Of a stretch of DNA of 64,000 nt, positions 1 to 64,000 are shown piece by piece. The notes under the pieces are model-generated. The model made no database searches and was not told the DNA's origin. It worked only from the letters and a program-made list of their open reading frames with translations. The DNA lies in assembly GCA_030431635.1 (NCBI GenBank), contig JAUIIL010000007.1:124001-188000 (forward strand). The letters run 5' to 3'. Numbering within the stretch: the stretch's first letter is position 1; every line of letters begins with the position of its first letter. Position numbers and translations under genes: made by a program. Origin of the DNA: Bacteriovoracia bacterium (GTDB lineage Bacteria > Bdellovibrionota > Bacteriovoracia > Bacteriovoracales > Bacteriovoracaceae).

Positions 1-927
1 TTTTTCTCATGCTTTTTTAGTTTTACCGCAGAATTTTGGGCCAATAGTAAACCAATCCTTTTAAAATATCAGGGAGGATTTTATACTCCTGTGTTTAAAA
101 ATTATTCCCCACGGGACTTAGGAATAGAGGAAAATATCGTTGTTATCGACTATAAAAAACTCAGTCTAGGAAATGAGGATTGGGCACTATTTCCTCTTAT
201 TACATGGGATCCCTATGAGTCTAACAAAAAGATTGATGCTTATCCCGGGCCACCAACTCAAGTTAACTTGATGGGCACAGATGATAGAGGAAGGGATGTA
301 CTTACGCGAATTCTTTATGGATTACGCTATAGCATAACCTATGCTCTACTTGTTTGGTTATTTAGTTTTATTATAGGAACGCTACTTGGTGGGGGAATGG
401 GCTACTTTGGTGGAAAATTTGATTTTTATGGCCAAAGAGTTACAGAAATCCTAAGTACTGTTCCCTATCTTTTATTACTTATTATTCTTATTTCTATTTT
501 CAGACCGACTATGACCTTACTCGTTTTATTAACCTGTTTCTTTGGGTGGATCTCAATTAGTTATTATGTAAGAGGTGAGTTTTTAAGAAATAGAAGACTT
601 GATTTCATTGAAGCGGCCAGAGCAATGGGAGGAAGTCATAAAAGAATATTTTTTAAACATATTCTGCCAAATTCCCTAACCCCCATTATTACTTTTACTC
701 CTTTTGTTATTGCTGGACATATAACAGGTTTGGCCAGCTTGGATTACCTTGGTTTTGGACTAGCTCCGCCGACACCTAGTTGGGGAGAGCTTCTTAATCA
801 GGCCCAAAAATATTTCACTACGGCTTGGTGGTTAGCTTTATTTCCATCTTGTGCTTTATTTTTTACTCTGACACTTCTCTCTCTCATTGGTGAAGGGGTG
901 CGAGATGCAATTAATCCAAGGGAGTAA
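1..927 (+). CDS. yejE: ABC transporter permease, YejE/OppC family (5' end outside window)
   Basis: Inner-membrane permease subunit of a peptide (microcin C/oligopeptide-type) importer. The reading frame is open from base 1, before any start codon, and the upstream residues (FTAEFWANSKPILLKY, then GGFYTPVFKNY) match the N-terminal linker of E. coli YejE, so the gene is cut by the window edge; a start at GTG 91 would be false. About 308 residues are visible. They show the binding-protein-dependent permease domain with several membrane helices and the EAA loop coded at about 601-675 (DFIEAARAMG, then HILPN), which docks the ATPase. The tail GEGVRDAINP is typical of the family. Other subunits presumably lie upstream, outside the window. 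Confidence 0.9.
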   Translation, partial: FFSCFFSFTAEFWANSKPILLKYQGGFYTPVFKNYSPRDLGIEENIVVIDYKKLSLGNEDWALFPLITWDPYESNKKIDAYPGPPTQVNLMGTDDRGRDVLTRILYGLRYSITYALLVWLFSFIIGTLLGGGMGYFGGKFDFYGQRVTEILSTVPYLLLLIILISIFRPTMTLLVLLTCFFGWISISYYVRGEFLRNRRLDFIEAARAMGGSHKRIFFKHILPNSLTPIITFTPFVIAGHITGLASLDYLGFGLAPPTPSWGELLNQAQKYFTTAWWLALFPSCALFFTLTLLSLIGEGVRDAINPRE

Positions 928-928
928 A

Positions 929-2086
929 ATGATTAGGCCTTCAAAAAGAGTTCAAGTGTTTCAAGATTCAATTTTTGGAATTATGAGTAAGAAGGCCAAT
1001 GAACATAACGCCATTAACCTATCTCAAGGGTTTCCTGACTTTGATGGGCCTGATTTTGTCAAAGAATATGCTTTGGAAGCAATTAAAGATGGAAAAAATC
1101 AATACAGTCCATTTCCTGGAATAATTGAATTAAGAGAGTCTGTTTCTCAGTATTTAAAAAGTTACTACGATTTAGATTATTGTAAGGAAGGAGAAGTCTC
1201 TATTTGTTGTGGAGCTACTGAGGGTATATTTCTCTCCATCTTATCAATTATTAATCCTGGTGATGAAGTTATTGTTTTTGAGCCTTTCTATGACTCATAT
1301 ATCTCCTCTATACAGGTCGCAGGAGGAATACCTAAAGTGGTAACCCTTAATTCTCCTGATTTTAGTTTTACTCCAGAAGATCTTGAAAACGTCTACTCTT
1401 CTCAAGTTAAGGCCATCATTCTCAATAATCCTCATAATCCAACTGGAAGAGTTTTTACTAGTAGTGAGTTAAAGATAGTGAGAGATTTTTGTTTAAAATA
1501 TGACCTTATGGCCATAAGTGATGAAGTTTATGAGTTTCTTACTTTTGACAAAGAAGAACATATTCCTCTTGCAAGTCTTGAGGGAATGCAAGAGAGAACT
1601 CTTGGAATCTATTCTGCTGGAAAAACATTTGGTTTGACGGGCTGGAAAATAGGCTGGGTTTGTGCTCCTGAGCGTTTATCTTCAGGTTTAAGAAAGTTAC
1701 ACCAATATATAACCTTTTGTGTTTCAACTCCTATGCAATATGCTCTAGCGCGCTCCTTAATGCATTTAAAGGACTATGTCCCAACTTTTAAAGAAGACTA
1801 TCAATCGAAGAGGGATTTGTTTTATTCAGGGATGAAAGAAATAGGATTTGATTTTAAAAAACCAGAAGGAACTTATTTCATGATGGTTCCTATTCATCAA
1901 ATAACTAAGATGAGTGATGTTGATTTTGCTTATCATCTTATTGAAAAAAAGCGAGTTGCTGCCATTCCTCCCTCCGCTTTTTATTTAAAATCACGAGAGG
2001 GAGAAAAGTTTCTTAGGTTTTGTTTTGCCAAAAAAGAAGAGACACTACTTGAAGCTTTGAAATTTCTTAAAGAGCTTCAAGTTTAA
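929..2086 (+). CDS. PLP-dependent aminotransferase, YbdL/methionine aminotransferase type
   Basis: Class I/II fold-type I aminotransferase of 385 residues. The N-terminus (NLSQGFPDFDGP, then QYSPFPGI) is characteristic of the YbdL/kynurenine-glutamine transaminase group, which acts on methionine or aromatic amino acids. The NNPHNPTGR motif and the PLP lysine in SAGKTFGLTGWK (Lys232) are present. The ATG at 929 is chosen because GGGAG lies just before it; in-frame TTG 887 and ATG 905 would extend into the permease gene. It starts one base after the yejE stop, so the two are probably cotranscribed. The 3' end overlaps the convergent htrA gene by 20 bases. Substrate is inferred from the family only. 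Confidence 0.88.
   Translation: MIRPSKRVQVFQDSIFGIMSKKANEHNAINLSQGFPDFDGPDFVKEYALEAIKDGKNQYSPFPGIIELRESVSQYLKSYYDLDYCKEGEVSICCGATEGIFLSILSIINPGDEVIVFEPFYDSYISSIQVAGGIPKVVTLNSPDFSFTPEDLENVYSSQVKAIILNNPHNPTGRVFTSSELKIVRDFCLKYDLMAISDEVYEFLTFDKEEHIPLASLEGMQERTLGIYSAGKTFGLTGWKIGWVCAPERLSSGLRKLHQYITFCVSTPMQYALARSLMHLKDYVPTFKEDYQSKRDLFYSGMKEIGFDFKKPEGTYFMMVPIHQITKMSDVDFAYHLIEKKRVAAIPPSAFYLKSREGEKFLRFCFAKKEETLLEALKFLKELQV
2051..2078 (+). terminator. possible hairpin at the aminotransferase/htrA convergence
   Basis: GAAGCTTT (2051-2058) can pair with AGAGCTTC (2071-2078), with one G-U pair and a 12-base loop, followed by T-rich sequence (2082-2096). It lies inside the end of the aminotransferase reading frame, so it may act as a weak rightward terminator or may be chance. 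Confidence 0.28.
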
Positions 2087-3104
2087 TTTTTAGTTTCTCC
2101 GTGTTTCCTTTTTCTTCTTTTTTAACAGTCACTTCAACAAGATCTCCTACTTTATAAGTATCAAAGACATGGTAGATATCATCATAAGAATTTACTTCCT
2201 TGTCATTGATTTTTAAAATAAGGTCTCCTTTAAATATTTGACCTCTTCTACCTCTAGAGAGTCCCTTAATTCCTGCTTTATCAGCAGGGCTTCCTGAAAT
2301 AACTTCAAGTACAGCGACTCCCTTATCTCCAAAAAACCTCTCTTTAATATCATCATCAAGTACTGTAATTCCAAGACTTGGTCGAATAATCTTTCCGTGC
2401 TCAATAAGCTGAGGGACGATTCTATTTATAGTATCAGAGGGGACAGCGAATCCTAATCCTGCATTTGTTCCTGATGGTGAATAAATCATTGTGTTCATTC
2501 CAATTAATTCTCCATTTGAGTTAAGCAGCGGTCCTCCAGAGTTCCCTTGATTAATAGCTGCATCAGTTTGAATCATATTATTAATAGTTACTTTACCTAT
2601 TCCTTCTATTTTTCTTCCTAGCGCAGAAATGATTCCTCTACTCATTGAATGATCAAGGCCAAAAGGGTTTCCAATTGCAATGGCAAATTGACCTACTTGT
2701 AAACTTTTGGAACTTCCTTTCTTGATAGCTTTAAGAAAAGGAGGAAGTTTCTCTAGTTTTAAAACAGCAATATCTTTTCTGGGAGCGACTCCTACAATTT
2801 TCGCCTTGTAAGTTTTTTTATCGTTATAAAAACTTATTTGAAAATCTTCTCCACCTTCGACGACATGAAAATTTGTTACAATATGGCCATCATCGTCCCA
2901 AATAAAACCTGAACCCTGACCAGCAGGTATTTTTTCAATAAAACCAAAAAAAGGATCTCCTACAGCTTTAATATTAGTAACGTTAACAACAGAAGCAGAA
3001 CTTTCTTTATAAATATTAATGAGTGCTTTTTCTGAATCCAATAGTTCTGCTTTTAAGTTTTGCGAAATGAGTAAGACAAAAAAAAGTAAAATCATCTTTT
3101 GCAT
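2067..3104 (-). CDS. Periplasmic serine protease, HtrA/DegP family
   Basis: Trypsin-like envelope protease with one PDZ domain, 345 residues, in the length range of single-PDZ DegS/HtrA proteins. The start at 3104 follows AGAGGAG at good spacing and opens a signal peptide or anchor (residues 1-19, hydrophobic core then LKA). The catalytic triad is visible: His80 in TNFHVV, Asp111 in RKDIAVLKL and Ser189 in GNSGGPLL. The C-terminal third (about 255-345) is a PDZ domain ending in a beta-rich tail. Expected role is degradation or signalling on misfolded envelope proteins. A longer frame upstream of 3104 lacks a ribosome site and would precede the signal peptide, so it is rejected. Confidence 0.93.
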   Translation of the reverse strand: MQKMILLFFVLLISQNLKAELLDSEKALINIYKESSASVVNVTNIKAVGDPFFGFIEKIPAGQGSGFIWDDDGHIVTNFHVVEGGEDFQISFYNDKKTYKAKIVGVAPRKDIAVLKLEKLPPFLKAIKKGSSKSLQVGQFAIAIGNPFGLDHSMSRGIISALGRKIEGIGKVTINNMIQTDAAINQGNSGGPLLNSNGELIGMNTMIYSPSGTNAGLGFAVPSDTINRIVPQLIEHGKIIRPSLGITVLDDDIKERFFGDKGVAVLEVISGSPADKAGIKGLSRGRRGQIFKGDLILKINDKEVNSYDDIYHVFDTYKVGDLVEVTVKKEEKGNTEKLKIKLEAL

Positions 3105-3114
3105 AATCTCCTCT

Positions 3115-3142
3115 TTGAAGCCATTATTATTATGTTTATAAT
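3115..3142 (+). promoter_or_regulatory. candidate sigma-70 promoter for psd
   Basis: TTGAAG (3115-3120), a 16-base spacer and a perfect TATAAT (3137-3142) sit in the divergent gap before psd. Transcription would begin near 3149, about 25 bases before the ATG. On the opposite strand, TTGACT (complement of 3165-3170) could serve htrA, but its -10 box is unclear. Confidence 0.5.
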
Positions 3143-3173
3143 AAAAAAATGAAGAAAAAGGTCCAGTCAACAC

Positions 3174-4094
3174 ATGTCAGAAAGCAAGCAAATAAAGTAC
3201 TATAATAGTACAAATAATCAAATAGAATGTGAGAAAATATATGGAGATAAGGCCGTGAGATGGCTTTATCATTCTCTAAGTGGAAGATTTTTTTCAAATC
3301 TTATAACAGGGCGGTTTGTAAGCTCTCTGTATGGGAAATTTCAAGACACACAAATGAGTGCCAAAGGAATCCCTGATTTTATTAAAAACTATGCGATAAA
3401 TATTTCAGAGTTTGAGAAAGGAAGTTTTGCAAACAAGCCTATTGAAGACTCTTATCGCTCTTTTAATGAATTTTTCATTCGTAGGTTTAAACAATCAAGT
3501 AGGGTTTTTAACGAGAATTCTGATAAAATGGCGGCTTTTTGTGAAGCTCGTTACCTAGGCTTTGAAAGAATCGATGAAGAAAGAACTTTTCCGGTGAAAG
3601 GCGTCTTTTTAAAGGCAAAAGATCTACTGGGAGAGGGTTATGAGTATCAAGATTTTATTGATGGCCCTTTAATGATAGCTCGACTATGTCCCGTTGATTA
3701 TCATCGCTATCATTACCCTGATAATGGTAAGACGGTAGAGAGTTTTGTGATAAAGGGACAATACCACTCAGTTAATCCGATCGCACTTAAATTAAAGAAT
3801 GATATTTTTATAAAAAATCAGAGAAGGGTTTCTTTGTTAGAAACTCAAAACTTTGGAAAACTAGCTTTTATTGAAGTAGGAGCAACTTGTGTTGGTAAAA
3901 TTGTTCAAAGTTTTGATGAATCAAAGACTTTTAAAAGAGGAGATGAGAAAGGATATTTTCTTTTTGGCGGGTCAACAGTCATCTTAATGGGACAGAAAGG
4001 AAAATGGAAACCATCTGAACTCATGCTTGAGAATACTCATAAAAACTTGGAAACTTTTTATCAATTAGGTTCAGCTATTGCTGAGAAAGTCTAG
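3174..4094 (+). CDS. psd: Phosphatidylserine decarboxylase
   Basis: Converts phosphatidylserine to phosphatidylethanolamine at the inner membrane, with a pyruvoyl cofactor made by self-cleavage. The protein has 306 residues. The cleavage site is visible near the C-terminus as GGST (Ser267), a variant of the usual LGST, inside FGGSTVILM; the upstream PVDYHRYH segment carries conserved histidines of the family. The N-terminal 100 residues resemble the longer psd type found in several delta-proteobacteria and Chlamydia-like sequences. It stands alone on this strand, diverges from htrA and overlaps the convergent EEP gene by 24 bases. Confidence 0.92.
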   Translation: MSESKQIKYYNSTNNQIECEKIYGDKAVRWLYHSLSGRFFSNLITGRFVSSLYGKFQDTQMSAKGIPDFIKNYAINISEFEKGSFANKPIEDSYRSFNEFFIRRFKQSSRVFNENSDKMAAFCEARYLGFERIDEERTFPVKGVFLKAKDLLGEGYEYQDFIDGPLMIARLCPVDYHRYHYPDNGKTVESFVIKGQYHSVNPIALKLKNDIFIKNQRRVSLLETQNFGKLAFIEVGATCVGKIVQSFDESKTFKRGDEKGYFLFGGSTVILMGQKGKWKPSELMLENTHKNLETFYQLGSAIAEKV

Positions 4095-4841
4095 CTTGGC
4101 AATGACGGGGTAATGATCTGAAGGAAAGGTATTGTCTTTCTGTTTGTTTGAGAAATAAATTTGATTACATTTAAAATCAGGAGAGTGGAGAATCCAATCA
4201 ATTCGTTTTCCTTCTGTATTCAGAGGATCAAAATGATGATAACTAGACTTTTCTTCCTTATTTAAAGTAATCCAAGGATCTATAAGGTTTAGTTCTTTAT
4301 TCAATATGGCCCTGACTTCTCCATCTGGTGGAGAATTAAAATCCCCACATAAGACAATTGGAAGAGAGGCTTCCCTTTTTATTTGTGAGATAAGAACCTC
4401 CATTTGTTTACTCCTGGTTGTCTCACATTTATGATCTAGATGTGTATTGATAATGAGAACTTCTTGGCCCTTAATTTTCATTATCATAAATGTTGCGAGC
4501 CTAGGAAACTCGCTATTAAAAGAACTGCTTCCGGCCAAGTGAGGAGTTTCAGAGAGCCAAATATCATAACTTTTTAGTATCTCGAGCTTTAGATTATTCC
4601 TTACAAAAAAACAAGGATACATTCTCTCAGGTATCCAAGAGCGATGATTATCAATGAGATTGTAATGAGGAAGTATTTCAGAAAGCTCTCTAAGTTGAGG
4701 TTCTCTTCCTTCTTGAGTGGCTAAAATAAGAGGTGATTCTTCATGAATAATTTGGGCCAGTATATATTTGCGAACACTCCATAACTGGCCTTTGTCATGA
4801 GGATTATCAAAACGTATATTACATGTTATGATTTTAATCAT
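4071..4841 (-). CDS. Endonuclease/exonuclease/phosphatase (EEP) family hydrolase
   Basis: EEP-fold metal-dependent phosphodiesterase of 256 residues, with no signal peptide. Motifs in order: TCNIRFDNP at the N-terminus, the metal ligand Glu44 in LATQEG, NTHLDH, the catalytic GDFNSPP, and the terminal SDHYPV with the catalytic His. Substrate cannot be read from the sequence; relatives cleave DNA, phospholipids or nucleotides. The ATG at 4841 is chosen because the domain begins there. A TTG at 4877 would overlap the upstream stop as TTGA and allow translational coupling, so it cannot be excluded. It follows the two small helix-turn-helix genes on the same strand. Confidence 0.85.
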   Translation of the reverse strand: MIKIITCNIRFDNPHDKGQLWSVRKYILAQIIHEESPLILATQEGREPQLRELSEILPHYNLIDNHRSWIPERMYPCFFVRNNLKLEILKSYDIWLSETPHLAGSSSFNSEFPRLATFMIMKIKGQEVLIINTHLDHKCETTRSKQMEVLISQIKREASLPIVLCGDFNSPPDGEVRAILNKELNLIDPWITLNKEEKSSYHHFDPLNTEGKRIDWILHSPDFKCNQIYFSNKQKDNTFPSDHYPVIAKLDFLSNS

Positions 4842-4873
4842 ACGTTTATTATAATCCCAATAGAGACTATATC

Positions 4874-5359
4874 TCAAATACCTGAACTAATATGCTCTAA
4901 GATATCGGAATATTTATTTGAACCCCAAAAGATAATATTTTCTTTTTTCGTCATAGAGGTTTGTTGTTTTTCTGTAACTTGAGAAATATAGTTTTTAATT
5001 TCTTGAAACATCGAGTTGATGATCTTTTCATTTTTATCACTAAGAGAAACTTTTTGTAAGGAAAAACTTCCTCTGTTTTCTTTTAAACTTAAATGAAGAG
5101 AGTAATCAATTAATTCCTGTATTTCTGCTTTGATAGAGTTTTTATCCTTTATGAGTTCTTTAAGCATTTTTTGTGAGATTTTTGTTATTTGAAAGAACGT
5201 ATTTTGCTGCTCTAAAATTTCTTTTGCTATTAATGATTGAGTAATATTTTGAATAACTTTAATCTTTATCCCTGTATCTTCTACGAGCTGATGTATATTT
5301 TTAGGACTTTTATTCAAAGACTCTAAAACAACTCTTTCTAATGTCGTTAAATAAAACAT
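4874..5359 (-). CDS. Small winged-helix protein resembling the C-terminal half of TIGR02147 regulators
   Basis: 161 residues, ATG preceded by a strong AAGGAGGT. Residues 1-70 look like a winged helix (ERVVLESLNKSPKNIHQLVEDTGI, then a recognition-helix-like stretch). Residues about 95-125 (SFSLQKVSLSDKNEKIINS) resemble the C-terminal signature of TIGR02147/DUF4423 proteins, regulators of unknown function common in Fibrobacter and Bdellovibrio. Family proteins are usually one chain of about 270 residues; here the Xre-like N-terminal part is a separate gene 19 bases upstream. Function unknown; a DNA-binding role is inferred. Confidence 0.6.
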   Translation of the reverse strand: MFYLTTLERVVLESLNKSPKNIHQLVEDTGIKIKVIQNITQSLIAKEILEQQNTFFQITKISQKMLKELIKDKNSIKAEIQELIDYSLHLSLKENRGSFSLQKVSLSDKNEKIINSMFQEIKNYISQVTEKQQTSMTKKENIIFWGSNKYSDILEHISSGI

Positions 5360-5378
5360 GAGACCTCCTTATATTTAA

Positions 5379-5684
5379 TTATGCTGACATCATTTTTTTA
5401 AGACTTAACTTTCTCATAAGACCAATTTTAATTTCTTGAATAGATTCAGATGAAAGTAAAAACAAACTTTCTTCTATTAGCTTCAAGAATTCACCATTTT
5501 GATTGTCTTGCTTTTTGTGAATGGCTTCTTGAAATGCTTGGTACTCAGAAAGTTTCATTTCTTGACCGTTCATAATTCTAAAGACACGTGTAATTTGAAT
5601 TCCAGTGTGATTAGAGATTTTTTGCAAAGTGTGTTTAGGATAAAGTTCTTTGTATTCTGAAATAATTTTTTTCTGAAGCAACAT
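5379..5684 (-). CDS. Small Xre-like helix-turn-helix protein
   Basis: 101 residues, with GGAGGG just before the ATG. Residues 10-55 form a helix-turn-helix (KHTLQKISNHTGIQITRVFR), and the rest is helical and ends in a basic patch. It resembles the N-terminal part of TIGR02147-type regulators, with the matching C-terminal part coded immediately downstream. Each gene has its own strong ribosome site, which argues for a natural two-gene arrangement rather than a frameshift. The target is unknown. Confidence 0.6.
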   Translation of the reverse strand: MLLQKKIISEYKELYPKHTLQKISNHTGIQITRVFRIMNGQEMKLSEYQAFQEAIHKKQDNQNGEFLKLIEESLFLLSSESIQEIKIGLMRKLSLKKMMSA

Positions 5685-5732
5685 ATTTGCCCTCCTATTT
5701 GTTTAAAAAACATAGAGCAATTATTGTGCCAA

Positions 5733-7073
5733 CTATTGAAGAGTTTCTTCTAAAATACGATAAAAGGCAGAATTAGAAATTTTTAATTCCTTAATACAGT
5801 GAGTGATTTTTCCATTATGTTTTTGATAAAGCTCTTTAACTATTTGTTTTTCAGTTTCTTGGATAAACTTTCTTAATCCAAATTGTGAAATAAATTCTTT
5901 TTGCTTCTTAGTGATAAAGTGATTCTCTTCTGAGAATAAAGTCTCATTGTTCTGAATATTCTTAGGCAATTCTTGTGCCGTTATAATTCCGTTTTCCGAA
6001 TGCTGGAGAGCAAGAAACACTTTTCTAAGCTCTCTAATATTACCTGGCCATGCGTATTGTTTTAGATAAGCATAGGCGTCAGCCTTGATAACAAATTTGC
6101 GAGGAGAGGATTTAAGCCATTTTTTGATAATAAATTCAACATCATCGACTCTTTCATTAAGGGGTTTTATTTCTAAGTGATGCCCATTAATTCGGAAAAA
6201 CAGATCTTTTCTAAATTTATTTTTTTGTATTTTTTCAAAAATATCTTCACAAGTTGCTGAGATAATAGAGAAATTTGAACGAACAGGCTTTGATGAACCA
6301 ACAGGGAAAAATTCTTTTTCTTCAATGGCCTTAAGAAGCTTTTGCTGCATTGAAACTGACATCGTCGTTATCTCATCGAGAAACAAAGTTCCGTTGTGGG
6401 CTTGCAGTAGTTTGCCCTTTTTAGCTTCATGAGCACCAGTGAAGGCGCCCTTGGTGTGACCAAAAAGTTCGGATTCCAGAAGGTTTTCTGCTATTTCCGA
6501 ACAATTCAAATGAACAAAAGGTCTATCTTCCCCTAAGAGGAGTTTATGAATAAATTTGGCCAAATGAGTTTTTCCGCATCCCGTGGCCCCGGTCAGGAAA
6601 ATGTTGATTTTTTTTAGGTTAAGCTTTGTTAGTTCTTTTAAAGACTTAATAAAGGGTTTGTCTCGAGTGAAGTATTCATTTTCTAAAAAACTTACTAATA
6701 AAGATTCTCTGTTGTTTTTCAAAAGTTTTTCAACAGTCTCTTTTAATGAGATATGAAAATGCTGCTTAGAAAGGAAATAGTCACAACCAAGTTTGTAAGC
6801 ATCTTCGAAAATATCATCAGAGTCTTCACTACTTAAAACAATGACGGACATCTCTTTCATTTTGGCTTTGGCCAAAACCTTGAAGCCAGCGAGTTCATCT
6901 GGAAGGTTTAAATCAACAACAGCCAGGTCGAAATTGCCCTTATCTAAAGCTTCAAAGGCTTCTTGTTGACTAGTTGCAACAGTAATCTCTCCAAGGCCGC
7001 TTAAAATGAGTTTTATTTGAGAACGGTAGAGTTCATCATCATCAACAACAAGAATAGAGAGATTTTTTTTCAT
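5733..7073 (-). CDS. Sigma-54-dependent response regulator (NtrC family)
   Basis: 446 residues in three parts. A receiver domain (1-115) has the acidic pair DDD at 11-13, phospho-acceptor Asp54 in VVDLNLP and Lys103. An AAA+ domain (about 140-370) has Walker A GATGCGKT (162-169), the sigma-54 contact loop GAFTGA (209-214) and Walker B FLDEI. A C-terminal Fis-type helix-turn-helix (about 405-446) completes it. Phosphorylation should activate transcription from -24/-12 promoters. No histidine kinase is nearby, so it is an orphan. It lies 60 bases downstream of mgtE on the same strand; whether the two are linked is unclear. Confidence 0.93.
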   Translation of the reverse strand: MKKNLSILVVDDDELYRSQIKLILSGLGEITVATSQQEAFEALDKGNFDLAVVDLNLPDELAGFKVLAKAKMKEMSVIVLSSEDSDDIFEDAYKLGCDYFLSKQHFHISLKETVEKLLKNNRESLLVSFLENEYFTRDKPFIKSLKELTKLNLKKINIFLTGATGCGKTHLAKFIHKLLLGEDRPFVHLNCSEIAENLLESELFGHTKGAFTGAHEAKKGKLLQAHNGTLFLDEITTMSVSMQQKLLKAIEEKEFFPVGSSKPVRSNFSIISATCEDIFEKIQKNKFRKDLFFRINGHHLEIKPLNERVDDVEFIIKKWLKSSPRKFVIKADAYAYLKQYAWPGNIRELRKVFLALQHSENGIITAQELPKNIQNNETLFSEENHFITKKQKEFISQFGLRKFIQETEKQIVKELYQKHNGKITHCIKELKISNSAFYRILEETLQ

Positions 7074-7088
7074 AGCGAGAAGTTAGCG

Positions 7089-7120
7089 AAAAAAAATTCG
7101 GAATTCAATATTTATATTCC
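7089..7120 (-). terminator. weak possible terminator between mgtE and the response regulator
   Basis: Read leftward, GGAAT pairs with ATTCC (7116-7120 and 7100-7104) and is followed by eight T (complement of A-run 7089-7096). The stem is only five base pairs, so this may be a partial or chance structure. Confidence 0.3.
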
Positions 7121-7133
7121 TTTTGAGAATTTT

Positions 7134-8528
7134 TTATATATTAAGCATCAAAGTTGCTGTTGTGAAGTAAATTAAAAGTCCCGTGATGTCCACAGCGGTT
7201 GTAATCGCAGGGCTTGCTGCCACAGCAGGATCTCCCCCCAGTTTTCTTACAACAAGAGGAAGTCCTGCGCCGATAAGGGCCGAGCTAATAACCTGTAAAG
7301 CAAGAGCAAGAGATACAGTGAGTCCTATTAAAGTAAGGCTAAATCCATTAGGGAGTGTAGACTCAAAGGAGAGAAAGTTGATTTTGATAAAAATAAGAGA
7401 GGCCACACAAAGTGAAATAAGAAATGATATCTTCAGCTCTTTAAAAATAATTTGCCACCAATCACTCAGGCTAGCTTCACCCAAAGAAAGGGCTCTAATC
7501 ACAAGAGTTGCCGATTGGCTACCAGAGTTACCTCCTGTTGCTGTCATCATTGGCATATAAACAGCCAAAATGATAAATTTCTCTAGAATAGATTGGTACT
7601 GATGAATAATTGTTCCAGATAAAATTCCAATCATTGCGAGAACTACAATCCAAATAACTCTATTCTTAAAGTGGGAAAAAGTTGAAGTACTTAAGTAGTC
7701 CTCATCGTCTTTCGATGGAGTGATCCCCATAAACTTTTCCATATCTTCAGTCTGTTCAGCAATGATTGTTTCTAGAGCATCATCGTGAGAGACAATTCCG
7801 ACCAGTTGTTTAAATGGGTTTAACACAGGAATAGCAACAAGTGAGTATTTTTCGATTTTTTGTGCAACAGATTCTCTGTCTTCATTAACTTCAGCATAAA
7901 CGAAAAACTCTTGCAAAATTTCTTCAATTTTATCTTTGGGATCGGCCATAATTAAATCTTTGAGAGTAACTAGCCCCAGCATTCTTTGTAAGTGATCGAC
8001 AACATAGATGTAATAAATCATTTTTTTTGAAGGATTATCTTGTCTTATTTTTGATAAACTATCTTGAGCTGTCATATCAATATAGATAGTCGCAAAATCT
8101 GTGTTCATAATCCCACCGGCTGTTTCAACAGGATAAGAACTTAAGGAAATAACATCTTCACGAATTCTTTTAGAAAGGAAGGGAAGAAGTTCAACTTGTT
8201 CTTCTTGATTAAGCTGTTGATAGAAGTCAGCTCGAACATCAGAGGCCATATAAGAGAAGAGTTGGGCGAAATGAACTCTCTCTATGAAGTAGAAGATTTT
8301 TCTTTTTATCTCAGTTTCAAGATCTCCAAAAATATAACCTCTTTCTTCAACAGGAAAAAGATTAAGAACCTCTAGAATATTTTCTTCACTTTCTTCATTT
8401 AAGAAGTCACAAACTTCAACAGTGGGCATCTCTTTGAGTATTTCAAATAATTCAGTAAGATTCTTAAGAGTCAAAAGCTCTTTTAATGTCGTAGTCTTAT
8501 TATCAGCATCTCTTTCAAGTTGCTCCAT
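7134..8528 (-). CDS. mgtE: Magnesium channel/transporter MgtE
   Basis: 464-residue Mg2+ channel of the inner membrane. Order of parts: the acidic alpha-helical N domain (1-130), two CBS domains (about 130-255; VDHLQRMLGLVTLKDL and NPFKQLVGIVSHDDA), a plug helix, then five membrane helices (about 285-464) with the ion-path segments PMMTATGGNSGSQSATL and GGDPAVAASPAITTAVD. The ATG at 8528 is chosen over an in-frame TTG at 8543 for its AGGT ribosome site. Mg2+ bound by the N and CBS domains closes the channel in characterised members. No M-box riboswitch was recognised in the 5' region. Confidence 0.95.
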   Translation of the reverse strand: MEQLERDADNKTTTLKELLTLKNLTELFEILKEMPTVEVCDFLNEESEENILEVLNLFPVEERGYIFGDLETEIKRKIFYFIERVHFAQLFSYMASDVRADFYQQLNQEEQVELLPFLSKRIREDVISLSSYPVETAGGIMNTDFATIYIDMTAQDSLSKIRQDNPSKKMIYYIYVVDHLQRMLGLVTLKDLIMADPKDKIEEILQEFFVYAEVNEDRESVAQKIEKYSLVAIPVLNPFKQLVGIVSHDDALETIIAEQTEDMEKFMGITPSKDDEDYLSTSTFSHFKNRVIWIVVLAMIGILSGTIIHQYQSILEKFIILAVYMPMMTATGGNSGSQSATLVIRALSLGEASLSDWWQIIFKELKISFLISLCVASLIFIKINFLSFESTLPNGFSLTLIGLTVSLALALQVISSALIGAGLPLVVRKLGGDPAVAASPAITTAVDITGLLIYFTTATLMLNI

Positions 8529-8720
8529 TTCATACCTACTCAATTCTTTTCATTGATAACAGCTTATCGTCTTGTTTTTCAAAAAGGTTATCTTTTTTCC
8601 TATAAAGAGAAAGGAAAAATATCTGACTAAACTTGTTTTATTTCAAGGAGTTTTCTTAACTAAATTCTCAGAATACCGATAGGGTAATGATTCCAAATTG
8701 GAGAAGGTCAGCCAGAAAAT

Positions 8721-10958
8721 ATGAAGAGAGTAGAAGTGAACATTTTATTTATGAACTTCGGAGACGAAGGCACACCATTTACTGAAAATATAGCAAGACT
8801 TTACGGGGATAATGCTGATTTTCAGCACCGATATGTTAATTCTCGTGAAGAAGCACTGTCAACATTACAAGAATGGGAAAATGCCATTGTTTTGGCCAAG
8901 ACATTTGATAAAGATAGCCTCACTGAAACACTAACTTTTCTAAAAGTTTGTAAGAAAAAGATCAAAGAAAATACAATTAAAGTAGGTGTTTTTAATACAA
9001 TCAAAAAGAAAACAATTGAACCTGTTTTAAGAAAAATGGGAACGAGTGAATTTTTAGAAGAAACAATACGACCCAAAACGCTTAAATTTAAAATAGATTT
9101 TTGGTCAAAAACTCTTAAACCTCAAAATGAAGAAAATCAAAATGATGATTTTAAAGTCCATGAACAAAGCAACAAAAACTTGGGGAATAACGGACAATAC
9201 GGAAATAGCGAACTTTCGATTAAATTTGTGGACGGTCTTGATGTTGAAAATGATTGCTGGAGTATTGTTTCGAAGAAAGATTGTAAGAAGGTTTTAAGAA
9301 GAATACTAGTGAGGCTTTCTGGTCCAGGTCCTTCTGCCGGGGGATGGAGCGAAGCTGAAAATAAAAATAACGATGGCAAAACCTATTGGAAATGGTCATT
9401 TCATGAAAAATGGAAAAGTAAGTTTTATGCCCAGAGTGGTGCTTTTTGGTATTTTTCAGGGAATAGGCCTGAATTTGATTGGAAGACAAATAAATGGATC
9501 TTCTCAGGAGAATCACCTTCTCTTTTCTATAAAATAGATTCAGAAAATCACTATAAGTTGAAGTTTGATAACAGTGAGTTGAAAATAGCTAAACCATCAA
9601 CTTTTTCTCAGGCCCTCCAAGACGTCATTTACGAAACAATCGCTGATGAAACAAGCTTTGAACATGAAGATGAGAGTTTTCATGATGATTTTTCGGCTTC
9701 TCGTGATAAAGAGGATTTAGGGGGAACGTTATCAGGAAATGCTGAAACTGAGAAAATTAATAATAAACCTCTCGCAGGTGATGTTTACGGTTTTGATGAT
9801 GGTGAATTTGAAGATTTAAAAGGACAAAATAATTATAGGGAAGAAAAAATTGGAGGTAATCTCCAAGGTAATGGTAGCACTGATAAAATAGAAGATGATC
9901 CTCTTAGTGGAGATATTTACGGGAGTGAATCTAAAAAGAAAAATCTTTCAGGTGAAAATAATTTTTCAGAAAATGAAATGGATGATGACTTAGATGGTTA
10001 TGGTTCATCCTCTGATATTATTGCCGATCCGATGAGAGGTGATATTTACGATCGAGAAAAGAAAAAAGAAAAACTGAAGAATAAAAATGCTTTTCAGGAG
10101 GATGAGATTGATGGCCATTTAAAAGGTCATGCTTTCATGGGAGAGGAAGAGGGGGGTGATCTTGATGGAGAGTCTTCAACTGATCACTTAGATAGAAGCG
10201 CTCTCGGAGGAGAGAGTGGGTTTCAAGAAGATGCTCGAGAGGGACATTTAAGAGGGCAGAATAGCTCTTTAAGAAAATCAAATGATAATTCAGAATCGAG
10301 AGAAGAAACTGAAGAAAGAGAGATTTTTGGTAAAAAACAATCTTTTTATAGAGAGCCTGGAAAAAATAATAATTCCAATATCGACTTAGAGCAGTTTGAA
10401 AGAAGTGAAGATGATGTAAGTACACCCACAACAAAAAAGACACAACTTTTTGTGGATAGTGGTAAAAATAAGAAAAAACAAGAGCAGATTCCTCGTTACG
10501 AAAGAGCTCCTAATGAGGACGAAGTTTTAGAAGATGGTCAACTTAACCTGGATGAATATGAAACTCTTCAAGATGAAAATGGTGAAGAAATTAGCTTAGA
10601 GTCAGGAGAAGTTCAGGTCGTCTTAGTGGTTGAAGATAATAATGGGCAAGAACTAAGCCAAGTTGGATATTTTGAAGATTTCATTGAAAACGAACTTGTT
10701 GTCAAGCTTCAAGCTGGTGTGATTCAGAAAGATATGATGACAAGAGTTCAACTCAGTCTTAATTACTCTAGTGATAAGGTTATGATGAATATGCCGGGAG
10801 CCGTTTTAGAAGTAGAAGATGACGAGGAAGGATTTGAACTGATTACATTAGAAGTTCAAAACGTAGATGAAGTGAAAAGAGAGAAATTTTTAAAGCTCTA
10901 CGGGAAAAGACAAGAAAATATTAGTAAGTTCTTAGATCAGGCAAAAGGTGTTGCCTAG
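8721..10958 (+). CDS. Large acidic repeat protein with receiver-like N-terminus and possible PilZ-like C-terminus
   Basis: 745 residues, not assigned to a named family. Residues 1-125 look like a degenerate receiver or Rossmann-type domain (alternating strands and helices, NAIVLAKTF, KVGVF). Residues 155-290 form a Trp-rich segment (GWSEAENKNNDGK, KWSFHEKWKSK, FWYFSGNRPEF). Residues 331-516 carry acidic glycine-rich repeats, entered separately. Residues about 630-735 have the strand pattern of a PilZ domain (VQVVLVVEDNNG, VGYFEDF, then VVKLQAG) but no RxxxR c-di-GMP motif was found. No signal peptide. It starts an apparent two-gene operon with the pseudo-receiver/TPR protein 8 bases downstream, suggesting a joint cytoplasmic regulatory role (inference). 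Confidence 0.65.
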   Translation: MKRVEVNILFMNFGDEGTPFTENIARLYGDNADFQHRYVNSREEALSTLQEWENAIVLAKTFDKDSLTETLTFLKVCKKKIKENTIKVGVFNTIKKKTIEPVLRKMGTSEFLEETIRPKTLKFKIDFWSKTLKPQNEENQNDDFKVHEQSNKNLGNNGQYGNSELSIKFVDGLDVENDCWSIVSKKDCKKVLRRILVRLSGPGPSAGGWSEAENKNNDGKTYWKWSFHEKWKSKFYAQSGAFWYFSGNRPEFDWKTNKWIFSGESPSLFYKIDSENHYKLKFDNSELKIAKPSTFSQALQDVIYETIADETSFEHEDESFHDDFSASRDKEDLGGTLSGNAETEKINNKPLAGDVYGFDDGEFEDLKGQNNYREEKIGGNLQGNGSTDKIEDDPLSGDIYGSESKKKNLSGENNFSENEMDDDLDGYGSSSDIIADPMRGDIYDREKKKEKLKNKNAFQEDEIDGHLKGHAFMGEEEGGDLDGESSTDHLDRSALGGESGFQEDAREGHLRGQNSSLRKSNDNSESREETEEREIFGKKQSFYREPGKNNNSNIDLEQFERSEDDVSTPTTKKTQLFVDSGKNKKKQEQIPRYERAPNEDEVLEDGQLNLDEYETLQDENGEEISLESGEVQVVLVVEDNNGQELSQVGYFEDFIENELVVKLQAGVIQKDMMTRVQLSLNYSSDKVMMNMPGAVLEVEDDEEGFELITLEVQNVDEVKREKFLKLYGKRQENISKFLDQAKGVA
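9711..10270 (+). repeat. tandem 43-residue protein repeats within the 745-residue protein
   Basis: Four to five diverged copies of a unit with pattern LxGxNNxxExExxGxLxGxGSxxxIxxDPLxGDIY. The two best copies, beginning DLKGQNNY and NLSGENNF, are each exactly 43 residues. Flanking copies decay, and the last lacks the DPLxGDIY part. DNA-level identity is low, so the repeats are old and kept by selection on the protein. Confidence 0.75.
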
Positions 10959-10966
10959 AGTAAAAA

Positions 10967-12286
10967 ATGAGAGAAATATCAAGTGTGCTTAAAAATTTCT
11001 TGGAAAATAGGCGGATTTTAATCGTTGATGTTGATCATTCGTCAAAAAATAGACTAGCAAGTAGCTTGACCAAAATTGGGTGCCCTAAAGATAATATTTT
11101 TTTATGCAGTGATGCCTCTCAAGCTTTAGATATTGGGGTAAAGAAAAGCATCGGTATTATTATATCTAGCGATGAAATAGGTCTTTCAGGTCCTTATGAG
11201 CTATTCAAGGAACTTAGACAAAAACTATCAAAGATGCATCAGGCAACTTGTATTCTAATTGCATCGAACCTTTCTCAATCGCTAGTTGCCAAAGCAGCAG
11301 AAGAAGGGGTTGATTCAATTATCTTGAGACCATATACCATGAATCTTCTCATTGATAATCTTAATGATTTAGTTGAAAAAAAAGTTAATCCAAGTACTTA
11401 CTTAAGTGGTATCAAAGAAAGTGAAAAACTAATAGAAAATGAAGAGTTTTCTAAGGCCAGTAGTATTCTTTTTGATCTTATTGCTAAAGAAAAGAACCCT
11501 TCACTTGCTCATTACTATAGTGGTCTCATTAAAGAAAAATTGGGAGAAATACCAGAAGCAATCAAGCATTTTGAGGAAGCAAGTAAAAAAAATAAATTTC
11601 ACATAAAATCTCTCGATGCTCTTTTTAATGCTTATAAAAAAGATGGGTCTCATTTAAAGGCCTATTCAATGGGAAAAGATCTTCTTCTTTATTTTCCTGA
11701 TAACGTGATGAGATTTAATGATGTTATTCGCCTAGCGATCATAACAAAGGCGTATGATGATTTTAGGTTCATTTATGATAGTTTTAAGAAACTAAAAAAT
11801 AAAGATTCAAGTATTGTTAAGTTTCTCTGCTCTGGTTTATTTATTTCAGGTAAGTTTTATCTTTATAAGGGTAATGATTCAGAAGCAAAAAAGTTTTTTG
11901 ATATGATTGCCGAATCTTTTTCGGCCCATTCAAAGTTTTTAAAAGTAATCATTGAAACGTTGGTTGAGTTTGGAAAGTATAATGAGGCCATTAATTATTT
12001 AGGTTTTTTTTCAGACGATAAAAAACAAGATCTCAACTATCAAGTCAGTGAATTTCTCATTACTCATGAAATTTTTGATACGGAAGAGCTTACCGATAGA
12101 GCTGAAGAATTTATTAATAATGGAGCGGAAAGTTTTGTTCTTTACCGAAAGCTTATTAAGGGTTTATATCTGACTGGAGGCAAAATTCGAGCTGAAAAAC
12201 ACCTGGAGAAAGCTAAAGAAATTTGGAAAGAGCACGCTCAGACTCTTGATAAAATCAGAGAAAGCTTCTCTGAAAACGCTGCTTAA
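10967..12286 (+). CDS. Pseudo-receiver plus TPR-repeat protein
   Basis: 439 residues. Residues 15-135 are a receiver-like domain ([12 protein letters not shown]) in which the phospho-acceptor Asp is replaced by Ser67 ([12 protein letters not shown]) and the conserved Lys-Pro by Arg121-Pro122, so phosphorylation is unlikely. Residues 140-430 are tetratricopeptide-like helical repeats ([15 protein letters not shown]-type helices, then [12 protein letters not shown]). It probably acts as a protein-binding scaffold with the repeat protein coded just upstream. The stop shares TTAA with the convergent UDP-xylose synthase gene. Partners cannot be read from sequence. Confidence 0.75.
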
Positions 12287-13215
12287 ATTTTTTGTTTAAA
12301 ATACTCTATTGTTTTTTCTAATCCCTGCTCAAGTTCAATCTCTGGGTGCCAATTCAAATGTTTTTTAGCAAGAGAGATATCAGGTTTTCTCTGAAGAGGG
12401 TCATCTTTAGGAAGCTCTTGGAAGGTGATTGATGAAGAAGAGTTTATTTTAGCAATGATTTTTTCTGCGAGTTCTTTGATCGTAAATTCGTTAGGATTTC
12501 CAATATTAATCGGTCCTGTAATATTTGAGGAGGAGTTCATCAGCCGAATCATTCCTTCGATGAGATCGTCCACATAACAAAAACTCCTTGTTTGAGAACC
12601 ATCTCCATAGATAGTTAAGTTTTCCCCTTTAAGGGCCTGAATAATAAAGTTTGAAACAACTCTACCATCCTCTGGATGCATGAAAGGTCCGTAAGTATTA
12701 AAAATTCGTATTATTTTCGTTTGAATAGAAAATCTTCTTTGATAATTCACAAAAAGTGTTTCTGAAATTCTTTTTCCTTCATCATAACAAGCTCTCGGGC
12801 CTATGGGGTTAACATGTCCCCAATACTGTTCGGTTTGTGGATGGACTTGAGGGTCTCCATAGACTTCACTTGTTGAAGCTTGAAGGATTTTAGCATTATT
12901 TTTTTTGGCAAGTTCGAGTGTATTTTTGGCTCCTAAATAAGATGTTTCAATAGTATATAGTGGATCGAGTTGGTAGTGTGGAGGAGAAGCTGGGCAAGCT
13001 AGGTTATATATTTCATCAACTTCAAACTCAACAGGCTCTCTTATATCGTGTTCAACAAATTGAAATCTCTCTTCTTTTATCAATGAGCTGATATTAGCGA
13101 GATTACCAGTGTAGTTATTATCAAGACATATAACTTGATGACCTTCTCTGTGGAGTCTTTTACACAAATGAGAACCTAAAAAACCACTGCCTCCAGTAAT
13201 TAATATCTTTTTCAT
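12283..13215 (-). CDS. UDP-glucuronate decarboxylase (UDP-xylose synthase), SDR family
   Basis: 310-residue extended short-chain dehydrogenase. It carries the nucleotide motif GGSGFLGSH, substrate-loop segment [15 protein letters not shown], catalytic [10 protein letters not shown] and YDEGK (Tyr144, Lys148), and [14 protein letters not shown], all typical of UDP-glucuronate decarboxylases that give UDP-xylose. The UDP-glucose dehydrogenase supplying UDP-glucuronate is not in the window. Its ATG overlaps the metF stop (TAATG), so it is read with metH-metF although its job is in glycan precursor supply. A 4-ulose-releasing bifunctional form is less likely, as the length fits plain decarboxylases. 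Confidence 0.88.
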
Positions 13216-14171
13216 TAAAACAGCGCCTCTGCGATGGCCCTAATTGATGAAGAGCGACTCATGGAGTAATAATGGAGAACAGGGGCTCCTTTTTGCATAA
13301 GTTCTTTTGATTGCTCAATGGCCCACTTGATTCCAACCTCTTTCGCTTCAGCATTATTTTTACATTTTTCAATTGCTTCAGATAAACCCTCTGGTATATC
13401 AATATGAAAGACTCTGGATAAGTTTGTGACTTGTTTTTTTGTGGTAATAGGTTTTAATCCAGGGATAATGGGGACATTAATTCCATTGGCCCTACATCTT
13501 TCAAGAAATTCAAAATACTTTTTATTATCAAAAAACATTTGAGTGACAATATACTCAGCTCCCATATCAACTTTCATTTTCAAGTGCTTAAGGTCCGTTG
13601 TCATATTAGGAGCTTCAAAATGCTTTTCAGGGTATCCAGCAACACCAATACAAAAGTTCGTTGGATGTGGGTTTTCAATATCATCATCTAAATAAAGACC
13701 ATTATTCATTTGAACGACTTGCTTGATAAGATCACTAGCGTAGTGGTTACCATCTCTTTCTGGAACAAAAGTGGGCTCTGTTTTAATGGCGTCTCCTCTT
13801 AAAGCAAGAACGTTATCAATACCCAGAAAATTAAGATCGATGAGAGCGTTTTCTGTGTCTTCCTTTGTAAAACCACCACAAACAATATGAGGAACAGCAT
13901 CTATTTTAAACCGGTTCATAATGGCTGCACAAATACCGACCGTCCCAGGTCTTTTCTTTACTGATTTTCTCTCAAGTAGTCCATCAGCTTTCTTCTTATA
14001 GACATATTCCTCACGGTGATAAGTAACATCAATAAAAGAGGGATTAAATTCCATTAAAGGTTCAATTTCACTAAACAAGTCTTGAATCCCTTGCCCTTTA
14101 ACTGGGGGAAGAATCTCAAACGAGAAGAGAGTTTTACTTGAGTTATTAATGTGATCGATTACCTTAGTCAT
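13215..14171 (-). CDS. metF: 5,10-methylenetetrahydrofolate reductase
   Basis: 318-residue FAD-dependent TIM-barrel enzyme reducing methylene-THF to methyl-THF, the methyl donor for MetH. Family features visible: FSFEILPP near the N-terminus, [23 protein letters not shown], and [12 protein letters not shown] with IPGLKPI. Length is slightly over the E. coli enzyme (296). It lies 13 bases downstream of metH on the same strand, giving a functional methionine-cycle pair, and its stop overlaps the start of the UDP-xylose synthase gene. Confidence 0.95.
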
Positions 14172-14184
14172 CTACTTATCCTTA

Positions 14185-17100
14185 TTAATTATTCATGTTA
14201 GCTTGAAGCCATCTTTGTGCTTCGTTTTGTGATATTTTTTTTCTTTGAGAATAGTCTTCAAGTTGATCACTATCAATCATACCGACATTAAAATATTGAG
14301 CTTGAGGGTGGGAGAAATAGTAGCCACAAACTGAAGATGAAGGTGTCATGGCACAATTCTCAGTGAGGTTTACCTCAATATTTTCTTTTACTTGAAGAAG
14401 TTCAAAAATTGTTCTTTTTTCTGAATGATCAGGACATGCTGGATAACCCGGAGCAGGTCTGATTCCTTTATATTTTTCTCTGATAAGGTCATCATGGGAG
14501 AGTTTTTCCTCTTTTTCATATCCCCAAAATTCTTTTCTCACTCTTTCATGCATAAATTCAGCATAAGCTTCAGCCATTCTATCTCCCAGGGCTTTAATCA
14601 TAATGGCTTTATAATCATCATGCTCTTGTTCATATTTCTTGGCATAAGCATCAATTTTGTTTCCAGCAGTAACGACAAAGAAACCAAGATAGTCTTGTTT
14701 GCCAGATGTTTGTGGGGCTATAAAATCAGCCAGGCTCATATTAGATGATTCTTCTTTCATCATTTTTTTCTGAGTTCTTAAAAAAGAAAAAGTTTCACCG
14801 GAAGTTAAGTGAACATCATCTCTAGAGTTTGAGTTCACTGGGTAAAAGCCAATAATAGACTTTAAATCAAAAATATCTTCTTTTATCATGAGTTCTAAAA
14901 TATCTTGAGCTTCATGATAGAGAGTTGTGGCTTCTTCTCCTAATTTTTCATCATTTAAAATTTGAGGATAAGTTCCTTTAAGTCTCCAAGTATGGAAGAA
15001 AGGAGTCCAGTCAATATAAGCTCTTAGGGTTTCAGCCGTTACATTAGTAAAAACTTTATTGCCTAGAAAAGAAGGTTTTACTGGAGTGTAGTCATTCCAA
15101 TTGAGTGCGAGTTTATTCTTAAGGGCCTCTTCATAGGGCAGAAGCTGAGTTTTTTCTTGAGATTGCTGATGCTTTAATCTCATAGTTTTATAAGATTCTT
15201 TAATTTCGCTATAAAAAGATGAATCATTTGTATTTTTCAATTTAGCGGCGATAGGAACACTTCTGGAAGCATCTGAAACATGAACGACAAGACCATCAAG
15301 GTGAGGGTCTATTTTGACAGCTGTATGAATTCTTGATGTTGTGGCCCCTCCAATCATGAGAGGAATTTTAATGTTCTGTCTTTTCATTTCTTTTGCGACA
15401 TGAACCATTTCATCCAGAGAGGGAGTAATAAGTCCAGATAGACCTATCATATCAACGTTCTCTTCAACGGCTTTACTGAGAATTGTTTCACAATTAACCA
15501 TAACTCCAAGATCAACAACCTCGTAGTTATTGCAACCTAGAACAACGCCAACAATATTTTTTCCAATATCATGAACATCGCCTTTTACTGTGGCCAAAAG
15601 AATTTTTCCTGCATTACTGGTCGAACTTCCAACTTTCTCTTTTTCGATGAAAGGGTTTAGGTAGGCGACAGCCTTCTTCATTACCCGGGCTGACTTAACG
15701 ACTTGAGGAAGAAACATCTTTCCTTCACCAAATAAATCCCCCACAACATTCATTCCATCCATAAGGGGACCTTCAATAACTTCAAGAGGTCTATCGTATT
15801 GTTGTCTAGCTTCTTCTGTATCTTCATCGATAAAATCAACAATCCCTTTAACGAGAGCGTATTTAAGTCTTTCTTGAACAGGGTTGTCTCTCCAGGAAAG
15901 ATCTGCTTCTTTTTTCTTGCTTCCTTGACCTTTAAAAGATTCGGCCAAGTCAACGAGTCTTTCTGTGGCATCTTCTCTTCTATTGAGAAGAACATCTTCA
16001 ACATGTTCAAGTAGCTCTTTTGGGATATCTTCATAAACTTCAAGCATTCCAGGGTTCACGATTCCCATATCCATGCCGGCTTTGATGGCATGGTAAAGAA
16101 AAGCTGAATGCATAGCTTCTCTGACTCTGTTGTTCCCTCTAAAAGAAAATGAAATATTAGAAACCCCCCCGCTTACCTTCGCTTTAGGTAGGTTTTCTTT
16201 AATCCATTTGGTGGCATTAATAAAATCTACAGCGTAGTTATTATGTTCTTCAATCCCAGTGGCAACAGTCAAAATATTAGGATCAAAAATAATATCTTCC
16301 GCAGGGAAGTGAACTTTTTGAGTAAGAATATTATAAGCTCTTTGGCATATTTGTATTCTACGTTCATAGTTATCAGCTTGACCTTTTTCATCAAAAGCCA
16401 TGACGACAACTGCTGCTCCGTATTGCTTCACAAGATTGGCTTGTTTAATAAATTCTTCCTCTCCACCCTTAAGAGAAATAGAGTTAACAATCCCTTTACC
16501 CTGAATACACTTTAGTCCTGCTTCAATGACTTCCCACTTTGAAGAGTCAATCATGATAGGAATTCTTGCAATATCTGGTTCACTTGCAATGAGGTTGAGA
16601 AATTTAACCATGGCTTCTTTGGAATCAAGCATTCCTTCATCCATGTTGACATCAAGAACTTGGGCCCCACCCTCAACTTGATTTTTGGCCACTTCAAGAG
16701 CGGTATCAAAGTCACCTTCCATGATTAGCTTTTTAAATCTAATAGAACCAGTGATGTTTGTTCTCTCTCCAATATTAATAAAATTAGAATTTTCATAAAC
16801 CAAAAGAGGTTCAAGACCACTCAGGCGAAGCCTTGGTTTGTATTCAGGAACGGGACGAGGGGGGTATTTTGCAGCTACTTCAGCTATCTTTTTGATATGG
16901 GTGTCTGTTGTTCCACAACAACCACCAACAATATTAAGAAATTGGTTTTGGCAAAAATCATCAATAATGTTGGCCATAAAGTCAGGGTCATGATCATACT
17001 TCCCAAACTCGTTAGGGAGTCCTGCGTTTGGATAAACACAAATAGGAAACCAAGCTTTTTGAGCGATTTCTTCGACAAAGGGTCTCATGAGATCAGCTCC

Positions 17101-17829
17101 AAAAGCACAGTTAAAACCAACACTCATGATTGGAAAGTGCGATATGGAATAAAGAAAAGCTTCTGCAGTTTGCCCCGATAGGATACGACCAGAGCGATCG
17201 GTGATCGTTCCAGATATCATGACAGGAAGGTTTATTTTTTTCTTTTCAAAGAACTGACCAATAGCAAAAAGAGCAGCTTTTGAATTAAGAGTATCAAAAA
17301 TAGTTTCAACCAGGAGTATATCAATCCCTCCTTCAACGAGAGCTTTTATTTGCAGTGTATAAGCTTCAACGAGCTCATCAAAAGTAATGGCCCTAAAGCC
17401 AGGGTTATTAACATCGGGCGAAAGGGAGGTTGTTTTATTGGTTGGCCCAATTGAGCCAGCGACAAAGCGAGGTTTATTTTTCGTTGAATACTTCTTGGCT
17501 GCAGCCTTTGCCAGCAGAGCTGATTCATAGTTAAGCTCATAGACCAGCTCTTCCATTTCATAATCGGCCATGGAGATAGTTGTTCCGCTGAAGGTATTGG
17601 TTTCTATGATGTCTGAGCCTGCTTCAAGGTATTTTTCATGAATTTCTTGAATAATTTGTGGTTGAGTGAGAGAGAGAAGATCGTTGTTTCCTTTAAGGTT
17701 ACAATGCCAGTTCTTAAACCTTTCTCCACGGTAGTCTTCCTCTTCTAGTTTGTAGCGCTGTATCATTGTTCCCATCGCTCCATCTAGAACAAGAATTCTC
17801 TCTTTGAGTGCCTGGTCCAATATATTCAA
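14185..17829 (-). CDS. metH: Cobalamin-dependent methionine synthase
   Basis: 1214 residues, close to E. coli MetH (1227) and colinear with it. Modules in order: homocysteine-binding barrel with zinc Cys residues (NCAFGAD, GGCCGTT), pterin barrel ([21 protein letters not shown]), cap and B12-binding domain with the lower-ligand His in [11 protein letters not shown] (about residue 752), and the SAM-dependent reactivation domain ([13 protein letters not shown]). I place the start at TTG 17829, six bases after CAGGAG. The next upstream in-frame start, GTG 17874, adds an unconserved 15-residue extension and lacks a ribosome site. It works with MetF to make methionine. No cobalamin riboswitch fits in the short gap upstream. 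Confidence 0.96.
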
Positions 17830-17864
17830 ATAAAACTCCTGATAAAGCTTTATTTTTACAATGA

Positions 17865-17893
17865 TTGAAGCCACATAGCAATTCTTGTATGAT
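17865..17893 (+). promoter_or_regulatory. candidate sigma-70 promoter giving a leaderless glycosyltransferase mRNA
   Basis: TTGAAG (17865-17870), a 17-base spacer and TATGAT (17888-17893). Start of transcription would fall at about 17900, which is the A of the ATG; no ribosome site precedes that ATG. Confidence 0.5.
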
Positions 17894-17899
17894 GCTCAA

Positions 17900-18688
17900 A
17901 TGGAATCATCGAAAAATTTTAAGCAAAATAATCCTAAATATTCATTTTGTACCCTAATGACAAAGCCACAACAGTATGACGAGATGCTTGAGAGCTTAAA
18001 AAGAATGGGGTTTGATAGCAATAACTCAGAATTTATTGTTATTGATAATAGTTTAGAAAACTCAAAAGATGGTTACCAGGGAGTTAATTACTTTCTAGGA
18101 AAAGCCACTGGTGAGTATGTTATTCTCTGCCATCAAGATCTTATTTTTTTAGAGCCTGAGAGTAATCTATCCCAAAAACTTGATGCTCTTAATTCCCAAG
18201 ATTCCTATTGGAGTATTGCTGGTAATGCAGGGGCTTCTGATGTTAAAGACTATGCGCTTTATCTTACTCACGCTGATGATCGTTTTGAGTCAAGAGGTGC
18301 TCCTTTTCCCAAAAAAGTGCACTCTCTTGATGAGAATTTTCTCATTGTTAAAAATGGTCTAGGGCTTCGAGCTTCTGATGATATGAGTGGGTTTCATCTC
18401 TATGCGACAGATTTGTGTTTTCAATCATTACTGAAAGGTTTTAATGCCTATGTTATTGATTATAACTTAAAACATTTAGGAACAGGCACAATGGATAAGT
18501 CTTTTTTTGATTGCCAAAGAAACTTTGTGAACAAATACAGTGCTTTGGTTAATGACATGGCTGTCCAAACACCTTGTACAAGGTTTTACTTGAGTAAAAA
18601 TCCATTGAAGAGATTTTTTCTGAATACAAAAATAGGACTTTTTTTTGTGAAAGAGTTAGGAAAACTAAGACTCAAAAGTCGAGAATAG
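17900..18688 (+). CDS. Glycosyltransferase-like protein (GT-A fold, family 2-like)
   Basis: 262 residues, soluble. The N-terminal half has the nucleotide-sugar fold pattern: SFCTLMTKPQQYDEMLESLK, EFIVIDNS, then GEYVILCHQDLIF where a DxD-like metal site is expected (here HQD). The second half has GFHLYATDLCFQ, like the acceptor-binding helix-strand region of family 2 enzymes. Acceptor and donor are unknown. The ATG at 17900 is chosen over TTG 17885. It opens the continuous surface-glycan region and overlaps the convergent glycosyltransferase by 24 bases. Confidence 0.65.
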   Translation: MESSKNFKQNNPKYSFCTLMTKPQQYDEMLESLKRMGFDSNNSEFIVIDNSLENSKDGYQGVNYFLGKATGEYVILCHQDLIFLEPESNLSQKLDALNSQDSYWSIAGNAGASDVKDYALYLTHADDRFESRGAPFPKKVHSLDENFLIVKNGLGLRASDDMSGFHLYATDLCFQSLLKGFNAYVIDYNLKHLGTGTMDKSFFDCQRNFVNKYSALVNDMAVQTPCTRFYLSKNPLKRFFLNTKIGLFFVKELGKLRLKSRE

Positions 18689-19807
18689 TTTTTCTATCCG
18701 AGAAACCATTGTTTCACTGCTGTAATTTTTTACAGCATTTTGATATGCTTTTTGGACAAGCTCTTCCCTCTTAAAGCTTTCGCCATTCATGGCTATTTCT
18801 AGTTTTTGACATAAATCTTTCGGATCGTCAGGTTCAAAGATAAGCCCAAGCTCCCCGTGATTAAGAATTTCAGCAGTCCCTCCAGCATTGGCCCCAATGA
18901 CAGGAGTTTGGGAGACCATGGACTCAACTGTTACCATTCCAAAAGTTTCGGCCAAAGAGGGCATCACAAAAACATCAAAAGTTTTGTAGGCTTCTTCAAC
19001 TTTTTCCATAAATGAAATGATGTGGATCTTCTCTGGATAGGGAGCTTTACCAATAAGTACTTGTATTTTTTCCCAGTAAGGATAATGAGGAGTCCCTTTT
19101 TCAGGGATGGTTGTGACAATGACTAAGTGAGTGTCTGGGTTTTTCTTTGAATAAAGATTGTAGGCCTCGCAAACTGTGTGAATCCCTTTAATGTAGTCGC
19201 AACGCCCAATAAAACCAACAAGGGGATTAGCTATAGGGAGAGCGAGTTTTTGTCTTAACTCCTCTTTTGTTTGTTTGATGTTAGTAAAGCGCTCTAGTTC
19301 AATGCACAAAGGAATGAGGTGAACTTTATGGCTCTGTATCTTCGTTCTTTCTTGAAGTTGCTTTTTAAGCCAGGGTAGTGGAGTTATCCAACTATCAAGC
19401 TGTTTATATTTAAATGTATGGATAAAATCTCTTTTGTTTACGCCAATTTCCATTTGCTGGAGAAAATGGGCAAGAAAGCCTCTTTTCCCCCCTAAAATCT
19501 TGGCCAAGACAACAAGCTCCATATCTTGGGTAGAGCTTGCAAATAGGTGGTTAATTCCTCTTTTGAGACACTCTTTTTTTAGTTGCTGGGATGCTTTTAA
19601 AGGAAAGTGTTTTTTAGCGTTTTTTATAAGAATAAAAGGAATCTTATTCTCTTGGGCTCTTTGGTGGAGGGGGCTTCCTTCTGTGACAAAAAAAGTACAG
19701 TCATGACCCTTTGCGAGCATCCATTTATTTAAGTTGAAAAAATTAAGCTCTAGCCCACCAAGGGAGCGAAGTGTACAAACAAAGGCAATTTTTAGATTTT
19801 TTTCCAT
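18665..19807 (-). CDS. Glycosyltransferase, GT4 family
   Basis: 380-residue retaining GT-B enzyme. N-terminal domain: IAFVCTLRSLGGLELNFFNL, the usual glycine-rich acceptor loop. C-terminal domain: VGFIGRCDYIKGI, then PSLAETFGMVTVESM (the Glu-x7-Glu donor motif) and PVIGANAGGTAEIL. The ATG at 19807 follows AGAAG; a longer frame to 19930 runs into the divergent epimerase gene and is rejected. Expected to add one sugar to a lipid-linked intermediate at the cytoplasmic face; the sugar is not predictable. Confidence 0.88.
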   Translation of the reverse strand: MEKNLKIAFVCTLRSLGGLELNFFNLNKWMLAKGHDCTFFVTEGSPLHQRAQENKIPFILIKNAKKHFPLKASQQLKKECLKRGINHLFASSTQDMELVVLAKILGGKRGFLAHFLQQMEIGVNKRDFIHTFKYKQLDSWITPLPWLKKQLQERTKIQSHKVHLIPLCIELERFTNIKQTKEELRQKLALPIANPLVGFIGRCDYIKGIHTVCEAYNLYSKKNPDTHLVIVTTIPEKGTPHYPYWEKIQVLIGKAPYPEKIHIISFMEKVEEAYKTFDVFVMPSLAETFGMVTVESMVSQTPVIGANAGGTAEILNHGELGLIFEPDDPKDLCQKLEIAMNGESFKREELVQKAYQNAVKNYSSETMVSRIEKLFSTFES

Positions 19808-19877
19808 ATCTTCTTTTATCAACTCTGGGGAAGTTGTTAAAGTTGTATTTTTGATTGTTTTTTGAGAAACATTAGGG

Positions 19878-20897
19878 ATGAAGATTCTTATAACGGGAAT
19901 GGCCGGTTTTATTGGCCACCACATGGCCAATAAAATGATTCAACAAAACCACTTTGTTGTGGGAATTGATAATCTCAATGATTATTATGATGTTGAGTTA
20001 AAAAAAGCTCGTCTTCATGAATTGGGTCTAGAGAGTCAAGAATCGACTTCAACTAAATTTCAGGATGTCTTTTTTCATCCAATGGATTTATGTGATGAAG
20101 AAGGGCTCAATCAACTTTTTCAGAAATACCAATTTGATAGAGTCATTCACCTGGCTGCTCAAGCAGGTGTTCGCTATTCTTTAGAAAACCCCAAGGTTTA
20201 TGTGAAATCAAATGTTGAGGGATTTCTTAATATATTAGAGCAATGCCGACATCATAAGATTAAGCATCTTATTTTTGCTTCTTCTTCGTCAGTTTATGGA
20301 GAAAACAAAGAAGTTCCTTTTTCTCCAGAGCATGCAGTGGATCATCCTATTAGTTTGTATGCAGCAACCAAGCGCTCGAATGAACTGATGGCCCATACGT
20401 ACTCTCATCTTTTTCAACTTCCCTGTACTGGTCTGCGTTTTTTTACTGTTTATGGTCCTTGGGGAAGACCTGATATGGCCCCTTTTCTTTTTACTGACGC
20501 TATTATTAATAATAGGGAAATTAAGGTTTTTAATCATGGTGACATGATGAGAGATTTCACTTTTGTTGATGATATTGTTGAGGCCATCTCAAAGCTTGTT
20601 GATGTTCTTCCTGAGTCTCTTGAAAAAAATAAACCAAATACTTCTGATGCCCTTTTTCGTCTTTATAATATTGGCAACTCATCACCTGTGAAGCTTCTTG
20701 ATTTTATTGAGACAATTGAAAAGCATCTAAAGATGAAAGCTCAAAAGAAGATGTTACCAATGCAAGCAGGAGATGTTCCTACAACCTACGCTGATGTTAG
20801 CGATATTTATCAAAAAATTGATTTTAGGCCAAATACTTCTCTTGATGAAGGAATTGGACAATTTATTGATTGGTATAAGAAGTATTATCAAGTCTAA
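19878..20897 (+). CDS. UDP-glucuronate 4-epimerase (CapI/LspL type)
   Basis: 339-residue extended SDR. The segment GIDNLNDYYDVELKKARL after the TGMAGFIGHH nucleotide motif is a hallmark of CapI-type UDP-glucuronate 4-epimerases, which yield UDP-galacturonate. Catalytic residues are in SSSSVYGEN and YAATK. RFFTVYGPWGRPDMAP is also typical. Both this gene and the UDP-xylose synthase at 12.3 kb need UDP-glucuronate. Substrate call rests on these motifs; a UDP-glucose epimerase is less likely. Confidence 0.85.
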   Translation: MKILITGMAGFIGHHMANKMIQQNHFVVGIDNLNDYYDVELKKARLHELGLESQESTSTKFQDVFFHPMDLCDEEGLNQLFQKYQFDRVIHLAAQAGVRYSLENPKVYVKSNVEGFLNILEQCRHHKIKHLIFASSSSVYGENKEVPFSPEHAVDHPISLYAATKRSNELMAHTYSHLFQLPCTGLRFFTVYGPWGRPDMAPFLFTDAIINNREIKVFNHGDMMRDFTFVDDIVEAISKLVDVLPESLEKNKPNTSDALFRLYNIGNSSPVKLLDFIETIEKHLKMKAQKKMLPMQAGDVPTTYADVSDIYQKIDFRPNTSLDEGIGQFIDWYKKYYQV

Positions 20898-20954
20898 TAA
20901 ATAATAGCTGATTTGAGTTTTGAATCTTTCAATCTCTTAATTGGCAAAAAGTAC

Positions 20955-21713
20955 TTAAAAAGAAAATTTCTCTTTCAGACCATTAGTAGCTGATCTAAGA
21001 AAAAGAGCATCAATTCCATAAGCGATAAATTTACTTCCATTTTTAATGGCTTCAGCTAAATCAGCTTCTATTGGGTTAACAATATGAACTCCCATTTTAA
21101 CATTTGAAGCATTAACTTGAAGTTCTATATTTTTCATGACTTCTTTAAACCGATCGTTATGAAAAATTCCAGGTTGTCCCATGGAGGCAGAGAGATCGTA
21201 TGGTCCAACCATGATAGCATCCAAAGAGTCGTTCTTGAGAATTTCTGATAAGTTTTCAACTGCACTAATACTTTCAATTTGAGCAATAATGACGATTTCC
21301 TCATTAAAGTTCTCATAATAGTTCTTAAAATTCTTTCCATACAGATTGGCCCTAGAGAAACCAACCCCCCTCTTTCCTTGAGGTGGATACTTAATATAAT
21401 TAATGACTTTTTGAAGTTCAGTCGCATTGGAAATCATCGGAACAATAATTCCTTTTGCCCCACATTCAAGAGCGGTCTTAATCGCTTTTTCGTCTTGTTC
21501 TCCCACTCTGACAAAAGGAGTTTTTTGTGCTAGCTCAATACTCTTAATACACTCGAGCATACTTTCTTCATTAAAAACACCATGCTCTAGATCAAGGGCT
21601 ACCCAGTCAAAATCAGTATGGGCCAAGACTTCGGCCACTTCAGGGGATGGAATTTGCATCCAAGTTCCAATTGTCAGTTCATTATTTTTTAATTTTTGCT
21701 TAATCTTTTTCAT
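20955..21713 (-). CDS. HpcH/HpaI-family class II pyruvate aldolase
   Basis: 252-residue TIM-barrel aldolase, near the usual 250-260. Family motifs: WVALDLEHG, VRVGE, CGAKGIIVPMI, a metal-binding Glu in QIESISAVEN, and MVGPYDLSASMGQPG. Relatives (HpaI, RhmA, GarL) join or split pyruvate and an aldehyde to give 2-keto-3-deoxy acids. It follows a KdsB-like cytidylyltransferase gene by 5 bases on the same strand. Inference: it may make, rather than break, a 3-deoxy-ulosonic acid that the neighbour activates. A plain catabolic role is possible but odd in this locus. Confidence 0.85.
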   Translation of the reverse strand: MKKIKQKLKNNELTIGTWMQIPSPEVAEVLAHTDFDWVALDLEHGVFNEESMLECIKSIELAQKTPFVRVGEQDEKAIKTALECGAKGIIVPMISNATELQKVINYIKYPPQGKRGVGFSRANLYGKNFKNYYENFNEEIVIIAQIESISAVENLSEILKNDSLDAIMVGPYDLSASMGQPGIFHNDRFKEVMKNIELQVNASNVKMGVHIVNPIEADLAEAIKNGSKFIAYGIDALFLRSATNGLKEKFSF

Positions 21714-21718
21714 TTTGA

Positions 21719-22498
21719 TTATCTCAAATAGGTTTTCATTAATTCATCATTGAGCATAAGTTTTTCAACTCTTTGAAGATCTTTTTCATTATCAACAGAG
21801 TAGGACTCATCAGGAGATTCGGCCATAAGAACATCTATTCCATGCTCCAATAACCTAAGCATATCAATGGACTCTATTTTTTCTAGTTCGGTAGGCTCTA
21901 GTTGGTTAAAAAGTTTTAAAAAATCTTTCTTAAAAGGCATGATACATATTTGTTTATAAGCATAAGTTAAAGAGGGGTTTCTATTAAAATTAGGAATAGG
22001 CTCTCTTGAGAAATAAAGAGCGCGGTCTTTTTTCTTATTTAAAACAACTTTAATCTCATTTTCATCTTTAAATTCTTCCTCCGTTCTAATTTTTCCATAA
22101 AGGTTAAGAACGCTTGGGCCTTCAAATTCAAGAAAGTTCTTACAGGCTGTGTCGATCATACGAGGAGTGACCATTGGCTCATCGCCCTGAATCATTACGA
22201 TTAAATCAACATCTTCACCCGTTTGCTTCTCTATAATTTCAATGGCCTCAGCAGTTCTATCCGTAGCTCTTTCATGAGAAGAGCTTGTCATGACTGCTTT
22301 TCCTTTTAATTCGTTAGTAATAAAGTCATAGATTTCTTGATTACATGTTGCAACATAAACATCATCAAGTACTTGCGATTGCTGGCTTCTTAGATAAACG
22401 TGCCCAACCATCGGGAAATTATGAAGTTTGGCCATTGGTTTTCCTGGGAAACGACTGCTCTCCATTCTAGCAGGGATAATTCCAATTTTCTTTGACAC
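21719..22498 (-). CDS. KdsB-like 3-deoxy-ulosonate cytidylyltransferase
   Basis: 259 residues starting at GTG 22498, seven bases after AAGGAG; the longer frame from 22579 has no ribosome site. N-terminal IIPARMESSRFPGKP is the CTP-binding loop, and IQGDEPMV and the SREPIPN segment match CMP-Kdo synthetases. The usual HxSGTDR appears as HERATDR, with the Gly changed to Ala, suggesting a substrate related to but not identical with Kdo. It forms a two-gene unit with the HpaI-type aldolase. A true housekeeping KdsB would more often sit away from O-antigen genes. Confidence 0.82.
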   Translation of the reverse strand: MSKKIGIIPARMESSRFPGKPMAKLHNFPMVGHVYLRSQQSQVLDDVYVATCNQEIYDFITNELKGKAVMTSSSHERATDRTAEAIEIIEKQTGEDVDLIVMIQGDEPMVTPRMIDTACKNFLEFEGPSVLNLYGKIRTEEEFKDENEIKVVLNKKKDRALYFSREPIPNFNRNPSLTYAYKQICIMPFKKDFLKLFNQLEPTELEKIESIDMLRLLEHGIDVLMAESPDESYSVDNEKDLQRVEKLMLNDELMKTYLR

Positions 22499-22602
22499 TG
22501 TTAACTCCTTAATATTAAAAAAAAGACTATTATTCTTTATATTTGGTAAGAGGTAAAGTAAACCTATATTGGTAAGCACAATTGAGTAAAGAGTTTTATT
22601 AG

Positions 22603-23496
22603 ATGAAAAAGAAACATAGAGCTTTAGTTATTGGTGGTAGCGGTTTTATTGGCAGGGCTACGGCTTTAGAATTGATAGAAAACGGTTACCAGGTCAAAGT
22701 CTTTGACCAAATTGAAGTTGATATTCACCCAGAGATTGAATTTGTTAAAGGTAGTATTCTTAATAAAGAGGAAGTTCTTAAAGCTTGCCAAGATTGTGAT
22801 TATATTTATCACTTTGCTGGCTGGGCCGATATGGCCAAAAGTATTGATCACCCTGCTGAAGTAATAGAATCAAATATAATGGGTACAACTCATATCCTTG
22901 AAGCGTGCAGAAAAATTGAAATTAAAAAACTTGTTTTTGCAAGTAGCATGTATGTTTTTAGTAATAATGGAAGTTTTTATAAAACAAGCAAGCAATGTTG
23001 CGAACTACTCATAGAGGAATATGCTAAAACCTATGGTTTTGATTATTGCATATTAAGGTATGGCTCTTTATATGGCCCAGGAGCAACCCACGGGAACGCT
23101 GTGTATGAACTTATCAGACAAGCTTTAGAGACGAGGAAAATTTCTTATTGGGGAACAGGGCAAGAGGTAAGGCAGTACATTCATGTTAAAGACGCTGCGA
23201 AGGGATCTGTTAAGGTGATAGAAGATAGTTTTAAAGAAAATTATGTTTCGTTAACAGGTTTGGAAGATATACAAACAAAGAACTTGCTTGAAATGATCAA
23301 TGAGATTTTAGGTGGTGATATTGATATTCAAACGACTGACGATCCTCATCTAAGAACTCACTATATGCTAACTCCCTTTAATTTTATGCCAAAAACTGGT
23401 GTTAAACTGATTTTTTCACAATACAAAGACTTGGGACAAGGCGTCCTTGAATGTATTCATGAAATTCATACTAAGATAGTTCAAAGTGATGCTTAA
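22603..23496 (+). CDS. NAD-dependent sugar epimerase/dehydratase (SDR)
   Basis: 297-residue extended SDR. GGSGFIGRA binds NAD, HFAGWADMAKS is the substrate-side loop, and catalytic residues are in ASSMYVF and YKTSK. The motif RYGSLYGPG is retained. The exact sugar nucleotide is not predictable. It heads a run of tightly spaced genes (lactonase-like, dehydrogenase, phosphatase) and diverges from the KdsB-like gene, so all may serve one acidic-sugar pathway (inference). It overlaps the next gene by 8 bases. Confidence 0.78.
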   Translation: MKKKHRALVIGGSGFIGRATALELIENGYQVKVFDQIEVDIHPEIEFVKGSILNKEEVLKACQDCDYIYHFAGWADMAKSIDHPAEVIESNIMGTTHILEACRKIEIKKLVFASSMYVFSNNGSFYKTSKQCCELLIEEYAKTYGFDYCILRYGSLYGPGATHGNAVYELIRQALETRKISYWGTGQEVRQYIHVKDAAKGSVKVIEDSFKENYVSLTGLEDIQTKNLLEMINEILGGDIDIQTTDDPHLRTHYMLTPFNFMPKTGVKLIFSQYKDLGQGVLECIHEIHTKIVQSDA

Positions 23497-24103
23497 CTAC
23501 TTCACCTATGATGAAGATAAAATAACAAACGAAATTATTGCTCTTTCTTTAAAGGCAGAAGACGAGTTCACCCTTGCTATCTCAGGAGGAAGATCTGTTA
23601 CAGGAATACTTACTCAGCTGAAAAATGCAGACGTTGATTTTCATTCATGGCATTTTGTCATTGTGGATGAAAGGGATATTAAAAAGAATTCAAGTGAATC
23701 TAATTTCAATCAACTGATAAGTTTCTTAGGCCATGAAATAAAAATAACTCACTTCTACCAGGAAGAAGAAATAAACTTAGAGCATTCCTTAGAGAAATAC
23801 GAACAAATTAAAAAAATTGATCTGGCCCTTTTAGGAGTTGGGGAAGACGGACATATTGCAAGTCTGTTTCCCGGAAAAGAGTACGGAAATAGTATCATTA
23901 TAGAAGTGTTGGATTCTCCTAAGCCTCCAATGAGAAGATTGAGTGTTAATTATTCTTTTTTTTCTCGTTGTGAAAAAGCGTACTTAATCGCTAACGGAGA
24001 AGAGAAGTTTGAAACTGTGATGACAAAAAAGTCAGACCTCCCCTTATTTAGGCTTTCCCAATTTACTGTGGTAGAACTGTATTCAGATCAATACAAAGGT
24101 TAA
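23489..24103 (+). CDS. 6-phosphogluconolactonase-family protein
   Basis: 204 residues, a little shorter than typical Pgl (about 230). The family signatures are all present: ISGGRSVTGIL near the N-terminus, VIVDERD, LLGVGEDGHIASLFPG, and SPKPPMRRLS. These bind a phosphorylated sugar lactone in known members. GTG 23486 and ATG 23489 are adjacent; the ATG is preferred. Its place between an SDR and a 2-hydroxyacid dehydrogenase in a glycan locus suggests a role in making a sugar-acid precursor rather than in the pentose phosphate pathway, though a duplicated Pgl is possible. Confidence 0.82.
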   Translation: MLNYFTYDEDKITNEIIALSLKAEDEFTLAISGGRSVTGILTQLKNADVDFHSWHFVIVDERDIKKNSSESNFNQLISFLGHEIKITHFYQEEEINLEHSLEKYEQIKKIDLALLGVGEDGHIASLFPGKEYGNSIIIEVLDSPKPPMRRLSVNYSFFSRCEKAYLIANGEEKFETVMTKKSDLPLFRLSQFTVVELYSDQYKG

Positions 24104-24104
24104 A

Positions 24105-25019
24105 ATGAAAGTAGTGGTGACATCTTCATCTTTTTCTCAAAACAAAGCTCTTGTGAAGGAACTTAAAGAAGTAGTTCAGGGTGATATTGTTTTTAATGAA
24201 GAAGGAAAGCGCTTCAATCCTCAAGAGTTGGAGGCTTTTTTAAAGGAAGCAGAAGCTGCAATTGTTGGACTTGATCACATCACACCAGAGCTTTTAGATA
24301 AACTTCCTCATCTAAAATTTATTTCAAAATATGGAGTCGGGTTAGATAATATTGATCTTAAAGCTTGTGAGGAGAGAGGTATTAAAATTGGTTGGAAACC
24401 AGGGGTGAATAAACTCTCAGTTGCTGAAATGGTTTTGGGTTATATGCTCTCTTTATCTAGAAATCTTTTTCAAAGCTCTCTTGAACTTAAATCGGGAACT
24501 TGGAAAAAAAACGGTGGTGGGCAACTCACAGGAAAAACGGTTGGCATTATCGGTTTTGGGCATATAGGGCAAGAAGTTTTCAGGCTTCTAAAACCCTTTC
24601 AATGTAAAATATTGGCCAATGATATCAACAATAATGTTTTTCAAAATGTTGATGTTTTTCAAACTTCTAAAGAAGAAATATATCAGAGTTGTGATATCAT
24701 TACTGTTCATACTCCTTTAACGAAGGAGACGCAAAACCTTCTTAATCAACAAACGTTTTTACAAATGAAGCAAAAACCCATCATCATTAATTCCGCTCGT
24801 GGAGGCCTTGTTAACGAGGATGATATAATAGAGGCCCTCAATAAAAAACAAATCAGTGCTTATGCAGTAGATGCTTATATTAATGAACCAAATCCCTCTA
24901 CTGAATTAACCCAAAGAAATGATGTTTTTTGTACACCTCATATTGGTGGTAATTCCAGGGAGGCTGTTTTAGCTATGGGTAGGGCCGCGATTGAAAACAT
25001 CAAGGAGTTTATTAAGTGA
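24105..25019 (+). CDS. D-isomer-specific 2-hydroxyacid dehydrogenase
   Basis: 304 residues, SerA/GyaR-like without an ACT domain. NAD-binding GIIGFGHIGQE, the catalytic Arg in NSARGGLVN, the Glu in NEPNPS and the His in TPHIGGN are all in place. It would interconvert a 2-keto acid and a D-2-hydroxy acid. It starts one base after the lactonase-like gene and overlaps the HAD gene as GTGA, so the genes are translationally coupled. Substrate unknown; a role in the same ulosonic or sugar-acid route is inferred. Confidence 0.85.
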   Translation: MKVVVTSSSFSQNKALVKELKEVVQGDIVFNEEGKRFNPQELEAFLKEAEAAIVGLDHITPELLDKLPHLKFISKYGVGLDNIDLKACEERGIKIGWKPGVNKLSVAEMVLGYMLSLSRNLFQSSLELKSGTWKKNGGGQLTGKTVGIIGFGHIGQEVFRLLKPFQCKILANDINNNVFQNVDVFQTSKEEIYQSCDIITVHTPLTKETQNLLNQQTFLQMKQKPIIINSARGGLVNEDDIIEALNKKQISAYAVDAYINEPNPSTELTQRNDVFCTPHIGGNSREAVLAMGRAAIENIKEFIK

Positions 25020-25702
25020 GTTCCTCTTTAGTTCTTTTTGATTTTGATGGAGTGATTTTTGACTCCTCTGATGTCAAAACACAATCTTTTGTAGACGTAT
25101 ATAGAGAAGAGGCGACTCCAGAACAGTTAAAAGAAATAGAGCTTTATCATAGAGAAAATTTTGGAATAAACCGAATTTATAAGTTCCAACACTATGAAAA
25201 AGAAATTTTTAAACGAGAATATACAGAAGAGAGGATAATACACCTTTGTGATAAGTTTGCTCATATTGTTTCACAAAGAATTTTAACGAAGAGTATTTTT
25301 CCTCGGACAAAAGAGTTCCTGGAGAAATTAAAAGCCGATCAATTGAACCTTGTGATTGTTTCTGGAGCTCCAGAAAAAGAGATAAGAGAAATTTTAGATG
25401 CTAATGGGCTTACTTCCTATTTTGAGGAAATTTATGACGGGATGAAAAGTAAGATAGAGCATATTCAAACAATTTTATACAAATATAAAACAGTTCCCTC
25501 TCAAATGATTTTTTTAGGAGATGGGACTACTGATTACAATGCCGCTACTCATTATGATATCCCTTTTGTCGCAGTGAATGCTGCTTTCCCACCTCAAAAA
25601 AATGAGGCGATGAGAGTAGAATCAATTGCAGAGCTCAAAAGTAGGTACTCCGAGTTTCTTAAGCACTTTGAAAATCTTGGCAGTAAAGCGAATTCTCAGT
25701 AA
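25016..25702 (+). CDS. HAD-superfamily phosphatase
   Basis: 228 residues, GTG start overlapping the previous stop and preceded by AAGGAG. Motif I is LFDFDGVIFDSS (Asp9 nucleophile, Asp11), motif II is VSGAPEKEI and motif IV is FLGDGTTDYNAA. A helical cap (residues 20-90) makes it a beta-phosphoglucomutase/Gph-like C1-cap type. Likely removes a phosphate from a sugar-acid intermediate, as KdsC does in Kdo synthesis, though it is not KdsC by sequence. It closes the coupled set begun at 22603. Confidence 0.84.
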   Translation: MSSSLVLFDFDGVIFDSSDVKTQSFVDVYREEATPEQLKEIELYHRENFGINRIYKFQHYEKEIFKREYTEERIIHLCDKFAHIVSQRILTKSIFPRTKEFLEKLKADQLNLVIVSGAPEKEIREILDANGLTSYFEEIYDGMKSKIEHIQTILYKYKTVPSQMIFLGDGTTDYNAATHYDIPFVAVNAAFPPQKNEAMRVESIAELKSRYSEFLKHFENLGSKANSQ

Positions 25703-25726
25703 TATTGAGATTTAAAAGAGCAAGAA

Positions 25727-26506
25727 ATGACACTAAATAGACTAATTATTGATATTGGAACCCATGAGGCTCAAGAACTACGGGTTTTAAACGGCAATAG
25801 ATGTTACACCTCAAAAATTTATTTATACTGGTGGTATGACTGGTGTAAAAGACAAGTGAAAAAACTCATTCGTTATAATGGTCTTATAGAGTACGGAACG
25901 GGAGCTTTTAAAATTTCACCGGCTTCTTTTGGATTAAAAAATCACCTTAAGATTATCAAACAAATTTTGAACCCAACCGATTACTTACAGCATACTAAAA
26001 TTTTAGCTATCGATCCTGTTGCCTCTATAACAACAAGATTTATAAAAAAAATTCAAACGACTTTTCAGGTTTACTTTCTTCCTGTTGCGATTCTTCCTCA
26101 TCAACAAACAGATGACTCTAAGCTTACTAAGTTTTATATTGAAAAAAATTCTTTAAGCTCATCATTAGACAAAAGTTCAACTAGCCGAGACTTAATTCTA
26201 TGCTCTGCCTTAAGAACAAAAAAAATTGTAAACTCTCTTAAAGAGCTTCAGATCATTGATCAGAATACTGAGATTGTATTAAGAATGAATTGTGAAGGGG
26301 CAGAGTTTGGAGTTATTGAAGACATTGTTTCAGAAGGACATATTCCTAAAACAATTCTTGGAAGTCTAAATGATGTGAGAAAAAAGTATGGTGAAGAAGA
26401 AGCTATGAAAATGAATAATTTTTTAGAAAAAAATAACATAGAATTTAATTATTTTAAGGGTAGTGATCCTGGAACTTGGATTATGGCCTTTGAACACTTG
26501 GGTTAA
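25727..26506 (+). CDS. FkbM-like methyltransferase-fold protein
   Basis: 259 residues. LIIDIGTHEAQEL at the N-terminus takes the place of AdoMet motif I (usually DxGxNxG), and EIVLRMNCEGAEFGVIED matches the FkbM motif that holds the acceptor-side acidic residue. The middle is poorly conserved and charged. Probably a sugar O-methyltransferase, but the altered motif I leaves activity uncertain. First of three FkbM-like genes in the locus. Confidence 0.55.
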   Translation: MTLNRLIIDIGTHEAQELRVLNGNRCYTSKIYLYWWYDWCKRQVKKLIRYNGLIEYGTGAFKISPASFGLKNHLKIIKQILNPTDYLQHTKILAIDPVASITTRFIKKIQTTFQVYFLPVAILPHQQTDDSKLTKFYIEKNSLSSSLDKSSTSRDLILCSALRTKKIVNSLKELQIIDQNTEIVLRMNCEGAEFGVIEDIVSEGHIPKTILGSLNDVRKKYGEEEAMKMNNFLEKNNIEFNYFKGSDPGTWIMAFEHLG

Positions 26507-26522
26507 TATTATGGGAGAAAAA

Positions 26523-27197
26523 ATGTATACCACGCCTTTAGTTTATAAAAGTAGGGAAACAAAAGCTCGTTATATCTTTGACAAGTATAAGCCTCTTTTA
26601 AAGAGCGAAGTTTTAGATGTTGGGGCAGATGCAATGTATCTTAAACCTTCTATTATAGGACAAGGTGGGAAATATAAAGGGATTGGTTTTGGAGAGGGAA
26701 TTGATGTTGAACTAAACCTTGAAAAAACACCTTTGCCTTTTGAAAATGAAGAATTTGAAACAGTTATTTGTTTTGATGTTCTGGAACATTTAGAAAACAC
26801 ACATGAAATGTTTGATGAGCTTTGCCGTGTAGCTAGAAAGAATATTATTATTTCTTTACCAAATCCTTGGTCCGATTTTTTTACTGTCTTAAGAACAGGA
26901 GATCACTCAGAGCTTGAAAAATTAAAGTTCTACGGTCTTCCAAAAGAAAAACCTCAAGATAGACACAGGTGGTTCTTTAGTGAAAAAGAAGCGAAAGATT
27001 TTGTCTCCTACAGAGCTCAGAAAAATGGCTGGAGAGTCGCTCAAGTTGATTCTATAAATGACCATAAGAAAATGGGTGGAAATGGGATTAAGGGTTTTAT
27101 TGGACGAGTGATTTTAAAAATATTATTTCGCTCTGATATTGATAAACTGGGACTTCACCACTCTACGATTTGGTTTGTTCTCGAAAAGAATAAATGA
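26523..27197 (+). CDS. Class I SAM-dependent methyltransferase
   Basis: 224 residues. AdoMet motif I is present as EVLDVGADAMYL, followed by VELNLEKTPLPFENEEFETVICF-type sequence and DVLEHLENTHEMFDEL, the common Methyltransf_11 core; IISLPNPWSD follows. The ATG at 26523 is chosen because GGGAG lies five bases before it; ATG 26511 is possible and the still longer frame to 26463 overlaps the preceding gene. Its stop overlaps the start of the next glycosyltransferase gene by 4 bases. Acceptor unknown, probably a sugar or lipid-linked glycan. Confidence 0.8.
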   Translation: MYTTPLVYKSRETKARYIFDKYKPLLKSEVLDVGADAMYLKPSIIGQGGKYKGIGFGEGIDVELNLEKTPLPFENEEFETVICFDVLEHLENTHEMFDELCRVARKNIIISLPNPWSDFFTVLRTGDHSELEKLKFYGLPKEKPQDRHRWFFSEKEAKDFVSYRAQKNGWRVAQVDSINDHKKMGGNGIKGFIGRVILKILFRSDIDKLGLHHSTIWFVLEKNK

Positions 27198-28435
27198 AAA
27201 TATTAATTGTTTCTCAATATTTTTACCCCGAGAGATTTAGGATTAATGATATTGCTCAAGGTTTAATTGAACAAGGTCACGAAGTGAGTGTTTTGACGGG
27301 ACTTCCTAATTATCCAGAAGGCTCATTCTTTAAAGGCTATAGTTTTTTTGGCCCCTATCAAGAAAATCATCAAGGAATAAATATTATTCGAGTCCCTATT
27401 ATTCCAAGGGGAAAAAAGAAAGGTCTTCAGCTTGCTCTGAACTATCTTTCTTTTTTTATCACTTCTACAATTTTAGCTCCTTTTTTTTTGAAAGAGCGTT
27501 ATGACAAAATTTTTGTTTATCAACTCTCACCTGTTACAGCTGCCTTTCCTGCTGTGGTGATGAAGTGGCTTAAGAACATCCCCATTGTTTTTTGGGTTAC
27601 AGATTTGTGGCCAGAAACTCTTGAGGCCACAGGTATTGTTAAAAGAAAATGGATTCTTGATTTATGGGGGAAGTTTGTCAAATTCCTTTATGACCAAAGT
27701 GACGTAATTTTAGTAACCTCCAAAGGTTTTACGGATAAAATTGCTGCTCGTGGAGTTCACCCTGGTAAAATTAGGTACTGGCCTCAATGGGGAGAGGAAA
27801 TCTTTGCCAAAAATATTATTCAAGAAGATGCTGTGGGGGAGGGAGAAATTCCAGAAGGTTTTAAAGTTATGTTCGCTGGAAACATTGGGACAAGCCAAGG
27901 ATTTGAAACAATTGTTGCTGCGGCCGAAAAACTTAAAGATCATCAAGACATTAAATGGGTTATTCTGGGTGATGGACTTAGGAGACCATGGATTGAAGAA
28001 CAAATCAAAAAAAGAGGACTAGAAAAGTGTTTTTTTCTTTTAGGTTCAAGGGCCTTAGAAGCAATGCCAGCTTACTATCAGAAAAGCGATGTTCTTTTGG
28101 CCTCTTTAAAGAAGGACCCTCTTTTTGCCATCACTGTTCCAGCTAAGGTTCAATCTTACCTTCCAAGTGGGAAACCTCTTATAGTTTCAATGGATGGTGA
28201 AGGAGCTGAGCTTTTAAACGATGCTCAAGCTGGTATTTCTTGTGCTGCAGACTCAGTGGATGAGCTAGCTGAAGCGGTTTTGTCTCTTTACCGTATGAGT
28301 CAAGAGGAAAGAGAAATTTTAGGAGCAAGAGCTAGAGAATACTTTTTCAAAAATTTTGAAAGAGAGAAACTTCTTAATCAGTTGATAGAGATATTTGTCC
28401 AGACTGACGCAGGGCAAAAGCAAGAGTCTTTCTAA
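27194..28435 (+). CDS. Glycosyltransferase GT4, WbuB-like (L-FucNAc/L-QuiNAc transferase candidate)
   Basis: 413 residues. The N-terminus LIVSQYFYPERFRINDIAQGL and LTGLPNYPEG match the WbuB group, which in E. coli and related O-antigen loci transfers an L-6-deoxy-N-acetyl hexosamine and commonly sits beside fnlA-fnlB-fnlC. FVYQLSPVTAAFPA, FWVTDLWPETLEATG and the donor-domain segment GNIGTSQGFETI are also typical. Directly upstream of the predicted UDP-L-QuiNAc/FucNAc genes, which supports the donor assignment. The linkage is not predictable. Confidence 0.82.
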   Translation: MKILIVSQYFYPERFRINDIAQGLIEQGHEVSVLTGLPNYPEGSFFKGYSFFGPYQENHQGINIIRVPIIPRGKKKGLQLALNYLSFFITSTILAPFFLKERYDKIFVYQLSPVTAAFPAVVMKWLKNIPIVFWVTDLWPETLEATGIVKRKWILDLWGKFVKFLYDQSDVILVTSKGFTDKIAARGVHPGKIRYWPQWGEEIFAKNIIQEDAVGEGEIPEGFKVMFAGNIGTSQGFETIVAAAEKLKDHQDIKWVILGDGLRRPWIEEQIKKRGLEKCFFLLGSRALEAMPAYYQKSDVLLASLKKDPLFAITVPAKVQSYLPSGKPLIVSMDGEGAELLNDAQAGISCAADSVDELAEAVLSLYRMSQEEREILGARAREYFFKNFEREKLLNQLIEIFVQTDAGQKQESF

Positions 28436-28498
28436 CTCCTATTTGCCATCGTAAAGCTTAAAATATAAAACTGAATTGATTTAAATATAAGGGGAATA

Positions 28499-29392
28499 AT
28501 GCGTGTATTAGTCTTAGGGGCTTCGGGGATGATTGGACACCGAATGTGGGCCACTCTTTCTCTTTGTGGGCATGAGGTCTTTGGGGCCATCAGAACTCCT
28601 ATTCTTGATAAGTTAGCACTTATACCTGGAATCTCTAAAGAGAAAGCTTTTGTGGGGATAGATGTTTTCGAACTAGCGAGCATAGAAGAGGCCATAAAGA
28701 AATCAAGACCAGACATTGTTCTTAACTGTATTGGAATCGTCAAACAGCTTCCTATTTCCAGAGACCCAGTGACATCCATTCATATCAATGCGCTTTTCCC
28801 TCATCAACTGGCCGAGATCTGCTCTCGTTATAAATGTCGTATGATTCACTTTAGTAGTGATTGCGTTTTTTCTGGTATAAAAGGTCAATACAAAGAAGGA
28901 GATTTTCCAGACGATAGCGATATCTACGGGCGTTCGAAGGCCCTTGGTGAAGTTGTCGATCAAGACCATGTTTTGACAATAAGAACTTCAACTATTGGTC
29001 GAGAGGTTAAACCTCATGGCGGACTTGTTGAGTGGTTCATCTCTAATAGGGAAAAGAAAGTGAAAGGTTTTTCTAAGGCCATTTATTCTGGATTCCCCGC
29101 TCATACATTGGCTAAGTATATAGATAAATACATTTTAAATAAGAACATAAGTGGCCTTTATCACCTTTCAACAGAACCTATTAATAAGTATGACTTACTA
29201 ACTAAGGCTAACGATCTTTTTCATCTTTCAATAGAAATTGAAAAAGAAGATAAGACATTAATCGAGCGAAGCCTTGATTCAAGTCTATTTAGAGAAAAGT
29301 TTGGAGCTCCAGAGCTTAAGTGGAGTGAAATACTTGAAGACATCTTAATTGATAATGAAATTTATGAGCAGCTGAGAAAAAATGATGAATAA
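28499..29392 (+). CDS. RmlD-like reductase for UDP-2-acetamido-2,6-dideoxy-L-hexose (WbvR-like)
   Basis: 297-residue SDR of the dTDP-4-dehydrorhamnose reductase type, preceded by AGGGGA. VLGASGMIGHRMW binds NADPH; HFSSDCVFSG and YGRSK hold the catalytic residues. In FucNAc pathways this position is taken by FnlB/WbjC, which is longer (about 370) because of a C-terminal cupin epimerase part. That part is absent here. A cupin-less reductase (WbvR in V. cholerae O37) gives UDP-L-RhaNAc, which WbvD then turns into UDP-L-QuiNAc. I therefore favour L-QuiNAc over L-FucNAc (inference from length and family). Confidence 0.78.
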   Translation: MRVLVLGASGMIGHRMWATLSLCGHEVFGAIRTPILDKLALIPGISKEKAFVGIDVFELASIEEAIKKSRPDIVLNCIGIVKQLPISRDPVTSIHINALFPHQLAEICSRYKCRMIHFSSDCVFSGIKGQYKEGDFPDDSDIYGRSKALGEVVDQDHVLTIRTSTIGREVKPHGGLVEWFISNREKKVKGFSKAIYSGFPAHTLAKYIDKYILNKNISGLYHLSTEPINKYDLLTKANDLFHLSIEIEKEDKTLIERSLDSSLFREKFGAPELKWSEILEDILIDNEIYEQLRKNDE

Positions 29393-30446
29393 ATTTTTAG
29401 ATGGTAAAAGAATTCTAATTACTGGTGGAACTGGTTCAATGGGAAAAACATTGGTCAGAAGAATTTTAAGTGGAGAGAGAGGAGTTCCTCAAAAGGTAAT
29501 TGTTTTTTCTCGGGATGAGGGTAAACATCACCAAATGAGGCTTGATTATCTTCATAAAACAGTTTCAACTGAAGAGATTACTTATAATAACTTTCGCAAT
29601 CTTCTTGAGTTTCGAGTGGGTGATGTGAGAAATTATGATGATGTTCTCCTTGCTTGCCAAAATGTTGATATTGTCATTAATGCCGCTGCTTTAAAGCAAG
29701 TTCCTTCTTGTGAGTATTTTCCTTTTCAAGCCATTCAAACAAACTGTATTGGAGCGGAAAATATTGTTAAGGCCATTACGATGAATAAACTTCCTGTTGA
29801 AAAGGTAGTGGGGATCTCAACTGATAAAGCAGCGAAACCAGTCAATGTCATGGGAATGACAAAAGCTTTGCAAGAGAGGATTTTTACGACGGCCAACGTT
29901 TTAAATAAAGAAACAAGTTTTATGTGTGTGAGATATGGAAATGTATTGGCTTCAAGAGGGTCTGTGATTCCTCTTTTTCATGAACAAATTAAAAGTGGGG
30001 GGCCTGTTACATTAACTGATCCAACTATGACACGTTTTCTTTTAAGTCTAGATGATGCCGTTGATACTGTGTTTGCTGTTCTTGAAAATGGTCGACCTGG
30101 AGATACTTTTGTTCCTTGTGCCCCAAGTACCACAGTGGAAAATCTGGCGAAGGCCCTTATTGGGGATAAGAATATTGAAATGAAAGTCACGGGAGTTCGC
30201 CCTGGTGAGAAGATGCATGAAATTATGATCTCTGAAGAGGAGCTTCATCATTGTCGGCGAGAAGGTAATTACTATGCAATTGAATCAATGTTGCCAGAAG
30301 TGGGAACAGGGGCAGGAAATAAAACAGAATTATCTAAAGAGTATAGCTCAGAAGATGATGTCATGGCTCTTGAAGAGACTATGGCTTTATTAAACAAACA
30401 TAACCTGTTAAATTTAGAAGGAAATAATACAGAATTATTGAGGTAG
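29382..30446 (+). CDS. UDP-GlcNAc 4,6-dehydratase/5-epimerase (FnlA/WbjB/CapE family)
   Basis: 354 residues. TGGTGSMGKTLVRRIL binds NADP; FSRDEGKHHQMR and NAAALKQVPSCEY are the standard signature. The usual YxxxK is MGMTK, with Met in place of Tyr, as in CapE-type inverting dehydratases. Converts UDP-GlcNAc to UDP-2-acetamido-2,6-dideoxy-beta-L-arabino-4-hexulose, the substrate of the reductase upstream. Two ATGs (29382, 29385) precede the domain; either could be used. Overlaps the reductase gene by 11 bases. Confidence 0.9.
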   Translation: MMNKFLDGKRILITGGTGSMGKTLVRRILSGERGVPQKVIVFSRDEGKHHQMRLDYLHKTVSTEEITYNNFRNLLEFRVGDVRNYDDVLLACQNVDIVINAAALKQVPSCEYFPFQAIQTNCIGAENIVKAITMNKLPVEKVVGISTDKAAKPVNVMGMTKALQERIFTTANVLNKETSFMCVRYGNVLASRGSVIPLFHEQIKSGGPVTLTDPTMTRFLLSLDDAVDTVFAVLENGRPGDTFVPCAPSTTVENLAKALIGDKNIEMKVTGVRPGEKMHEIMISEEELHHCRREGNYYAIESMLPEVGTGAGNKTELSKEYSSEDDVMALEETMALLNKHNLLNLEGNNTELLR

Positions 30447-30450
30447 ATTT

Positions 30451-31578
30451 ATGGCCTTAAAGGTAATGACAATTGTTGGAACACGTCCAGAGATTATTAA
30501 ACTCAGTCGTATTGCAGCAGAACTAGAAAAACATACAAATCATATACTTGTGCACACTGGGCAAAATTATGATTACGAACTCAACGAAGTATTCTTCAAT
30601 GATTTAGGAGTCAAAAAACCGGACCATTTCCTAGAAGCTGCTGGTGAGAGTGCTGCTCAAACAATTGCTAATGTCATTGCAAAAATAGATGTTGTTCTTG
30701 AGAAAGAGCAGCCTGATGCCGTTCTTATTTATGGAGATACAAATAGCTGTGTTTCTATTATTTCTGCTAAAAGAAGAAAAATCCCTATTTTTCATATGGA
30801 AGCTGGTAATCGCTGCTTTGATCAAAGAGTACCGGAAGAATTAAATAGAAAAATTGTTGATCACCTAAGTGATATCAATATGGTTCATAGTGAGCATGCG
30901 AGAAGATATTTATTAAATGAAGGTTTAAGACCTGAGATGATCATTAAAACAGGCTCTCCAATGTTTGAAGTTCTCTCTTACTACAAAGAGAAGATAGAAT
31001 CCTCAGATGTTTTGAGCCGTCTTGGATTAGAGAAGGATAATTTCTTTATTGTAAGTGCTCATAGAGAAGAAAATATTGATTCTGAAAAGAATTTTAATAA
31101 TCTTCTCGATACTCTCAACCAAGTGGCACAAAACTATAATAAAAAAGTCATTGTCTCTACTCACCCTAGAACAAGAAAAAAACTAGAAGCATTAGGTAGA
31201 AAAGAGTTTGATGAGAGAGTTGAGTTTATGAAACCTCTTGGCTTTTTTGACTACAACAAACTTCAATTAAGTTCACACTGTGTAATTTCTGATAGTGGAA
31301 CGATTACTGAAGAAGCTTCTATTCTTAAGTTTCCTGGTATTATGATCCGTCAGGCCCATGAAAGACCTGAGGGAATGGACTCGGGGATTGTTGTCATGTC
31401 AGGTCTAACATCAGATAGAGTTATCGAGTCGATTGATATTGTCACTTCTCAATTTAAGGAGGGTGCACCTCTACCAATTGAGGACTATAGAGAGCAAAAA
31501 GTTTCCCAACAAGTTGTCAAAATCATTCAAAGTTATACGGATTTTGTTAACCGAGTTGTTTGGCATAAATTCCTCTAG
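30451..31578 (+). CDS. UDP-N-acetyl hexosamine 2-epimerase (FnlC/WbjD/WbvD, WecB-like)
   Basis: 375 residues of the non-hydrolysing 2-epimerase family. VGTRPEIIKLS, HTGQNYDYEL, GDTNSC and HMEAGNRCFD are diagnostic, and the C-terminal SDSGTITEEA binds UDP. As last enzyme of the set it would invert C2 to give UDP-L-QuiNAc or UDP-L-FucNAc. Four bases after the dehydratase, preceded by GAGGT. HMEAGNRCFDQRVPEE is the form seen in WbjD-like proteins rather than in housekeeping WecB. Confidence 0.9.
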   Translation: MALKVMTIVGTRPEIIKLSRIAAELEKHTNHILVHTGQNYDYELNEVFFNDLGVKKPDHFLEAAGESAAQTIANVIAKIDVVLEKEQPDAVLIYGDTNSCVSIISAKRRKIPIFHMEAGNRCFDQRVPEELNRKIVDHLSDINMVHSEHARRYLLNEGLRPEMIIKTGSPMFEVLSYYKEKIESSDVLSRLGLEKDNFFIVSAHREENIDSEKNFNNLLDTLNQVAQNYNKKVIVSTHPRTRKKLEALGRKEFDERVEFMKPLGFFDYNKLQLSSHCVISDSGTITEEASILKFPGIMIRQAHERPEGMDSGIVVMSGLTSDRVIESIDIVTSQFKEGAPLPIEDYREQKVSQQVVKIIQSYTDFVNRVVWHKFL

Positions 31579-31588
31579 GTCGTTCTTG

Positions 31589-32473
31589 ATGTTTACTGGA
31601 AAATTTGAGTACCAATTAAGAGAGAGTAACCACAGAGCGATAAGAGTTTTAGCTGGTCGCTACTCACTTTTAAGAGATAAAGTTTTTAAAACTTTTTCCC
31701 AAATGATAACGTTCTTTATTAAACTCCTTCCTTTTAGACTTGTAGCTATGATGAAAGAATCTCTTCGTCTAAAAGCGCAAATGCCTTATGTGGGAGAGAT
31801 TAAGGTTGATGTTGATAGTTACAAAGAGGTAAGAAGAGCCGGTTTTTGTTTTAGAGAAAAAGAAACTGTCCAATGGATTGAGCAATGTGCAGATAAGGGA
31901 GGAGTCCTTTATGATGTAGGGGCCAATATTGGTGCCGTCTCTTTGATTTATGCCGCAAATCTAGTTCATAAGAAGAAAGAGTTTAATGAAGGGACTATCC
32001 TTTCTTTCGAGCCTTCTTTTTCCACTTTTTCCAAACTTTGCAAAAATATTTATATCAATGGATTCTCGGGTAAAATACTACCTTTTTCTCAACCTCTCTC
32101 TTCAGCACCAGGACAGAGTATATTTAATTTCTCTAGTATTAACATTGGAGAGAGTGGGCATAGCTTACAAGAATCTATGGGGAAGACTTCTTACCAGATG
32201 CAACTTCCAGTTTTTATGATTTCTATCGATCAGCTTGTCTATGATTACGGTTATAGGCCCCCTCATTGGCTAAAGATAGATGTCGATGGACATGACTTTG
32301 AAGTTCTTAAAGGGGCCAGCAAAGTCATCACAGAAGGATATGTTCAAAGTGTTCTCATCGAAAAAAATTCTCATGAAAATAAAATTAGAGATTTTTTAGA
32401 AGAAAATGGGTTTAAGGAAGTGAAGTTTGATGTTATCTCTGATGATATTAACTTAAGATTCGATAGAGCTTAG
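31589..32473 (+). CDS. FkbM-family methyltransferase
   Basis: 294 residues. AdoMet motif I is clear (LYDVGANIGAVSL), followed by SFEPSFSTFSKL and the FkbM signature WLKIDVDGHDFEVLKGA. The N-terminal 100 residues are basic and helical. The ATG at 31589 follows the 2-epimerase stop by 10 bases; a longer frame into that gene is rejected. Likely O-methylates a sugar of the glycan. The end overlaps a convergent glycosyltransferase by 21 bases. Confidence 0.84.
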   Translation: MFTGKFEYQLRESNHRAIRVLAGRYSLLRDKVFKTFSQMITFFIKLLPFRLVAMMKESLRLKAQMPYVGEIKVDVDSYKEVRRAGFCFREKETVQWIEQCADKGGVLYDVGANIGAVSLIYAANLVHKKKEFNEGTILSFEPSFSTFSKLCKNIYINGFSGKILPFSQPLSSAPGQSIFNFSSINIGESGHSLQESMGKTSYQMQLPVFMISIDQLVYDYGYRPPHWLKIDVDGHDFEVLKGASKVITEGYVQSVLIEKNSHENKIRDFLEENGFKEVKFDVISDDINLRFDRA

Positions 32474-33538
32474 ATAGTCTTTTGAAATTTTCTCAATATT
32501 AAATTCACTTTGAACTCTCTGAAGAGTTTTCTCTCTGTAGGTTTCATAGTTTTGCCATATCTGAAAAAAAGCTTGGGCCATCTCATCAACAAACTGAGGG
32601 TTATAACCCCATTCAGGTCCTTCGATTGAGATACCTGAATCACCGACGAGTTCTTTGGTGCCCCCCCAAGAGGGACATAAGACAGGAAGACCACAGGCCA
32701 TGGCTTCAATAACTGCATTTGGACACCAGTCTCCAATTTTTGCGTGAAGAAGAATATCACAATTTTGAATTTGAGTAGGAAGTTCATCGTAATAAACGAT
32801 TCCATGACACTTAATGGCCTTAGCAGTTTTCGAAGAAAGGTTCATTGTTTGAATAAACGCTTGTACTTTATCTTCTCCATTTCTCAAAGGGCCTATAATG
32901 TGAAGCTCGACAGACATCGACTCTAAGATTTTTTCAATCACTTCAGCAGCGAGCTTTAGGTGCTTAGGGTAGTGTTTACCTAGCATTAAAAGTTTAGGAA
33001 TAGAGCGCTCTGTATTTTTCGGGAAGAATCTCTTTAAGTTTGTTCCATTATGAATAATTGAGTAGTGCTTTTCTCTCATGTAGAGATAGCGGTCGCAAAT
33101 ATCTTTAGAAAATTGAGATTGATAAATAATATGATCAAATTTTTCTAAATCATTCTTAAGCCTTTCATTGACGTACTGGCGATAGTCTAATGGATGTTGA
33201 AATTCTTCATCGATAAGATCATCAGGAACATAAAATCCATCTACCCGAAGAATCGTTTTAACTTTAAAAAATTTAGCCAGCTTGGCGAAAGAATTTCCCC
33301 AAGAAGCTGAAAAGACGAGGGCACTTTTACACTTAGATAAGTCCCAATATTCTACTTCATATGATTCTTTTAAAGAAGAGCTAGCTAAGATTGTTTTTAA
33401 AAAACGATCAGGTCCACCAACTTTATTTTTCCCTTGAAGATTACAGTAGATAAATTTTTTCTTACTAAATGTTGGGATAAGCTTCAAAAAAAGAGCAATG
33501 AGGAGGCGAATAAAGTTTTTTATTTTGAGTTTATACAT
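32453..33538 (-). CDS. Glycosyltransferase, GT4 family
   Basis: 361 residues, GT-B fold. KVGGPDRFLKTIL is the N-terminal acceptor-side loop, LMLGKHYPKHL the linker strand, and VIEAMACGLPVLCPSWGGTKELV the donor-binding motif with conserved Glu residues. No signal peptide, although residues 9-22 are hydrophobic and may bind the membrane. Coupled by an 8-base overlap to the surface-carbohydrate gene upstream on this strand, so the three minus-strand genes 32.5-36.3 kb form one operon. Confidence 0.86.
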   Translation of the reverse strand: MYKLKIKNFIRLLIALFLKLIPTFSKKKFIYCNLQGKNKVGGPDRFLKTILASSSLKESYEVEYWDLSKCKSALVFSASWGNSFAKLAKFFKVKTILRVDGFYVPDDLIDEEFQHPLDYRQYVNERLKNDLEKFDHIIYQSQFSKDICDRYLYMREKHYSIIHNGTNLKRFFPKNTERSIPKLLMLGKHYPKHLKLAAEVIEKILESMSVELHIIGPLRNGEDKVQAFIQTMNLSSKTAKAIKCHGIVYYDELPTQIQNCDILLHAKIGDWCPNAVIEAMACGLPVLCPSWGGTKELVGDSGISIEGPEWGYNPQFVDEMAQAFFQIWQNYETYREKTLQRVQSEFNIEKISKDYLSSIES

Positions 33539-34955
33539 CTTTTTGATTAATTAAAAAAAGCCCATCTTTGAATTTTTTGATTTGAATAGAGTTTATATCG
33601 AGTGAGAGAGACTGAGCTATAAAATGGGTCCTTTGTTTTACCTCTTCTTTGGGAAGACGCCCTTGTTTGGTTTTCCCATAAGCGTAATAGTTTTTATTAG
33701 GCTTGTACTTCCCCTTAAATAAAAAAGTGAAATCATCAATCCATCCTAAAATCCACAAACACCGAAGTTTAAGTTTATTAAGGATTATATCGATTGAAAA
33801 ATTAAGCTTAAACCAATTAGGAAAAGGACGACTTGGAGGTTGAATTTTCAAAGAGTCGAGTTGGTTTAAAATATTAAGAGAGGATTGAGAAATATTTTCT
33901 TTCGAACTATCAATAATAATATTTTCTAAGTCAAAAGAGCTTGGATTTATCTTTCCTTGTAGGGCATTTTCAAGAAATTCAAGAGCTTGTTTGGTATCAT
34001 GAGCAACTGAAGAGGCTTGTTTTGCATGGGGATTTAGACGAGAGAGAAGTTCTTGAGGAAGATCTTCTGGAATAAGAGTAATAATGCTTTTTCCAAAATA
34101 AAAAGCCTCTATAGACGTAGTGCTATTAAAGTGAATAAGAACATCGCTTTCTAAAAGTAGTGGAGAAATTTCTCCACTTAAGCTCATTTCAACATTCTCA
34201 TAACCTTTGGCCATGTTCTTCCAAACTTCTTGGTTTTCTGAAGGATGAGGTCTAAGAATAATTTTACACTGAGGGTAATTCTTTATAACTTCTTTGACTA
34301 AATTTTTAAATAATGGATAGACTAAATCTTGCAACTTTCCATCTAAGAAAATCTCATTCAAGTGCTCATCGGTAGCATTTTTTCCACTAGCAGCTCTAAC
34401 AGAATCATAGGACATTTTTCTATCAATGAAATGGTTAGGGTAAGGGAAGCTTGTTGCGATAAGAATTGTTTTCTGCTTAGTTTTCTCTACTGTTTTCTCA
34501 AAGTTTCTTTTTAAAAGTCTCCAATAATCAAAAATAGGGCTACCTGTGATGAAAGAATTTTCTTCAATAAGAGGAAAGTACTCTTTAACTTGGTTAAATT
34601 GCTCTCTTCCCCAAAAAAAAAGCTGATGTGATTTTTTTATGGTTTCTTCACTATAGCGAAGTTCAACACCTGACTTTCCATTACTAGGCAATAAACCTTC
34701 AGCATCAATGGATGTGATTTTATGTCCATAACTAAGTATTTTTTCTTGAAGTTCAAGTTCACCAGGAACGATACTTTTAAGGAGCACGACTCCTTCAGGA
34801 AATTGATGCAAATTAGGTAGAATAAACCTCTTCCCTCCAATAACAACATTCCATCCCTTTTGGGAGGCATTAAGAGCAAATAAAAGCATTCCATTTAATT
34901 CTCTACGGTAAATCTCGATAGGAATATAAAGGTAGGGTTTGGTAGTGGAGTTCAA
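33531..34955 (-). CDS. Surface carbohydrate biosynthesis protein (TIGR04396-like, GT-B/CDP-glycerol transferase-like)
   Basis: 474 residues, TTG start overlapping the upstream stop as TTGA. Strand-helix pattern of a GT-B protein: PYLYIPIEIYRREL at the N-terminus, FITGSPIFDYW before the linker, then KIILRPHPSENQEVW and SDVLIHFNSTTSIEAFYFGKS, as in CDP-glycerol glycerophosphotransferases and TIGR04396 proteins. The C-terminal 110 residues are an extra segment (KGKYKPNKNYYAYG). Transfers an unknown sugar or phosphoryl group; no member I know has a defined reaction. Confidence 0.68.
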   Translation of the reverse strand: MNSTTKPYLYIPIEIYRRELNGMLLFALNASQKGWNVVIGGKRFILPNLHQFPEGVVLLKSIVPGELELQEKILSYGHKITSIDAEGLLPSNGKSGVELRYSEETIKKSHQLFFWGREQFNQVKEYFPLIEENSFITGSPIFDYWRLLKRNFEKTVEKTKQKTILIATSFPYPNHFIDRKMSYDSVRAASGKNATDEHLNEIFLDGKLQDLVYPLFKNLVKEVIKNYPQCKIILRPHPSENQEVWKNMAKGYENVEMSLSGEISPLLLESDVLIHFNSTTSIEAFYFGKSIITLIPEDLPQELLSRLNPHAKQASSVAHDTKQALEFLENALQGKINPSSFDLENIIIDSSKENISQSSLNILNQLDSLKIQPPSRPFPNWFKLNFSIDIILNKLKLRCLWILGWIDDFTFLFKGKYKPNKNYYAYGKTKQGRLPKEEVKQRTHFIAQSLSLDINSIQIKKFKDGLFLINQKDV

Positions 34956-36280
34956 GAATTTTTTTCCTCTAATGCGTCAATTATATGGCCCTTGATAAAC
35001 TCAATGGCATTTTTCTCTCTTTCAAATAAACTATTAAAAACTTTTATTGATGATGACAAGTTTTCTTGAGGCTTTGTAAGTATTGATTGAACCTTTTCTC
35101 TTAAACTATTCTCATCACTTGCCCCAAGAACAAGTCCGAGATAGCGATAACTTAAACAAGGGATTCCATCTTTATCTCTTATAGAGTCATCTTCATCGTA
35201 TCCCTTGAGGTTTCTTAAATCGAGATATTCAATAGTAGATTTTCCTAGGGCCAGCATATCAACACAAACCCCCGAGTAAAAAGAAAGGGCGAATTGGGCC
35301 GTATTTCCTAGAATAAAAGGGTGAAGATTGGAAACGAGCCATGTTTGTCCGTAACTTTCTTTACCCAGAATTTCTTCAAACAATCCATCATCAGGCTCTT
35401 TGGGATGTTTTTTGATCACCAGTTTTAATTTCATTTCATCAATAATAACTTTCTTAATATCTTCGATGGCCTGTTTTTTTCTCTCAAAAGGAAAATAAGA
35501 GGAAAGCGAACGTGAAATAAGAAAGACGTAGTTTTCCCATGGTAGAGGTGTTTGATTGTAAGAATTAATCAACTGCATCCAGGATTCTTGGTGTCTTGGA
35601 ACTCCTGAAATAAAAAGGTTACTATTATCTAGCCCAAAGCTTTCTTTGTAGTAATTTGTTTCATTTGGAGAATATAAAAAAGCTTTGATGTTCTTTATTT
35701 TATCTTTTGAGTGGTAGCGGTTAACAATTTTATCCTGGCTGATATCAATCCCATGATTAAAGGAGAAAGCAGGGGTGTTTTTAAATAATGAAACAAGCTC
35801 CTGATTGTATTCTTTCTGTTGTTCATAGACATCATAAAGTAATACTGAGTTCTTTGGTGAATCTATTTCTTGATTAAGATCGAAATAAAGATGATTAAGT
35901 CTTAGTGATTCAACTAATGTGAGAACATTTTTGATAAGAAATGAGATAGGAGCTAAAAATTTTCTTCTATAAGTTTTAAGGTAGATTTTGTTTAAAAGCT
36001 GTTCAAAAGAGTGTCGTGAAGAGTTCTTTTTAAGTTCTTTAAAGCTTGGTGTCTTTAGCCACTTTCCACTTGGTGAAATGGCAATGACAGTATCAAAAAC
36101 CTCTTGGGCCATCTTGATTAAAATATTATCAAGATCTAGATGGTCGATATTGCCGGCCTTAGAGAGTAGGAAAACAAATTCATCTTTTGGACGCTCTTGT
36201 CTTAAAGAGTGAATGACTGGCAGCCAATTATCTAGAATTCCTAGGCTAGGCGAGCAGAGAAAATAGATTTTTTTCTTCAA
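34952..36280 (-). CDS. Uncharacterised surface-polysaccharide protein, GT-B-like
   Basis: 442 residues, TTG start after GGGGT. The N-terminus IYFLCSPSLGILDNWLPVIHSL looks like the first Rossmann strand of a GT-B enzyme; FISGVPRHQESW, KLKLVIKKHPKEPDDG and FALSFYSGVCVDMLALGKSTIEYLD follow the layout of CDP-glycerol/teichoic-type transferases and of its downstream neighbour. Overall identity to named families appears low. First gene of the three-gene minus operon. Likely a transferase for the glycan; activity not established from sequence. Confidence 0.6.
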   Translation of the reverse strand: MKKKIYFLCSPSLGILDNWLPVIHSLRQERPKDEFVFLLSKAGNIDHLDLDNILIKMAQEVFDTVIAISPSGKWLKTPSFKELKKNSSRHSFEQLLNKIYLKTYRRKFLAPISFLIKNVLTLVESLRLNHLYFDLNQEIDSPKNSVLLYDVYEQQKEYNQELVSLFKNTPAFSFNHGIDISQDKIVNRYHSKDKIKNIKAFLYSPNETNYYKESFGLDNSNLFISGVPRHQESWMQLINSYNQTPLPWENYVFLISRSLSSYFPFERKKQAIEDIKKVIIDEMKLKLVIKKHPKEPDDGLFEEILGKESYGQTWLVSNLHPFILGNTAQFALSFYSGVCVDMLALGKSTIEYLDLRNLKGYDEDDSIRDKDGIPCLSYRYLGLVLGASDENSLREKVQSILTKPQENLSSSIKVFNSLFEREKNAIEFIKGHIIDALEEKNS

Positions 36281-36327
36281 ATTAAGACCCCAAAACTCTG
36301 AGCTTGTTCAATATTTTGTATTCTCTA

Positions 36328-36384
36328 GTTTGGAGGTGTATGCATGGCGTGTCAAGACCTTGTTTGGAGGCTCCCAGAGGGCGT
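36328..36384 (+). repeat. bipartite 23-base direct repeat in the gap before pseB
   Basis: GTTTGGAGG, nine variable bases, then GGCGT occurs at 36328-36350 and again at 36362-36384, a period of 34 bases. It lies in the 175-base divergent gap between the pseB operon and the 36.3 kb minus-strand operon, so it may be a binding site for a regulator or a transcript element. No known element (ops/JUMPstart included) matches. Confidence 0.5.
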
Positions 36385-36455
36385 TTTTCCTAGTCTATTC
36401 TTGTTGGCCGTTATAAAGTCTTGGAGAAAATTAATTGAAAAAGGGTCAAGCTATT

Positions 36456-37478
36456 ATGCTAAGCGGTAAAAACATTCTTATCACAGGTGGAACGGGGTCT
36501 TTTGGTAAGGCCTTTGCTGAAGCCGTTTTAAAAACCTATCCCAAAATTAATAAGGTCATTATTTTTTCAAGAGATGAACTTAAACAGTTTGATATGAAAA
36601 ATAGTGAAACGTTTCAGCCTTATACAGAAAAGGGAACTAACCAATTGCGTTTTTTTATTGGAGATGTTCGCGACGGTCAAAGGCTTAAAAGAGCTTGTGA
36701 AGGTGTTGATTACATTATTCATGCAGCAGCTCTCAAGCAAGTTCCCGCTGCTGAATACAATCCTCTTGAATGTATTAAAACAAATATTAATGGAGCTCAA
36801 AATATTATTGATGCTTCGATTGATTGTGGAATTAAAAAAGTGGTAGCGCTCTCAACAGACAAAGCTGCTGCTCCTATTAATCTCTATGGAGCAACCAAGC
36901 TTTGTTCAGACAAACTCTTCATTGCTGCTGGTAATATGATTGGGGAAAGAAAACTAACTTTCTCTATCGTAAGATATGGTAACGTGATGGGCTCTCGTGG
37001 TTCAGTGATCCCTTTCTTTATCAAAGAAAAGAAAAATGGCGTACTTCCTATCACTCATCCAGAAATGACTCGTTTTAACATCACTCTTGAAGATGCAACG
37101 AAGATGGTTCTCTACGCACTCGAAAATACGATAGGTGGTGAAATCATTGTCCCAAAGATCCCTTCTTACAGAATAACTGATATCGCTAAGGCCATTGGCC
37201 CTGAGTGTGAGTTAAAAGATATCGGTATAAGACCTGGGGAGAAGCTTCACGAGGAAATGATTACAGAGTCTGATTCACCTCACACTGTTGATTGCGGAAA
37301 GTACTATGTGATTCTCTCACCTGCTATGGATAATTTAAATCAATACGTTGAAAAGTTTAATGCAAAAAAAGTACCTATTGGTTTCAAGTACAACTCCGGA
37401 GCTAATACTGAATGGTTAACTCATGAGGAGTTAAGAACACTCATTAAAAATCACGTTGATTCTACCTTCGAGGTTTAG
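36456..37478 (+). CDS. pseB: UDP-GlcNAc 4,6-dehydratase (inverting), pseudaminic acid step 1
   Basis: 340 residues. TGGTGSFGKAFAEAVL, IFSRDELKQFDM, HAAALKQVPAAEYNP and STDKAAAPINLYGATK (Tyr and Lys of YxxxK) match PseB closely, and it is followed at one base by PseC. It makes UDP-2-acetamido-2,6-dideoxy-beta-L-arabino-4-hexulose, chemically the same product as the FnlA-like enzyme at 29.4 kb. ATG 36456 chosen; the frame back to TTG 36435 adds unconserved residues. Confidence 0.93.
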   Translation: MLSGKNILITGGTGSFGKAFAEAVLKTYPKINKVIIFSRDELKQFDMKNSETFQPYTEKGTNQLRFFIGDVRDGQRLKRACEGVDYIIHAAALKQVPAAEYNPLECIKTNINGAQNIIDASIDCGIKKVVALSTDKAAAPINLYGATKLCSDKLFIAAGNMIGERKLTFSIVRYGNVMGSRGSVIPFFIKEKKNGVLPITHPEMTRFNITLEDATKMVLYALENTIGGEIIVPKIPSYRITDIAKAIGPECELKDIGIRPGEKLHEEMITESDSPHTVDCGKYYVILSPAMDNLNQYVEKFNAKKVPIGFKYNSGANTEWLTHEELRTLIKNHVDSTFEV

Positions 37479-37479
37479 A

Positions 37480-38625
37480 TTGCAAAACATTCCCTACGGA
37501 AGACAAAGCATAAACGAAGAAGACATACAGAGTGTTGTAGAGGTCTTAAGATCGGACTTTTTAACCCAAGGCCAAAAAGTCCCTGAATTTGAAGACTCTC
37601 TTTGTAGGCTTACAGGAGCTTCTCATGCGGTTGCCGTCAATAGCGCAACTTCGGCCCTTCATCTTGCTTATTTAGCTTTAAATGTCAAAGAGGGAGATAT
37701 AGTTTGGACAACTCCTAATACTTTTGTAGCGACAGCAAATGCGGCGAGATTTTGTGGAGCAAAAGTTGATTTTGTTGATATCGATCCTCGTACCTACAAT
37801 ATGTCTGTTGATAAGTTGAAAGAAAAACTTCAAATAGCAAAAGAGCAAAAACGTTTGCCAAAAGTTGTGACTCCTGTGCATTTTTCAGGACAATCTTGCC
37901 AGATGAAAGAGATTCATGACCTAGCAAATGAATATGGTTTTAAAATTGTCGAAGATGCCTCTCACGCGATTGGAGGACGTTATCAGAATAAACCGGTTGG
38001 TTCTTGCCAATACTCTGATATTTGTATTTTTAGCTTTCACCCGGTGAAGATTGTGACAACTGGAGAGGGAGGAGCAGCCCTTACAAACGATAGAGAGTTG
38101 GCCAAGAAAATGAGACTTCTATCAACTCACCATACAACTAAAGAGCTTCCTGCTGATAAATATAAAGTTGATGGTCCTTGGTATTACCAACAAACTGGAC
38201 TTGGATTTAATTACCGTTTAACAGATATGCAGGCAGCTTTAGGAATAAGCCAGCTCAAGAGGATTGATGATTTTATTAAACGTCGTCATGAAATTGCTCA
38301 TAAATATGAGTACTTATTAAAAGATCTGCCTTTGGTAAGGCCTTTCCAGCTACCAGAGAGCTTTAACTCTTACCATTTGTATGTCATTAGAGTTCAGAAA
38401 AGAGATGAAGTTTTTGATCATTTAAATAAAAACAATATTAAAGTTAATGTTCATTATATCCCAGTTCATCTGCAAGAGTATTATAAAGAACAAGGATTTA
38501 AAGAAGGGGATTTTCCTGAAGCTGAAAAATATTACCAAGAAGTAATTTCTCTTCCGATGTATTACAATTTAACAGATGAAGAGATTGAGTATGTCGTTAA
38601 AACTCTCAAGGAAGCTCTTCTGTGA
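37480..38625 (+). CDS. pseC: UDP-4-amino-4,6-dideoxy-N-acetyl-beta-L-altrosamine transaminase
   Basis: 381-residue DegT/DnrJ/EryC1 aminotransferase, second step to pseudaminic acid, using PLP and glutamate. IPYGRQSINEEDI at the N-terminus is typical of PseC; the PLP lysine is Lys190 in SFHPVKIVTTGEGG. I place the start at TTG 37480, six bases after GAGG and one base after the pseB stop. The stop overlaps pseF as GTGA. The substrate assignment rests on the N-terminal motif and the pseB/pseF neighbours. Confidence 0.92.
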   Translation: MQNIPYGRQSINEEDIQSVVEVLRSDFLTQGQKVPEFEDSLCRLTGASHAVAVNSATSALHLAYLALNVKEGDIVWTTPNTFVATANAARFCGAKVDFVDIDPRTYNMSVDKLKEKLQIAKEQKRLPKVVTPVHFSGQSCQMKEIHDLANEYGFKIVEDASHAIGGRYQNKPVGSCQYSDICIFSFHPVKIVTTGEGGAALTNDRELAKKMRLLSTHHTTKELPADKYKVDGPWYYQQTGLGFNYRLTDMQAALGISQLKRIDDFIKRRHEIAHKYEYLLKDLPLVRPFQLPESFNSYHLYVIRVQKRDEVFDHLNKNNIKVNVHYIPVHLQEYYKEQGFKEGDFPEAEKYYQEVISLPMYYNLTDEEIEYVVKTLKEALL

Positions 38626-39305
38626 AACTTGCGATCATTCCAGCAAGAGGGGGAAGTAAAAGAATTCCTCATAAAAATATTAAAAACTTCTTAGGAAAAC
38701 CGATCATTTCATATTCAATTCAATCTGCCTTGGATTCAAACTGTTTTGATGAAGTCATGGTTTCTACTGATGACCCTGAGATTGCTGATATTGCTAAAAA
38801 GTATGGTGCTCAAGTTCCATTCTTAAGGAGCGAGGAAAACTCAGGGGATTTTGCTACAACAGCTCAAGCCATTGAGGAAGTTCTTTATCAATATAAAAAG
38901 GCAGGAAAAGAGATTCAGTACTTTTGCTGTCTCTATCCAACCGCTCCTCTTATTAATAAAGAGATTCTTAAGGAGTCTTTCTCGCTTTTTAATCAAGAGG
39001 AGTGGGATGCTCTGATCTCCATCTGTCGTTTTAGCTATCCTATCCAAAGAGCTCTCATAAGTGATGAGAAAGGTGTTCGTTTTGCTGAGCCTCAGTTTTC
39101 TCAAACCCGTTCTCAGGACTTAGAAGAGAGATTTCATGATGCGGGAGCTTTTTATTGGGGAAAAACGACTACTTTTTTGAAAGAGAAAACTCTTTTTCCA
39201 AAAAAAACACGAGGTTTTGAATTAAGTGAATTAAATGTTCAAGATATTGATACTCTTAATGATTGGGCATTGGCAGAGTTAAAATTTAAACTCCAACTAC
39301 ATTAA
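38622..39305 (+). CDS. pseF: Pseudaminic acid cytidylyltransferase
   Basis: 227 residues, GTG start. The CTP-binding loop AIIPARGGSKRIPHKN, EVMVSTDDPEIADIA, YPTAPL and RSQDLEERFHDAGAFYWG are standard for PseF, which makes CMP-pseudaminic acid, the activated donor. It ends the first Pse gene block; the middle enzymes (G, H, I) are 9 kb downstream after a minus-strand operon. The stop shares TTAA with the convergent FkbM gene. Confidence 0.92.
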   Translation: MKLAIIPARGGSKRIPHKNIKNFLGKPIISYSIQSALDSNCFDEVMVSTDDPEIADIAKKYGAQVPFLRSEENSGDFATTAQAIEEVLYQYKKAGKEIQYFCCLYPTAPLINKEILKESFSLFNQEEWDALISICRFSYPIQRALISDEKGVRFAEPQFSQTRSQDLEERFHDAGAFYWGKTTTFLKEKTLFPKKTRGFELSELNVQDIDTLNDWALAELKFKLQLH

Positions 39306-40228
39306 AGATATTTTTTGCTATATTGATAAAGATGCTTCATTCCAAATAGGTTCATGAGCGCTTCAAATTCTTCCTTTCGACCTTGAATCATTTTTTTACC
39401 ATTCTCACGTGTCCAGTCTGGGCAGAACCATGCATCTCCATGCATAGGAAGGACAGTTTCTTCATACCTCTTTGAAGAGAGGTGTTTATCTGGAGCACTT
39501 CTCGCGTAATATGTCTGATGAAACATTAGGTATCCCTTATTATAAAGAAACTTTCCCAGTTCAAAGAATAGGGCGCCATCTTTATAGATAGGGACAAAAC
39601 TTATTTCTGTCTTAATAAAAAGTGGTAGGTTTTTGTTAAGACCTGAGAGTATATCGAGTTCAGACCCTTGAGTATCAAGTTTAATGTAGTCAACCTTGAG
39701 TTCTTCATCATCTAAAACTTTCTCTAAAGTTGTCATAGGGAGTTCAATTTTTTCCACAATATTAAAACGATCAGAGTTCCCTGATGTGTATAACTCTAAA
39801 AATTCTCCAGTGGGTTCATAATAAGAACTTGTTCCCCCTCTTTGACCGATATTGAGAATTCTTGTTCCTACCTTCTCTCCCAAGAGGCTCGGAATGACGT
39901 GATAATTTTTCTCTCTAAGCTCTTGGGCTTCTTTGGGATCTGGTTCAACCAGAATAAATTCGCACTGATCGAGATAGGGAGCAAACTCACTCTCTGGACC
40001 CCCTCTGGCGCCAATATCAAGAATACTTAGTTTTTTCCCTTTAAGGATTTTTTTCAGCTCTGTTGGAGAAGTTTGAAAAAATTTTTTTTCAGCTTCTCGT
40101 TGAGCTAGATAAATGAGATTAAATTTTTTCTCAATATGATTTAAAATGGGCCGATAGAGGCAATTGTAGCGACAGCTCTTTATTAATGCCTTTAATTTTT
40201 CAGGAACAAGCTTTTTCAGTAAATTCAT
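39302..40228 (-). CDS. FkbM-family methyltransferase
   Basis: 308 residues. SILDIGARGGPESEF replaces motif I, FILVEPDPKEAQEL binds the AdoMet ribose, and YIKLDTQGSELDILSG is the FkbM signature. A basic amphipathic N-terminus (MNLLKKLVPEKLKALIKSC) may attach it to the membrane. Last gene of the eight-gene minus operon that starts at 48448, seven bases after the ABC exporter gene. Likely methylates a sugar of the exported glycan; acceptor unknown. Confidence 0.84.
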   Translation of the reverse strand: MNLLKKLVPEKLKALIKSCRYNCLYRPILNHIEKKFNLIYLAQREAEKKFFQTSPTELKKILKGKKLSILDIGARGGPESEFAPYLDQCEFILVEPDPKEAQELREKNYHVIPSLLGEKVGTRILNIGQRGGTSSYYEPTGEFLELYTSGNSDRFNIVEKIELPMTTLEKVLDDEELKVDYIKLDTQGSELDILSGLNKNLPLFIKTEISFVPIYKDGALFFELGKFLYNKGYLMFHQTYYARSAPDKHLSSKRYEETVLPMHGDAWFCPDWTRENGKKMIQGRKEEFEALMNLFGMKHLYQYSKKYL

Positions 40229-40235
40229 AAGGACT

Positions 40236-42014
40236 CTATTTTAGATGAATAACTTCATCATAGCTACCAACTTGAATAATTTTTCCCGAATCAAGCTTAT
40301 ATATTCTGTCGCAATGCCTCAATGTGGAAAGCCTGTGGGCCACAATGATAACTGTTTTTACTTTTTTAAGAGATTCTATCTCTCTTACAATTTCCTCTTC
40401 TGTTTCAGTGTCGAGTGCACTTGTTGATTCATCCATGATGAGGACATCTCTGTTGTGATAAAAGCCACGGGCCAGGGCAATCCTTTGTTTTTGTCCACCA
40501 GAGAGCCTGGAGCCTCTCTCTCCTAAATTTGTTTTCAAAGCTTCAGGAAGAGTTTGGATAAAGTCATAAAGATTTGCTTTTTTAAGTGCTTCTTCAACTT
40601 CTTGAGGGTTAATAGAGCTAGGGGTATCTCCCAGAGCCACGTTATTGAGGACATTATCATCTGTAATAAAAATATCCTGGGGAAGATAGGCCACTTTTTT
40701 GAGCCAATGAAAAATATCTTCTTTCTTAAGTTCACTACCATTAACTAAAATTTTTCCTTTCTGAGGGTAGAGAACTCCAAGGAGGATATCAAGTAAAGTT
40801 GATTTTCCAGAACCTGATGGGCCAATAATCCCTATGGCCTCACCTTTTTTGACTTTAATCTCAACCTCTTCAAGGGCCTTGGGAGCTTCGGTTGTGTAGC
40901 TGAATGAAATTTTTTGTAATTCAATTTCTTCAAAAGAACCAAGTTTATCTTCTTTATTAGGAGGGGCAAGTTCTAATTCATATGAACTTGTATTTAAGCT
41001 TTTTATATCTTTATAGAGGAGTCTAACGGAGTTTCTATTACTACTTAATGTGGCGATTCCACTTGAAATAAAGTTAATAGAAGGGGTTAATCTCATAGCG
41101 GCAACAACAAAGACACTAAGAGTTGCTGTAATGTCCTTCCCTCCATTAGGGTTAATTTTATCAAACACCACAACTAAAAAAACGGTAAAACAGACAATTG
41201 AAAACTCAATAAGATAGCGAGGAATTGTTTTTATTGCAGCATTGCTAGAGCCGATATCAGATGAAGCTTTTGAATAATAACCAATATCTTGATAGAAAAA
41301 ATACTCTTTCCCTAGTACGCGAATTTCTTTTAATCCACTTAAAACCTCTCCGACTCTTTTAACAAGATTTTTAACTAAAGAGTCGATTTGTTTTCCGTCA
41401 TTAACAAGCCTTTTTCTAAAAATAAGATCATAAAGGAAAAGAACAACCCCAATAACAATAATAAATAAAAAAAGTTCTTTCCCATGTTTGTATAAAAGGT
41501 AGCCGAAAATAAAAAGAACAACGAAGCCTTCACTGAGTATTTTTAAAATTGATTGAAGAGTGCTTTGAGCAAAAGTGGGAGCTAGTGTTAGATAAGAATA
41601 AATATAGGAAGAGGAGTTCTTTTTTAGGTAGTGAACATAGTCTAGTCTTAGGAAAGACTTTAGAAGTTCTTGCCTGATACTAATACATTTATTGTAGGAA
41701 AAAGTGAGAATGAAAGCATTTACTAAATAAGAGATGGTGATTTTAAGAGCAAAAACAAAAATGAGCAGAAGTCCAAAATAAAGTTTTCTATCCTCTGGCG
41801 AAATGAAATAAATTTTTTGAATTGATTGAAAAACAATATTATTTTGAAAAGTTTCAGGAGATAGAATAAGACCAACATAAGGAGCAATTAAACCAAGTCC
41901 AATGAATTCGACGAGTGAAGCAAAAATGAAGGCCATTATCATTAATGGAACTTTGTTTCGTTCATCACTGATAAGGAAATAGATTTCTTTTAGGTAATCA
42001 ATATATCTTTTCAT
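40236..42014 (-). CDS. ABC exporter, fused membrane and ATPase domains (PglK/MsbA type)
   Basis: 592 residues: about six membrane helices in residues 1-330, then an ATPase domain with Walker A GPSGSGKST, signature LSGGQKQR, Walker B LIMDESTSALD and the switch His in VAHRLST. Closest in layout to PglK, the lipid-linked oligosaccharide flippase, and MsbA. In this locus it probably moves a lipid-linked glycan to the periplasm, standing in for a Wzx flippase, none of which was seen. Overlaps the upstream transferase gene by 4 bases. Drug or lipid A export are alternatives. Confidence 0.86.
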   Translation of the reverse strand: MKRYIDYLKEIYFLISDERNKVPLMIMAFIFASLVEFIGLGLIAPYVGLILSPETFQNNIVFQSIQKIYFISPEDRKLYFGLLLIFVFALKITISYLVNAFILTFSYNKCISIRQELLKSFLRLDYVHYLKKNSSSYIYSYLTLAPTFAQSTLQSILKILSEGFVVLFIFGYLLYKHGKELFLFIIVIGVVLFLYDLIFRKRLVNDGKQIDSLVKNLVKRVGEVLSGLKEIRVLGKEYFFYQDIGYYSKASSDIGSSNAAIKTIPRYLIEFSIVCFTVFLVVVFDKINPNGGKDITATLSVFVVAAMRLTPSINFISSGIATLSSNRNSVRLLYKDIKSLNTSSYELELAPPNKEDKLGSFEEIELQKISFSYTTEAPKALEEVEIKVKKGEAIGIIGPSGSGKSTLLDILLGVLYPQKGKILVNGSELKKEDIFHWLKKVAYLPQDIFITDDNVLNNVALGDTPSSINPQEVEEALKKANLYDFIQTLPEALKTNLGERGSRLSGGQKQRIALARGFYHNRDVLIMDESTSALDTETEEEIVREIESLKKVKTVIIVAHRLSTLRHCDRIYKLDSGKIIQVGSYDEVIHLK

Positions 42015-43822
42015 GACAATTTACTTTCAATAAACTCTCGCCAAATTTGTGGAGTCTGCTCAGATACCTGGCATACGTGTTTTAAAAAACTCTCTCTTGC
42101 GTTTCTTATTTTTTGAGAATACCACCACTCCTGCGGGTTGTCATACACTTGAGCGAGTTTTTTTGCTGCGCTCAAGGGAGATTCATGGAAAATTTCAGCA
42201 TCAAACATTTCTTGATAATAGGGGGTAAGATCCTCTCTTATAAGGTTGGCATCTGTATTCCAAAAACAAAGTGTTGGATGGTCGAGAACAAGAGTTTCCA
42301 AATAAGTTGTTTGCGGGAGGGTGTGTATACATATTCGAGATTTTTTAACTGAATCTATAAAGGTGTTGTTATTCTGAAAGAGAATCTCATTTTTCAGACA
42401 AAAATCTGAAAAGACATTTTTGTTAATTTTATTAGAGTTATGATAATCCCTAACGACAATCCGGGAAAGATGTTTGGGATTCAGTTCATTAAGAAAGTTT
42501 AGTAACAAATGATGATATTGAGGGTCCATCGTATAAGGATAAATGGAGTTATAACTATAACGATTGGGGTAGTAGCCAGTAAGATAAAGAGTTATTTGAT
42601 TTGAATTATTAGCATATGTTGTACTTTTAACATGTTTATAAAACCTTAAAGAAGGAAGAGTCAGGCAGTTCTCTTTTTCACTATATTGCTTGGCTTCACT
42701 CCAAAGAGCATAGTACGTAGAAATTCTAGACCATAAATATTCTTGAAAACTGACTTCCATAGCTCCATAACATCCTCCATGACAGGCCATAAGATATTGG
42801 GAGTTAAATTTCTCTACCGATTCGGCGACTAAAAAATCAATAGCTTCCCCTCCAGAGCAATTTTTAGAATCAAGAAGAAAAAGTTTTCTCTTAGGCATAT
42901 AGGGGATTATTTGTTCTTTTGCGTTGAAATAATTTTCAAGGTAGCAACTTGGTAAAAACTTTTTAATAATCTGATAGAGAATAACCTCGTCCGGGGTCTG
43001 AAGAGAGCTCTCTAAATTTTTTAAACTATTCCTCAACTCAAGCGAACAAGGAGCAAAGTTCTCGGTATTTATATTTTCTAAATAGGTATAGAGTTTATAC
43101 TTTTGTTTGTGAGGGAAAATTTTCTTCAAGCTTTCATTTTTCAGATACTGATCGCCAAGTAAAACAACATCTTGATTAAATAAATGAAGATGTTTCAAAT
43201 GAACTCTTCCTCTATAGAAATCGATGAGGGGTCTCACACATTTTTTGAGTCGTGGGAGTAGAGTTGTTTTTTTATTATTTTGAGCACTTGATAAGCTTTT
43301 TTTCCCATCTCCGAACTTTTGAAGGTTTTGGTGGATAAGTTCGTTCGAAACTACTTCAAAATGAGAAGTGAGGGAGCTGACGATCTCACTATAAAGACAA
43401 AAATGATAAAGACGACTGGAGCCACCAAGCATACGGTGGCCTTGTCCCCATTCTTTGGTATCTAAAATAAGCGCTTTTTTTCCACTTAATAAGACTTCTT
43501 TAGAGATTCTTAAGTGATCAATAAAAGTTGCAATGGCTTGATGAAGAAAAGGACTTAAAAGAATCTCCCAGTATAAAAGAGAATAATTAATTTGATGAAT
43601 GTTATTCAAATCTTTTGCAAGGGCCTTAATAACATTTAAATAAAGTAATTGGGCCCAAGCTTCCTCTTTGATGAGTTCTTCTTTAGAAATTTGATTTTTT
43701 GAGAGATAAGTTGTTTCAATATGTGAGAGTTGTGGGATCTGACACCAGTTTCCTGCAAGAAACTTAAAGCTTTCATCAGATTGATAACTATAAGGAGAAA
43801 AATGTAGTAAATCGTTCTCCAT
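42011..43822 (-). CDS. Putative transferase, LIC12162 family
   Basis: 603 residues, no signal peptide. The N-terminal pattern (FLAGNWCQIPQL, then INYSLLYWEILLSPFLHQAI) is that of LIC12162-family proteins found in Leptospira and other O-antigen loci, usually beside NeuB- and SpsF-like genes as here. The C-terminal half has a GT-B-like donor region (YYPNRYSYNSIYPY, SRICIHTLPQTTYLETLVLDHPTLCFW). It may transfer the nonulosonate-like sugar made by the adjacent genes (inference). Reaction unknown in any member I know. Confidence 0.75.
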   Translation of the reverse strand: MENDLLHFSPYSYQSDESFKFLAGNWCQIPQLSHIETTYLSKNQISKEELIKEEAWAQLLYLNVIKALAKDLNNIHQINYSLLYWEILLSPFLHQAIATFIDHLRISKEVLLSGKKALILDTKEWGQGHRMLGGSSRLYHFCLYSEIVSSLTSHFEVVSNELIHQNLQKFGDGKKSLSSAQNNKKTTLLPRLKKCVRPLIDFYRGRVHLKHLHLFNQDVVLLGDQYLKNESLKKIFPHKQKYKLYTYLENINTENFAPCSLELRNSLKNLESSLQTPDEVILYQIIKKFLPSCYLENYFNAKEQIIPYMPKRKLFLLDSKNCSGGEAIDFLVAESVEKFNSQYLMACHGGCYGAMEVSFQEYLWSRISTYYALWSEAKQYSEKENCLTLPSLRFYKHVKSTTYANNSNQITLYLTGYYPNRYSYNSIYPYTMDPQYHHLLLNFLNELNPKHLSRIVVRDYHNSNKINKNVFSDFCLKNEILFQNNNTFIDSVKKSRICIHTLPQTTYLETLVLDHPTLCFWNTDANLIREDLTPYYQEMFDAEIFHESPLSAAKKLAQVYDNPQEWWYSQKIRNARESFLKHVCQVSEQTPQIWREFIESKLS

Positions 43823-43824
43823 TA

Positions 43825-44637
43825 TTAGACTTGTATTCTTTTGGCCTCGAGAGCTTTGTTGTCTAGTAGTTCAATGAGCTCTTCATAAGTCATCGTTTCA
43901 TCACCTGGAAGTTTTATTTCTGTATCCTTACTTACTGCCTGGTAAGAAGGTGATTCATCAAGGTATTGAATAATATCTCTAAGAAGTGGGATGCCATTAT
44001 CTGAAGGTACATTTTTATAGATTTCTCTGGCAAGTTCTATATCGGTATCATAATCAACAGTTAAAGAATAATAGGGTCTGTCATGTTCTGGAGAGGGAGA
44101 TAAAACCAAGCAATTAAACTTTGAAGGATTGAAAGAGAAAAAAGAGAGGTAGCCACTATGATTAGGGTCTGGAATTAGTTCTCTTAATTTAGGAAACATC
44201 TCTTTTGAGTGGATTTCAGCGGTCACTCCTAGCGGGAGATGGTTAGTTCTGGTGTATTCACAATCGTGGTTAACGTGCTCCTCAATCATGCGATCAATAT
44301 ATTCATGATCGGTAAAGGGATTATCGCCTGTGACTCTAATAATAAGATCTCCATTATGAATTTCAGCAATATTCATGAGTCTATCCAGGACATCTCTTTC
44401 ATGACCAGCATAGGCCTTTATTCCCCAATTTTTTGCTTTTTGCATAAGAATCTCATCTTGAGGGTGTGTGGAAGTGGCCAAAACAATCTCATCAATATAC
44501 TTGGAAAGTTTAAGTCTTCTAATAATCTGCTCACTCATTGTATATCCATTGAGATCAATGAGTGCTTTTTCTTTGAGCCTGGTTGATTTCATTCTTGTGA
44601 TGAGGCAAGCAATAACTTTTTTCTTTTGATATCCCAT
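43825..44637 (-). CDS. SpsF-like cytidylyltransferase
   Basis: 270 residues, ATG after AGGAA; the frame to 44700 would run into the upstream gene. ACLITRMKSTRLKEKALIDLNGY is the nucleotide-binding loop of the SpsF/NeuA-like group, and IIRVTGDNPFTDHEYID is diagnostic of SpsF. A C-terminal segment of about 50 residues is extra. SpsF proteins are thought to activate nonulosonic or related acids with CMP in Bacillus spore-coat glycan. Set between the LIC12162 transferase and the NeuD-like gene. Confidence 0.8.
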   Translation of the reverse strand: MGYQKKKVIACLITRMKSTRLKEKALIDLNGYTMSEQIIRRLKLSKYIDEIVLATSTHPQDEILMQKAKNWGIKAYAGHERDVLDRLMNIAEIHNGDLIIRVTGDNPFTDHEYIDRMIEEHVNHDCEYTRTNHLPLGVTAEIHSKEMFPKLRELIPDPNHSGYLSFFSFNPSKFNCLVLSPSPEHDRPYYSLTVDYDTDIELAREIYKNVPSDNGIPLLRDIIQYLDESPSYQAVSKDTEIKLPGDETMTYEELIELLDNKALEAKRIQV

Positions 44638-44644
44638 TTCGTTC

Positions 44645-45313
44645 CTAGCTGTTGATATCTTGATAAATATTTTTTCGGTGCACTTTCGCTGAATACCCAA
44701 TCATTGTTGTGTTCTCAGGAACATCTTTACTAATTGTTGTTCCCGCAGCAATAAAAGCAGAGTTACCAATAATAATATCAGGTAAAACGGTTGAGCCAAT
44801 ACCAACAAAAGCAAGATCTCCCACTTTAACTCTTCCTCCAGTTGTGCAGTTTGGGGCCATTTGAGACGCTTTTCCTAGAACATTATCATGTTCAATGATT
44901 GAAGCTGTATTAAGGATGCAAACTTCTGAAATATAAGCACCATTTTGAACAACAGATTTTGCTCCGATAAAACAACCTTCTCCGATATGAGCAGAAGGGC
45001 TTACTGTGGCCGAAGGGTGAATCACTGTAAGAAAATTCCCTCCGAGTTCTTTAATAAAGTGGAAAATTTCAAGTCTGGCTTTATTATCTCCAATACAAAT
45101 ATGGAAAAAATCAATCTCAGCTATTTTCTCTCTAGCAATATCATAAATATTCCCAATAACAGGAATGTTTCTTATTTGTGTTCCTTTGAATTCTGGAGTG
45201 CTGTCATAAAAAGCAACAACTTCATAATCAGGCAAATAAGAAAAAACATCTAAAACAACACCGGCTTGACCGTCTATTCGGGCTCCGATAAGAGCTATTT
45301 TTTTCTTACTCAA
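44645..45313 (-). CDS. Hexapeptide-repeat N-acetyltransferase, NeuD/PglD family
   Basis: 222 residues. An N-terminal Rossmann-like UDP-sugar domain (KKIALIGARIDG, VVAFYDSTPEFKG) is followed by left-handed beta-helix repeats with HPSATVSPSAHIGEG, the general-base His in IEHDNVLG, and GIGSTVLPDIIIGNSAFIAAG. Family members acetylate the 4-amino group of UDP-sugars (PglD, LegH-like) or sialic acid. I prefer TTG 45313, eight bases after GGAG; GTG 45322 is an alternative. Overlaps the synthase gene by 8 bases. Which sugar it acetylates is not clear. Confidence 0.83.
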   Translation of the reverse strand: MSKKKIALIGARIDGQAGVVLDVFSYLPDYEVVAFYDSTPEFKGTQIRNIPVIGNIYDIAREKIAEIDFFHICIGDNKARLEIFHFIKELGGNFLTVIHPSATVSPSAHIGEGCFIGAKSVVQNGAYISEVCILNTASIIEHDNVLGKASQMAPNCTTGGRVKVGDLAFVGIGSTVLPDIIIGNSAFIAAGTTISKDVPENTTMIGYSAKVHRKNIYQDINS

Positions 45314-46340
45314 CGACGTCACTCCATTTTAAAAGAGTATCGGCTTGATAGTCTGCGTTTATTTTTTTGCCAATGAGAGACTCAAAGTATTTTGGCTTAA
45401 TTCCAGTTCCTGGTCTTTTAATTGTCAGATTTTCAATAGAAAGAGTATCTCCTTTTTTCAAATCTTGAGAGACAACAACACTTCTGCGGTGAACTTTTCT
45501 TTGTCCAATTTCTTTTTCAAAGAACATTCTCTTTGTTGAACCAAGTCCTTTTTCAACTTCTCTAATTCCTTGAATTAAAGCCTTCATTTCATCAGGTTCA
45601 ATTGAAGCCGCATGATCGGGTCCAAAGTCTTTTTTATTCAAAGTAAAATGCTTTTCAAGAACGGTGGCCCCTAAAGCACGAGAAGCAACACTCATGTTAA
45701 TACCAAGAGTATGATCAGAGTAACCAACAGGGTATCCAAAAGCTGAGTGAAGTGTATTCATATAGAGTAAGTTTGTTGTTTCAATTTCAGCAGGATACCA
45801 AGAGATACAATGCAAAAGAGTAATCTGATTATTTCCTTGAGAAGTAATAGCTTCAATGGCCTCTTCAATTTCACCAAGAGTGGCCATACCAGTTGACATA
45901 ATAATTGGTAAGCCTGATTTGGCCATATGTCTTAAAAGAGGAAGGTTTGTGACATCACCTGAAGCAATCTTTACGACATCAATTCCAAGTTCTAGAAGAA
46001 AATCAAAAGACTCATTATCAAAAGCTGTACTTAAAAACTTAATTCCTTTTTGATCACAATAAGACTTAAGTTCTCTATGCCCTTGTTCATCTATTTCAAG
46101 ACGCTTAAGAACATCTCTAAAGCTTTCCCCTTCATGGCTCCCTTCATCTATATATGAGCTTGTAAGAGCATCATGAGTCACAAGTTTCTTTGCTTTAAAA
46201 CTTTGAAACTTAACGTAGTCAGCACCAGCTTCAACGGCCGCATCTATCATTTTCTTTGCCTTTTCTAAATCACCGTCATGGTTAATGCCCGCTTCTGCGA
46301 TGAAAATGGCCCTTTCGTGTTCTTGGTTTGTATGAGTCAT
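45306..46340 (-). CDS. Nonulosonic acid synthase, NeuB/LegI/SpsE family
   Basis: 344 residues, ATG after GGGAG. Barrel signatures FIAEAGINHDGD, DYVKFQSFKAKKLV, KIASGDVTNLPLL, STGMAT and GYSDHTLG are intact, followed by an antifreeze-like SAF domain (about 285-344). It condenses phosphoenolpyruvate with a hexosamine to give a nine-carbon acid. It is clearly distinct from PseI at 50.1 kb: it lacks the WDGYNLYQLY and TPWQWH segments. The product could be legionaminic-, sialic- or SpsE-type. Confidence 0.88.
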   Translation of the reverse strand: MTHTNQEHERAIFIAEAGINHDGDLEKAKKMIDAAVEAGADYVKFQSFKAKKLVTHDALTSSYIDEGSHEGESFRDVLKRLEIDEQGHRELKSYCDQKGIKFLSTAFDNESFDFLLELGIDVVKIASGDVTNLPLLRHMAKSGLPIIMSTGMATLGEIEEAIEAITSQGNNQITLLHCISWYPAEIETTNLLYMNTLHSAFGYPVGYSDHTLGINMSVASRALGATVLEKHFTLNKKDFGPDHAASIEPDEMKALIQGIREVEKGLGSTKRMFFEKEIGQRKVHRRSVVVSQDLKKGDTLSIENLTIKRPGTGIKPKYFESLIGKKINADYQADTLLKWSDVVE

Positions 46341-46349
46341 AAAAGCTCC

Positions 46350-47387
46350 CTAATTTAACATTGTAGTTAATTGTTTATAAAACAAATGAAGCCCATTTCC
46401 AATACCTAGCTCTGCGCAGCAACTAATCTGTTGCTCTCGTAGCTGTGAACTATTAAGGGACTTCTTCAATTCTTCTCTTATTTGTTCAGTCGTGAGCTCT
46501 GGGCCAAAGCCTATGTTTGCATTGGCCCCTAGTTTTTGAAACTGATTGGCAATTTCCATCTGACGGGTAAGTTGGCAAATAGTGACTCCGGGGACTCCTA
46601 GAGCTATTCTCTCAAAAAGAGTGTTGCCTCCAGCCGTGATGGCAAAAGAAGCCTTTTCCCAAAGACTCATGAGGCCATTGAGATCGAGCTCTACTGATAT
46701 TTTTTTTGGTGATTTTTGGACTTTTTCTTTAAGCTTGTCGATATATCCTGTTGCTCTGGAAGTTGCGATAATGATCTCTTCTTTTATCTCTATACTTTCA
46801 ATAGCATCAAGAACTTTGAAAACGAGGTTATTATGATCAGAGCCTCCAAGAGTGAGGACAATACAACTATTTTTTTTGCTACTAGCTTCTTTATGAGCAT
46901 AGCCTTCATCCATAAGAAAATATTTAGGCCCAAGTAAGTATGTTGTTTTTAAGTGAGAATAGTCTTTATCAACTTGAAGGGGGTTGCCATTAAGAACAAG
47001 GTCGACATCAACCTCTCTGTAGTAACTGTCATCAATAATTGAAGAGATAAATAAATCTTTATTCTCTTTTTTAAGACAGGCGAGGAATTCTCCTTCAAAA
47101 TGATGCTCAAGAAGATCAAAAATGATGGTCTGAGAGTTAAAGTGAGATAGTAGAGAAGAGAGTTCTTTGGCATGAGTTTTATCATCCAAACTCTCTTTTA
47201 AGAGATGAACATTGTTTGATTTGAATCTCTTGCTCACAAAACCGATTGCGTCTTGATTATCATTGATAACTAAAATGGGTGTGTATTCTTTTTTTTGTGA
47301 AATAAAATCAGCTAAAAGACAAGCTCTGGAAAGGTGGCCCATTCCAATATCTTTACTACCAATGGCCCTAATGAGAATTGATTTCAT
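46350..47387 (-). CDS. PseG/SpsG-like UDP-sugar hydrolase or glycosyltransferase
   Basis: 345 residues. The N-terminus IRAIGSKDIGMGHLSRACLLADF is the PseG/SpsG glycine-rich motif, and LTLGGSDHNNLV with AITAGGNTLFERIALGVPGVTI is the UDP-binding GT28-like domain. PseG enzymes cleave UDP from a diacetamido sugar before the synthase step. It is a second paralogue besides PseG at 48.5 kb and lies beside the second NeuB-like gene, so it probably supplies that synthase. It overlaps the aminotransferase gene by 4 bases. Confidence 0.8.
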   Translation of the reverse strand: MKSILIRAIGSKDIGMGHLSRACLLADFISQKKEYTPILVINDNQDAIGFVSKRFKSNNVHLLKESLDDKTHAKELSSLLSHFNSQTIIFDLLEHHFEGEFLACLKKENKDLFISSIIDDSYYREVDVDLVLNGNPLQVDKDYSHLKTTYLLGPKYFLMDEGYAHKEASSKKNSCIVLTLGGSDHNNLVFKVLDAIESIEIKEEIIIATSRATGYIDKLKEKVQKSPKKISVELDLNGLMSLWEKASFAITAGGNTLFERIALGVPGVTICQLTRQMEIANQFQKLGANANIGFGPELTTEQIREELKKSLNSSQLREQQISCCAELGIGNGLHLFYKQLTTMLN

Positions 47388-48448
47388 AGCTTGAGAAGAT
47401 TAATAATTTTTTTCACCTCTTCGTCTTTTAAATCAGCATAGAGAGGGAGGCAAAGGATTCTTTCTGAAATATTTCTAGAAACAGGCATATCAAAGTTTTT
47501 AGCGATATAGGGAAGTGTTTCTAAAGAAGGATGGAAATAGCGTCTTGGAAAAATTTGGTTTTGATGAAAGCACTTGAGAGCTTCCTCTAAGTGTTTCTCG
47601 CTTTCAAAAACAATAGGAAAGTAAGAATTGTTCTCAACACAATCAGGATGAATTTTTTGAAGTTTGAATTGGGAAGAGAGTTCTTGTCTATAAAAGCTAA
47701 CAATTTCTTTTCTGCGATAAAGGATGTCCTCAATATCTTCAAGCACAGCAAGTCCCATGGCCGCATGAAACTCACTCATTTTAGCATTAAGTCCAATCGA
47801 GTTGATTTTTCCGTCACTAAGACCAAAGTTGATCATTTCTTTGGAGCGCTCAAAAAGATCATCATCGTTAATGATAACTCCTCCACCTTCAACTGTATGA
47901 AAAAGTTTTGTCGCATGAAAGCTCACTGTAGAAATATCTCCATATTGAAGAAGGCTTTTATTTTTATAGCGAACACCAAAACAATGAGCTGCGTCATAGA
48001 TAACCCTTACGTTCTTTTCCTTGGCAATTTTTTGAATACTCTCAACATCACAAGGGTTTCCAAAAACGTGAACTGGTAAAATGGCCCCATGCAAGTGTGT
48101 TGTTCTTTGGGCAAGTTCAACAGGGTCAATATTAAAACTTTCAGAATTGATATCACAAAAATCAATTCCGATGTTGTCCCACTCTAAAGAGCTTGTTGTA
48201 GCCACAAAAGAAAAAGGAGTTGTAATGACAGGCTTTTTTACTTCGAGTAGTTTATAGGCCAAGTTGAGAGCAATGGTTCCATTACAAACTAAAAGAAGAT
48301 TTTTGATGCCAAGATAATCGCAAAGCTTCTTTTCAAGCTCTTGCACTAATTGACCATTATTTGTTAACCACCTGCTTTGATAAATTCTCTTCAAGTATTT
48401 TTCATACTTCTCTTGAGCTGGCAGATAGGGTTGTGTGACATGAATCAT
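47384..48448 (-). CDS. Sugar aminotransferase, DegT/DnrJ/EryC1 family (VioA-like)
   Basis: 354 residues, PLP-dependent. VTQPYLPAQEKYEKYL at the N-terminus, VCNGTIALNLAY for cofactor binding, and the PLP lysine Lys181 in SFHATKLFHTVEGGG, a form common in VioA/FdtB-like enzymes that aminate 4-keto-6-deoxy sugars. First gene of the minus-strand nonulosonate-like operon, but no dehydratase is coded in that operon; PseB, the FnlA-like enzyme or an outside enzyme may supply the keto sugar. ATG 48448 preferred to a 7-residue longer start. Confidence 0.84.
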   Translation of the reverse strand: MIHVTQPYLPAQEKYEKYLKRIYQSRWLTNNGQLVQELEKKLCDYLGIKNLLLVCNGTIALNLAYKLLEVKKPVITTPFSFVATTSSLEWDNIGIDFCDINSESFNIDPVELAQRTTHLHGAILPVHVFGNPCDVESIQKIAKEKNVRVIYDAAHCFGVRYKNKSLLQYGDISTVSFHATKLFHTVEGGGVIINDDDLFERSKEMINFGLSDGKINSIGLNAKMSEFHAAMGLAVLEDIEDILYRRKEIVSFYRQELSSQFKLQKIHPDCVENNSYFPIVFESEKHLEEALKCFHQNQIFPRRYFHPSLETLPYIAKNFDMPVSRNISERILCLPLYADLKDEEVKKIINLLKL

Positions 48449-48508
48449 AAGGTATATATTTACTATCATTTATAAGGTTCGCAAAATAAATACGTCAGAA
48501 AATCTTTT

Positions 48509-48537
48509 TTGACTTATCTAGGCTCTTGTAGATAAAT
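48509..48537 (+). promoter_or_regulatory. candidate promoter for the pseG operon
   Basis: TTGACT (48509-48514), a 17-base spacer and ATAAAT (48532-48537). Start of transcription would be about at the pseG ATG (48545), which has no ribosome site, so the mRNA may be leaderless. The -10 box is weak. Confidence 0.4.
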
Positions 48538-48544
48538 CATACGA

Positions 48545-49615
48545 ATGAAAATACTCTTTCGAGTAGACTCTGGGGACCATATTGGCACAGGGCACATAAT
48601 GAGATCTTTAACGTTAGCTTCAGCCTTTAAAAAACAAGGACATGAAGCACTGTTTCTTTCTCGCGAGCATAAAGGAAACATGAACTCTTATGTTTCCAAG
48701 TTTTTTGACCTTGAAATACTTCCTGGCAGTGTTCAAGAAAAACTTAAAGAAGAAGAAAAAGATGATTACTCCAAGTGGCTTGGGGTAGAACTTGAAACAG
48801 AGATTAGGCAGGTTAAAGAAATTCTTTTAAAAAATGGGTGTGATCTTCTCGTTATCGATCATTATGCATTGAATGAGTCTTTTCAAAAAGAGGTCGAAGC
48901 TTCAAAAACTTTAGTCATAGATGATATTTTTGAGTCAAATTATGACTGTGATTACCTTTTAAACCAAAATTTAAATGCTCATCAAGAACTCTACCGAGGC
49001 AAACTCTCAAGAGCACAAACGAAATTAATGATGGGTCTTGATTACGCTCTTTTAAGACCAGAGTTTTCTTTACTTAGGCCTCAAAGTTACAAAAAAATTC
49101 AAAAGTTAAGCCGTGTGCTTGCTTTTTTTGGAGGCAGCGACGTGACAGGAGAGTCACTTAAACTTACTCATGCCTTTTTAAAACTTAATCCAGGCTTTAG
49201 CTTAACTATTCTTCTCTCTAAAGAGCATCCTGATTATTTGAAAATAGAAAGACTCTCTCTCGAAAATCATCAACTCAAGTTAATTGAGAGGGCCCCAGAG
49301 ATGGCCAGCTTTCTACAAGGTTTTGATTTTTGTTTTGGAGCATCTGGTTCAACTTGCTGGGAGAGGGCTACTTTGGGGATTCCGAGCGCTTTAATTGTTT
49401 CAGCGCAAAATCAAAAACCTATTATGGAAGCTTTATTGCAAAAGAAAGCGGCCCTTTTTGTTGGGGATGGAAGGAAAACAGATGAAAATCAATGGGTTGA
49501 ATTTTTAGAAAAGAATTTAGAGCTAGATGTCATAAATAAGATTGGTCAGAATTCATATCAGTTATGTGATGGATTGGGGTGCCAAAGAGTCGTGTCCGAG
49601 GTTATGAATGCTTAA
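48545..49615 (+). CDS. pseG: UDP-2,4-diacetamido-2,4,6-trideoxy-beta-L-altropyranose hydrolase
   Basis: 356 residues. ILFRVDSGDHIGTGHIMRSLTLA is the PseG signature holding the catalytic His region; LVIDHYAL and VIDDIFE follow, then the UDP-binding FFGGSDVTGES and CFGASGSTCWERATLGIPS. It removes UDP to free the sugar for PseI, the fourth Pse step. It starts the second Pse block (G-H-I), overlapping pseH by 8 bases. Contrast with the paralogue at 46.4 kb, which is on the other strand and more diverged. Confidence 0.92.
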   Translation: MKILFRVDSGDHIGTGHIMRSLTLASAFKKQGHEALFLSREHKGNMNSYVSKFFDLEILPGSVQEKLKEEEKDDYSKWLGVELETEIRQVKEILLKNGCDLLVIDHYALNESFQKEVEASKTLVIDDIFESNYDCDYLLNQNLNAHQELYRGKLSRAQTKLMMGLDYALLRPEFSLLRPQSYKKIQKLSRVLAFFGGSDVTGESLKLTHAFLKLNPGFSLTILLSKEHPDYLKIERLSLENHQLKLIERAPEMASFLQGFDFCFGASGSTCWERATLGIPSALIVSAQNQKPIMEALLQKKAALFVGDGRKTDENQWVEFLEKNLELDVINKIGQNSYQLCDGLGCQRVVSEVMNA

Positions 49616-50063
49616 TTATAGACTCGCTGATGAGAAAGATTTAATGCTTTATTATGAATGGGCCAACGATCCCTTAGTTAGGCAGAATTCATTCACTAAG
49701 GGGACAATAGCGCTTGACTCACACAAAAAGTGGTTTCATCAAAAAATTAGTGATAAAAATAGTTTAATGATTTTGTTTTATCTGGAGAAAAAAGCTGTCG
49801 GACAATGTCGGATAGAATGCAGTGAAGAGTTAGGGAAAATTAATTTTTCAGTAGCTTCTGAGTTTAGAGGAATGGGAATGGCCAAAGAAATTCTTAAACT
49901 CTCTTCTGAGATTTTTTTTGAAAAAACAAAATTAAATAGGCTCTATGGAGAAGTTAAAAATGAAAATATTGCTTCTCAAAAAGCTTTTTTAAAAGCTGGA
50001 TTTGAGCAAAAAGAAGAAGCAACTCATTTAAGTTATTGGATAAAAAGAAATGAAAAATATTAA
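49608..50063 (+). CDS. pseH: UDP-4-amino-sugar N-acetyltransferase (GNAT family)
   Basis: 151-residue GNAT protein. YRLADEKDLMLYYEWANDP at the N-terminus and QNSFTKGTI are typical of PseH; acetyl-CoA binding is in SEFRGMGMAKEILKL, and NRLYGEVKNENIASQKAFLKAGF follows. It acetylates N4 of the PseC product, the third Pse step. Overlaps pseG by 8 and pseI by 14 bases, so expression is tightly coupled. Confidence 0.9.
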   Translation: MLNYRLADEKDLMLYYEWANDPLVRQNSFTKGTIALDSHKKWFHQKISDKNSLMILFYLEKKAVGQCRIECSEELGKINFSVASEFRGMGMAKEILKLSSEIFFEKTKLNRLYGEVKNENIASQKAFLKAGFEQKEEATHLSYWIKRNEKY

Positions 50064-51099
50064 AATCGATAATCGAGAAATTGGTCCCAACCACGAACCC
50101 TATATTATTGCTGAAATATCGGCCAATCATAATGGTGATATTACTAAAGCTTTAAGGCTTATTAAACTGGCCAAAGAAGCAGGTGCTGATGCAGTAAAAA
50201 TACAAACCTATACAGCTGATACGATGACCGTTGATTCGAACCTTAATGATTTTCAAATTAAAGGTGGCCTATGGGATGGTTATAATCTTTATCAACTCTA
50301 TCAAGAAGCTCATACTCCTTGGCAGTGGCATAAAGAACTTTTTAATAAAGCTAGAGAACTTAACATCACACTTTTTAGTTCACCTTTTGATGAAAGTGCT
50401 GTGGACTTTTTAGAGGAACTCAATACACCGGCTTATAAAGTAGCTTCATTTGAACTGAAAGACTTGGTTCTTATTGATTATATGGCCAAAACGAAAAAGC
50501 CTATTATTATCTCTAGCGGTATGGCTACTCCTGAAGAAATAACAGAAGCTTTGGAGGTTATTCGTAAACACCACGATCAAATTGTTCTTCTTCACTGTGT
50601 GAGTGGTTATCCAACGCCACTAGAAGAATCAAATATTTCAACAGTCGCTGATCTCTCACCACGCTTTGGTGTTATTGGAGGATTATCTGATCACACTCTA
50701 GGGACAGCTGCTTCTGTTGCAAGTATTGTTCAAGGAGCTTGTGTAATTGAGAAGCATTTTACTCATGATAGAAATGATAAGGGCCCTGACTCTGAGTTCT
50801 CCCTTGAACCAGAAGAGTTAAAAGCTCTTTGTTATGAAACGAAATCTATTTGGAAGGCCTTGCAAACGAAACCATACGAAATGAAGGAAGCTGAGAGACC
50901 TAATTTAAAATTCAGGCGATCCATTTATTTTGTGAGAGATATGCAAGATGGTGAGGAGATTACAAAAGAGTCGATTAAAAGAATTAGACCAGGCTATGGG
51001 CTTGAACCTAAGTATTTTAACCAATTGATTGGTCAAAAAGTGAAGGGGGTTATTGAAAAAAATACTCCTGTTACTTGGGAGAGAATTCAAAAGAGCTAA
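50050..51099 (+). CDS. pseI: Pseudaminic acid synthase
   Basis: 349 residues, NeuB family. YIIAEISANHNGDI, ADAVKIQTYTADTMT and the PseI-type segments WDGYNLYQLYQEAHTPWQWH identify it; SSGMATPEEI and GLSDHTLG are general family motifs, and a SAF domain occupies the last 60 residues. It condenses phosphoenolpyruvate with 2,4-diacetamido-2,4,6-trideoxy-altrose to pseudaminic acid. With pseB, pseC, pseF, pseG and pseH the pathway is complete in this window. Confidence 0.94.
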   Translation: MKNIKIDNREIGPNHEPYIIAEISANHNGDITKALRLIKLAKEAGADAVKIQTYTADTMTVDSNLNDFQIKGGLWDGYNLYQLYQEAHTPWQWHKELFNKARELNITLFSSPFDESAVDFLEELNTPAYKVASFELKDLVLIDYMAKTKKPIIISSGMATPEEITEALEVIRKHHDQIVLLHCVSGYPTPLEESNISTVADLSPRFGVIGGLSDHTLGTAASVASIVQGACVIEKHFTHDRNDKGPDSEFSLEPEELKALCYETKSIWKALQTKPYEMKEAERPNLKFRRSIYFVRDMQDGEEITKESIKRIRPGYGLEPKYFNQLIGQKVKGVIEKNTPVTWERIQKS

Positions 51100-51100
51100 T

Positions 51101-51706
51101 ATGAAAGTTGGGATTATTAAATATGAAGCAGGAAATCTTCAGTCCGTTTTAAACGCCCTTGAATATAATCATGTAGACTGGGGACTTATAGAAAAAAAAT
51201 CAGACTTTGATAACTATTCTCATCTGCTATTGCCAGGAGTTGGTGCCTTCCCTTCGGCCATGAAGCAACTTTTAGAGAAGGATTTTGTAGGGCCGATTTT
51301 AAAACATATTCAAAGTGGAAATCCTTTTTTAGGAATTTGTGTAGGGTTTCAACTTTTACTAGACTCTAGTGATGAGAAAGTTTTTACCGAAGGCCTTGGT
51401 GTCATTAAAGGACGAGTGAGAAATTTTAAAGAACATACTGAAGGACTTCTCGTCCCTCATGTTGGATGGAATTTTTCTCGTCAGGAAAAAGAATCTCATT
51501 TCCATTTGAATGAATCTTTTTATTTCACTCACAGTTGTTTTTGTCTTTGTGAAAACAAGGAAGATATTCTAGCAACAACTGAGTATGGTGTTCATTTTGT
51601 CTCGGCCATAGAAAGAGATAATGTTGTTGGGTTTCAGTTTCACCCAGAAAAAAGCCATCAGTATGGTCTTAATTTATTTAAAACTTTTGAGGGATTAAAA
51701 TGTTAA
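51101..51706 (+). CDS. HisH-like glutamine amidotransferase subunit
   Basis: 201 residues, class I glutaminase. VGIIKYEAGNLQSV at the N-terminus, the nucleophile Cys80 in GICVGFQLLL, and the His-Glu pair in FQFHPEKS. Paired with the HisF-like gene, it should make ammonia from glutamine. Being next to a PseA/WbpG-type gene rather than in a his operon, it is a HisH2 dedicated to sugar amidation (known for WbpG-HisH2-HisF2 in Pseudomonas). The start at 51101, just after the pseI stop, is preferred to a longer frame. Confidence 0.88.
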   Translation: MKVGIIKYEAGNLQSVLNALEYNHVDWGLIEKKSDFDNYSHLLLPGVGAFPSAMKQLLEKDFVGPILKHIQSGNPFLGICVGFQLLLDSSDEKVFTEGLGVIKGRVRNFKEHTEGLLVPHVGWNFSRQEKESHFHLNESFYFTHSCFCLCENKEDILATTEYGVHFVSAIERDNVVGFQFHPEKSHQYGLNLFKTFEGLKC

Positions 51707-52485
51707 AACGAAGACTTATCCCGGTACTTAATATTCTTGATGGTTCAATCGTAAGAAGTGAAGATTTTAAAGTTCATCAAAATATTGGAAATGTGATTAA
51801 CCAAGCTTCTCGCTATAATGAATGGGAAGTTGATGAACTTATTTATTTAGATATAGGCAGAAAAGGAACTTATGCCGCTGGCCGCAGCGATCATAAAGTA
51901 AACACTTATGTTGAAATTGATAAAATTATTGAGCAAATTTCAAAAGTTTGTTTTATGCCACTGGCCTTTGGGGGAGGAATTAAAACTCTTCGAGATGTCG
52001 ATTTAAGAATTCGCCATGGAGCAGATAAGGTTATCATTAACACTGAAGCTTTTCATAATCCTTCTCTTATTACTGAGATTGCGGATAAATACGGTTCTCA
52101 AGCGGTTATTATTTCAATTGATTATAGGATGATTGATTCAAAACCAAGAGTTTTCACTCGTTTTGCAAGTGAAGATACGGGAATGAGTTTATATGATTGG
52201 GTTAAACGATGTGAAGACTTAGGTGCAGGGGAAATTTTTATTAATGCTATCGATAGAGATGGTAAGGCCAATGGTTATGACCTTGAGACTATACAAAACA
52301 CGTGCGATCTTACTAAAATACCCACGATTTGCTGTGGAGGGGCTGGTGTTTTAGAGGACTTTGTGGAAGTCTTTGAAGAAACAAATGTGTCAGCAGTCGC
52401 GGCCGGTAATATCTTTCACTTCACAGAGAGAGCATATCCTAGAGCAAAAAAATTACTTAAAGAGGAAAATATTAATGTTAGATAA
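51700..52485 (+). CDS. HisF-like cyclase subunit (HisF2)
   Basis: 261-residue TIM barrel. RRLIPVLNILDGSIVRSEDF at the N-terminus differs from true HisF (which has CLDVxxGRVVKG), while AFGGGIKTLRDVD, GADKVIINT and GEIFINAIDRDG are shared. It likely channels ammonia from HisH2 to the amidotransferase. It overlaps hisH2 by 7 and the amidotransferase gene by 11 bases. Confidence 0.87.
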   Translation: MLKRRLIPVLNILDGSIVRSEDFKVHQNIGNVINQASRYNEWEVDELIYLDIGRKGTYAAGRSDHKVNTYVEIDKIIEQISKVCFMPLAFGGGIKTLRDVDLRIRHGADKVIINTEAFHNPSLITEIADKYGSQAVIISIDYRMIDSKPRVFTRFASEDTGMSLYDWVKRCEDLGAGEIFINAIDRDGKANGYDLETIQNTCDLTKIPTICCGGAGVLEDFVEVFEETNVSAVAAGNIFHFTERAYPRAKKLLKEENINVR

Positions 52486-53647
52486 AAGTAAATACCAAAA
52501 AATTCCACCTAAAATGCAGTACTGTAAGAAGTGCGTTTATCCTGGAGTTTCGGCCACTCCTCTTACTTTTGATGAAGAAGGGGTTTGCTCTGGGTGCCGC
52601 ACAGCTGGGCAAAGAACTGAGGTTGACTGGGACCGTAGAAAAAAACAATTTGAAAAATTAATTGAAAAATACCGCTCAAAAGATGGAAGTAATTACGATT
52701 GCATTATTCCTGTGAGTGGAGGAAAGGATAGTTATTTTCAAATTCATATTATTAAGAAAATTTATGGTCTTAATCCTCTTCTTGTGACCTATCATGGAAA
52801 CAATTATACTCCCACTGGAATGGAAAACCTCATGAACATGCGTGAGGTTTTTGATGTCGATCATATTTTTTTCACTCCAAGCATTCGTGTTCTTAAAGCA
52901 ATGAATAGAATAGCGATGGAAATGATGGGGGATATGAACTGGCATGCTCACGCGGGAATTTTTACTTATCCTATCAGAGTGGCCGTGGATCAAAAGATTC
53001 CTCTCATGGTTTGGGGTGAGCATGGTTTTATGGATCTTGGAGGCATGCACTCTTACAACGATTTAGTTGAATTTACCTACCGATATAGACACGAACACTG
53101 CCTAAGAGGGTTTGAGTGGTACGATATTATTGAAAAGGGTAAGGAGTATGGAGAGGACTTAAAGAAAAGTGATATGATTCCTTGGATGTATCCTACTGAT
53201 GATCAAATTGATGAAGTGGGAGTGAGGGGGATTTATATTTCCAATTTTTTCAAATGGGATGCTAATGAACATGGGCCACTTATGGTTGAGAAGTATGGTT
53301 TTAAAGAAGCTGCTGAGCCATTTGAAAGAACATATAGAAAAATGTCTAACCTCGATGATATGCATGAGAACGGAATTCATGACTATATGAAATATGTAAA
53401 ATTTGGTTATGGAAGGGCCACTGATCATGTGTGTAAAGATATCAGAGGAGGAATTCTTTCTCGTGAAGAAGGAATTGAGATAGTCAAAAAAATGGACCCT
53501 ATCAAATCAAAAGATCTCTGGCGTTGGCTTGAATATGTTGGTTGGAGTGAAGAGAAGTTTGATGCCGTGGCCGATACTTTTCGTGATCCAAGAGTCTGGT
53601 GGCTAGATGATTCAGGTAATTGGAAAAAACACAATATTTGGGATTAG
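52475..53647 (+). CDS. pseA: N-acetyl sugar amidotransferase (PseA/WbpG family)
   Basis: 390 residues, ATG after AGAGGA. Four Cys (17, 20, 38, 41; YCKKCVYPG, CSGC) form a zinc site, and SGGKDS (81-86) is the PP-loop that activates the acceptor with ATP. Relatives convert an N-acetyl group to acetamidino on pseudaminic acid (PseA in Campylobacter) or on a mannuronic derivative (WbpG). With hisH2-hisF2 and directly after pseI, an acetamidino-pseudaminic acid is the simplest product, but amidation of another N-acetyl sugar is possible. Confidence 0.88.
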   Translation: MLDKSKYQKIPPKMQYCKKCVYPGVSATPLTFDEEGVCSGCRTAGQRTEVDWDRRKKQFEKLIEKYRSKDGSNYDCIIPVSGGKDSYFQIHIIKKIYGLNPLLVTYHGNNYTPTGMENLMNMREVFDVDHIFFTPSIRVLKAMNRIAMEMMGDMNWHAHAGIFTYPIRVAVDQKIPLMVWGEHGFMDLGGMHSYNDLVEFTYRYRHEHCLRGFEWYDIIEKGKEYGEDLKKSDMIPWMYPTDDQIDEVGVRGIYISNFFKWDANEHGPLMVEKYGFKEAAEPFERTYRKMSNLDDMHENGIHDYMKYVKFGYGRATDHVCKDIRGGILSREEGIEIVKKMDPIKSKDLWRWLEYVGWSEEKFDAVADTFRDPRVWWLDDSGNWKKHNIWD

Positions 53648-53772
53648 TAGTAAGGTAAAAAATTAAAAACCGTCTAACTTTTGGCCATTTTAATAAAAAT
53701 TACCATGATTTTCCCCCTTAAAAACCAATAGTGAGCTCTCTTTTTGGCCTCTTTCTTGCTTATTCTTCCTGT

Positions 53773-56700
53773 ATGAGATTGCCTTATCTTCTTCTTTTCA
53801 CTCTCTTTCTGGGTTCTGCCCTGGGCGCTAAAAACAAGTGGCGTATCTGCTCTATGACGATGAACTCTAGTAACGAGCTAGAAGTCTTTAAGAAAAACCT
53901 ACCCAATAAAACTTTTGAATTCATTGAACTTACAGACTTTAATCCTAAACAAAATAAAGAAAAATCTGATGACTTTCAATCTGAAGCTTGGTTTGAAAAT
54001 GCTTGCCAAGATTCAAGTGTTCCTAGTTGTGACATGTTGATTATCTCCGGTCACTTTACTCCTTACGGGAGAATTTTTTATGGAGAAGACAAGCAGTTTG
54101 AACTCTCACTTGAAACGATGCTCAAGCACCGCTGCTCTCAAAGTTGTGAGAAGATTCTCTCTCGCCCCGCTGAAATCTTTCTCTTTGGTTGTAACACTCT
54201 TAATAACGAATGCAAGACCATGACCTATGAAGAAAAGCAGATGAAAATTGCTGAATTTGAAAATCAAGGACTTCCTCGTGAAGAGGCCACTCAGATTGTA
54301 GAAACTCTTTCGATGAGCTCTATGCAATCAGTAAAAACAGATATGAAAGGATCTTTTGAGGGAGTGAAGTCCATTCACGGCTTTGATGATATTGCTCCTT
54401 CTGGTTTTACGATTGAAAAGTCTCTTGATAAAGCAGTTAATCTCGTTATTAAAGAACATGGTGGTTATGATAAGTATTTGGAAAAAATTCTTCTTAAAAC
54501 TTCTATGGGAGATTCTGAGGCCAATTACTTTAATCCTATTTATGATAAATGCTTAAGACAAGAACTGGGCTCAGCTTATACCTTCACGAGTGGTTATGAT
54601 GGGGTTATTACAGAAGAAGATGAAATAAGAGTAAAAATTAAGGGCAATATCTGCCAGATCATTAATGAAAAATTCTCTCCCCTTCAAAGAGCTGACTTTA
54701 TCAGAGAGCTTAATGAAAAAGGAGAGCTCCTCTATTATATTAACTTTGTTTCTAAGATTTTTAAAAGTGACTTTCAAAATACAGAAGAAGGGGCGGAGTT
54801 AATAAGAGAGCTTAAAGCGCAAGAGAGTCTCAAATCTCAAGTTTTAAGTTTTATTAATATGATGAGTTTTGGAGTTGTTCTCGTTGATACACTGGATTTT
54901 GCTCAAGTGATGGGATGGATGAGCAGTGAAGAAGCGAATCAAAAAAGAAAAGATGCTCTCACTAACATCATGAACCTTAATAGAATCACCTCTGGTGATA
55001 TGGAGCTTGTCTGCTCTCTCGCTCGTTCTGGCAAATTAGGAAAAATTGAAGATATGAAATTTGCTCTTAATCAAGATCACCTCAGACACCTGGAGTATCC
55101 AGAAGGAATAGAGACATTTAAGTGTCTTAAGATTAAAGGAGAAGGGATCGCGCAAAAGCTGAATGAGAATATTAGAAAACGCACTGATTTTGATTATATT
55201 AAAGCAAGCTTTAATTATCTGGTCTCGCTGGATAATAGTGAGGGACAGTTTAAGGAGCTTATTAACCATCTTATCTCTTTAAACAAAAAGAAAATCACTG
55301 AATTCGCCCTCACGAAACTAGAGAATGCACCAGAGCATATTGTGAAAGAATCTGAGGAAATATTAATCAGTCTTATTAATCATAATAGATATCAAGAAAA
55401 GGTTTTGATGATTTTAAGTCGTATAGGTCTTCTAAAACAGGAAACAAAAGAAAAAATATTCTCTCATCTAGAGAAAATATTTCTTTTAGTTAAAAGAAAT
55501 GGTGACTCTAGAAATGAAGATAGAGAGCGCGATATTATGGATGTTTTATTAAATATGGACATTAATTTAAAAGGAACGAGTTTTTATGAGTCGATTAAGC
55601 ATAGATATAGAGAAATTGTTCTATTAACAAATGAGAAAAATTATCATTTGAGTAAACAAATGCTTCATTCCCTTGGGATAAAAATGGGGATTAGCTATGA
55701 TGAATTAAATACTTATTTCAATGTAAAAGAAAACTTTCACCTTTTTATCCCTCAATCATATAAAACAGGACTTGTAAAAACCTTTGAAAATAGGGCTTAT
55801 GAAATTTTCAAAGAACTTATAAAAAGGAAAGAACTTTCAAAAGAGGATGCAAGACAACTTCTAACAGCATTACCATATTACCGAGATGCTAAAGAAATAG
55901 ATCTGAAATATATATATGACTTAATTCTTTATATTAATGATAAAGATTTTAAAATAAGTCTAAGGAAAGAGTTTGAATATCTTTTTCAGAATCCTTTTGA
56001 GAACAATAAAACTAACAATGAGTTCTTTTCCGTTTTTTTTAAGCACCAATCAGAGGAAGAACAAAGTAGTTTTCTAGGAAATTTTCTTTATGATAGAGAA
56101 GATTTTTTTCCTTTAAATGATAATAATATAAAAGCATTGGGCGATAATCTTCTTTTAAAAAACTCACGAATTATGTTTTATTTATTCGATACGAATTCAA
56201 CGTTCAAAACAAGAAATAAGCAAAGATTGGCTGAATATATACTTTTTGAAAAAAAGTATGAGGATACTGAACAAAAAACAATAATGTTAAATGATATAAA
56301 GGCTTTGTTTGAATATTATCTTGAAATGGGAAATGATACAGGAGAATATTTGAAGAGAGTTTTAAAATCTGAATTTGTTCAAAAATCTAGAGATAGAGAA
56401 TATAAAATAAAAATCATTCTCAATTTAGCATTGGAAAAAAGAGATAAACTAAGTGATGAAGAAAAGCTGTTTCTTCTTAAAGAAGTTGAAACAGATGTTT
56501 TCCAAAGCGAAGTTGATATGTTTTATGAGTTTTTAGAATTAACAAGAACTCAAGACATAAAATACCAAAAAGAAGTTTTTTATATGATGTTAAATGAATT
56601 TAAAAATAAACTTGGATACAACAGACCATTTAATCATTTGAATAATTTTTTTCAAAAAAATGAAAATAAAGAAATCAAAGAATATATACTTGAAACAATT

Positions 56701-57060
56701 TTTTCTGACGAAATTCAATATAGAGATAATACTCAAAAAGCTCAAAGTATTTTGAGCTTTTTACCGTTGTTTTTTGATTTGGAGGAAAGTAAAAGAGAAC
56801 GACAAGTTAAGTTTATTGTTGAAAACCTTCCAACTTCAACTTTTAAAGAAAATAGAACTTATGTTCAATCACTCTTGAAAAAACTAATACTTACCTCTGA
56901 AAGCTGGAAGCAGTATGTTATAAATCTTTACCAAAAGATGGGGCATGATGACTTTTCATTATTTTTTAGTGAAGAGAATTTAGGACGTATTTGGCCAAAA
57001 GAAAAAAGATCAGACATAAAAAAAAGACATTCTTTAATTTATGAAATTGTTAAAAAATGA
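53773..57060 (+). CDS. Secreted protein with caspase-like (His/Cys) peptidase domain and long helical repeat region
   Basis: 1095 residues. The start at 53773 gives a signal peptide (MRLPYLLLFTLFLGSALGA); the frame to 53731 adds residues before it. Residues 20-230 have caspase-fold features: a strand then SGHF (DMLIISGHFT, His94) and a strand then Cys140 (EIFLFGCNTL), a spacing typical of the His/Cys dyad in CHAT and caspase-like peptidases; SIHGFDDIAPSG also fits. Residues 300-1095 are almost all helical, rich in Lys, Glu and Leu, like HEAT-type repeats. More AT-rich towards the 3' end. Function unknown; a periplasmic or exported protease is inferred. Confidence 0.7.
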   Translation: MRLPYLLLFTLFLGSALGAKNKWRICSMTMNSSNELEVFKKNLPNKTFEFIELTDFNPKQNKEKSDDFQSEAWFENACQDSSVPSCDMLIISGHFTPYGRIFYGEDKQFELSLETMLKHRCSQSCEKILSRPAEIFLFGCNTLNNECKTMTYEEKQMKIAEFENQGLPREEATQIVETLSMSSMQSVKTDMKGSFEGVKSIHGFDDIAPSGFTIEKSLDKAVNLVIKEHGGYDKYLEKILLKTSMGDSEANYFNPIYDKCLRQELGSAYTFTSGYDGVITEEDEIRVKIKGNICQIINEKFSPLQRADFIRELNEKGELLYYINFVSKIFKSDFQNTEEGAELIRELKAQESLKSQVLSFINMMSFGVVLVDTLDFAQVMGWMSSEEANQKRKDALTNIMNLNRITSGDMELVCSLARSGKLGKIEDMKFALNQDHLRHLEYPEGIETFKCLKIKGEGIAQKLNENIRKRTDFDYIKASFNYLVSLDNSEGQFKELINHLISLNKKKITEFALTKLENAPEHIVKESEEILISLINHNRYQEKVLMILSRIGLLKQETKEKIFSHLEKIFLLVKRNGDSRNEDRERDIMDVLLNMDINLKGTSFYESIKHRYREIVLLTNEKNYHLSKQMLHSLGIKMGISYDELNTYFNVKENFHLFIPQSYKTGLVKTFENRAYEIFKELIKRKELSKEDARQLLTALPYYRDAKEIDLKYIYDLILYINDKDFKISLRKEFEYLFQNPFENNKTNNEFFSVFFKHQSEEEQSSFLGNFLYDREDFFPLNDNNIKALGDNLLLKNSRIMFYLFDTNSTFKTRNKQRLAEYILFEKKYEDTEQKTIMLNDIKALFEYYLEMGNDTGEYLKRVLKSEFVQKSRDREYKIKIILNLALEKRDKLSDEEKLFLLKEVETDVFQSEVDMFYEFLELTRTQDIKYQKEVFYMMLNEFKNKLGYNRPFNHLNNFFQKNENKEIKEYILETIFSDEIQYRDNTQKAQSILSFLPLFFDLEESKRERQVKFIVENLPTSTFKENRTYVQSLLKKLILTSESWKQYVINLYQKMGHDDFSLFFSEENLGRIWPKEKRSDIKKRHSLIYEIVKK

Positions 57061-57073
57061 GAACTTTGGAATG

Positions 57074-58051
57074 CTAAACCAGGTTTTTAATATCTTTTTT
57101 AAGATCGAGTAGACTTAAAAAGGGAATCATCCCCATCATGTTAAATAAGTAAGAAAAAATGAAATAAATCGTAAAAACATCAGCCCCATTAGAGATGTTA
57201 AAGATTCCTAGAAGTTTAGCAAACGCTAAATGTCCAACACCAAGACCAGAGAAAGAAATAGGTAGAGTCATAAAGAAAATCCCAATAGGGATGACACATA
57301 ATACATCAACAAGTTTAGCGTTGAGATCTGGGTTAAGGGTATCAACAATAAGAAAAATAGAAATAACATTGAGTGACTGAATAAGGAAGCTGTACGTCGC
57401 TACTAGCAAGGGTTTTTTATGTGAAGCAAAGAACTCTTTATTGTATTGAGCAAAGTTAATAATTCTTTTTTTGAAAAAACTCTTTTGTTGAAGATTGTGA
57501 AAGTGCTGCATAAGAACAAGGAACTTAGGCATGATAAATGATTTAAAAAGAAAGAACACAACAATAGAGCCAATGAATAAATAAAAGAAAGGATTAACTC
57601 GACTGATCTCTTTAGGAACCTCCCCACTGAAAAACTCAGCAATAAGGACTAAAATAATAAGAGAAACAGTAGAGAAAAACTTTGAATACATAGAGGAATA
57701 AAAGCTATTATCTTTAACATTGTTTTCGTTAACCATCGTAAGTTGTTTTATACGATAAATTTCCCCTAAAATAGCAATGGGGACGACGCTACTAATAAAT
57801 AAAGAGGCCCAAGAAATTTTAAGAATTTTCCAGCTATAGCTTTTTTGGTTATTAAACTGCATTAAAATACTTGTTCTTAATGTGCTAATAAAAAGTTGAA
57901 GAAAAGTGAGAATTAAAAAAGTAAAAGTAAGTTTAAAATTTGTAATCCCAATAAGAACATTTTCATAATTGGTAGAACCAGAGGAAATGGTCCAATAAAT
58001 GAGAATTAAACTCACTAGAATCTTAAATATTGATTTTAGGTTAATACTCAT
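57074..58051 (-). CDS. Lysylphosphatidylglycerol synthase TM-domain (UPF0104) family membrane protein
   Basis: 325 residues with about seven to eight membrane helices. The family segment LPISFSGLGVGHLAFAKLLG near residue 265 (usual form PSPGGLG) and SWASLFISSVVPIAILGE near residue 85 are typical of UPF0104 proteins, relatives of AglD and of the MprF flippase part. Members act near lipid-linked or polyprenyl sugars. Here it could assist transfer or movement of a lipid-linked sugar. It converges with the caspase-like gene at 13 bases. Confidence 0.82.
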   Translation of the reverse strand: MSINLKSIFKILVSLILIYWTISSGSTNYENVLIGITNFKLTFTFLILTFLQLFISTLRTSILMQFNNQKSYSWKILKISWASLFISSVVPIAILGEIYRIKQLTMVNENNVKDNSFYSSMYSKFFSTVSLIILVLIAEFFSGEVPKEISRVNPFFYLFIGSIVVFFLFKSFIMPKFLVLMQHFHNLQQKSFFKKRIINFAQYNKEFFASHKKPLLVATYSFLIQSLNVISIFLIVDTLNPDLNAKLVDVLCVIPIGIFFMTLPISFSGLGVGHLAFAKLLGIFNISNGADVFTIYFIFSYLFNMMGMIPFLSLLDLKKDIKNLV

Positions 58052-58114
58052 TTTTCTCCGGAAAAATTAGGGGAATTAGTGAGATTATAGTTAAACTTTT
58101 CAATATGTGAACAC

Positions 58115-59206
58115 TCATTTTTTAATTGATAACTGGTTGATAATTTGAATCACTTCTTTGGCACGATCTGTTGTATCATGTCCATCTCTTAACAATCTCT
58201 CATATCCTTTTTGAGCAATAAGAGCTATTTCATCAGGATGAGATAAGTAATAATGAATTTTCTCGATGAGATCTTCAGGGTTTTGAAAGTAAACAGCTTC
58301 TTTGTCAGCTTCAAATAAGGAGCTTATCTCGTCACTATATTCACAAAGCATCATTGTTTTTGTGGCCGGAATTTCGAAACATCTACGCGTATAGCCATCA
58401 TTGTTAATTTTTGAAAAAAAAACAAGGGCCATTTTACTTTGATTAAGGAGTAAGTTGTATTTGTCTCCAAAAACTCCTTTTATCTCTTTTTTGTTAAGGA
58501 GCGAGCATAATTCATCATAGAGAGAGGAGTTTTCCCAGTTTTGTCCCCAGAGGCCAATGTTGGCCTTTGTTTTTTTCATAATATTAAGAAGAATTTTGTC
58601 TCGACCATCATTTTCAAAATGCCCTATAAAAACGACATCATATTTTTTTTCATTGCTCATTGGGAAATTTATTTTTTTATTATAACTTGAACGAAGAATT
58701 GAAGAGTTCTTATAACCTAATTGTTGATAATCTTTTATATTTTTAGCTCGATAAGAAAAAATCCAGTCTGCGTATTGAAGAGTTTTAAGATAGTGGCGAT
58801 AAATATATTTGGGCAGAGATATATTAAACGGATCGTCATTATTGTAAATAAGAATTTTGCAACCTAAATTCTTACATTCTTTAACACTTCCTTGCCATAT
58901 ATGGGTAGCACGGTAGAAGAAAATAATATCTGGTTTCTCTTGTTGAACTTTTTTTATTAATGCCTTATTTATTTTATAGATAGCAGGGCCAGTAATGAAT
59001 TTGTTTTGAAAACGATTCCAGATAGATAGAAAAAATGAGCCTTGAGAATCATAAATATTTGAGCAAGTCTTAAAACCGAGATACTTGGCCCAAGAAAAAG
59101 CTTCAACATGAGCTGATAGCTCGCTCAAAGCATCGTAAAGGTTCTGTTCGTATATAGGAGAGACCCAGCTACCCACTATGAGGATTTTCAAATTTTTATC
59201 GGACAA
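58115..59206 (-). CDS. Glycosyltransferase, CgeB-like
   Basis: 363 residues, TTG start after GAGG. KILIVGSWVSPIYEQNL at the N-terminus, ILIYNNDDPFNIS mid-way, YDVVFIGHFENDGRDKIL at the linker and VFFSKINNDGYTRRCFEIPA with MLCEYSDEI match CgeB-type family 1 enzymes with the conserved TxRxFEIPA box. Donor and acceptor unknown. Stands alone on the minus strand between the UPF0104 gene and a divergent glycosyltransferase. Confidence 0.83.
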   Translation of the reverse strand: MSDKNLKILIVGSWVSPIYEQNLYDALSELSAHVEAFSWAKYLGFKTCSNIYDSQGSFFLSIWNRFQNKFITGPAIYKINKALIKKVQQEKPDIIFFYRATHIWQGSVKECKNLGCKILIYNNDDPFNISLPKYIYRHYLKTLQYADWIFSYRAKNIKDYQQLGYKNSSILRSSYNKKINFPMSNEKKYDVVFIGHFENDGRDKILLNIMKKTKANIGLWGQNWENSSLYDELCSLLNKKEIKGVFGDKYNLLLNQSKMALVFFSKINNDGYTRRCFEIPATKTMMLCEYSDEISSLFEADKEAVYFQNPEDLIEKIHYYLSHPDEIALIAQKGYERLLRDGHDTTDRAKEVIQIINQLSIKK

Positions 59207-59279
59207 AGCGAATAAACCTCACTATTATATTAGTTGCAAGATTTGTGAATAGGTCAACGAATGAGATAAATTTTAATGG

Positions 59280-60344
59280 ATGAGTAATATAATGTCTAAT
59301 CCGTCACATCGTTATCTCTTTAATTTTTCCAGCTCGTGTTCTGGAGGTGGGCTAGTTATACTCAACTCTTATCTAGAAATGTTTGAGGAAAGAGGAGGGG
59401 CTTATTTTATAGTTAATAGCTCTCTTCAAAAAAAACTTCATAAGTCTTTTAAAAATAATAAGATTTTTTTTGTTGAGTTAAGTAAATTAAAGAGGCTTTT
59501 GAACGATGGTTATTATTTAGGCCAAATTGTTTCTCAGTTACCAGAGCTAGATCTTTATTTTTCTTTTGGAATCCCTATTTATAAAAAACTTGCGAAACAT
59601 AACTGGCTTCATATTAGTAACCTTATACCTGTAGAGTTTAGTTGGAAATACTTAGACTTCTTTTCAATGATAAAAATGTATTTATTAGGTAGAAGGCTAA
59701 AGTGTTGTACAAAAAACGTAGATATTCTCTCTGCTGATAGCGAAGATGGTGTCTCTAAATCATTAAATTTCCTTCAAGCCAACTTTAAGAAAACCAAAGT
59801 TTTAAAAAATGGAGTAAGTAAGGATTTTGTCGAATATAAGTCGAATCCTAAAAAGAACGTTGCTGTAACCGTTGGAACAAGAAAATATAAAGATTTAAAG
59901 AGGCTTTATGAATTGTATATAAGGCTTAAGAAAGAAGAATCTCTAGAAGAGTTGTGGATAATCGGAGGAGAGGAGCAAGTACCTGATGAGATAAGAAATG
60001 CAAGCGATGTGAAGATATTTGGAAATATTCAACATAAAGAAGTTATAAGATATTTATCTGAAGCAAAAATTTATTTGAGTTCAAGTTTAATCGAAAACTC
60101 AAGCATAGCTTCGCTAGAAGGACTTTATTTATGTTCCGCTAGTTATCTATCAAATATAGGATCTCACTTGGAGTTAATTCAAGATGCAAAAGTCTCTTAC
60201 AGGGAAATAGAATTTCAAGATTTAGGAAAATTCTATAAAGTAGAAGAACAGGTAAGCAAAGAATATATTAAAAGTATTAGTTGGGAAGAAGTGAACAAAG
60301 AGTTTTTTGATTATCTACAAAGTCATATCTCAGAGGGTGTATGA
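59280..60344 (+). CDS. Glycosyltransferase, GT4 family
   Basis: 354 residues. FNFSSSCSGGGLVILNSYLEMF is the glycine-rich N-terminal loop; AVTVGTRKYKDLKRLYELY, then VKIFGNIQHKEVIRYLSEAKIYLSSS-type donor-domain sequence and ENSSIASLEGLYLCSASYLS end the fold. ATG 59280 (no ribosome site) and ATG 59292 (GGATGAG seven bases before it) are both possible. It overlaps the next SDR gene as ATGA, so the pair forms one unit. Sugar specificity unknown. Confidence 0.8.
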   Translation: MSNIMSNPSHRYLFNFSSSCSGGGLVILNSYLEMFEERGGAYFIVNSSLQKKLHKSFKNNKIFFVELSKLKRLLNDGYYLGQIVSQLPELDLYFSFGIPIYKKLAKHNWLHISNLIPVEFSWKYLDFFSMIKMYLLGRRLKCCTKNVDILSADSEDGVSKSLNFLQANFKKTKVLKNGVSKDFVEYKSNPKKNVAVTVGTRKYKDLKRLYELYIRLKKEESLEELWIIGGEEQVPDEIRNASDVKIFGNIQHKEVIRYLSEAKIYLSSSLIENSSIASLEGLYLCSASYLSNIGSHLELIQDAKVSYREIEFQDLGKFYKVEEQVSKEYIKSISWEEVNKEFFDYLQSHISEGV

Positions 60345-61135
60345 GGGTTTTGTTATCTGGAGCTGAGGGAAATCTTGGTAGGCATATAATCAAGAATGCT
60401 GATTTTTCGGTAGAGAAAATAACAAGAAAATCCTGGAATGACCTTAGTTCTGAAGAGAGCGATTGCTTTATTCACGCAGCCTATGACTTAAAAAATAATT
60501 ATATCCAACACCCTTCAACTGTCCTTGACTCTAACGTCCAATCATTGGCCAAGGCTTTAGAGCTTTGCAAGAAATATTCAATTAAAAAATTCATTTTTAT
60601 TAGCTCTAGTGCTGTTTATGGAAACTCTCAAGAGTGCTTAGAAGAGGACCAACTCTGTCCTATCAGTTTTAATGGCTTCGTTAAGGCCTTAGGAGAGCAA
60701 CTTGTTAAAGATTTTTGCTCTCATAATAAAATAGATTTTCTTATTTTAAGAGTTTTTAATACTTTTGGAGGAGATGATCATTTTTCTGTTATCAGTAAAA
60801 TGGTAAAAGCAAAAGAAGAGAATGGAGAGTTTTTAGTTGTAAATAATGCTGAAGCTTTTAGGGACTTTGTTCATGTTGATGATATTGCAAAAATTGTCTG
60901 TCATTATGTGAAAAACGATTCGCGTTATCAAGTTCTTAATATTGGTACAGGACAAGCATTACAAATTAAAGAGGCTCTTCATCTTTTTGAACAGATTCAT
61001 GGAACTTTGAAAACAAGGTCTGTAGTAAATGAAAGGGAAGTAAAATATTCTCAAGCAAATATTTTAAAACTTAAAAGTGAAGTTCCATTCTCGTTCAATA
61101 CAATTGAAAATTATATTAAAAGTCTAAAGATTTAA
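60341..61135 (+). CDS. SDR-type sugar epimerase-like protein lacking the catalytic Tyr
   Basis: 264 residues, shorter than usual extended SDRs (310-340). LLSGAEGNLGRH binds the nucleotide, ISSSAVYGNS is intact, and RVFNTFGGDDHF, EAFRDFVHVDDIA and LNIGTG follow. At the YxxxK position the sequence is NGFVK (Asn111, Lys115), so the catalytic Tyr is absent. It may be a reductase or epimerase with altered chemistry, or a binding protein. Coupled to the glycosyltransferase upstream; the stop shares TTAA with the convergent priming transferase. Confidence 0.75.
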   Translation: MRVLLSGAEGNLGRHIIKNADFSVEKITRKSWNDLSSEESDCFIHAAYDLKNNYIQHPSTVLDSNVQSLAKALELCKKYSIKKFIFISSSAVYGNSQECLEEDQLCPISFNGFVKALGEQLVKDFCSHNKIDFLILRVFNTFGGDDHFSVISKMVKAKEENGEFLVVNNAEAFRDFVHVDDIAKIVCHYVKNDSRYQVLNIGTGQALQIKEALHLFEQIHGTLKTRSVVNEREVKYSQANILKLKSEVPFSFNTIENYIKSLKI

Positions 61136-61686
61136 TGAGAAATATCTGATCTTCTTATAACTTTAACAAAAGTAATGAAAAGAATCTTAAGATCAAAAAG
61201 AAAGCTTTTATTTAAAAGATAGTGTGTATCAAGTTTTACTTTTTGCATGAGAGAAATACCATCACGCCCATTGACTTGTGCCCAGCCAGTAAGACCAGGG
61301 GTTATAAGATGAAGATTATTTTCAGTTCTCATTTTAATGAGTTCATCTTCATTATATAGAGCGGGTCTTGGTCCAACAAAAGACATGTCTCCTATAAAAA
61401 TATTATAAAGCTGAGGTAACTCATCAAGACTTGTTTTTCTTAGAAGCTTACCAATGGCCGTGATATATTGATGAGGGTTTTTGAGAGGAAATTCTACTGG
61501 TGTATCAAGTCTCATTGTTCTAAATTTTACCATCTGAAATAATTGATTATTTCTCCCCACTCGGCTTGACCAGAACAATATTGGGCCAGGGTCAGAAATA
61601 TAAATAATAATGGCAACAATCAACGCAGGGATTGAAAAAAGGATGATTAGCAAAAAAGACAATAAAATATCAAATAATCTTTTCAT
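61132..61686 (-). CDS. Priming phosphoglycosyltransferase, PglC-type (bacterial sugar transferase)
   Basis: 184 residues, the size of the minimal monotopic core (PglC about 200; WbaP is far longer). One N-terminal re-entrant helix (residues 5-28), VKFRTM, the catalytic Asp-Glu in SLDELPQLYNI, SFVGPRPAL and ITPGLTGWAQVNGR are all present. It moves a phospho-sugar from a UDP-sugar to undecaprenyl phosphate, the first membrane step of glycan assembly. The sugar could be diNAcBac, QuiNAc, GalNAc or similar; not decidable here. Confidence 0.92.
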   Translation of the reverse strand: MKRLFDILLSFLLIILFSIPALIVAIIIYISDPGPILFWSSRVGRNNQLFQMVKFRTMRLDTPVEFPLKNPHQYITAIGKLLRKTSLDELPQLYNIFIGDMSFVGPRPALYNEDELIKMRTENNLHLITPGLTGWAQVNGRDGISLMQKVKLDTHYLLNKSFLFDLKILFITFVKVIRRSDISH

Positions 61687-61749
61687 TCAGATCAAAGCTT
61701 GGAATAAATCGTTTAAAAATGCTATATTTTTTTAAAAAAAGAGGTGAAA

Positions 61750-62613
61750 ATGAAAGGCATTATCCTTGCTGGTGGTAGTGGAACGAGATTATACCCTGCA
61801 ACAAAATCTGTTTCGAAGCAAATACTTCCCATTTATGATAAACCGATGATTTACTATCCTCTTTCCATGCTTATGTTAGCTGGAATCCAAGACATTCTTA
61901 TCATATCAACTCCTCGAGATCTTCCATGCTTTAAGCAGCTTTTTGAAGATGGACAGCAAATGGGTCTTAATATTAGCTATAAAGAACAGCCGAGCCCCGA
62001 TGGTCTTGCCCAGGCTTTTATTCTCGGTGAAGAATTCATTGGAAATGATAATTGCTGCCTCATTCTTGGTGATAATATTTTTTATGGCCACGGGATGAGT
62101 GAACTTTTTACTCGTGCTTCTCAAAGAAAAGAGGGGGCTACTGTTTTTGGTTATTGGGTAAAAGATCCCGAACGTTATGGAGTGGTTTCTTTTAATAAAG
62201 AGGGTGAAGCAACGAGTATTGAGGAAAAGCCCTCTGAGCCAAAGTCAAACTATGCTGTCACTGGGCTTTATTTTTATGATAATAAAGTTGTCTCTTATGC
62301 CAAAAATTTAAAACCTTCTAAAAGAGGGGAGCTTGAAATAACTGATCTGAATAAAATTTATCTTGAAGAAGGCAAACTCAATGTTGAATTAATGGGAAGA
62401 GGCTATGCGTGGCTTGATACAGGAACTCATCAAAGTATGCTAGAAGCTTCAAACTTTATTGAAACGATTGAAAACAGACAAGGCCTTAAGGTTTCCTGCC
62501 TGGAAGAAATTGCTTACAAAAAAGGTTTCATTAATAAAGAACAACTTCTTAAACTAGCAGAGCCCATGCTTAAGAATTCTTATGGTCAATATCTAAAGAA
62601 CCTAGTGAGGTAG
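61750..62613 (+). CDS. rmlA: Glucose-1-phosphate thymidylyltransferase
   Basis: 287 residues, ATG five bases after GAGGT; GTG 61744 overlaps that site. [17 protein letters not shown], the dTTP loop with [25 protein letters not shown] and [18 protein letters not shown] are classic RmlA. Makes dTDP-glucose. Followed by rmlC and rmlD; rmlB, the 4,6-dehydratase, is not between them and must be elsewhere. Confidence 0.96.
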
Positions 62614-62615
62614 TA

Positions 62616-63164
62616 ATGCCAATAAAACAAACTCCCATTGAAGGATTATTTATTTTTGAACCCAAAGTCTTTGAAGATGAGAGAGGTTATTTTTTTGAAA
62701 GTTTTAATGCCAAGGTTTTTGAAGAAGTTGGTGTAACAAGAGCTTTTGTTCAAGATAATCGTTCAAAATCCAAGTATGGTACCCTTAGGGGACTTCACTT
62801 TCAAAAGGGTGAGTTTGCTCAAGCAAAGTTAGTAAGTGTGTTAAAAGGTTCAGTTTTAGATGTTGCTGTGGATCTAAGACAAGATTCAAGTACATTTGGT
62901 GAGCATTTCTCAATAGAGCTAACAGCAGCAAATAAAAAGCAACTTTATGTTCCCAGAGGCTTTGCCCATGGTTTTGTAGTTCTTGAAGATGATACAGAAT
63001 TTTTTTACAAATGTGATAACTTCTACTCACCTCAAAATGAAGGGGGAATTATCTATAATGACCCACAAATTAATATAGATTGGAAAGTTGCTGATGAAGA
63101 CATTGTTCTTTCCAATAAAGATAAAATAAATCCCACACTAGCAGACTATGAAAAGCAATTTTAA
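62616..63164 (+). CDS. rmlC: dTDP-4-dehydrorhamnose 3,5-epimerase
   Basis: 182-residue cupin. IEGLFIFEPKVFEDERGYFFESF, FVQDNRSKSKYGTLRGLHFQ (catalytic His), VAVDLRQDSSTFG and PRGFAHGFVVLEDDTEFFYKC (Tyr/Asp active-site region) are diagnostic. Third enzyme of dTDP-L-rhamnose synthesis. Two bases after rmlA; its last 17 bases overlap rmlD in another frame. Confidence 0.96.
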   Translation: MPIKQTPIEGLFIFEPKVFEDERGYFFESFNAKVFEEVGVTRAFVQDNRSKSKYGTLRGLHFQKGEFAQAKLVSVLKGSVLDVAVDLRQDSSTFGEHFSIELTAANKKQLYVPRGFAHGFVVLEDDTEFFYKCDNFYSPQNEGGIIYNDPQINIDWKVADEDIVLSNKDKINPTLADYEKQF

Positions 63165-64000
63165 TATCCTTGTCACAGGAGCAGATGGCCAGCTGGGGCA
63201 AGAATTTAGGCAGTTGGCAGAAGCCTTTCCAGATTATCATTTTCTTTTTTTCTCAAGAAAAAACTTAGATATTACTCAAAAAGAGAGAATTGAAAGTGTG
63301 TTTAAAGAAAACCAAATTGATTTTCTCATTAATTGTGCTGCCTACACCGCAGTTGATAAAGCCGAGGATGAAGAGGAAAAATGTTTTCAAATTAATGCTG
63401 AAGCTGTTTATTTACTTGCCCAAGTCTGTGAGGCCAATGGTGCACATCTGATTCATTTTTCAACGGACTATGTGTTTGATGGTTTGTCCAATAGGCCCTA
63501 TCAAGAAGATGATGAGCACAATCCTCTTCAGGTTTACGGGAAGTCGAAAAGTTTAGGAGAGAGGTTGCTCCAGGAAAATTGCTCCAAGTGGACACTATTG
63601 AGAATTTCATGGGTATTTTCATCTTTTGGTCAGAATTTTGTGAAAACAATGCTGCGTCTCGGAAATGAACGAGGGAGCCTTTCGATTGTCTCTGATCAAA
63701 AAGGAAGTCCTACTTACGCAGCCGATGTGGCAAAAAATATTCTCGATAATCTCAAAAATCTTCCCTCTCAAGGGGTTTTCCATTTCTCAAATGAGGGTGA
63801 GACGACTTGGGCCGAATTTGCTGAAAAGATTTTTCAATTTTCTCGAACGCCATGTGTTATTAAGTCCATTTCAACCAAGGACTACGGTGCCAAAGCGCAA
63901 CGGCCATTGTATAGTTTGCTTAGCAAGCAAAGGTTTAAAGAGCATCTAAAAACGGATATAGAAAACTGGGACGATGCTCTTTTAAGATGTCTTAAAAAAA
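63148..64000 (+). CDS. rmlD: dTDP-4-dehydrorhamnose reductase (3' end outside window)
   Basis: Open from ATG 63148, inside the end of rmlC, to the window edge with no stop: 284 codons visible of a usual 285-300. ILVTGADGQLGQEF binds NADPH; NCAAYTAVDKAEDE, HFSTDYVFDG and YGKSKSLGE (Tyr and Lys) identify RmlD, and VFHFSNEGETTWAEFA is typical of its C-terminal part. Last step to dTDP-L-rhamnose. Only a few residues should be missing. Confidence 0.94.
   Translation, partial: MKSNFNILVTGADGQLGQEFRQLAEAFPDYHFLFFSRKNLDITQKERIESVFKENQIDFLINCAAYTAVDKAEDEEEKCFQINAEAVYLLAQVCEANGAHLIHFSTDYVFDGLSNRPYQEDDEHNPLQVYGKSKSLGERLLQENCSKWTLLRISWVFSSFGQNFVKTMLRLGNERGSLSIVSDQKGSPTYAADVAKNILDNLKNLPSQGVFHFSNEGETTWAEFAEKIFQFSRTPCVIKSISTKDYGAKAQRPLYSLLSKQRFKEHLKTDIENWDDALLRCLKK

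Follow-up and report, generated by a model that had tools for sequence, protein, structure and literature searches.

Gene content of the locus

The window analysed here is a stretch of 64,000 nucleotides of the Bacteriovoracia bacterium contig JAUIIL010000007.1 (positions 124,001-188,000 of the forward strand), and all positions below are numbered within it. Six open reading frames, which sit in a surface polysaccharide locus and belong to a wider recurring gene set, were confirmed to be intact between positions 20955 and 25702, each with its catalytic motifs preserved. Two of them lie on the minus strand, 5 bp apart: the gene for an HpaI/GarL-type class II pyruvate aldolase (ALD, 20955-21713; PF03328, 125 bits) and that for a KdsB-like cytidylyltransferase of the PRK13368 subfamily (CTP_transf_3), whose longest reading frame spans 21719-22579 and which probably starts at a GTG codon at 22498, preceded by AAGGAG, rather than at 22579. 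A divergent intergenic region of about 104 bp (22499-22602) separates this transcription unit from the other; a promoter and terminator scan gave nothing above shuffles, consensus promoter matches being no commoner than in shuffled sequence. On the plus strand follow an NAD-dependent epimerase/SDR of the NAD-type extended class (SDR, 22603-23496), a 6-phosphogluconolactonase-like hydrolase (PGL, Glucosamine_iso/6PGL, 23486-24103) overlapping it by 11 bp, a D-2-hydroxyacid dehydrogenase (DHD, 2-Hacid_dh, 24105-25019) after a gap of 1 bp, and a phosphatase of the PGP/beta-PGM-like subfamily (HAD, HAD_2, 25016-25702) overlapping DHD by 4 bp. Coordinates and family profile matches uphold the original prediction of six families in a divergent two-unit layout, with the aldolase and the KdsB-like gene as one unit and the other four coupled on the opposite strand.

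The SDR protein shows the features of its subfamily (a Rossmann GGSGFIG motif, D35, S-Y126-K130, R190 and the motif HYxLTPFxFxPK), and its orthologue in L116 is 66% identical. We propose that it acts as a C1 dehydrogenase on a sugar, free or phosphorylated. Its top scores are with nucleotide-sugar epimerases and dehydratases and the Arg of GxGxxRxYxHVxD is retained, so that its substrate may be a nucleotide sugar, which counts against an oxidative reading. In PGL the active-site motifs DER and GVGEDGHIAS (GxGxDGHxAS) are conserved in an alignment to 1vl1, and its score of 110.5 bits misses the TIGR01198 cut-off of 124.45. DHD (304 amino acids) consists of the catalytic and NAD domains only, with no ACT or regulatory C-terminal domain; it has D173 at the NAD site and the catalytic triad R232, E261 and H279, and fails the SerA profile TIGR01327 (233.8 bits as compared to 454). 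An NAD-type Asp is present in both dehydrogenases. The proposed role of DHD is the oxidation of an aldonate to a 2-keto-aldonate, and the E. coli 2-ketoaldonate reductase YiaE, as cited in PMC6303947, belongs to the same D-2-hydroxyacid dehydrogenase family. DHD itself is closest to phosphoglycerate dehydrogenases rather than to 2-ketoaldonate reductases, which counts against this role. Finally, the conserved residues of HAD are D9, D11, K146, D169 and D173.

ALD shares fold, metal and catalytic residues with the class II pyruvate aldolases HpaI, GarL and YfaU, its residues H44, R69, E147 and D173 being kept in an alignment to the E. coli YfaU/HpaI structures and falling in conserved columns of 65 cassette homologues. 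It differs from these enzymes in that it scores far under the equivalog cut-offs (171.6 versus 368.8 for HpaI, 163 versus 406.75 for GarL and 135.9 versus 441 for RhmA) and lies beside a cytidylyltransferase gene in a biosynthetic polysaccharide locus.

A KdsB-like clade distinct from canonical KdsB

The KdsB-like protein passes the PRK13368 subfamily model (279.1 bits, cut-off 255) and fails the kdsB equivalog TIGR00466 (143.6 bits as against 155.2). In the tree, the KdsB-like proteins form a single clade apart from canonical KdsB with a support of 100/100, marked by three diagnostic motif changes, two of them within the Kdo-binding domain. On the minus strand of the window these are HERATDR (22256-22276) in place of HxSGTxR, the substitution for HxSGTDR already noted in the original prediction, YKQICIM (21938-21958) in place of [KR]HxGxY in the C-terminal, Kdo-binding domain, and SIDMLR (21854-21871) in place of xLEQLR. 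Nearly all 80 KdsB-like members of the alignment have KQxCII and S[VI]DMxR, whereas the canonical rows retain the H and the E, and the pocket changes H to Q, EQ to DM and SG to RA are fixed across nearly the whole clade. GKP, QGDEP and the C-terminal VD metal ligand are retained; domain assignment and the roles of the metal-binding Asp residues follow PMC3149649. Among plasmids, the only matches to the KdsB-like protein were KdsB of the canonical type, at less than 38% identity. The tree does not cleanly separate the module types A, B and C (19 changes for type A), and we therefore claim no single origin for each type.

Gram-negative bacteria normally use KdsA as their Kdo synthase. The genome of the window has its own KdsA and a canonical KdsB, both on another contig, which rules out that the KdsB-like gene encodes its only Kdo-type cytidylyltransferase, a finding that, together with efficient use of Kdo, would have told against the original prediction. 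In archaeal, CPR, Bacillota and Actinomycetota carriers of the KdsB-like gene, no match to KdsA rose above the cut-off; one cultivated carrier without such a match is Syntrophomonas wolfei subsp. methylbutyratica. Most comparison genomes are draft MAGs, in which absences weigh less than presences. Since the gene set is present in genomes where KdsA was not found, we regard it as independent of KdsA, in agreement with the earlier claim.

Recurrence and exchange of the partner genes

The association of the KdsB-like gene with its partners is found again in about 20 phyla, among them lineages of archaea, Bacillota and CPR bacteria. A survey of 80 KdsB-like loci spanning many phyla places DHD, the most constant partner of the clade, near 64 of them and ALD near 55; in most loci ALD is immediately next to the KdsB-like gene. 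Where SDR and DHD are both present (35 loci), ALD accompanies them in 34 and HAD in 32, and ALD is also found in nine of ten GFO/SIS-type loci. The neighbourhoods of 11 canonical KdsB genes, examined as a control, contain no ALD, SDR, HAD, PGL or cyclase gene and a single, distant DHD, so that a chance association of the six genes is ruled out, and the co-occurrence on which the original prediction was to be judged is found across many phyla. The combination by which we propose to define the cassette, namely a C1 dehydrogenase, a lactonase, DHD and a cytidylyltransferase, occurs in the window and in its relatives. No described pathway with this gene set was found in the open-access papers searched; as far as we could find, it is widely shared yet undescribed.

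The core of the set is formed by SDR, lactonase, DHD and HAD, and the remaining parts are exchanged around it. In most relatives the place of PGL is taken by a cyclase-family hydrolase: the 35 loci with SDR and DHD have the cyclase only in 17, PGL only in eight (two of them weak matches) and both in none, an exclusion with P = 0.0019 if the two were independent and shared descent is ignored. Neither lactonase is present in the other 10, which counts against an oxidative reading. The cyclase-family hydrolase has the HxxxHxDxxxH metal motif of the kynurenine formamidase/isatin hydrolase (cyclase) family (PMC5341072), but is only distantly similar in sequence to KynB, and a lactone would be its presumed substrate. 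Nine loci with a GT2/Zn-alcohol-dehydrogenase fusion contain DHD in every case and the cyclase in five, and neither SDR nor ALD, which we read as an exchange of the C1 dehydrogenase. The cytidylyltransferase is either KdsB-like or belongs to one of several NeuA-like clades, which adjoin SDR, lactonase, HAD and DHD in genomes of the same phylum as that of the window and on one Acuticoccus plasmid. In some loci the NeuA-like genes could serve an adjacent nonulosonic acid pathway, which counts against an oxidative route.

The aldolase, too, is dispensable to the set. The SDR-lactonase-DHD-HAD group also stands beside a cytidylyltransferase in genomes without an HpcH/HpaI aldolase: beyond weak pyruvate-kinase-like matches, none was detected in five genomes that have SDR and no local ALD (G642, G492, G479, G483 and G543), nor was one found in three Zn-ADH-type genomes. 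In the nearest relative of the cluster, the ALD-KdsB-like pair is replaced in the same position by a NeuA-like enzyme, a radical-SAM-like protein and an SDR. ALD is thus best read as an added step and not as the core of the set, and the earlier claim that a condensation of pyruvate with an aldehyde is central finds no support in its original form. Its presence in 34 of the 35 loci makes the label of an added step an uneasy one in that branch. That DHD solely feeds the aldolase is ruled out, as it is kept without any aldolase. Because the core set occurs without the aldolase, the product, at least in such genomes, may be a 2-keto-aldonic rather than a 3-deoxy acid.

A proposed oxidative route and its alternatives

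We suggest, with a probability of about one half, that the set provides the surrounding surface polysaccharide locus with a CMP-activated 2-ulosonic acid by a route that is mainly oxidative and does without KdsA. Using NAD, SDR would oxidize an aldose, probably in phosphorylated form, at C1 to a lactone; PGL, or the unrelated cyclase-family hydrolase in relatives, would open it to the aldonate, a reading of SDR plus lactonase that retains the earlier idea of sugar oxidation and lactone opening as the best one. DHD would then oxidize the aldonate at C2 to give the 2-keto acid, HAD would remove the phosphate, and the KdsB-like enzyme (NeuA-like in relatives) would join the 2-ulosonic acid to CMP, so that overall no PEP-condensing synthase would be needed. 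ALD may either alter the stereochemistry of the 2-keto acid by C3-C4 aldol chemistry, as an aldol-type epimerase, or extend a sugar aldehyde with pyruvate. Substrates, step order and the role of ALD are deduced from families and context; what was observed is which genes are present, that their catalytic residues are intact, that they stay associated while parts are exchanged, and that KdsA went undetected in several carriers.

The route favoured originally, in which ALD condenses pyruvate with a sugar aldehyde to a 3-deoxy-2-ulosonic acid for activation by the KdsB-like enzyme, while the other four proteins prepare or trim the acceptor, would account for the contact between the two genes and the near-constant aldolase of the SDR and GFO/SIS types, for its fully conserved catalytic residues and for the dispensability of KdsA. 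We nevertheless consider it doubtful, since the other four genes accompany a cytidylyltransferase where no aldolase was found, the Zn-ADH type never carries ALD, and a lactonase and a 2-hydroxyacid dehydrogenase are of no obvious help in making an aldehyde acceptor. DHD and HAD might instead turn 3-phosphoglycerate into hydroxypyruvate, the donor from which ALD, with an aldehyde as acceptor, would build a 3-hydroxy-ulosonic acid for activation. Such a donor would suit the kinship of DHD with phosphoglycerate dehydrogenases and the HpcH/HpaI hydroxyketoacid aldolases among the PDB relatives of ALD, but it is improbable given that DHD persists in loci and genomes without aldolase and that SDR and lactonase are left unexplained.

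We regard it as very improbable that the KdsB-like protein is a KpsU-like Kdo cytidylyltransferase of a redundant or capsule-specific Kdo pathway, the remaining genes making other sugars of the same polysaccharide. E. coli KpsU is indeed its closest PDB match, and NCBI names the PRK13368 subfamily 3-deoxy-manno-octulosonate cytidylyltransferase. Yet the gene occurs in genomes with no KdsA match, archaea included, and the protein scores below the equivalog cut-off for kdsB. Throughout the clade, other residues stand where canonical KdsB and KpsU have their His and Glu, and canonical KdsB neighbourhoods are devoid of the conserved partners. Just as little credence is due to two unrelated sugar pathways that adjoin by chance in islands rich in these families. 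Polysaccharide loci recombine freely and the units of the window are divergent, but distant phyla share the families and often the gene order, the SDR belongs to a specific subfamily with a motif of its own, and the part-for-part swaps and the negative control with canonical KdsB speak against it as well.

To our knowledge, a PEP-condensing synthase takes the first step towards each of the well-known CMP-ulosonic acids, namely Kdo and sialic, pseudaminic and legionaminic acid. Like the Kdo pathway (KdsD-KdsA-KdsC-KdsB) and the capsule enzyme KpsU, the cassette would end with a HAD phosphatase followed by a KdsB-fold cytidylyltransferase that keeps GKP, QGDEP and VD. Different from these, it lacks KdsA, the sugar-binding residues of its enzyme are changed, and its carbon skeleton probably arises by oxidation, with an aldolase in some versions, and not by PEP condensation. 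Similarly, the nonulosonic acid pathways (NeuB/NeuA, PseI/PseF, LegI/LegF) activate a 2-keto sugar acid with CMP for surface glycans, and some versions of the cassette have a NeuA-like cytidylyltransferase, whereas its conserved set is without a NeuB-type PEP-condensing synthase. With sugar acid oxidation (glucose(-6-P) dehydrogenase, lactonase and the 2-ketogluconate reductase GhrB/YiaE) the cassette would share the three reaction types and in part the families (6PGL, D-2-hydroxyacid dehydrogenase), but its coupling to a CTP-dependent cytidylyltransferase makes it apparently biosynthetic.

More tentatively than for the route itself, we propose that bacteria and archaea share an undescribed logic of CMP-ulosonate synthesis, in which two oxidations and a lactone opening replace PEP condensation, dehydrogenases, lactonases and cytidylyltransferases are interchangeable, one branch has recruited an HpaI-type aldolase as aldol-type epimerase or chain extender, and the KdsB-like clade represents a new CMP-ulosonate synthetase specificity. 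If this holds true, surface sugars would gain a further class through a route that needs no PEP-condensing synthase and extends to archaea and Gram-positive lineages. Such a route would also account for many "Kdo cytidylyltransferase" annotations in genomes without Kdo, and would present a nucleotide-sugar pathway that is assembled in a modular way.

Results

All six ORFs were confirmed in position and in family, with intact catalytic motifs. An HpaI-type aldolase and a KdsB-like cytidylyltransferase gene form a unit on the minus strand; on the plus strand an SDR (the proposed C1 dehydrogenase), a 6-phosphogluconolactonase-like protein (PGL), a D-2-hydroxyacid dehydrogenase (DHD) and a HAD phosphatase are tightly coupled: two of the junctions overlap, by 11 and 4 bp, and the third leaves a 1-bp gap. 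A 259-aa protein without match in NCBIfam/Pfam searches follows HAD immediately (25727-26506). The surroundings are a large surface-polysaccharide locus. Pseudaminic/legionaminic-type genes at 36435-51099 include two NeuB-family synthases (45306-46340, 50050-51099) and two cytidylyltransferases, one NeuA-like (38622-39305) and one SpsF-like (43825-44700), and the locus may therefore produce more than one CMP-sugar. Consecutive HisH-like, HisF-like and N-acetyl sugar amidotransferase-like genes (51053-53647) resemble acetamidino-sugar clusters in arrangement.

The KdsB-like protein belongs to a clade that splits with 100/100 support from the canonical sequences in a tree comparison with nine of these, one of which, E. 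coli KdsB, served as an extra canonical row only. The clade is marked by the replacement of HxSGTxR by HERA[ST][DE]R (HERATDR, 22256-22276), of [KR]HxGxY by KQxCII and of LEQLR by S[VI]DMxR, the canonical forms being retained in KpsU and the other solved structures. The latter two replacements fall in the C-terminal domain, the Kdo-binding part of canonical enzymes (PMC3149649). The clade retains GKP and the Asp residues that bind metal.

Had this protein been the sole Kdo cytidylyltransferase of its genome (3.3 Mb, 19 contigs) and used Kdo efficiently, the original prediction of a KdsA-independent route would have been in difficulty. However, contig C2 bears a canonical KdsB, with KdsA above the curated cut-off about 2 kb away, and the KdsB-like gene thus encodes a second enzyme. 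Among 21 searched genomes carrying it, KdsA exceeds the cut-off in eight. No match does so in the genomes from archaea (four), CPR bacteria (three), Bacillota (three) or Actinomycetota (one); the Bacillota and Actinomycetota carriers have only weaker matches (about 104-124 bits), which we read as DAHP synthase-like proteins.

The co-occurrence in other genomes on which the prediction also depended was found. Scanning one genome per species (84,980 species) with the KdsB-like protein as query recovered 80 KdsB-like loci from many bacterial phyla and archaea. DHD lies nearby in 64 of them, the aldolase in 55, and relatives of the SDR in 49; where at least 7 kb was available on both sides (n=45), DHD occurs in 39 and the aldolase in 35. 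By contrast, 11 canonical KdsB neighbourhoods from genomes also bearing the KdsB-like gene contain no aldolase, SDR, HAD, PGL or cyclase-family hydrolase, and DHD once, 7.7 kb distant.

Three kinds can be distinguished among the KdsB-like neighbourhoods. Type A (35 loci) combines aldolase, KdsB-like gene, DHD, SDR, lactonase and HAD; the lactonase is a cyclase in 17, PGL-like in 8 (weak matches in two, L029 and L058), neither in 10 and never both (hypergeometric P 0.0019, uncorrected for descent). Type B (10 loci) has aldolase, KdsB-like gene and DHD together with a SIS protein and a Gfo/Idh/MocA oxidoreductase; six of these loci add a DHQ-synthase-like protein. Type C (9 loci) has the KdsB-like gene, a GT2/Zn-alcohol-dehydrogenase fusion and DHD, with a cyclase in 5, and lacks aldolase and SDR. 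In L017, L028, L043, L065, L068, L074, L077 and L078 the second of these conserved modules, with its Gfo/Idh/MocA oxidoreductase, SIS protein, DHD and 3-dehydroquinate-synthase-like protein, also contains a SAM methyltransferase and a different SDR. The third, with the GT2 glycosyltransferase fused to a zinc alcohol dehydrogenase, DHD and often a cyclase but never an aldolase, is that of L011, L019, L024, L038, L045, L050, L053, L076 and L082.

With the SDR as query in place of the KdsB-like protein, 14 additional carriers were found among 291 genomes of the window's phylum, in regions again containing cyclase or PGL, HAD and DHD, and often adjoined by a NeuA-like cytidylyltransferase. Four of these loci group in a single NeuA-like clade (FastTree support 0.998) with an Acuticoccus plasmid operon (ALD-NeuA-DHD-HAD-SDR, ALD being the aldolase) and a fifth own-phylum locus, L118, which also has the KdsB-like gene. 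At L118:7879-13069 both cytidylyltransferases lie around SDR and aldolase, and L118 is possibly an intermediate of their exchange. L116 is the closest relative of the window cluster, with identities of 66% for SDR, 56% for DHD and 51-78% for the flanking genes. It retains the block EPI-[...]-SDR-PGL-DHD-HAD-GT4-CapE-CapG, but a NeuA-like, a radical-SAM/SPASM-like and a second SDR gene replace aldolase and KdsB-like gene (6324-12144, equivalent to window 20955-25702).

Discussion

The gene set is real and conserved, and probably undescribed: no published description was found in the literature searched, although its novelty is provisional since subscription papers lay mostly outside that search. 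On the best reading, more weight falls on oxidation than on the pyruvate aldol condensation that was originally emphasised. Five genomes (G642, G492, G479, G483, G543; 84-100% complete) carry the SDR with some or all of the lactonase, DHD and HAD genes, and in these, as in three type C genomes, the search for an HpcH/HpaI aldolase gave only weak pyruvate-kinase-like matches; the aldolase is thus dispensable for the oxidative set. Then again, it is nearly constant in the KdsB-like/SDR branch (34/35).

The main doubt in the oxidative mechanism concerns the SDR, because its nearest relatives are nucleotide-sugar enzymes and it retains the Arg of the GxGxxRxYxHVxD motif. It also bears the NAD-type Asp and S-Y-K, and the 2-ketoaldonate reductase YiaE belongs to the DHD family (PMC6303947). 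We suggest that SDR, lactonase, DHD and HAD would together yield a 2-keto-aldonic acid; enzymes of the KdsB and NeuA families activate substrates of this type.
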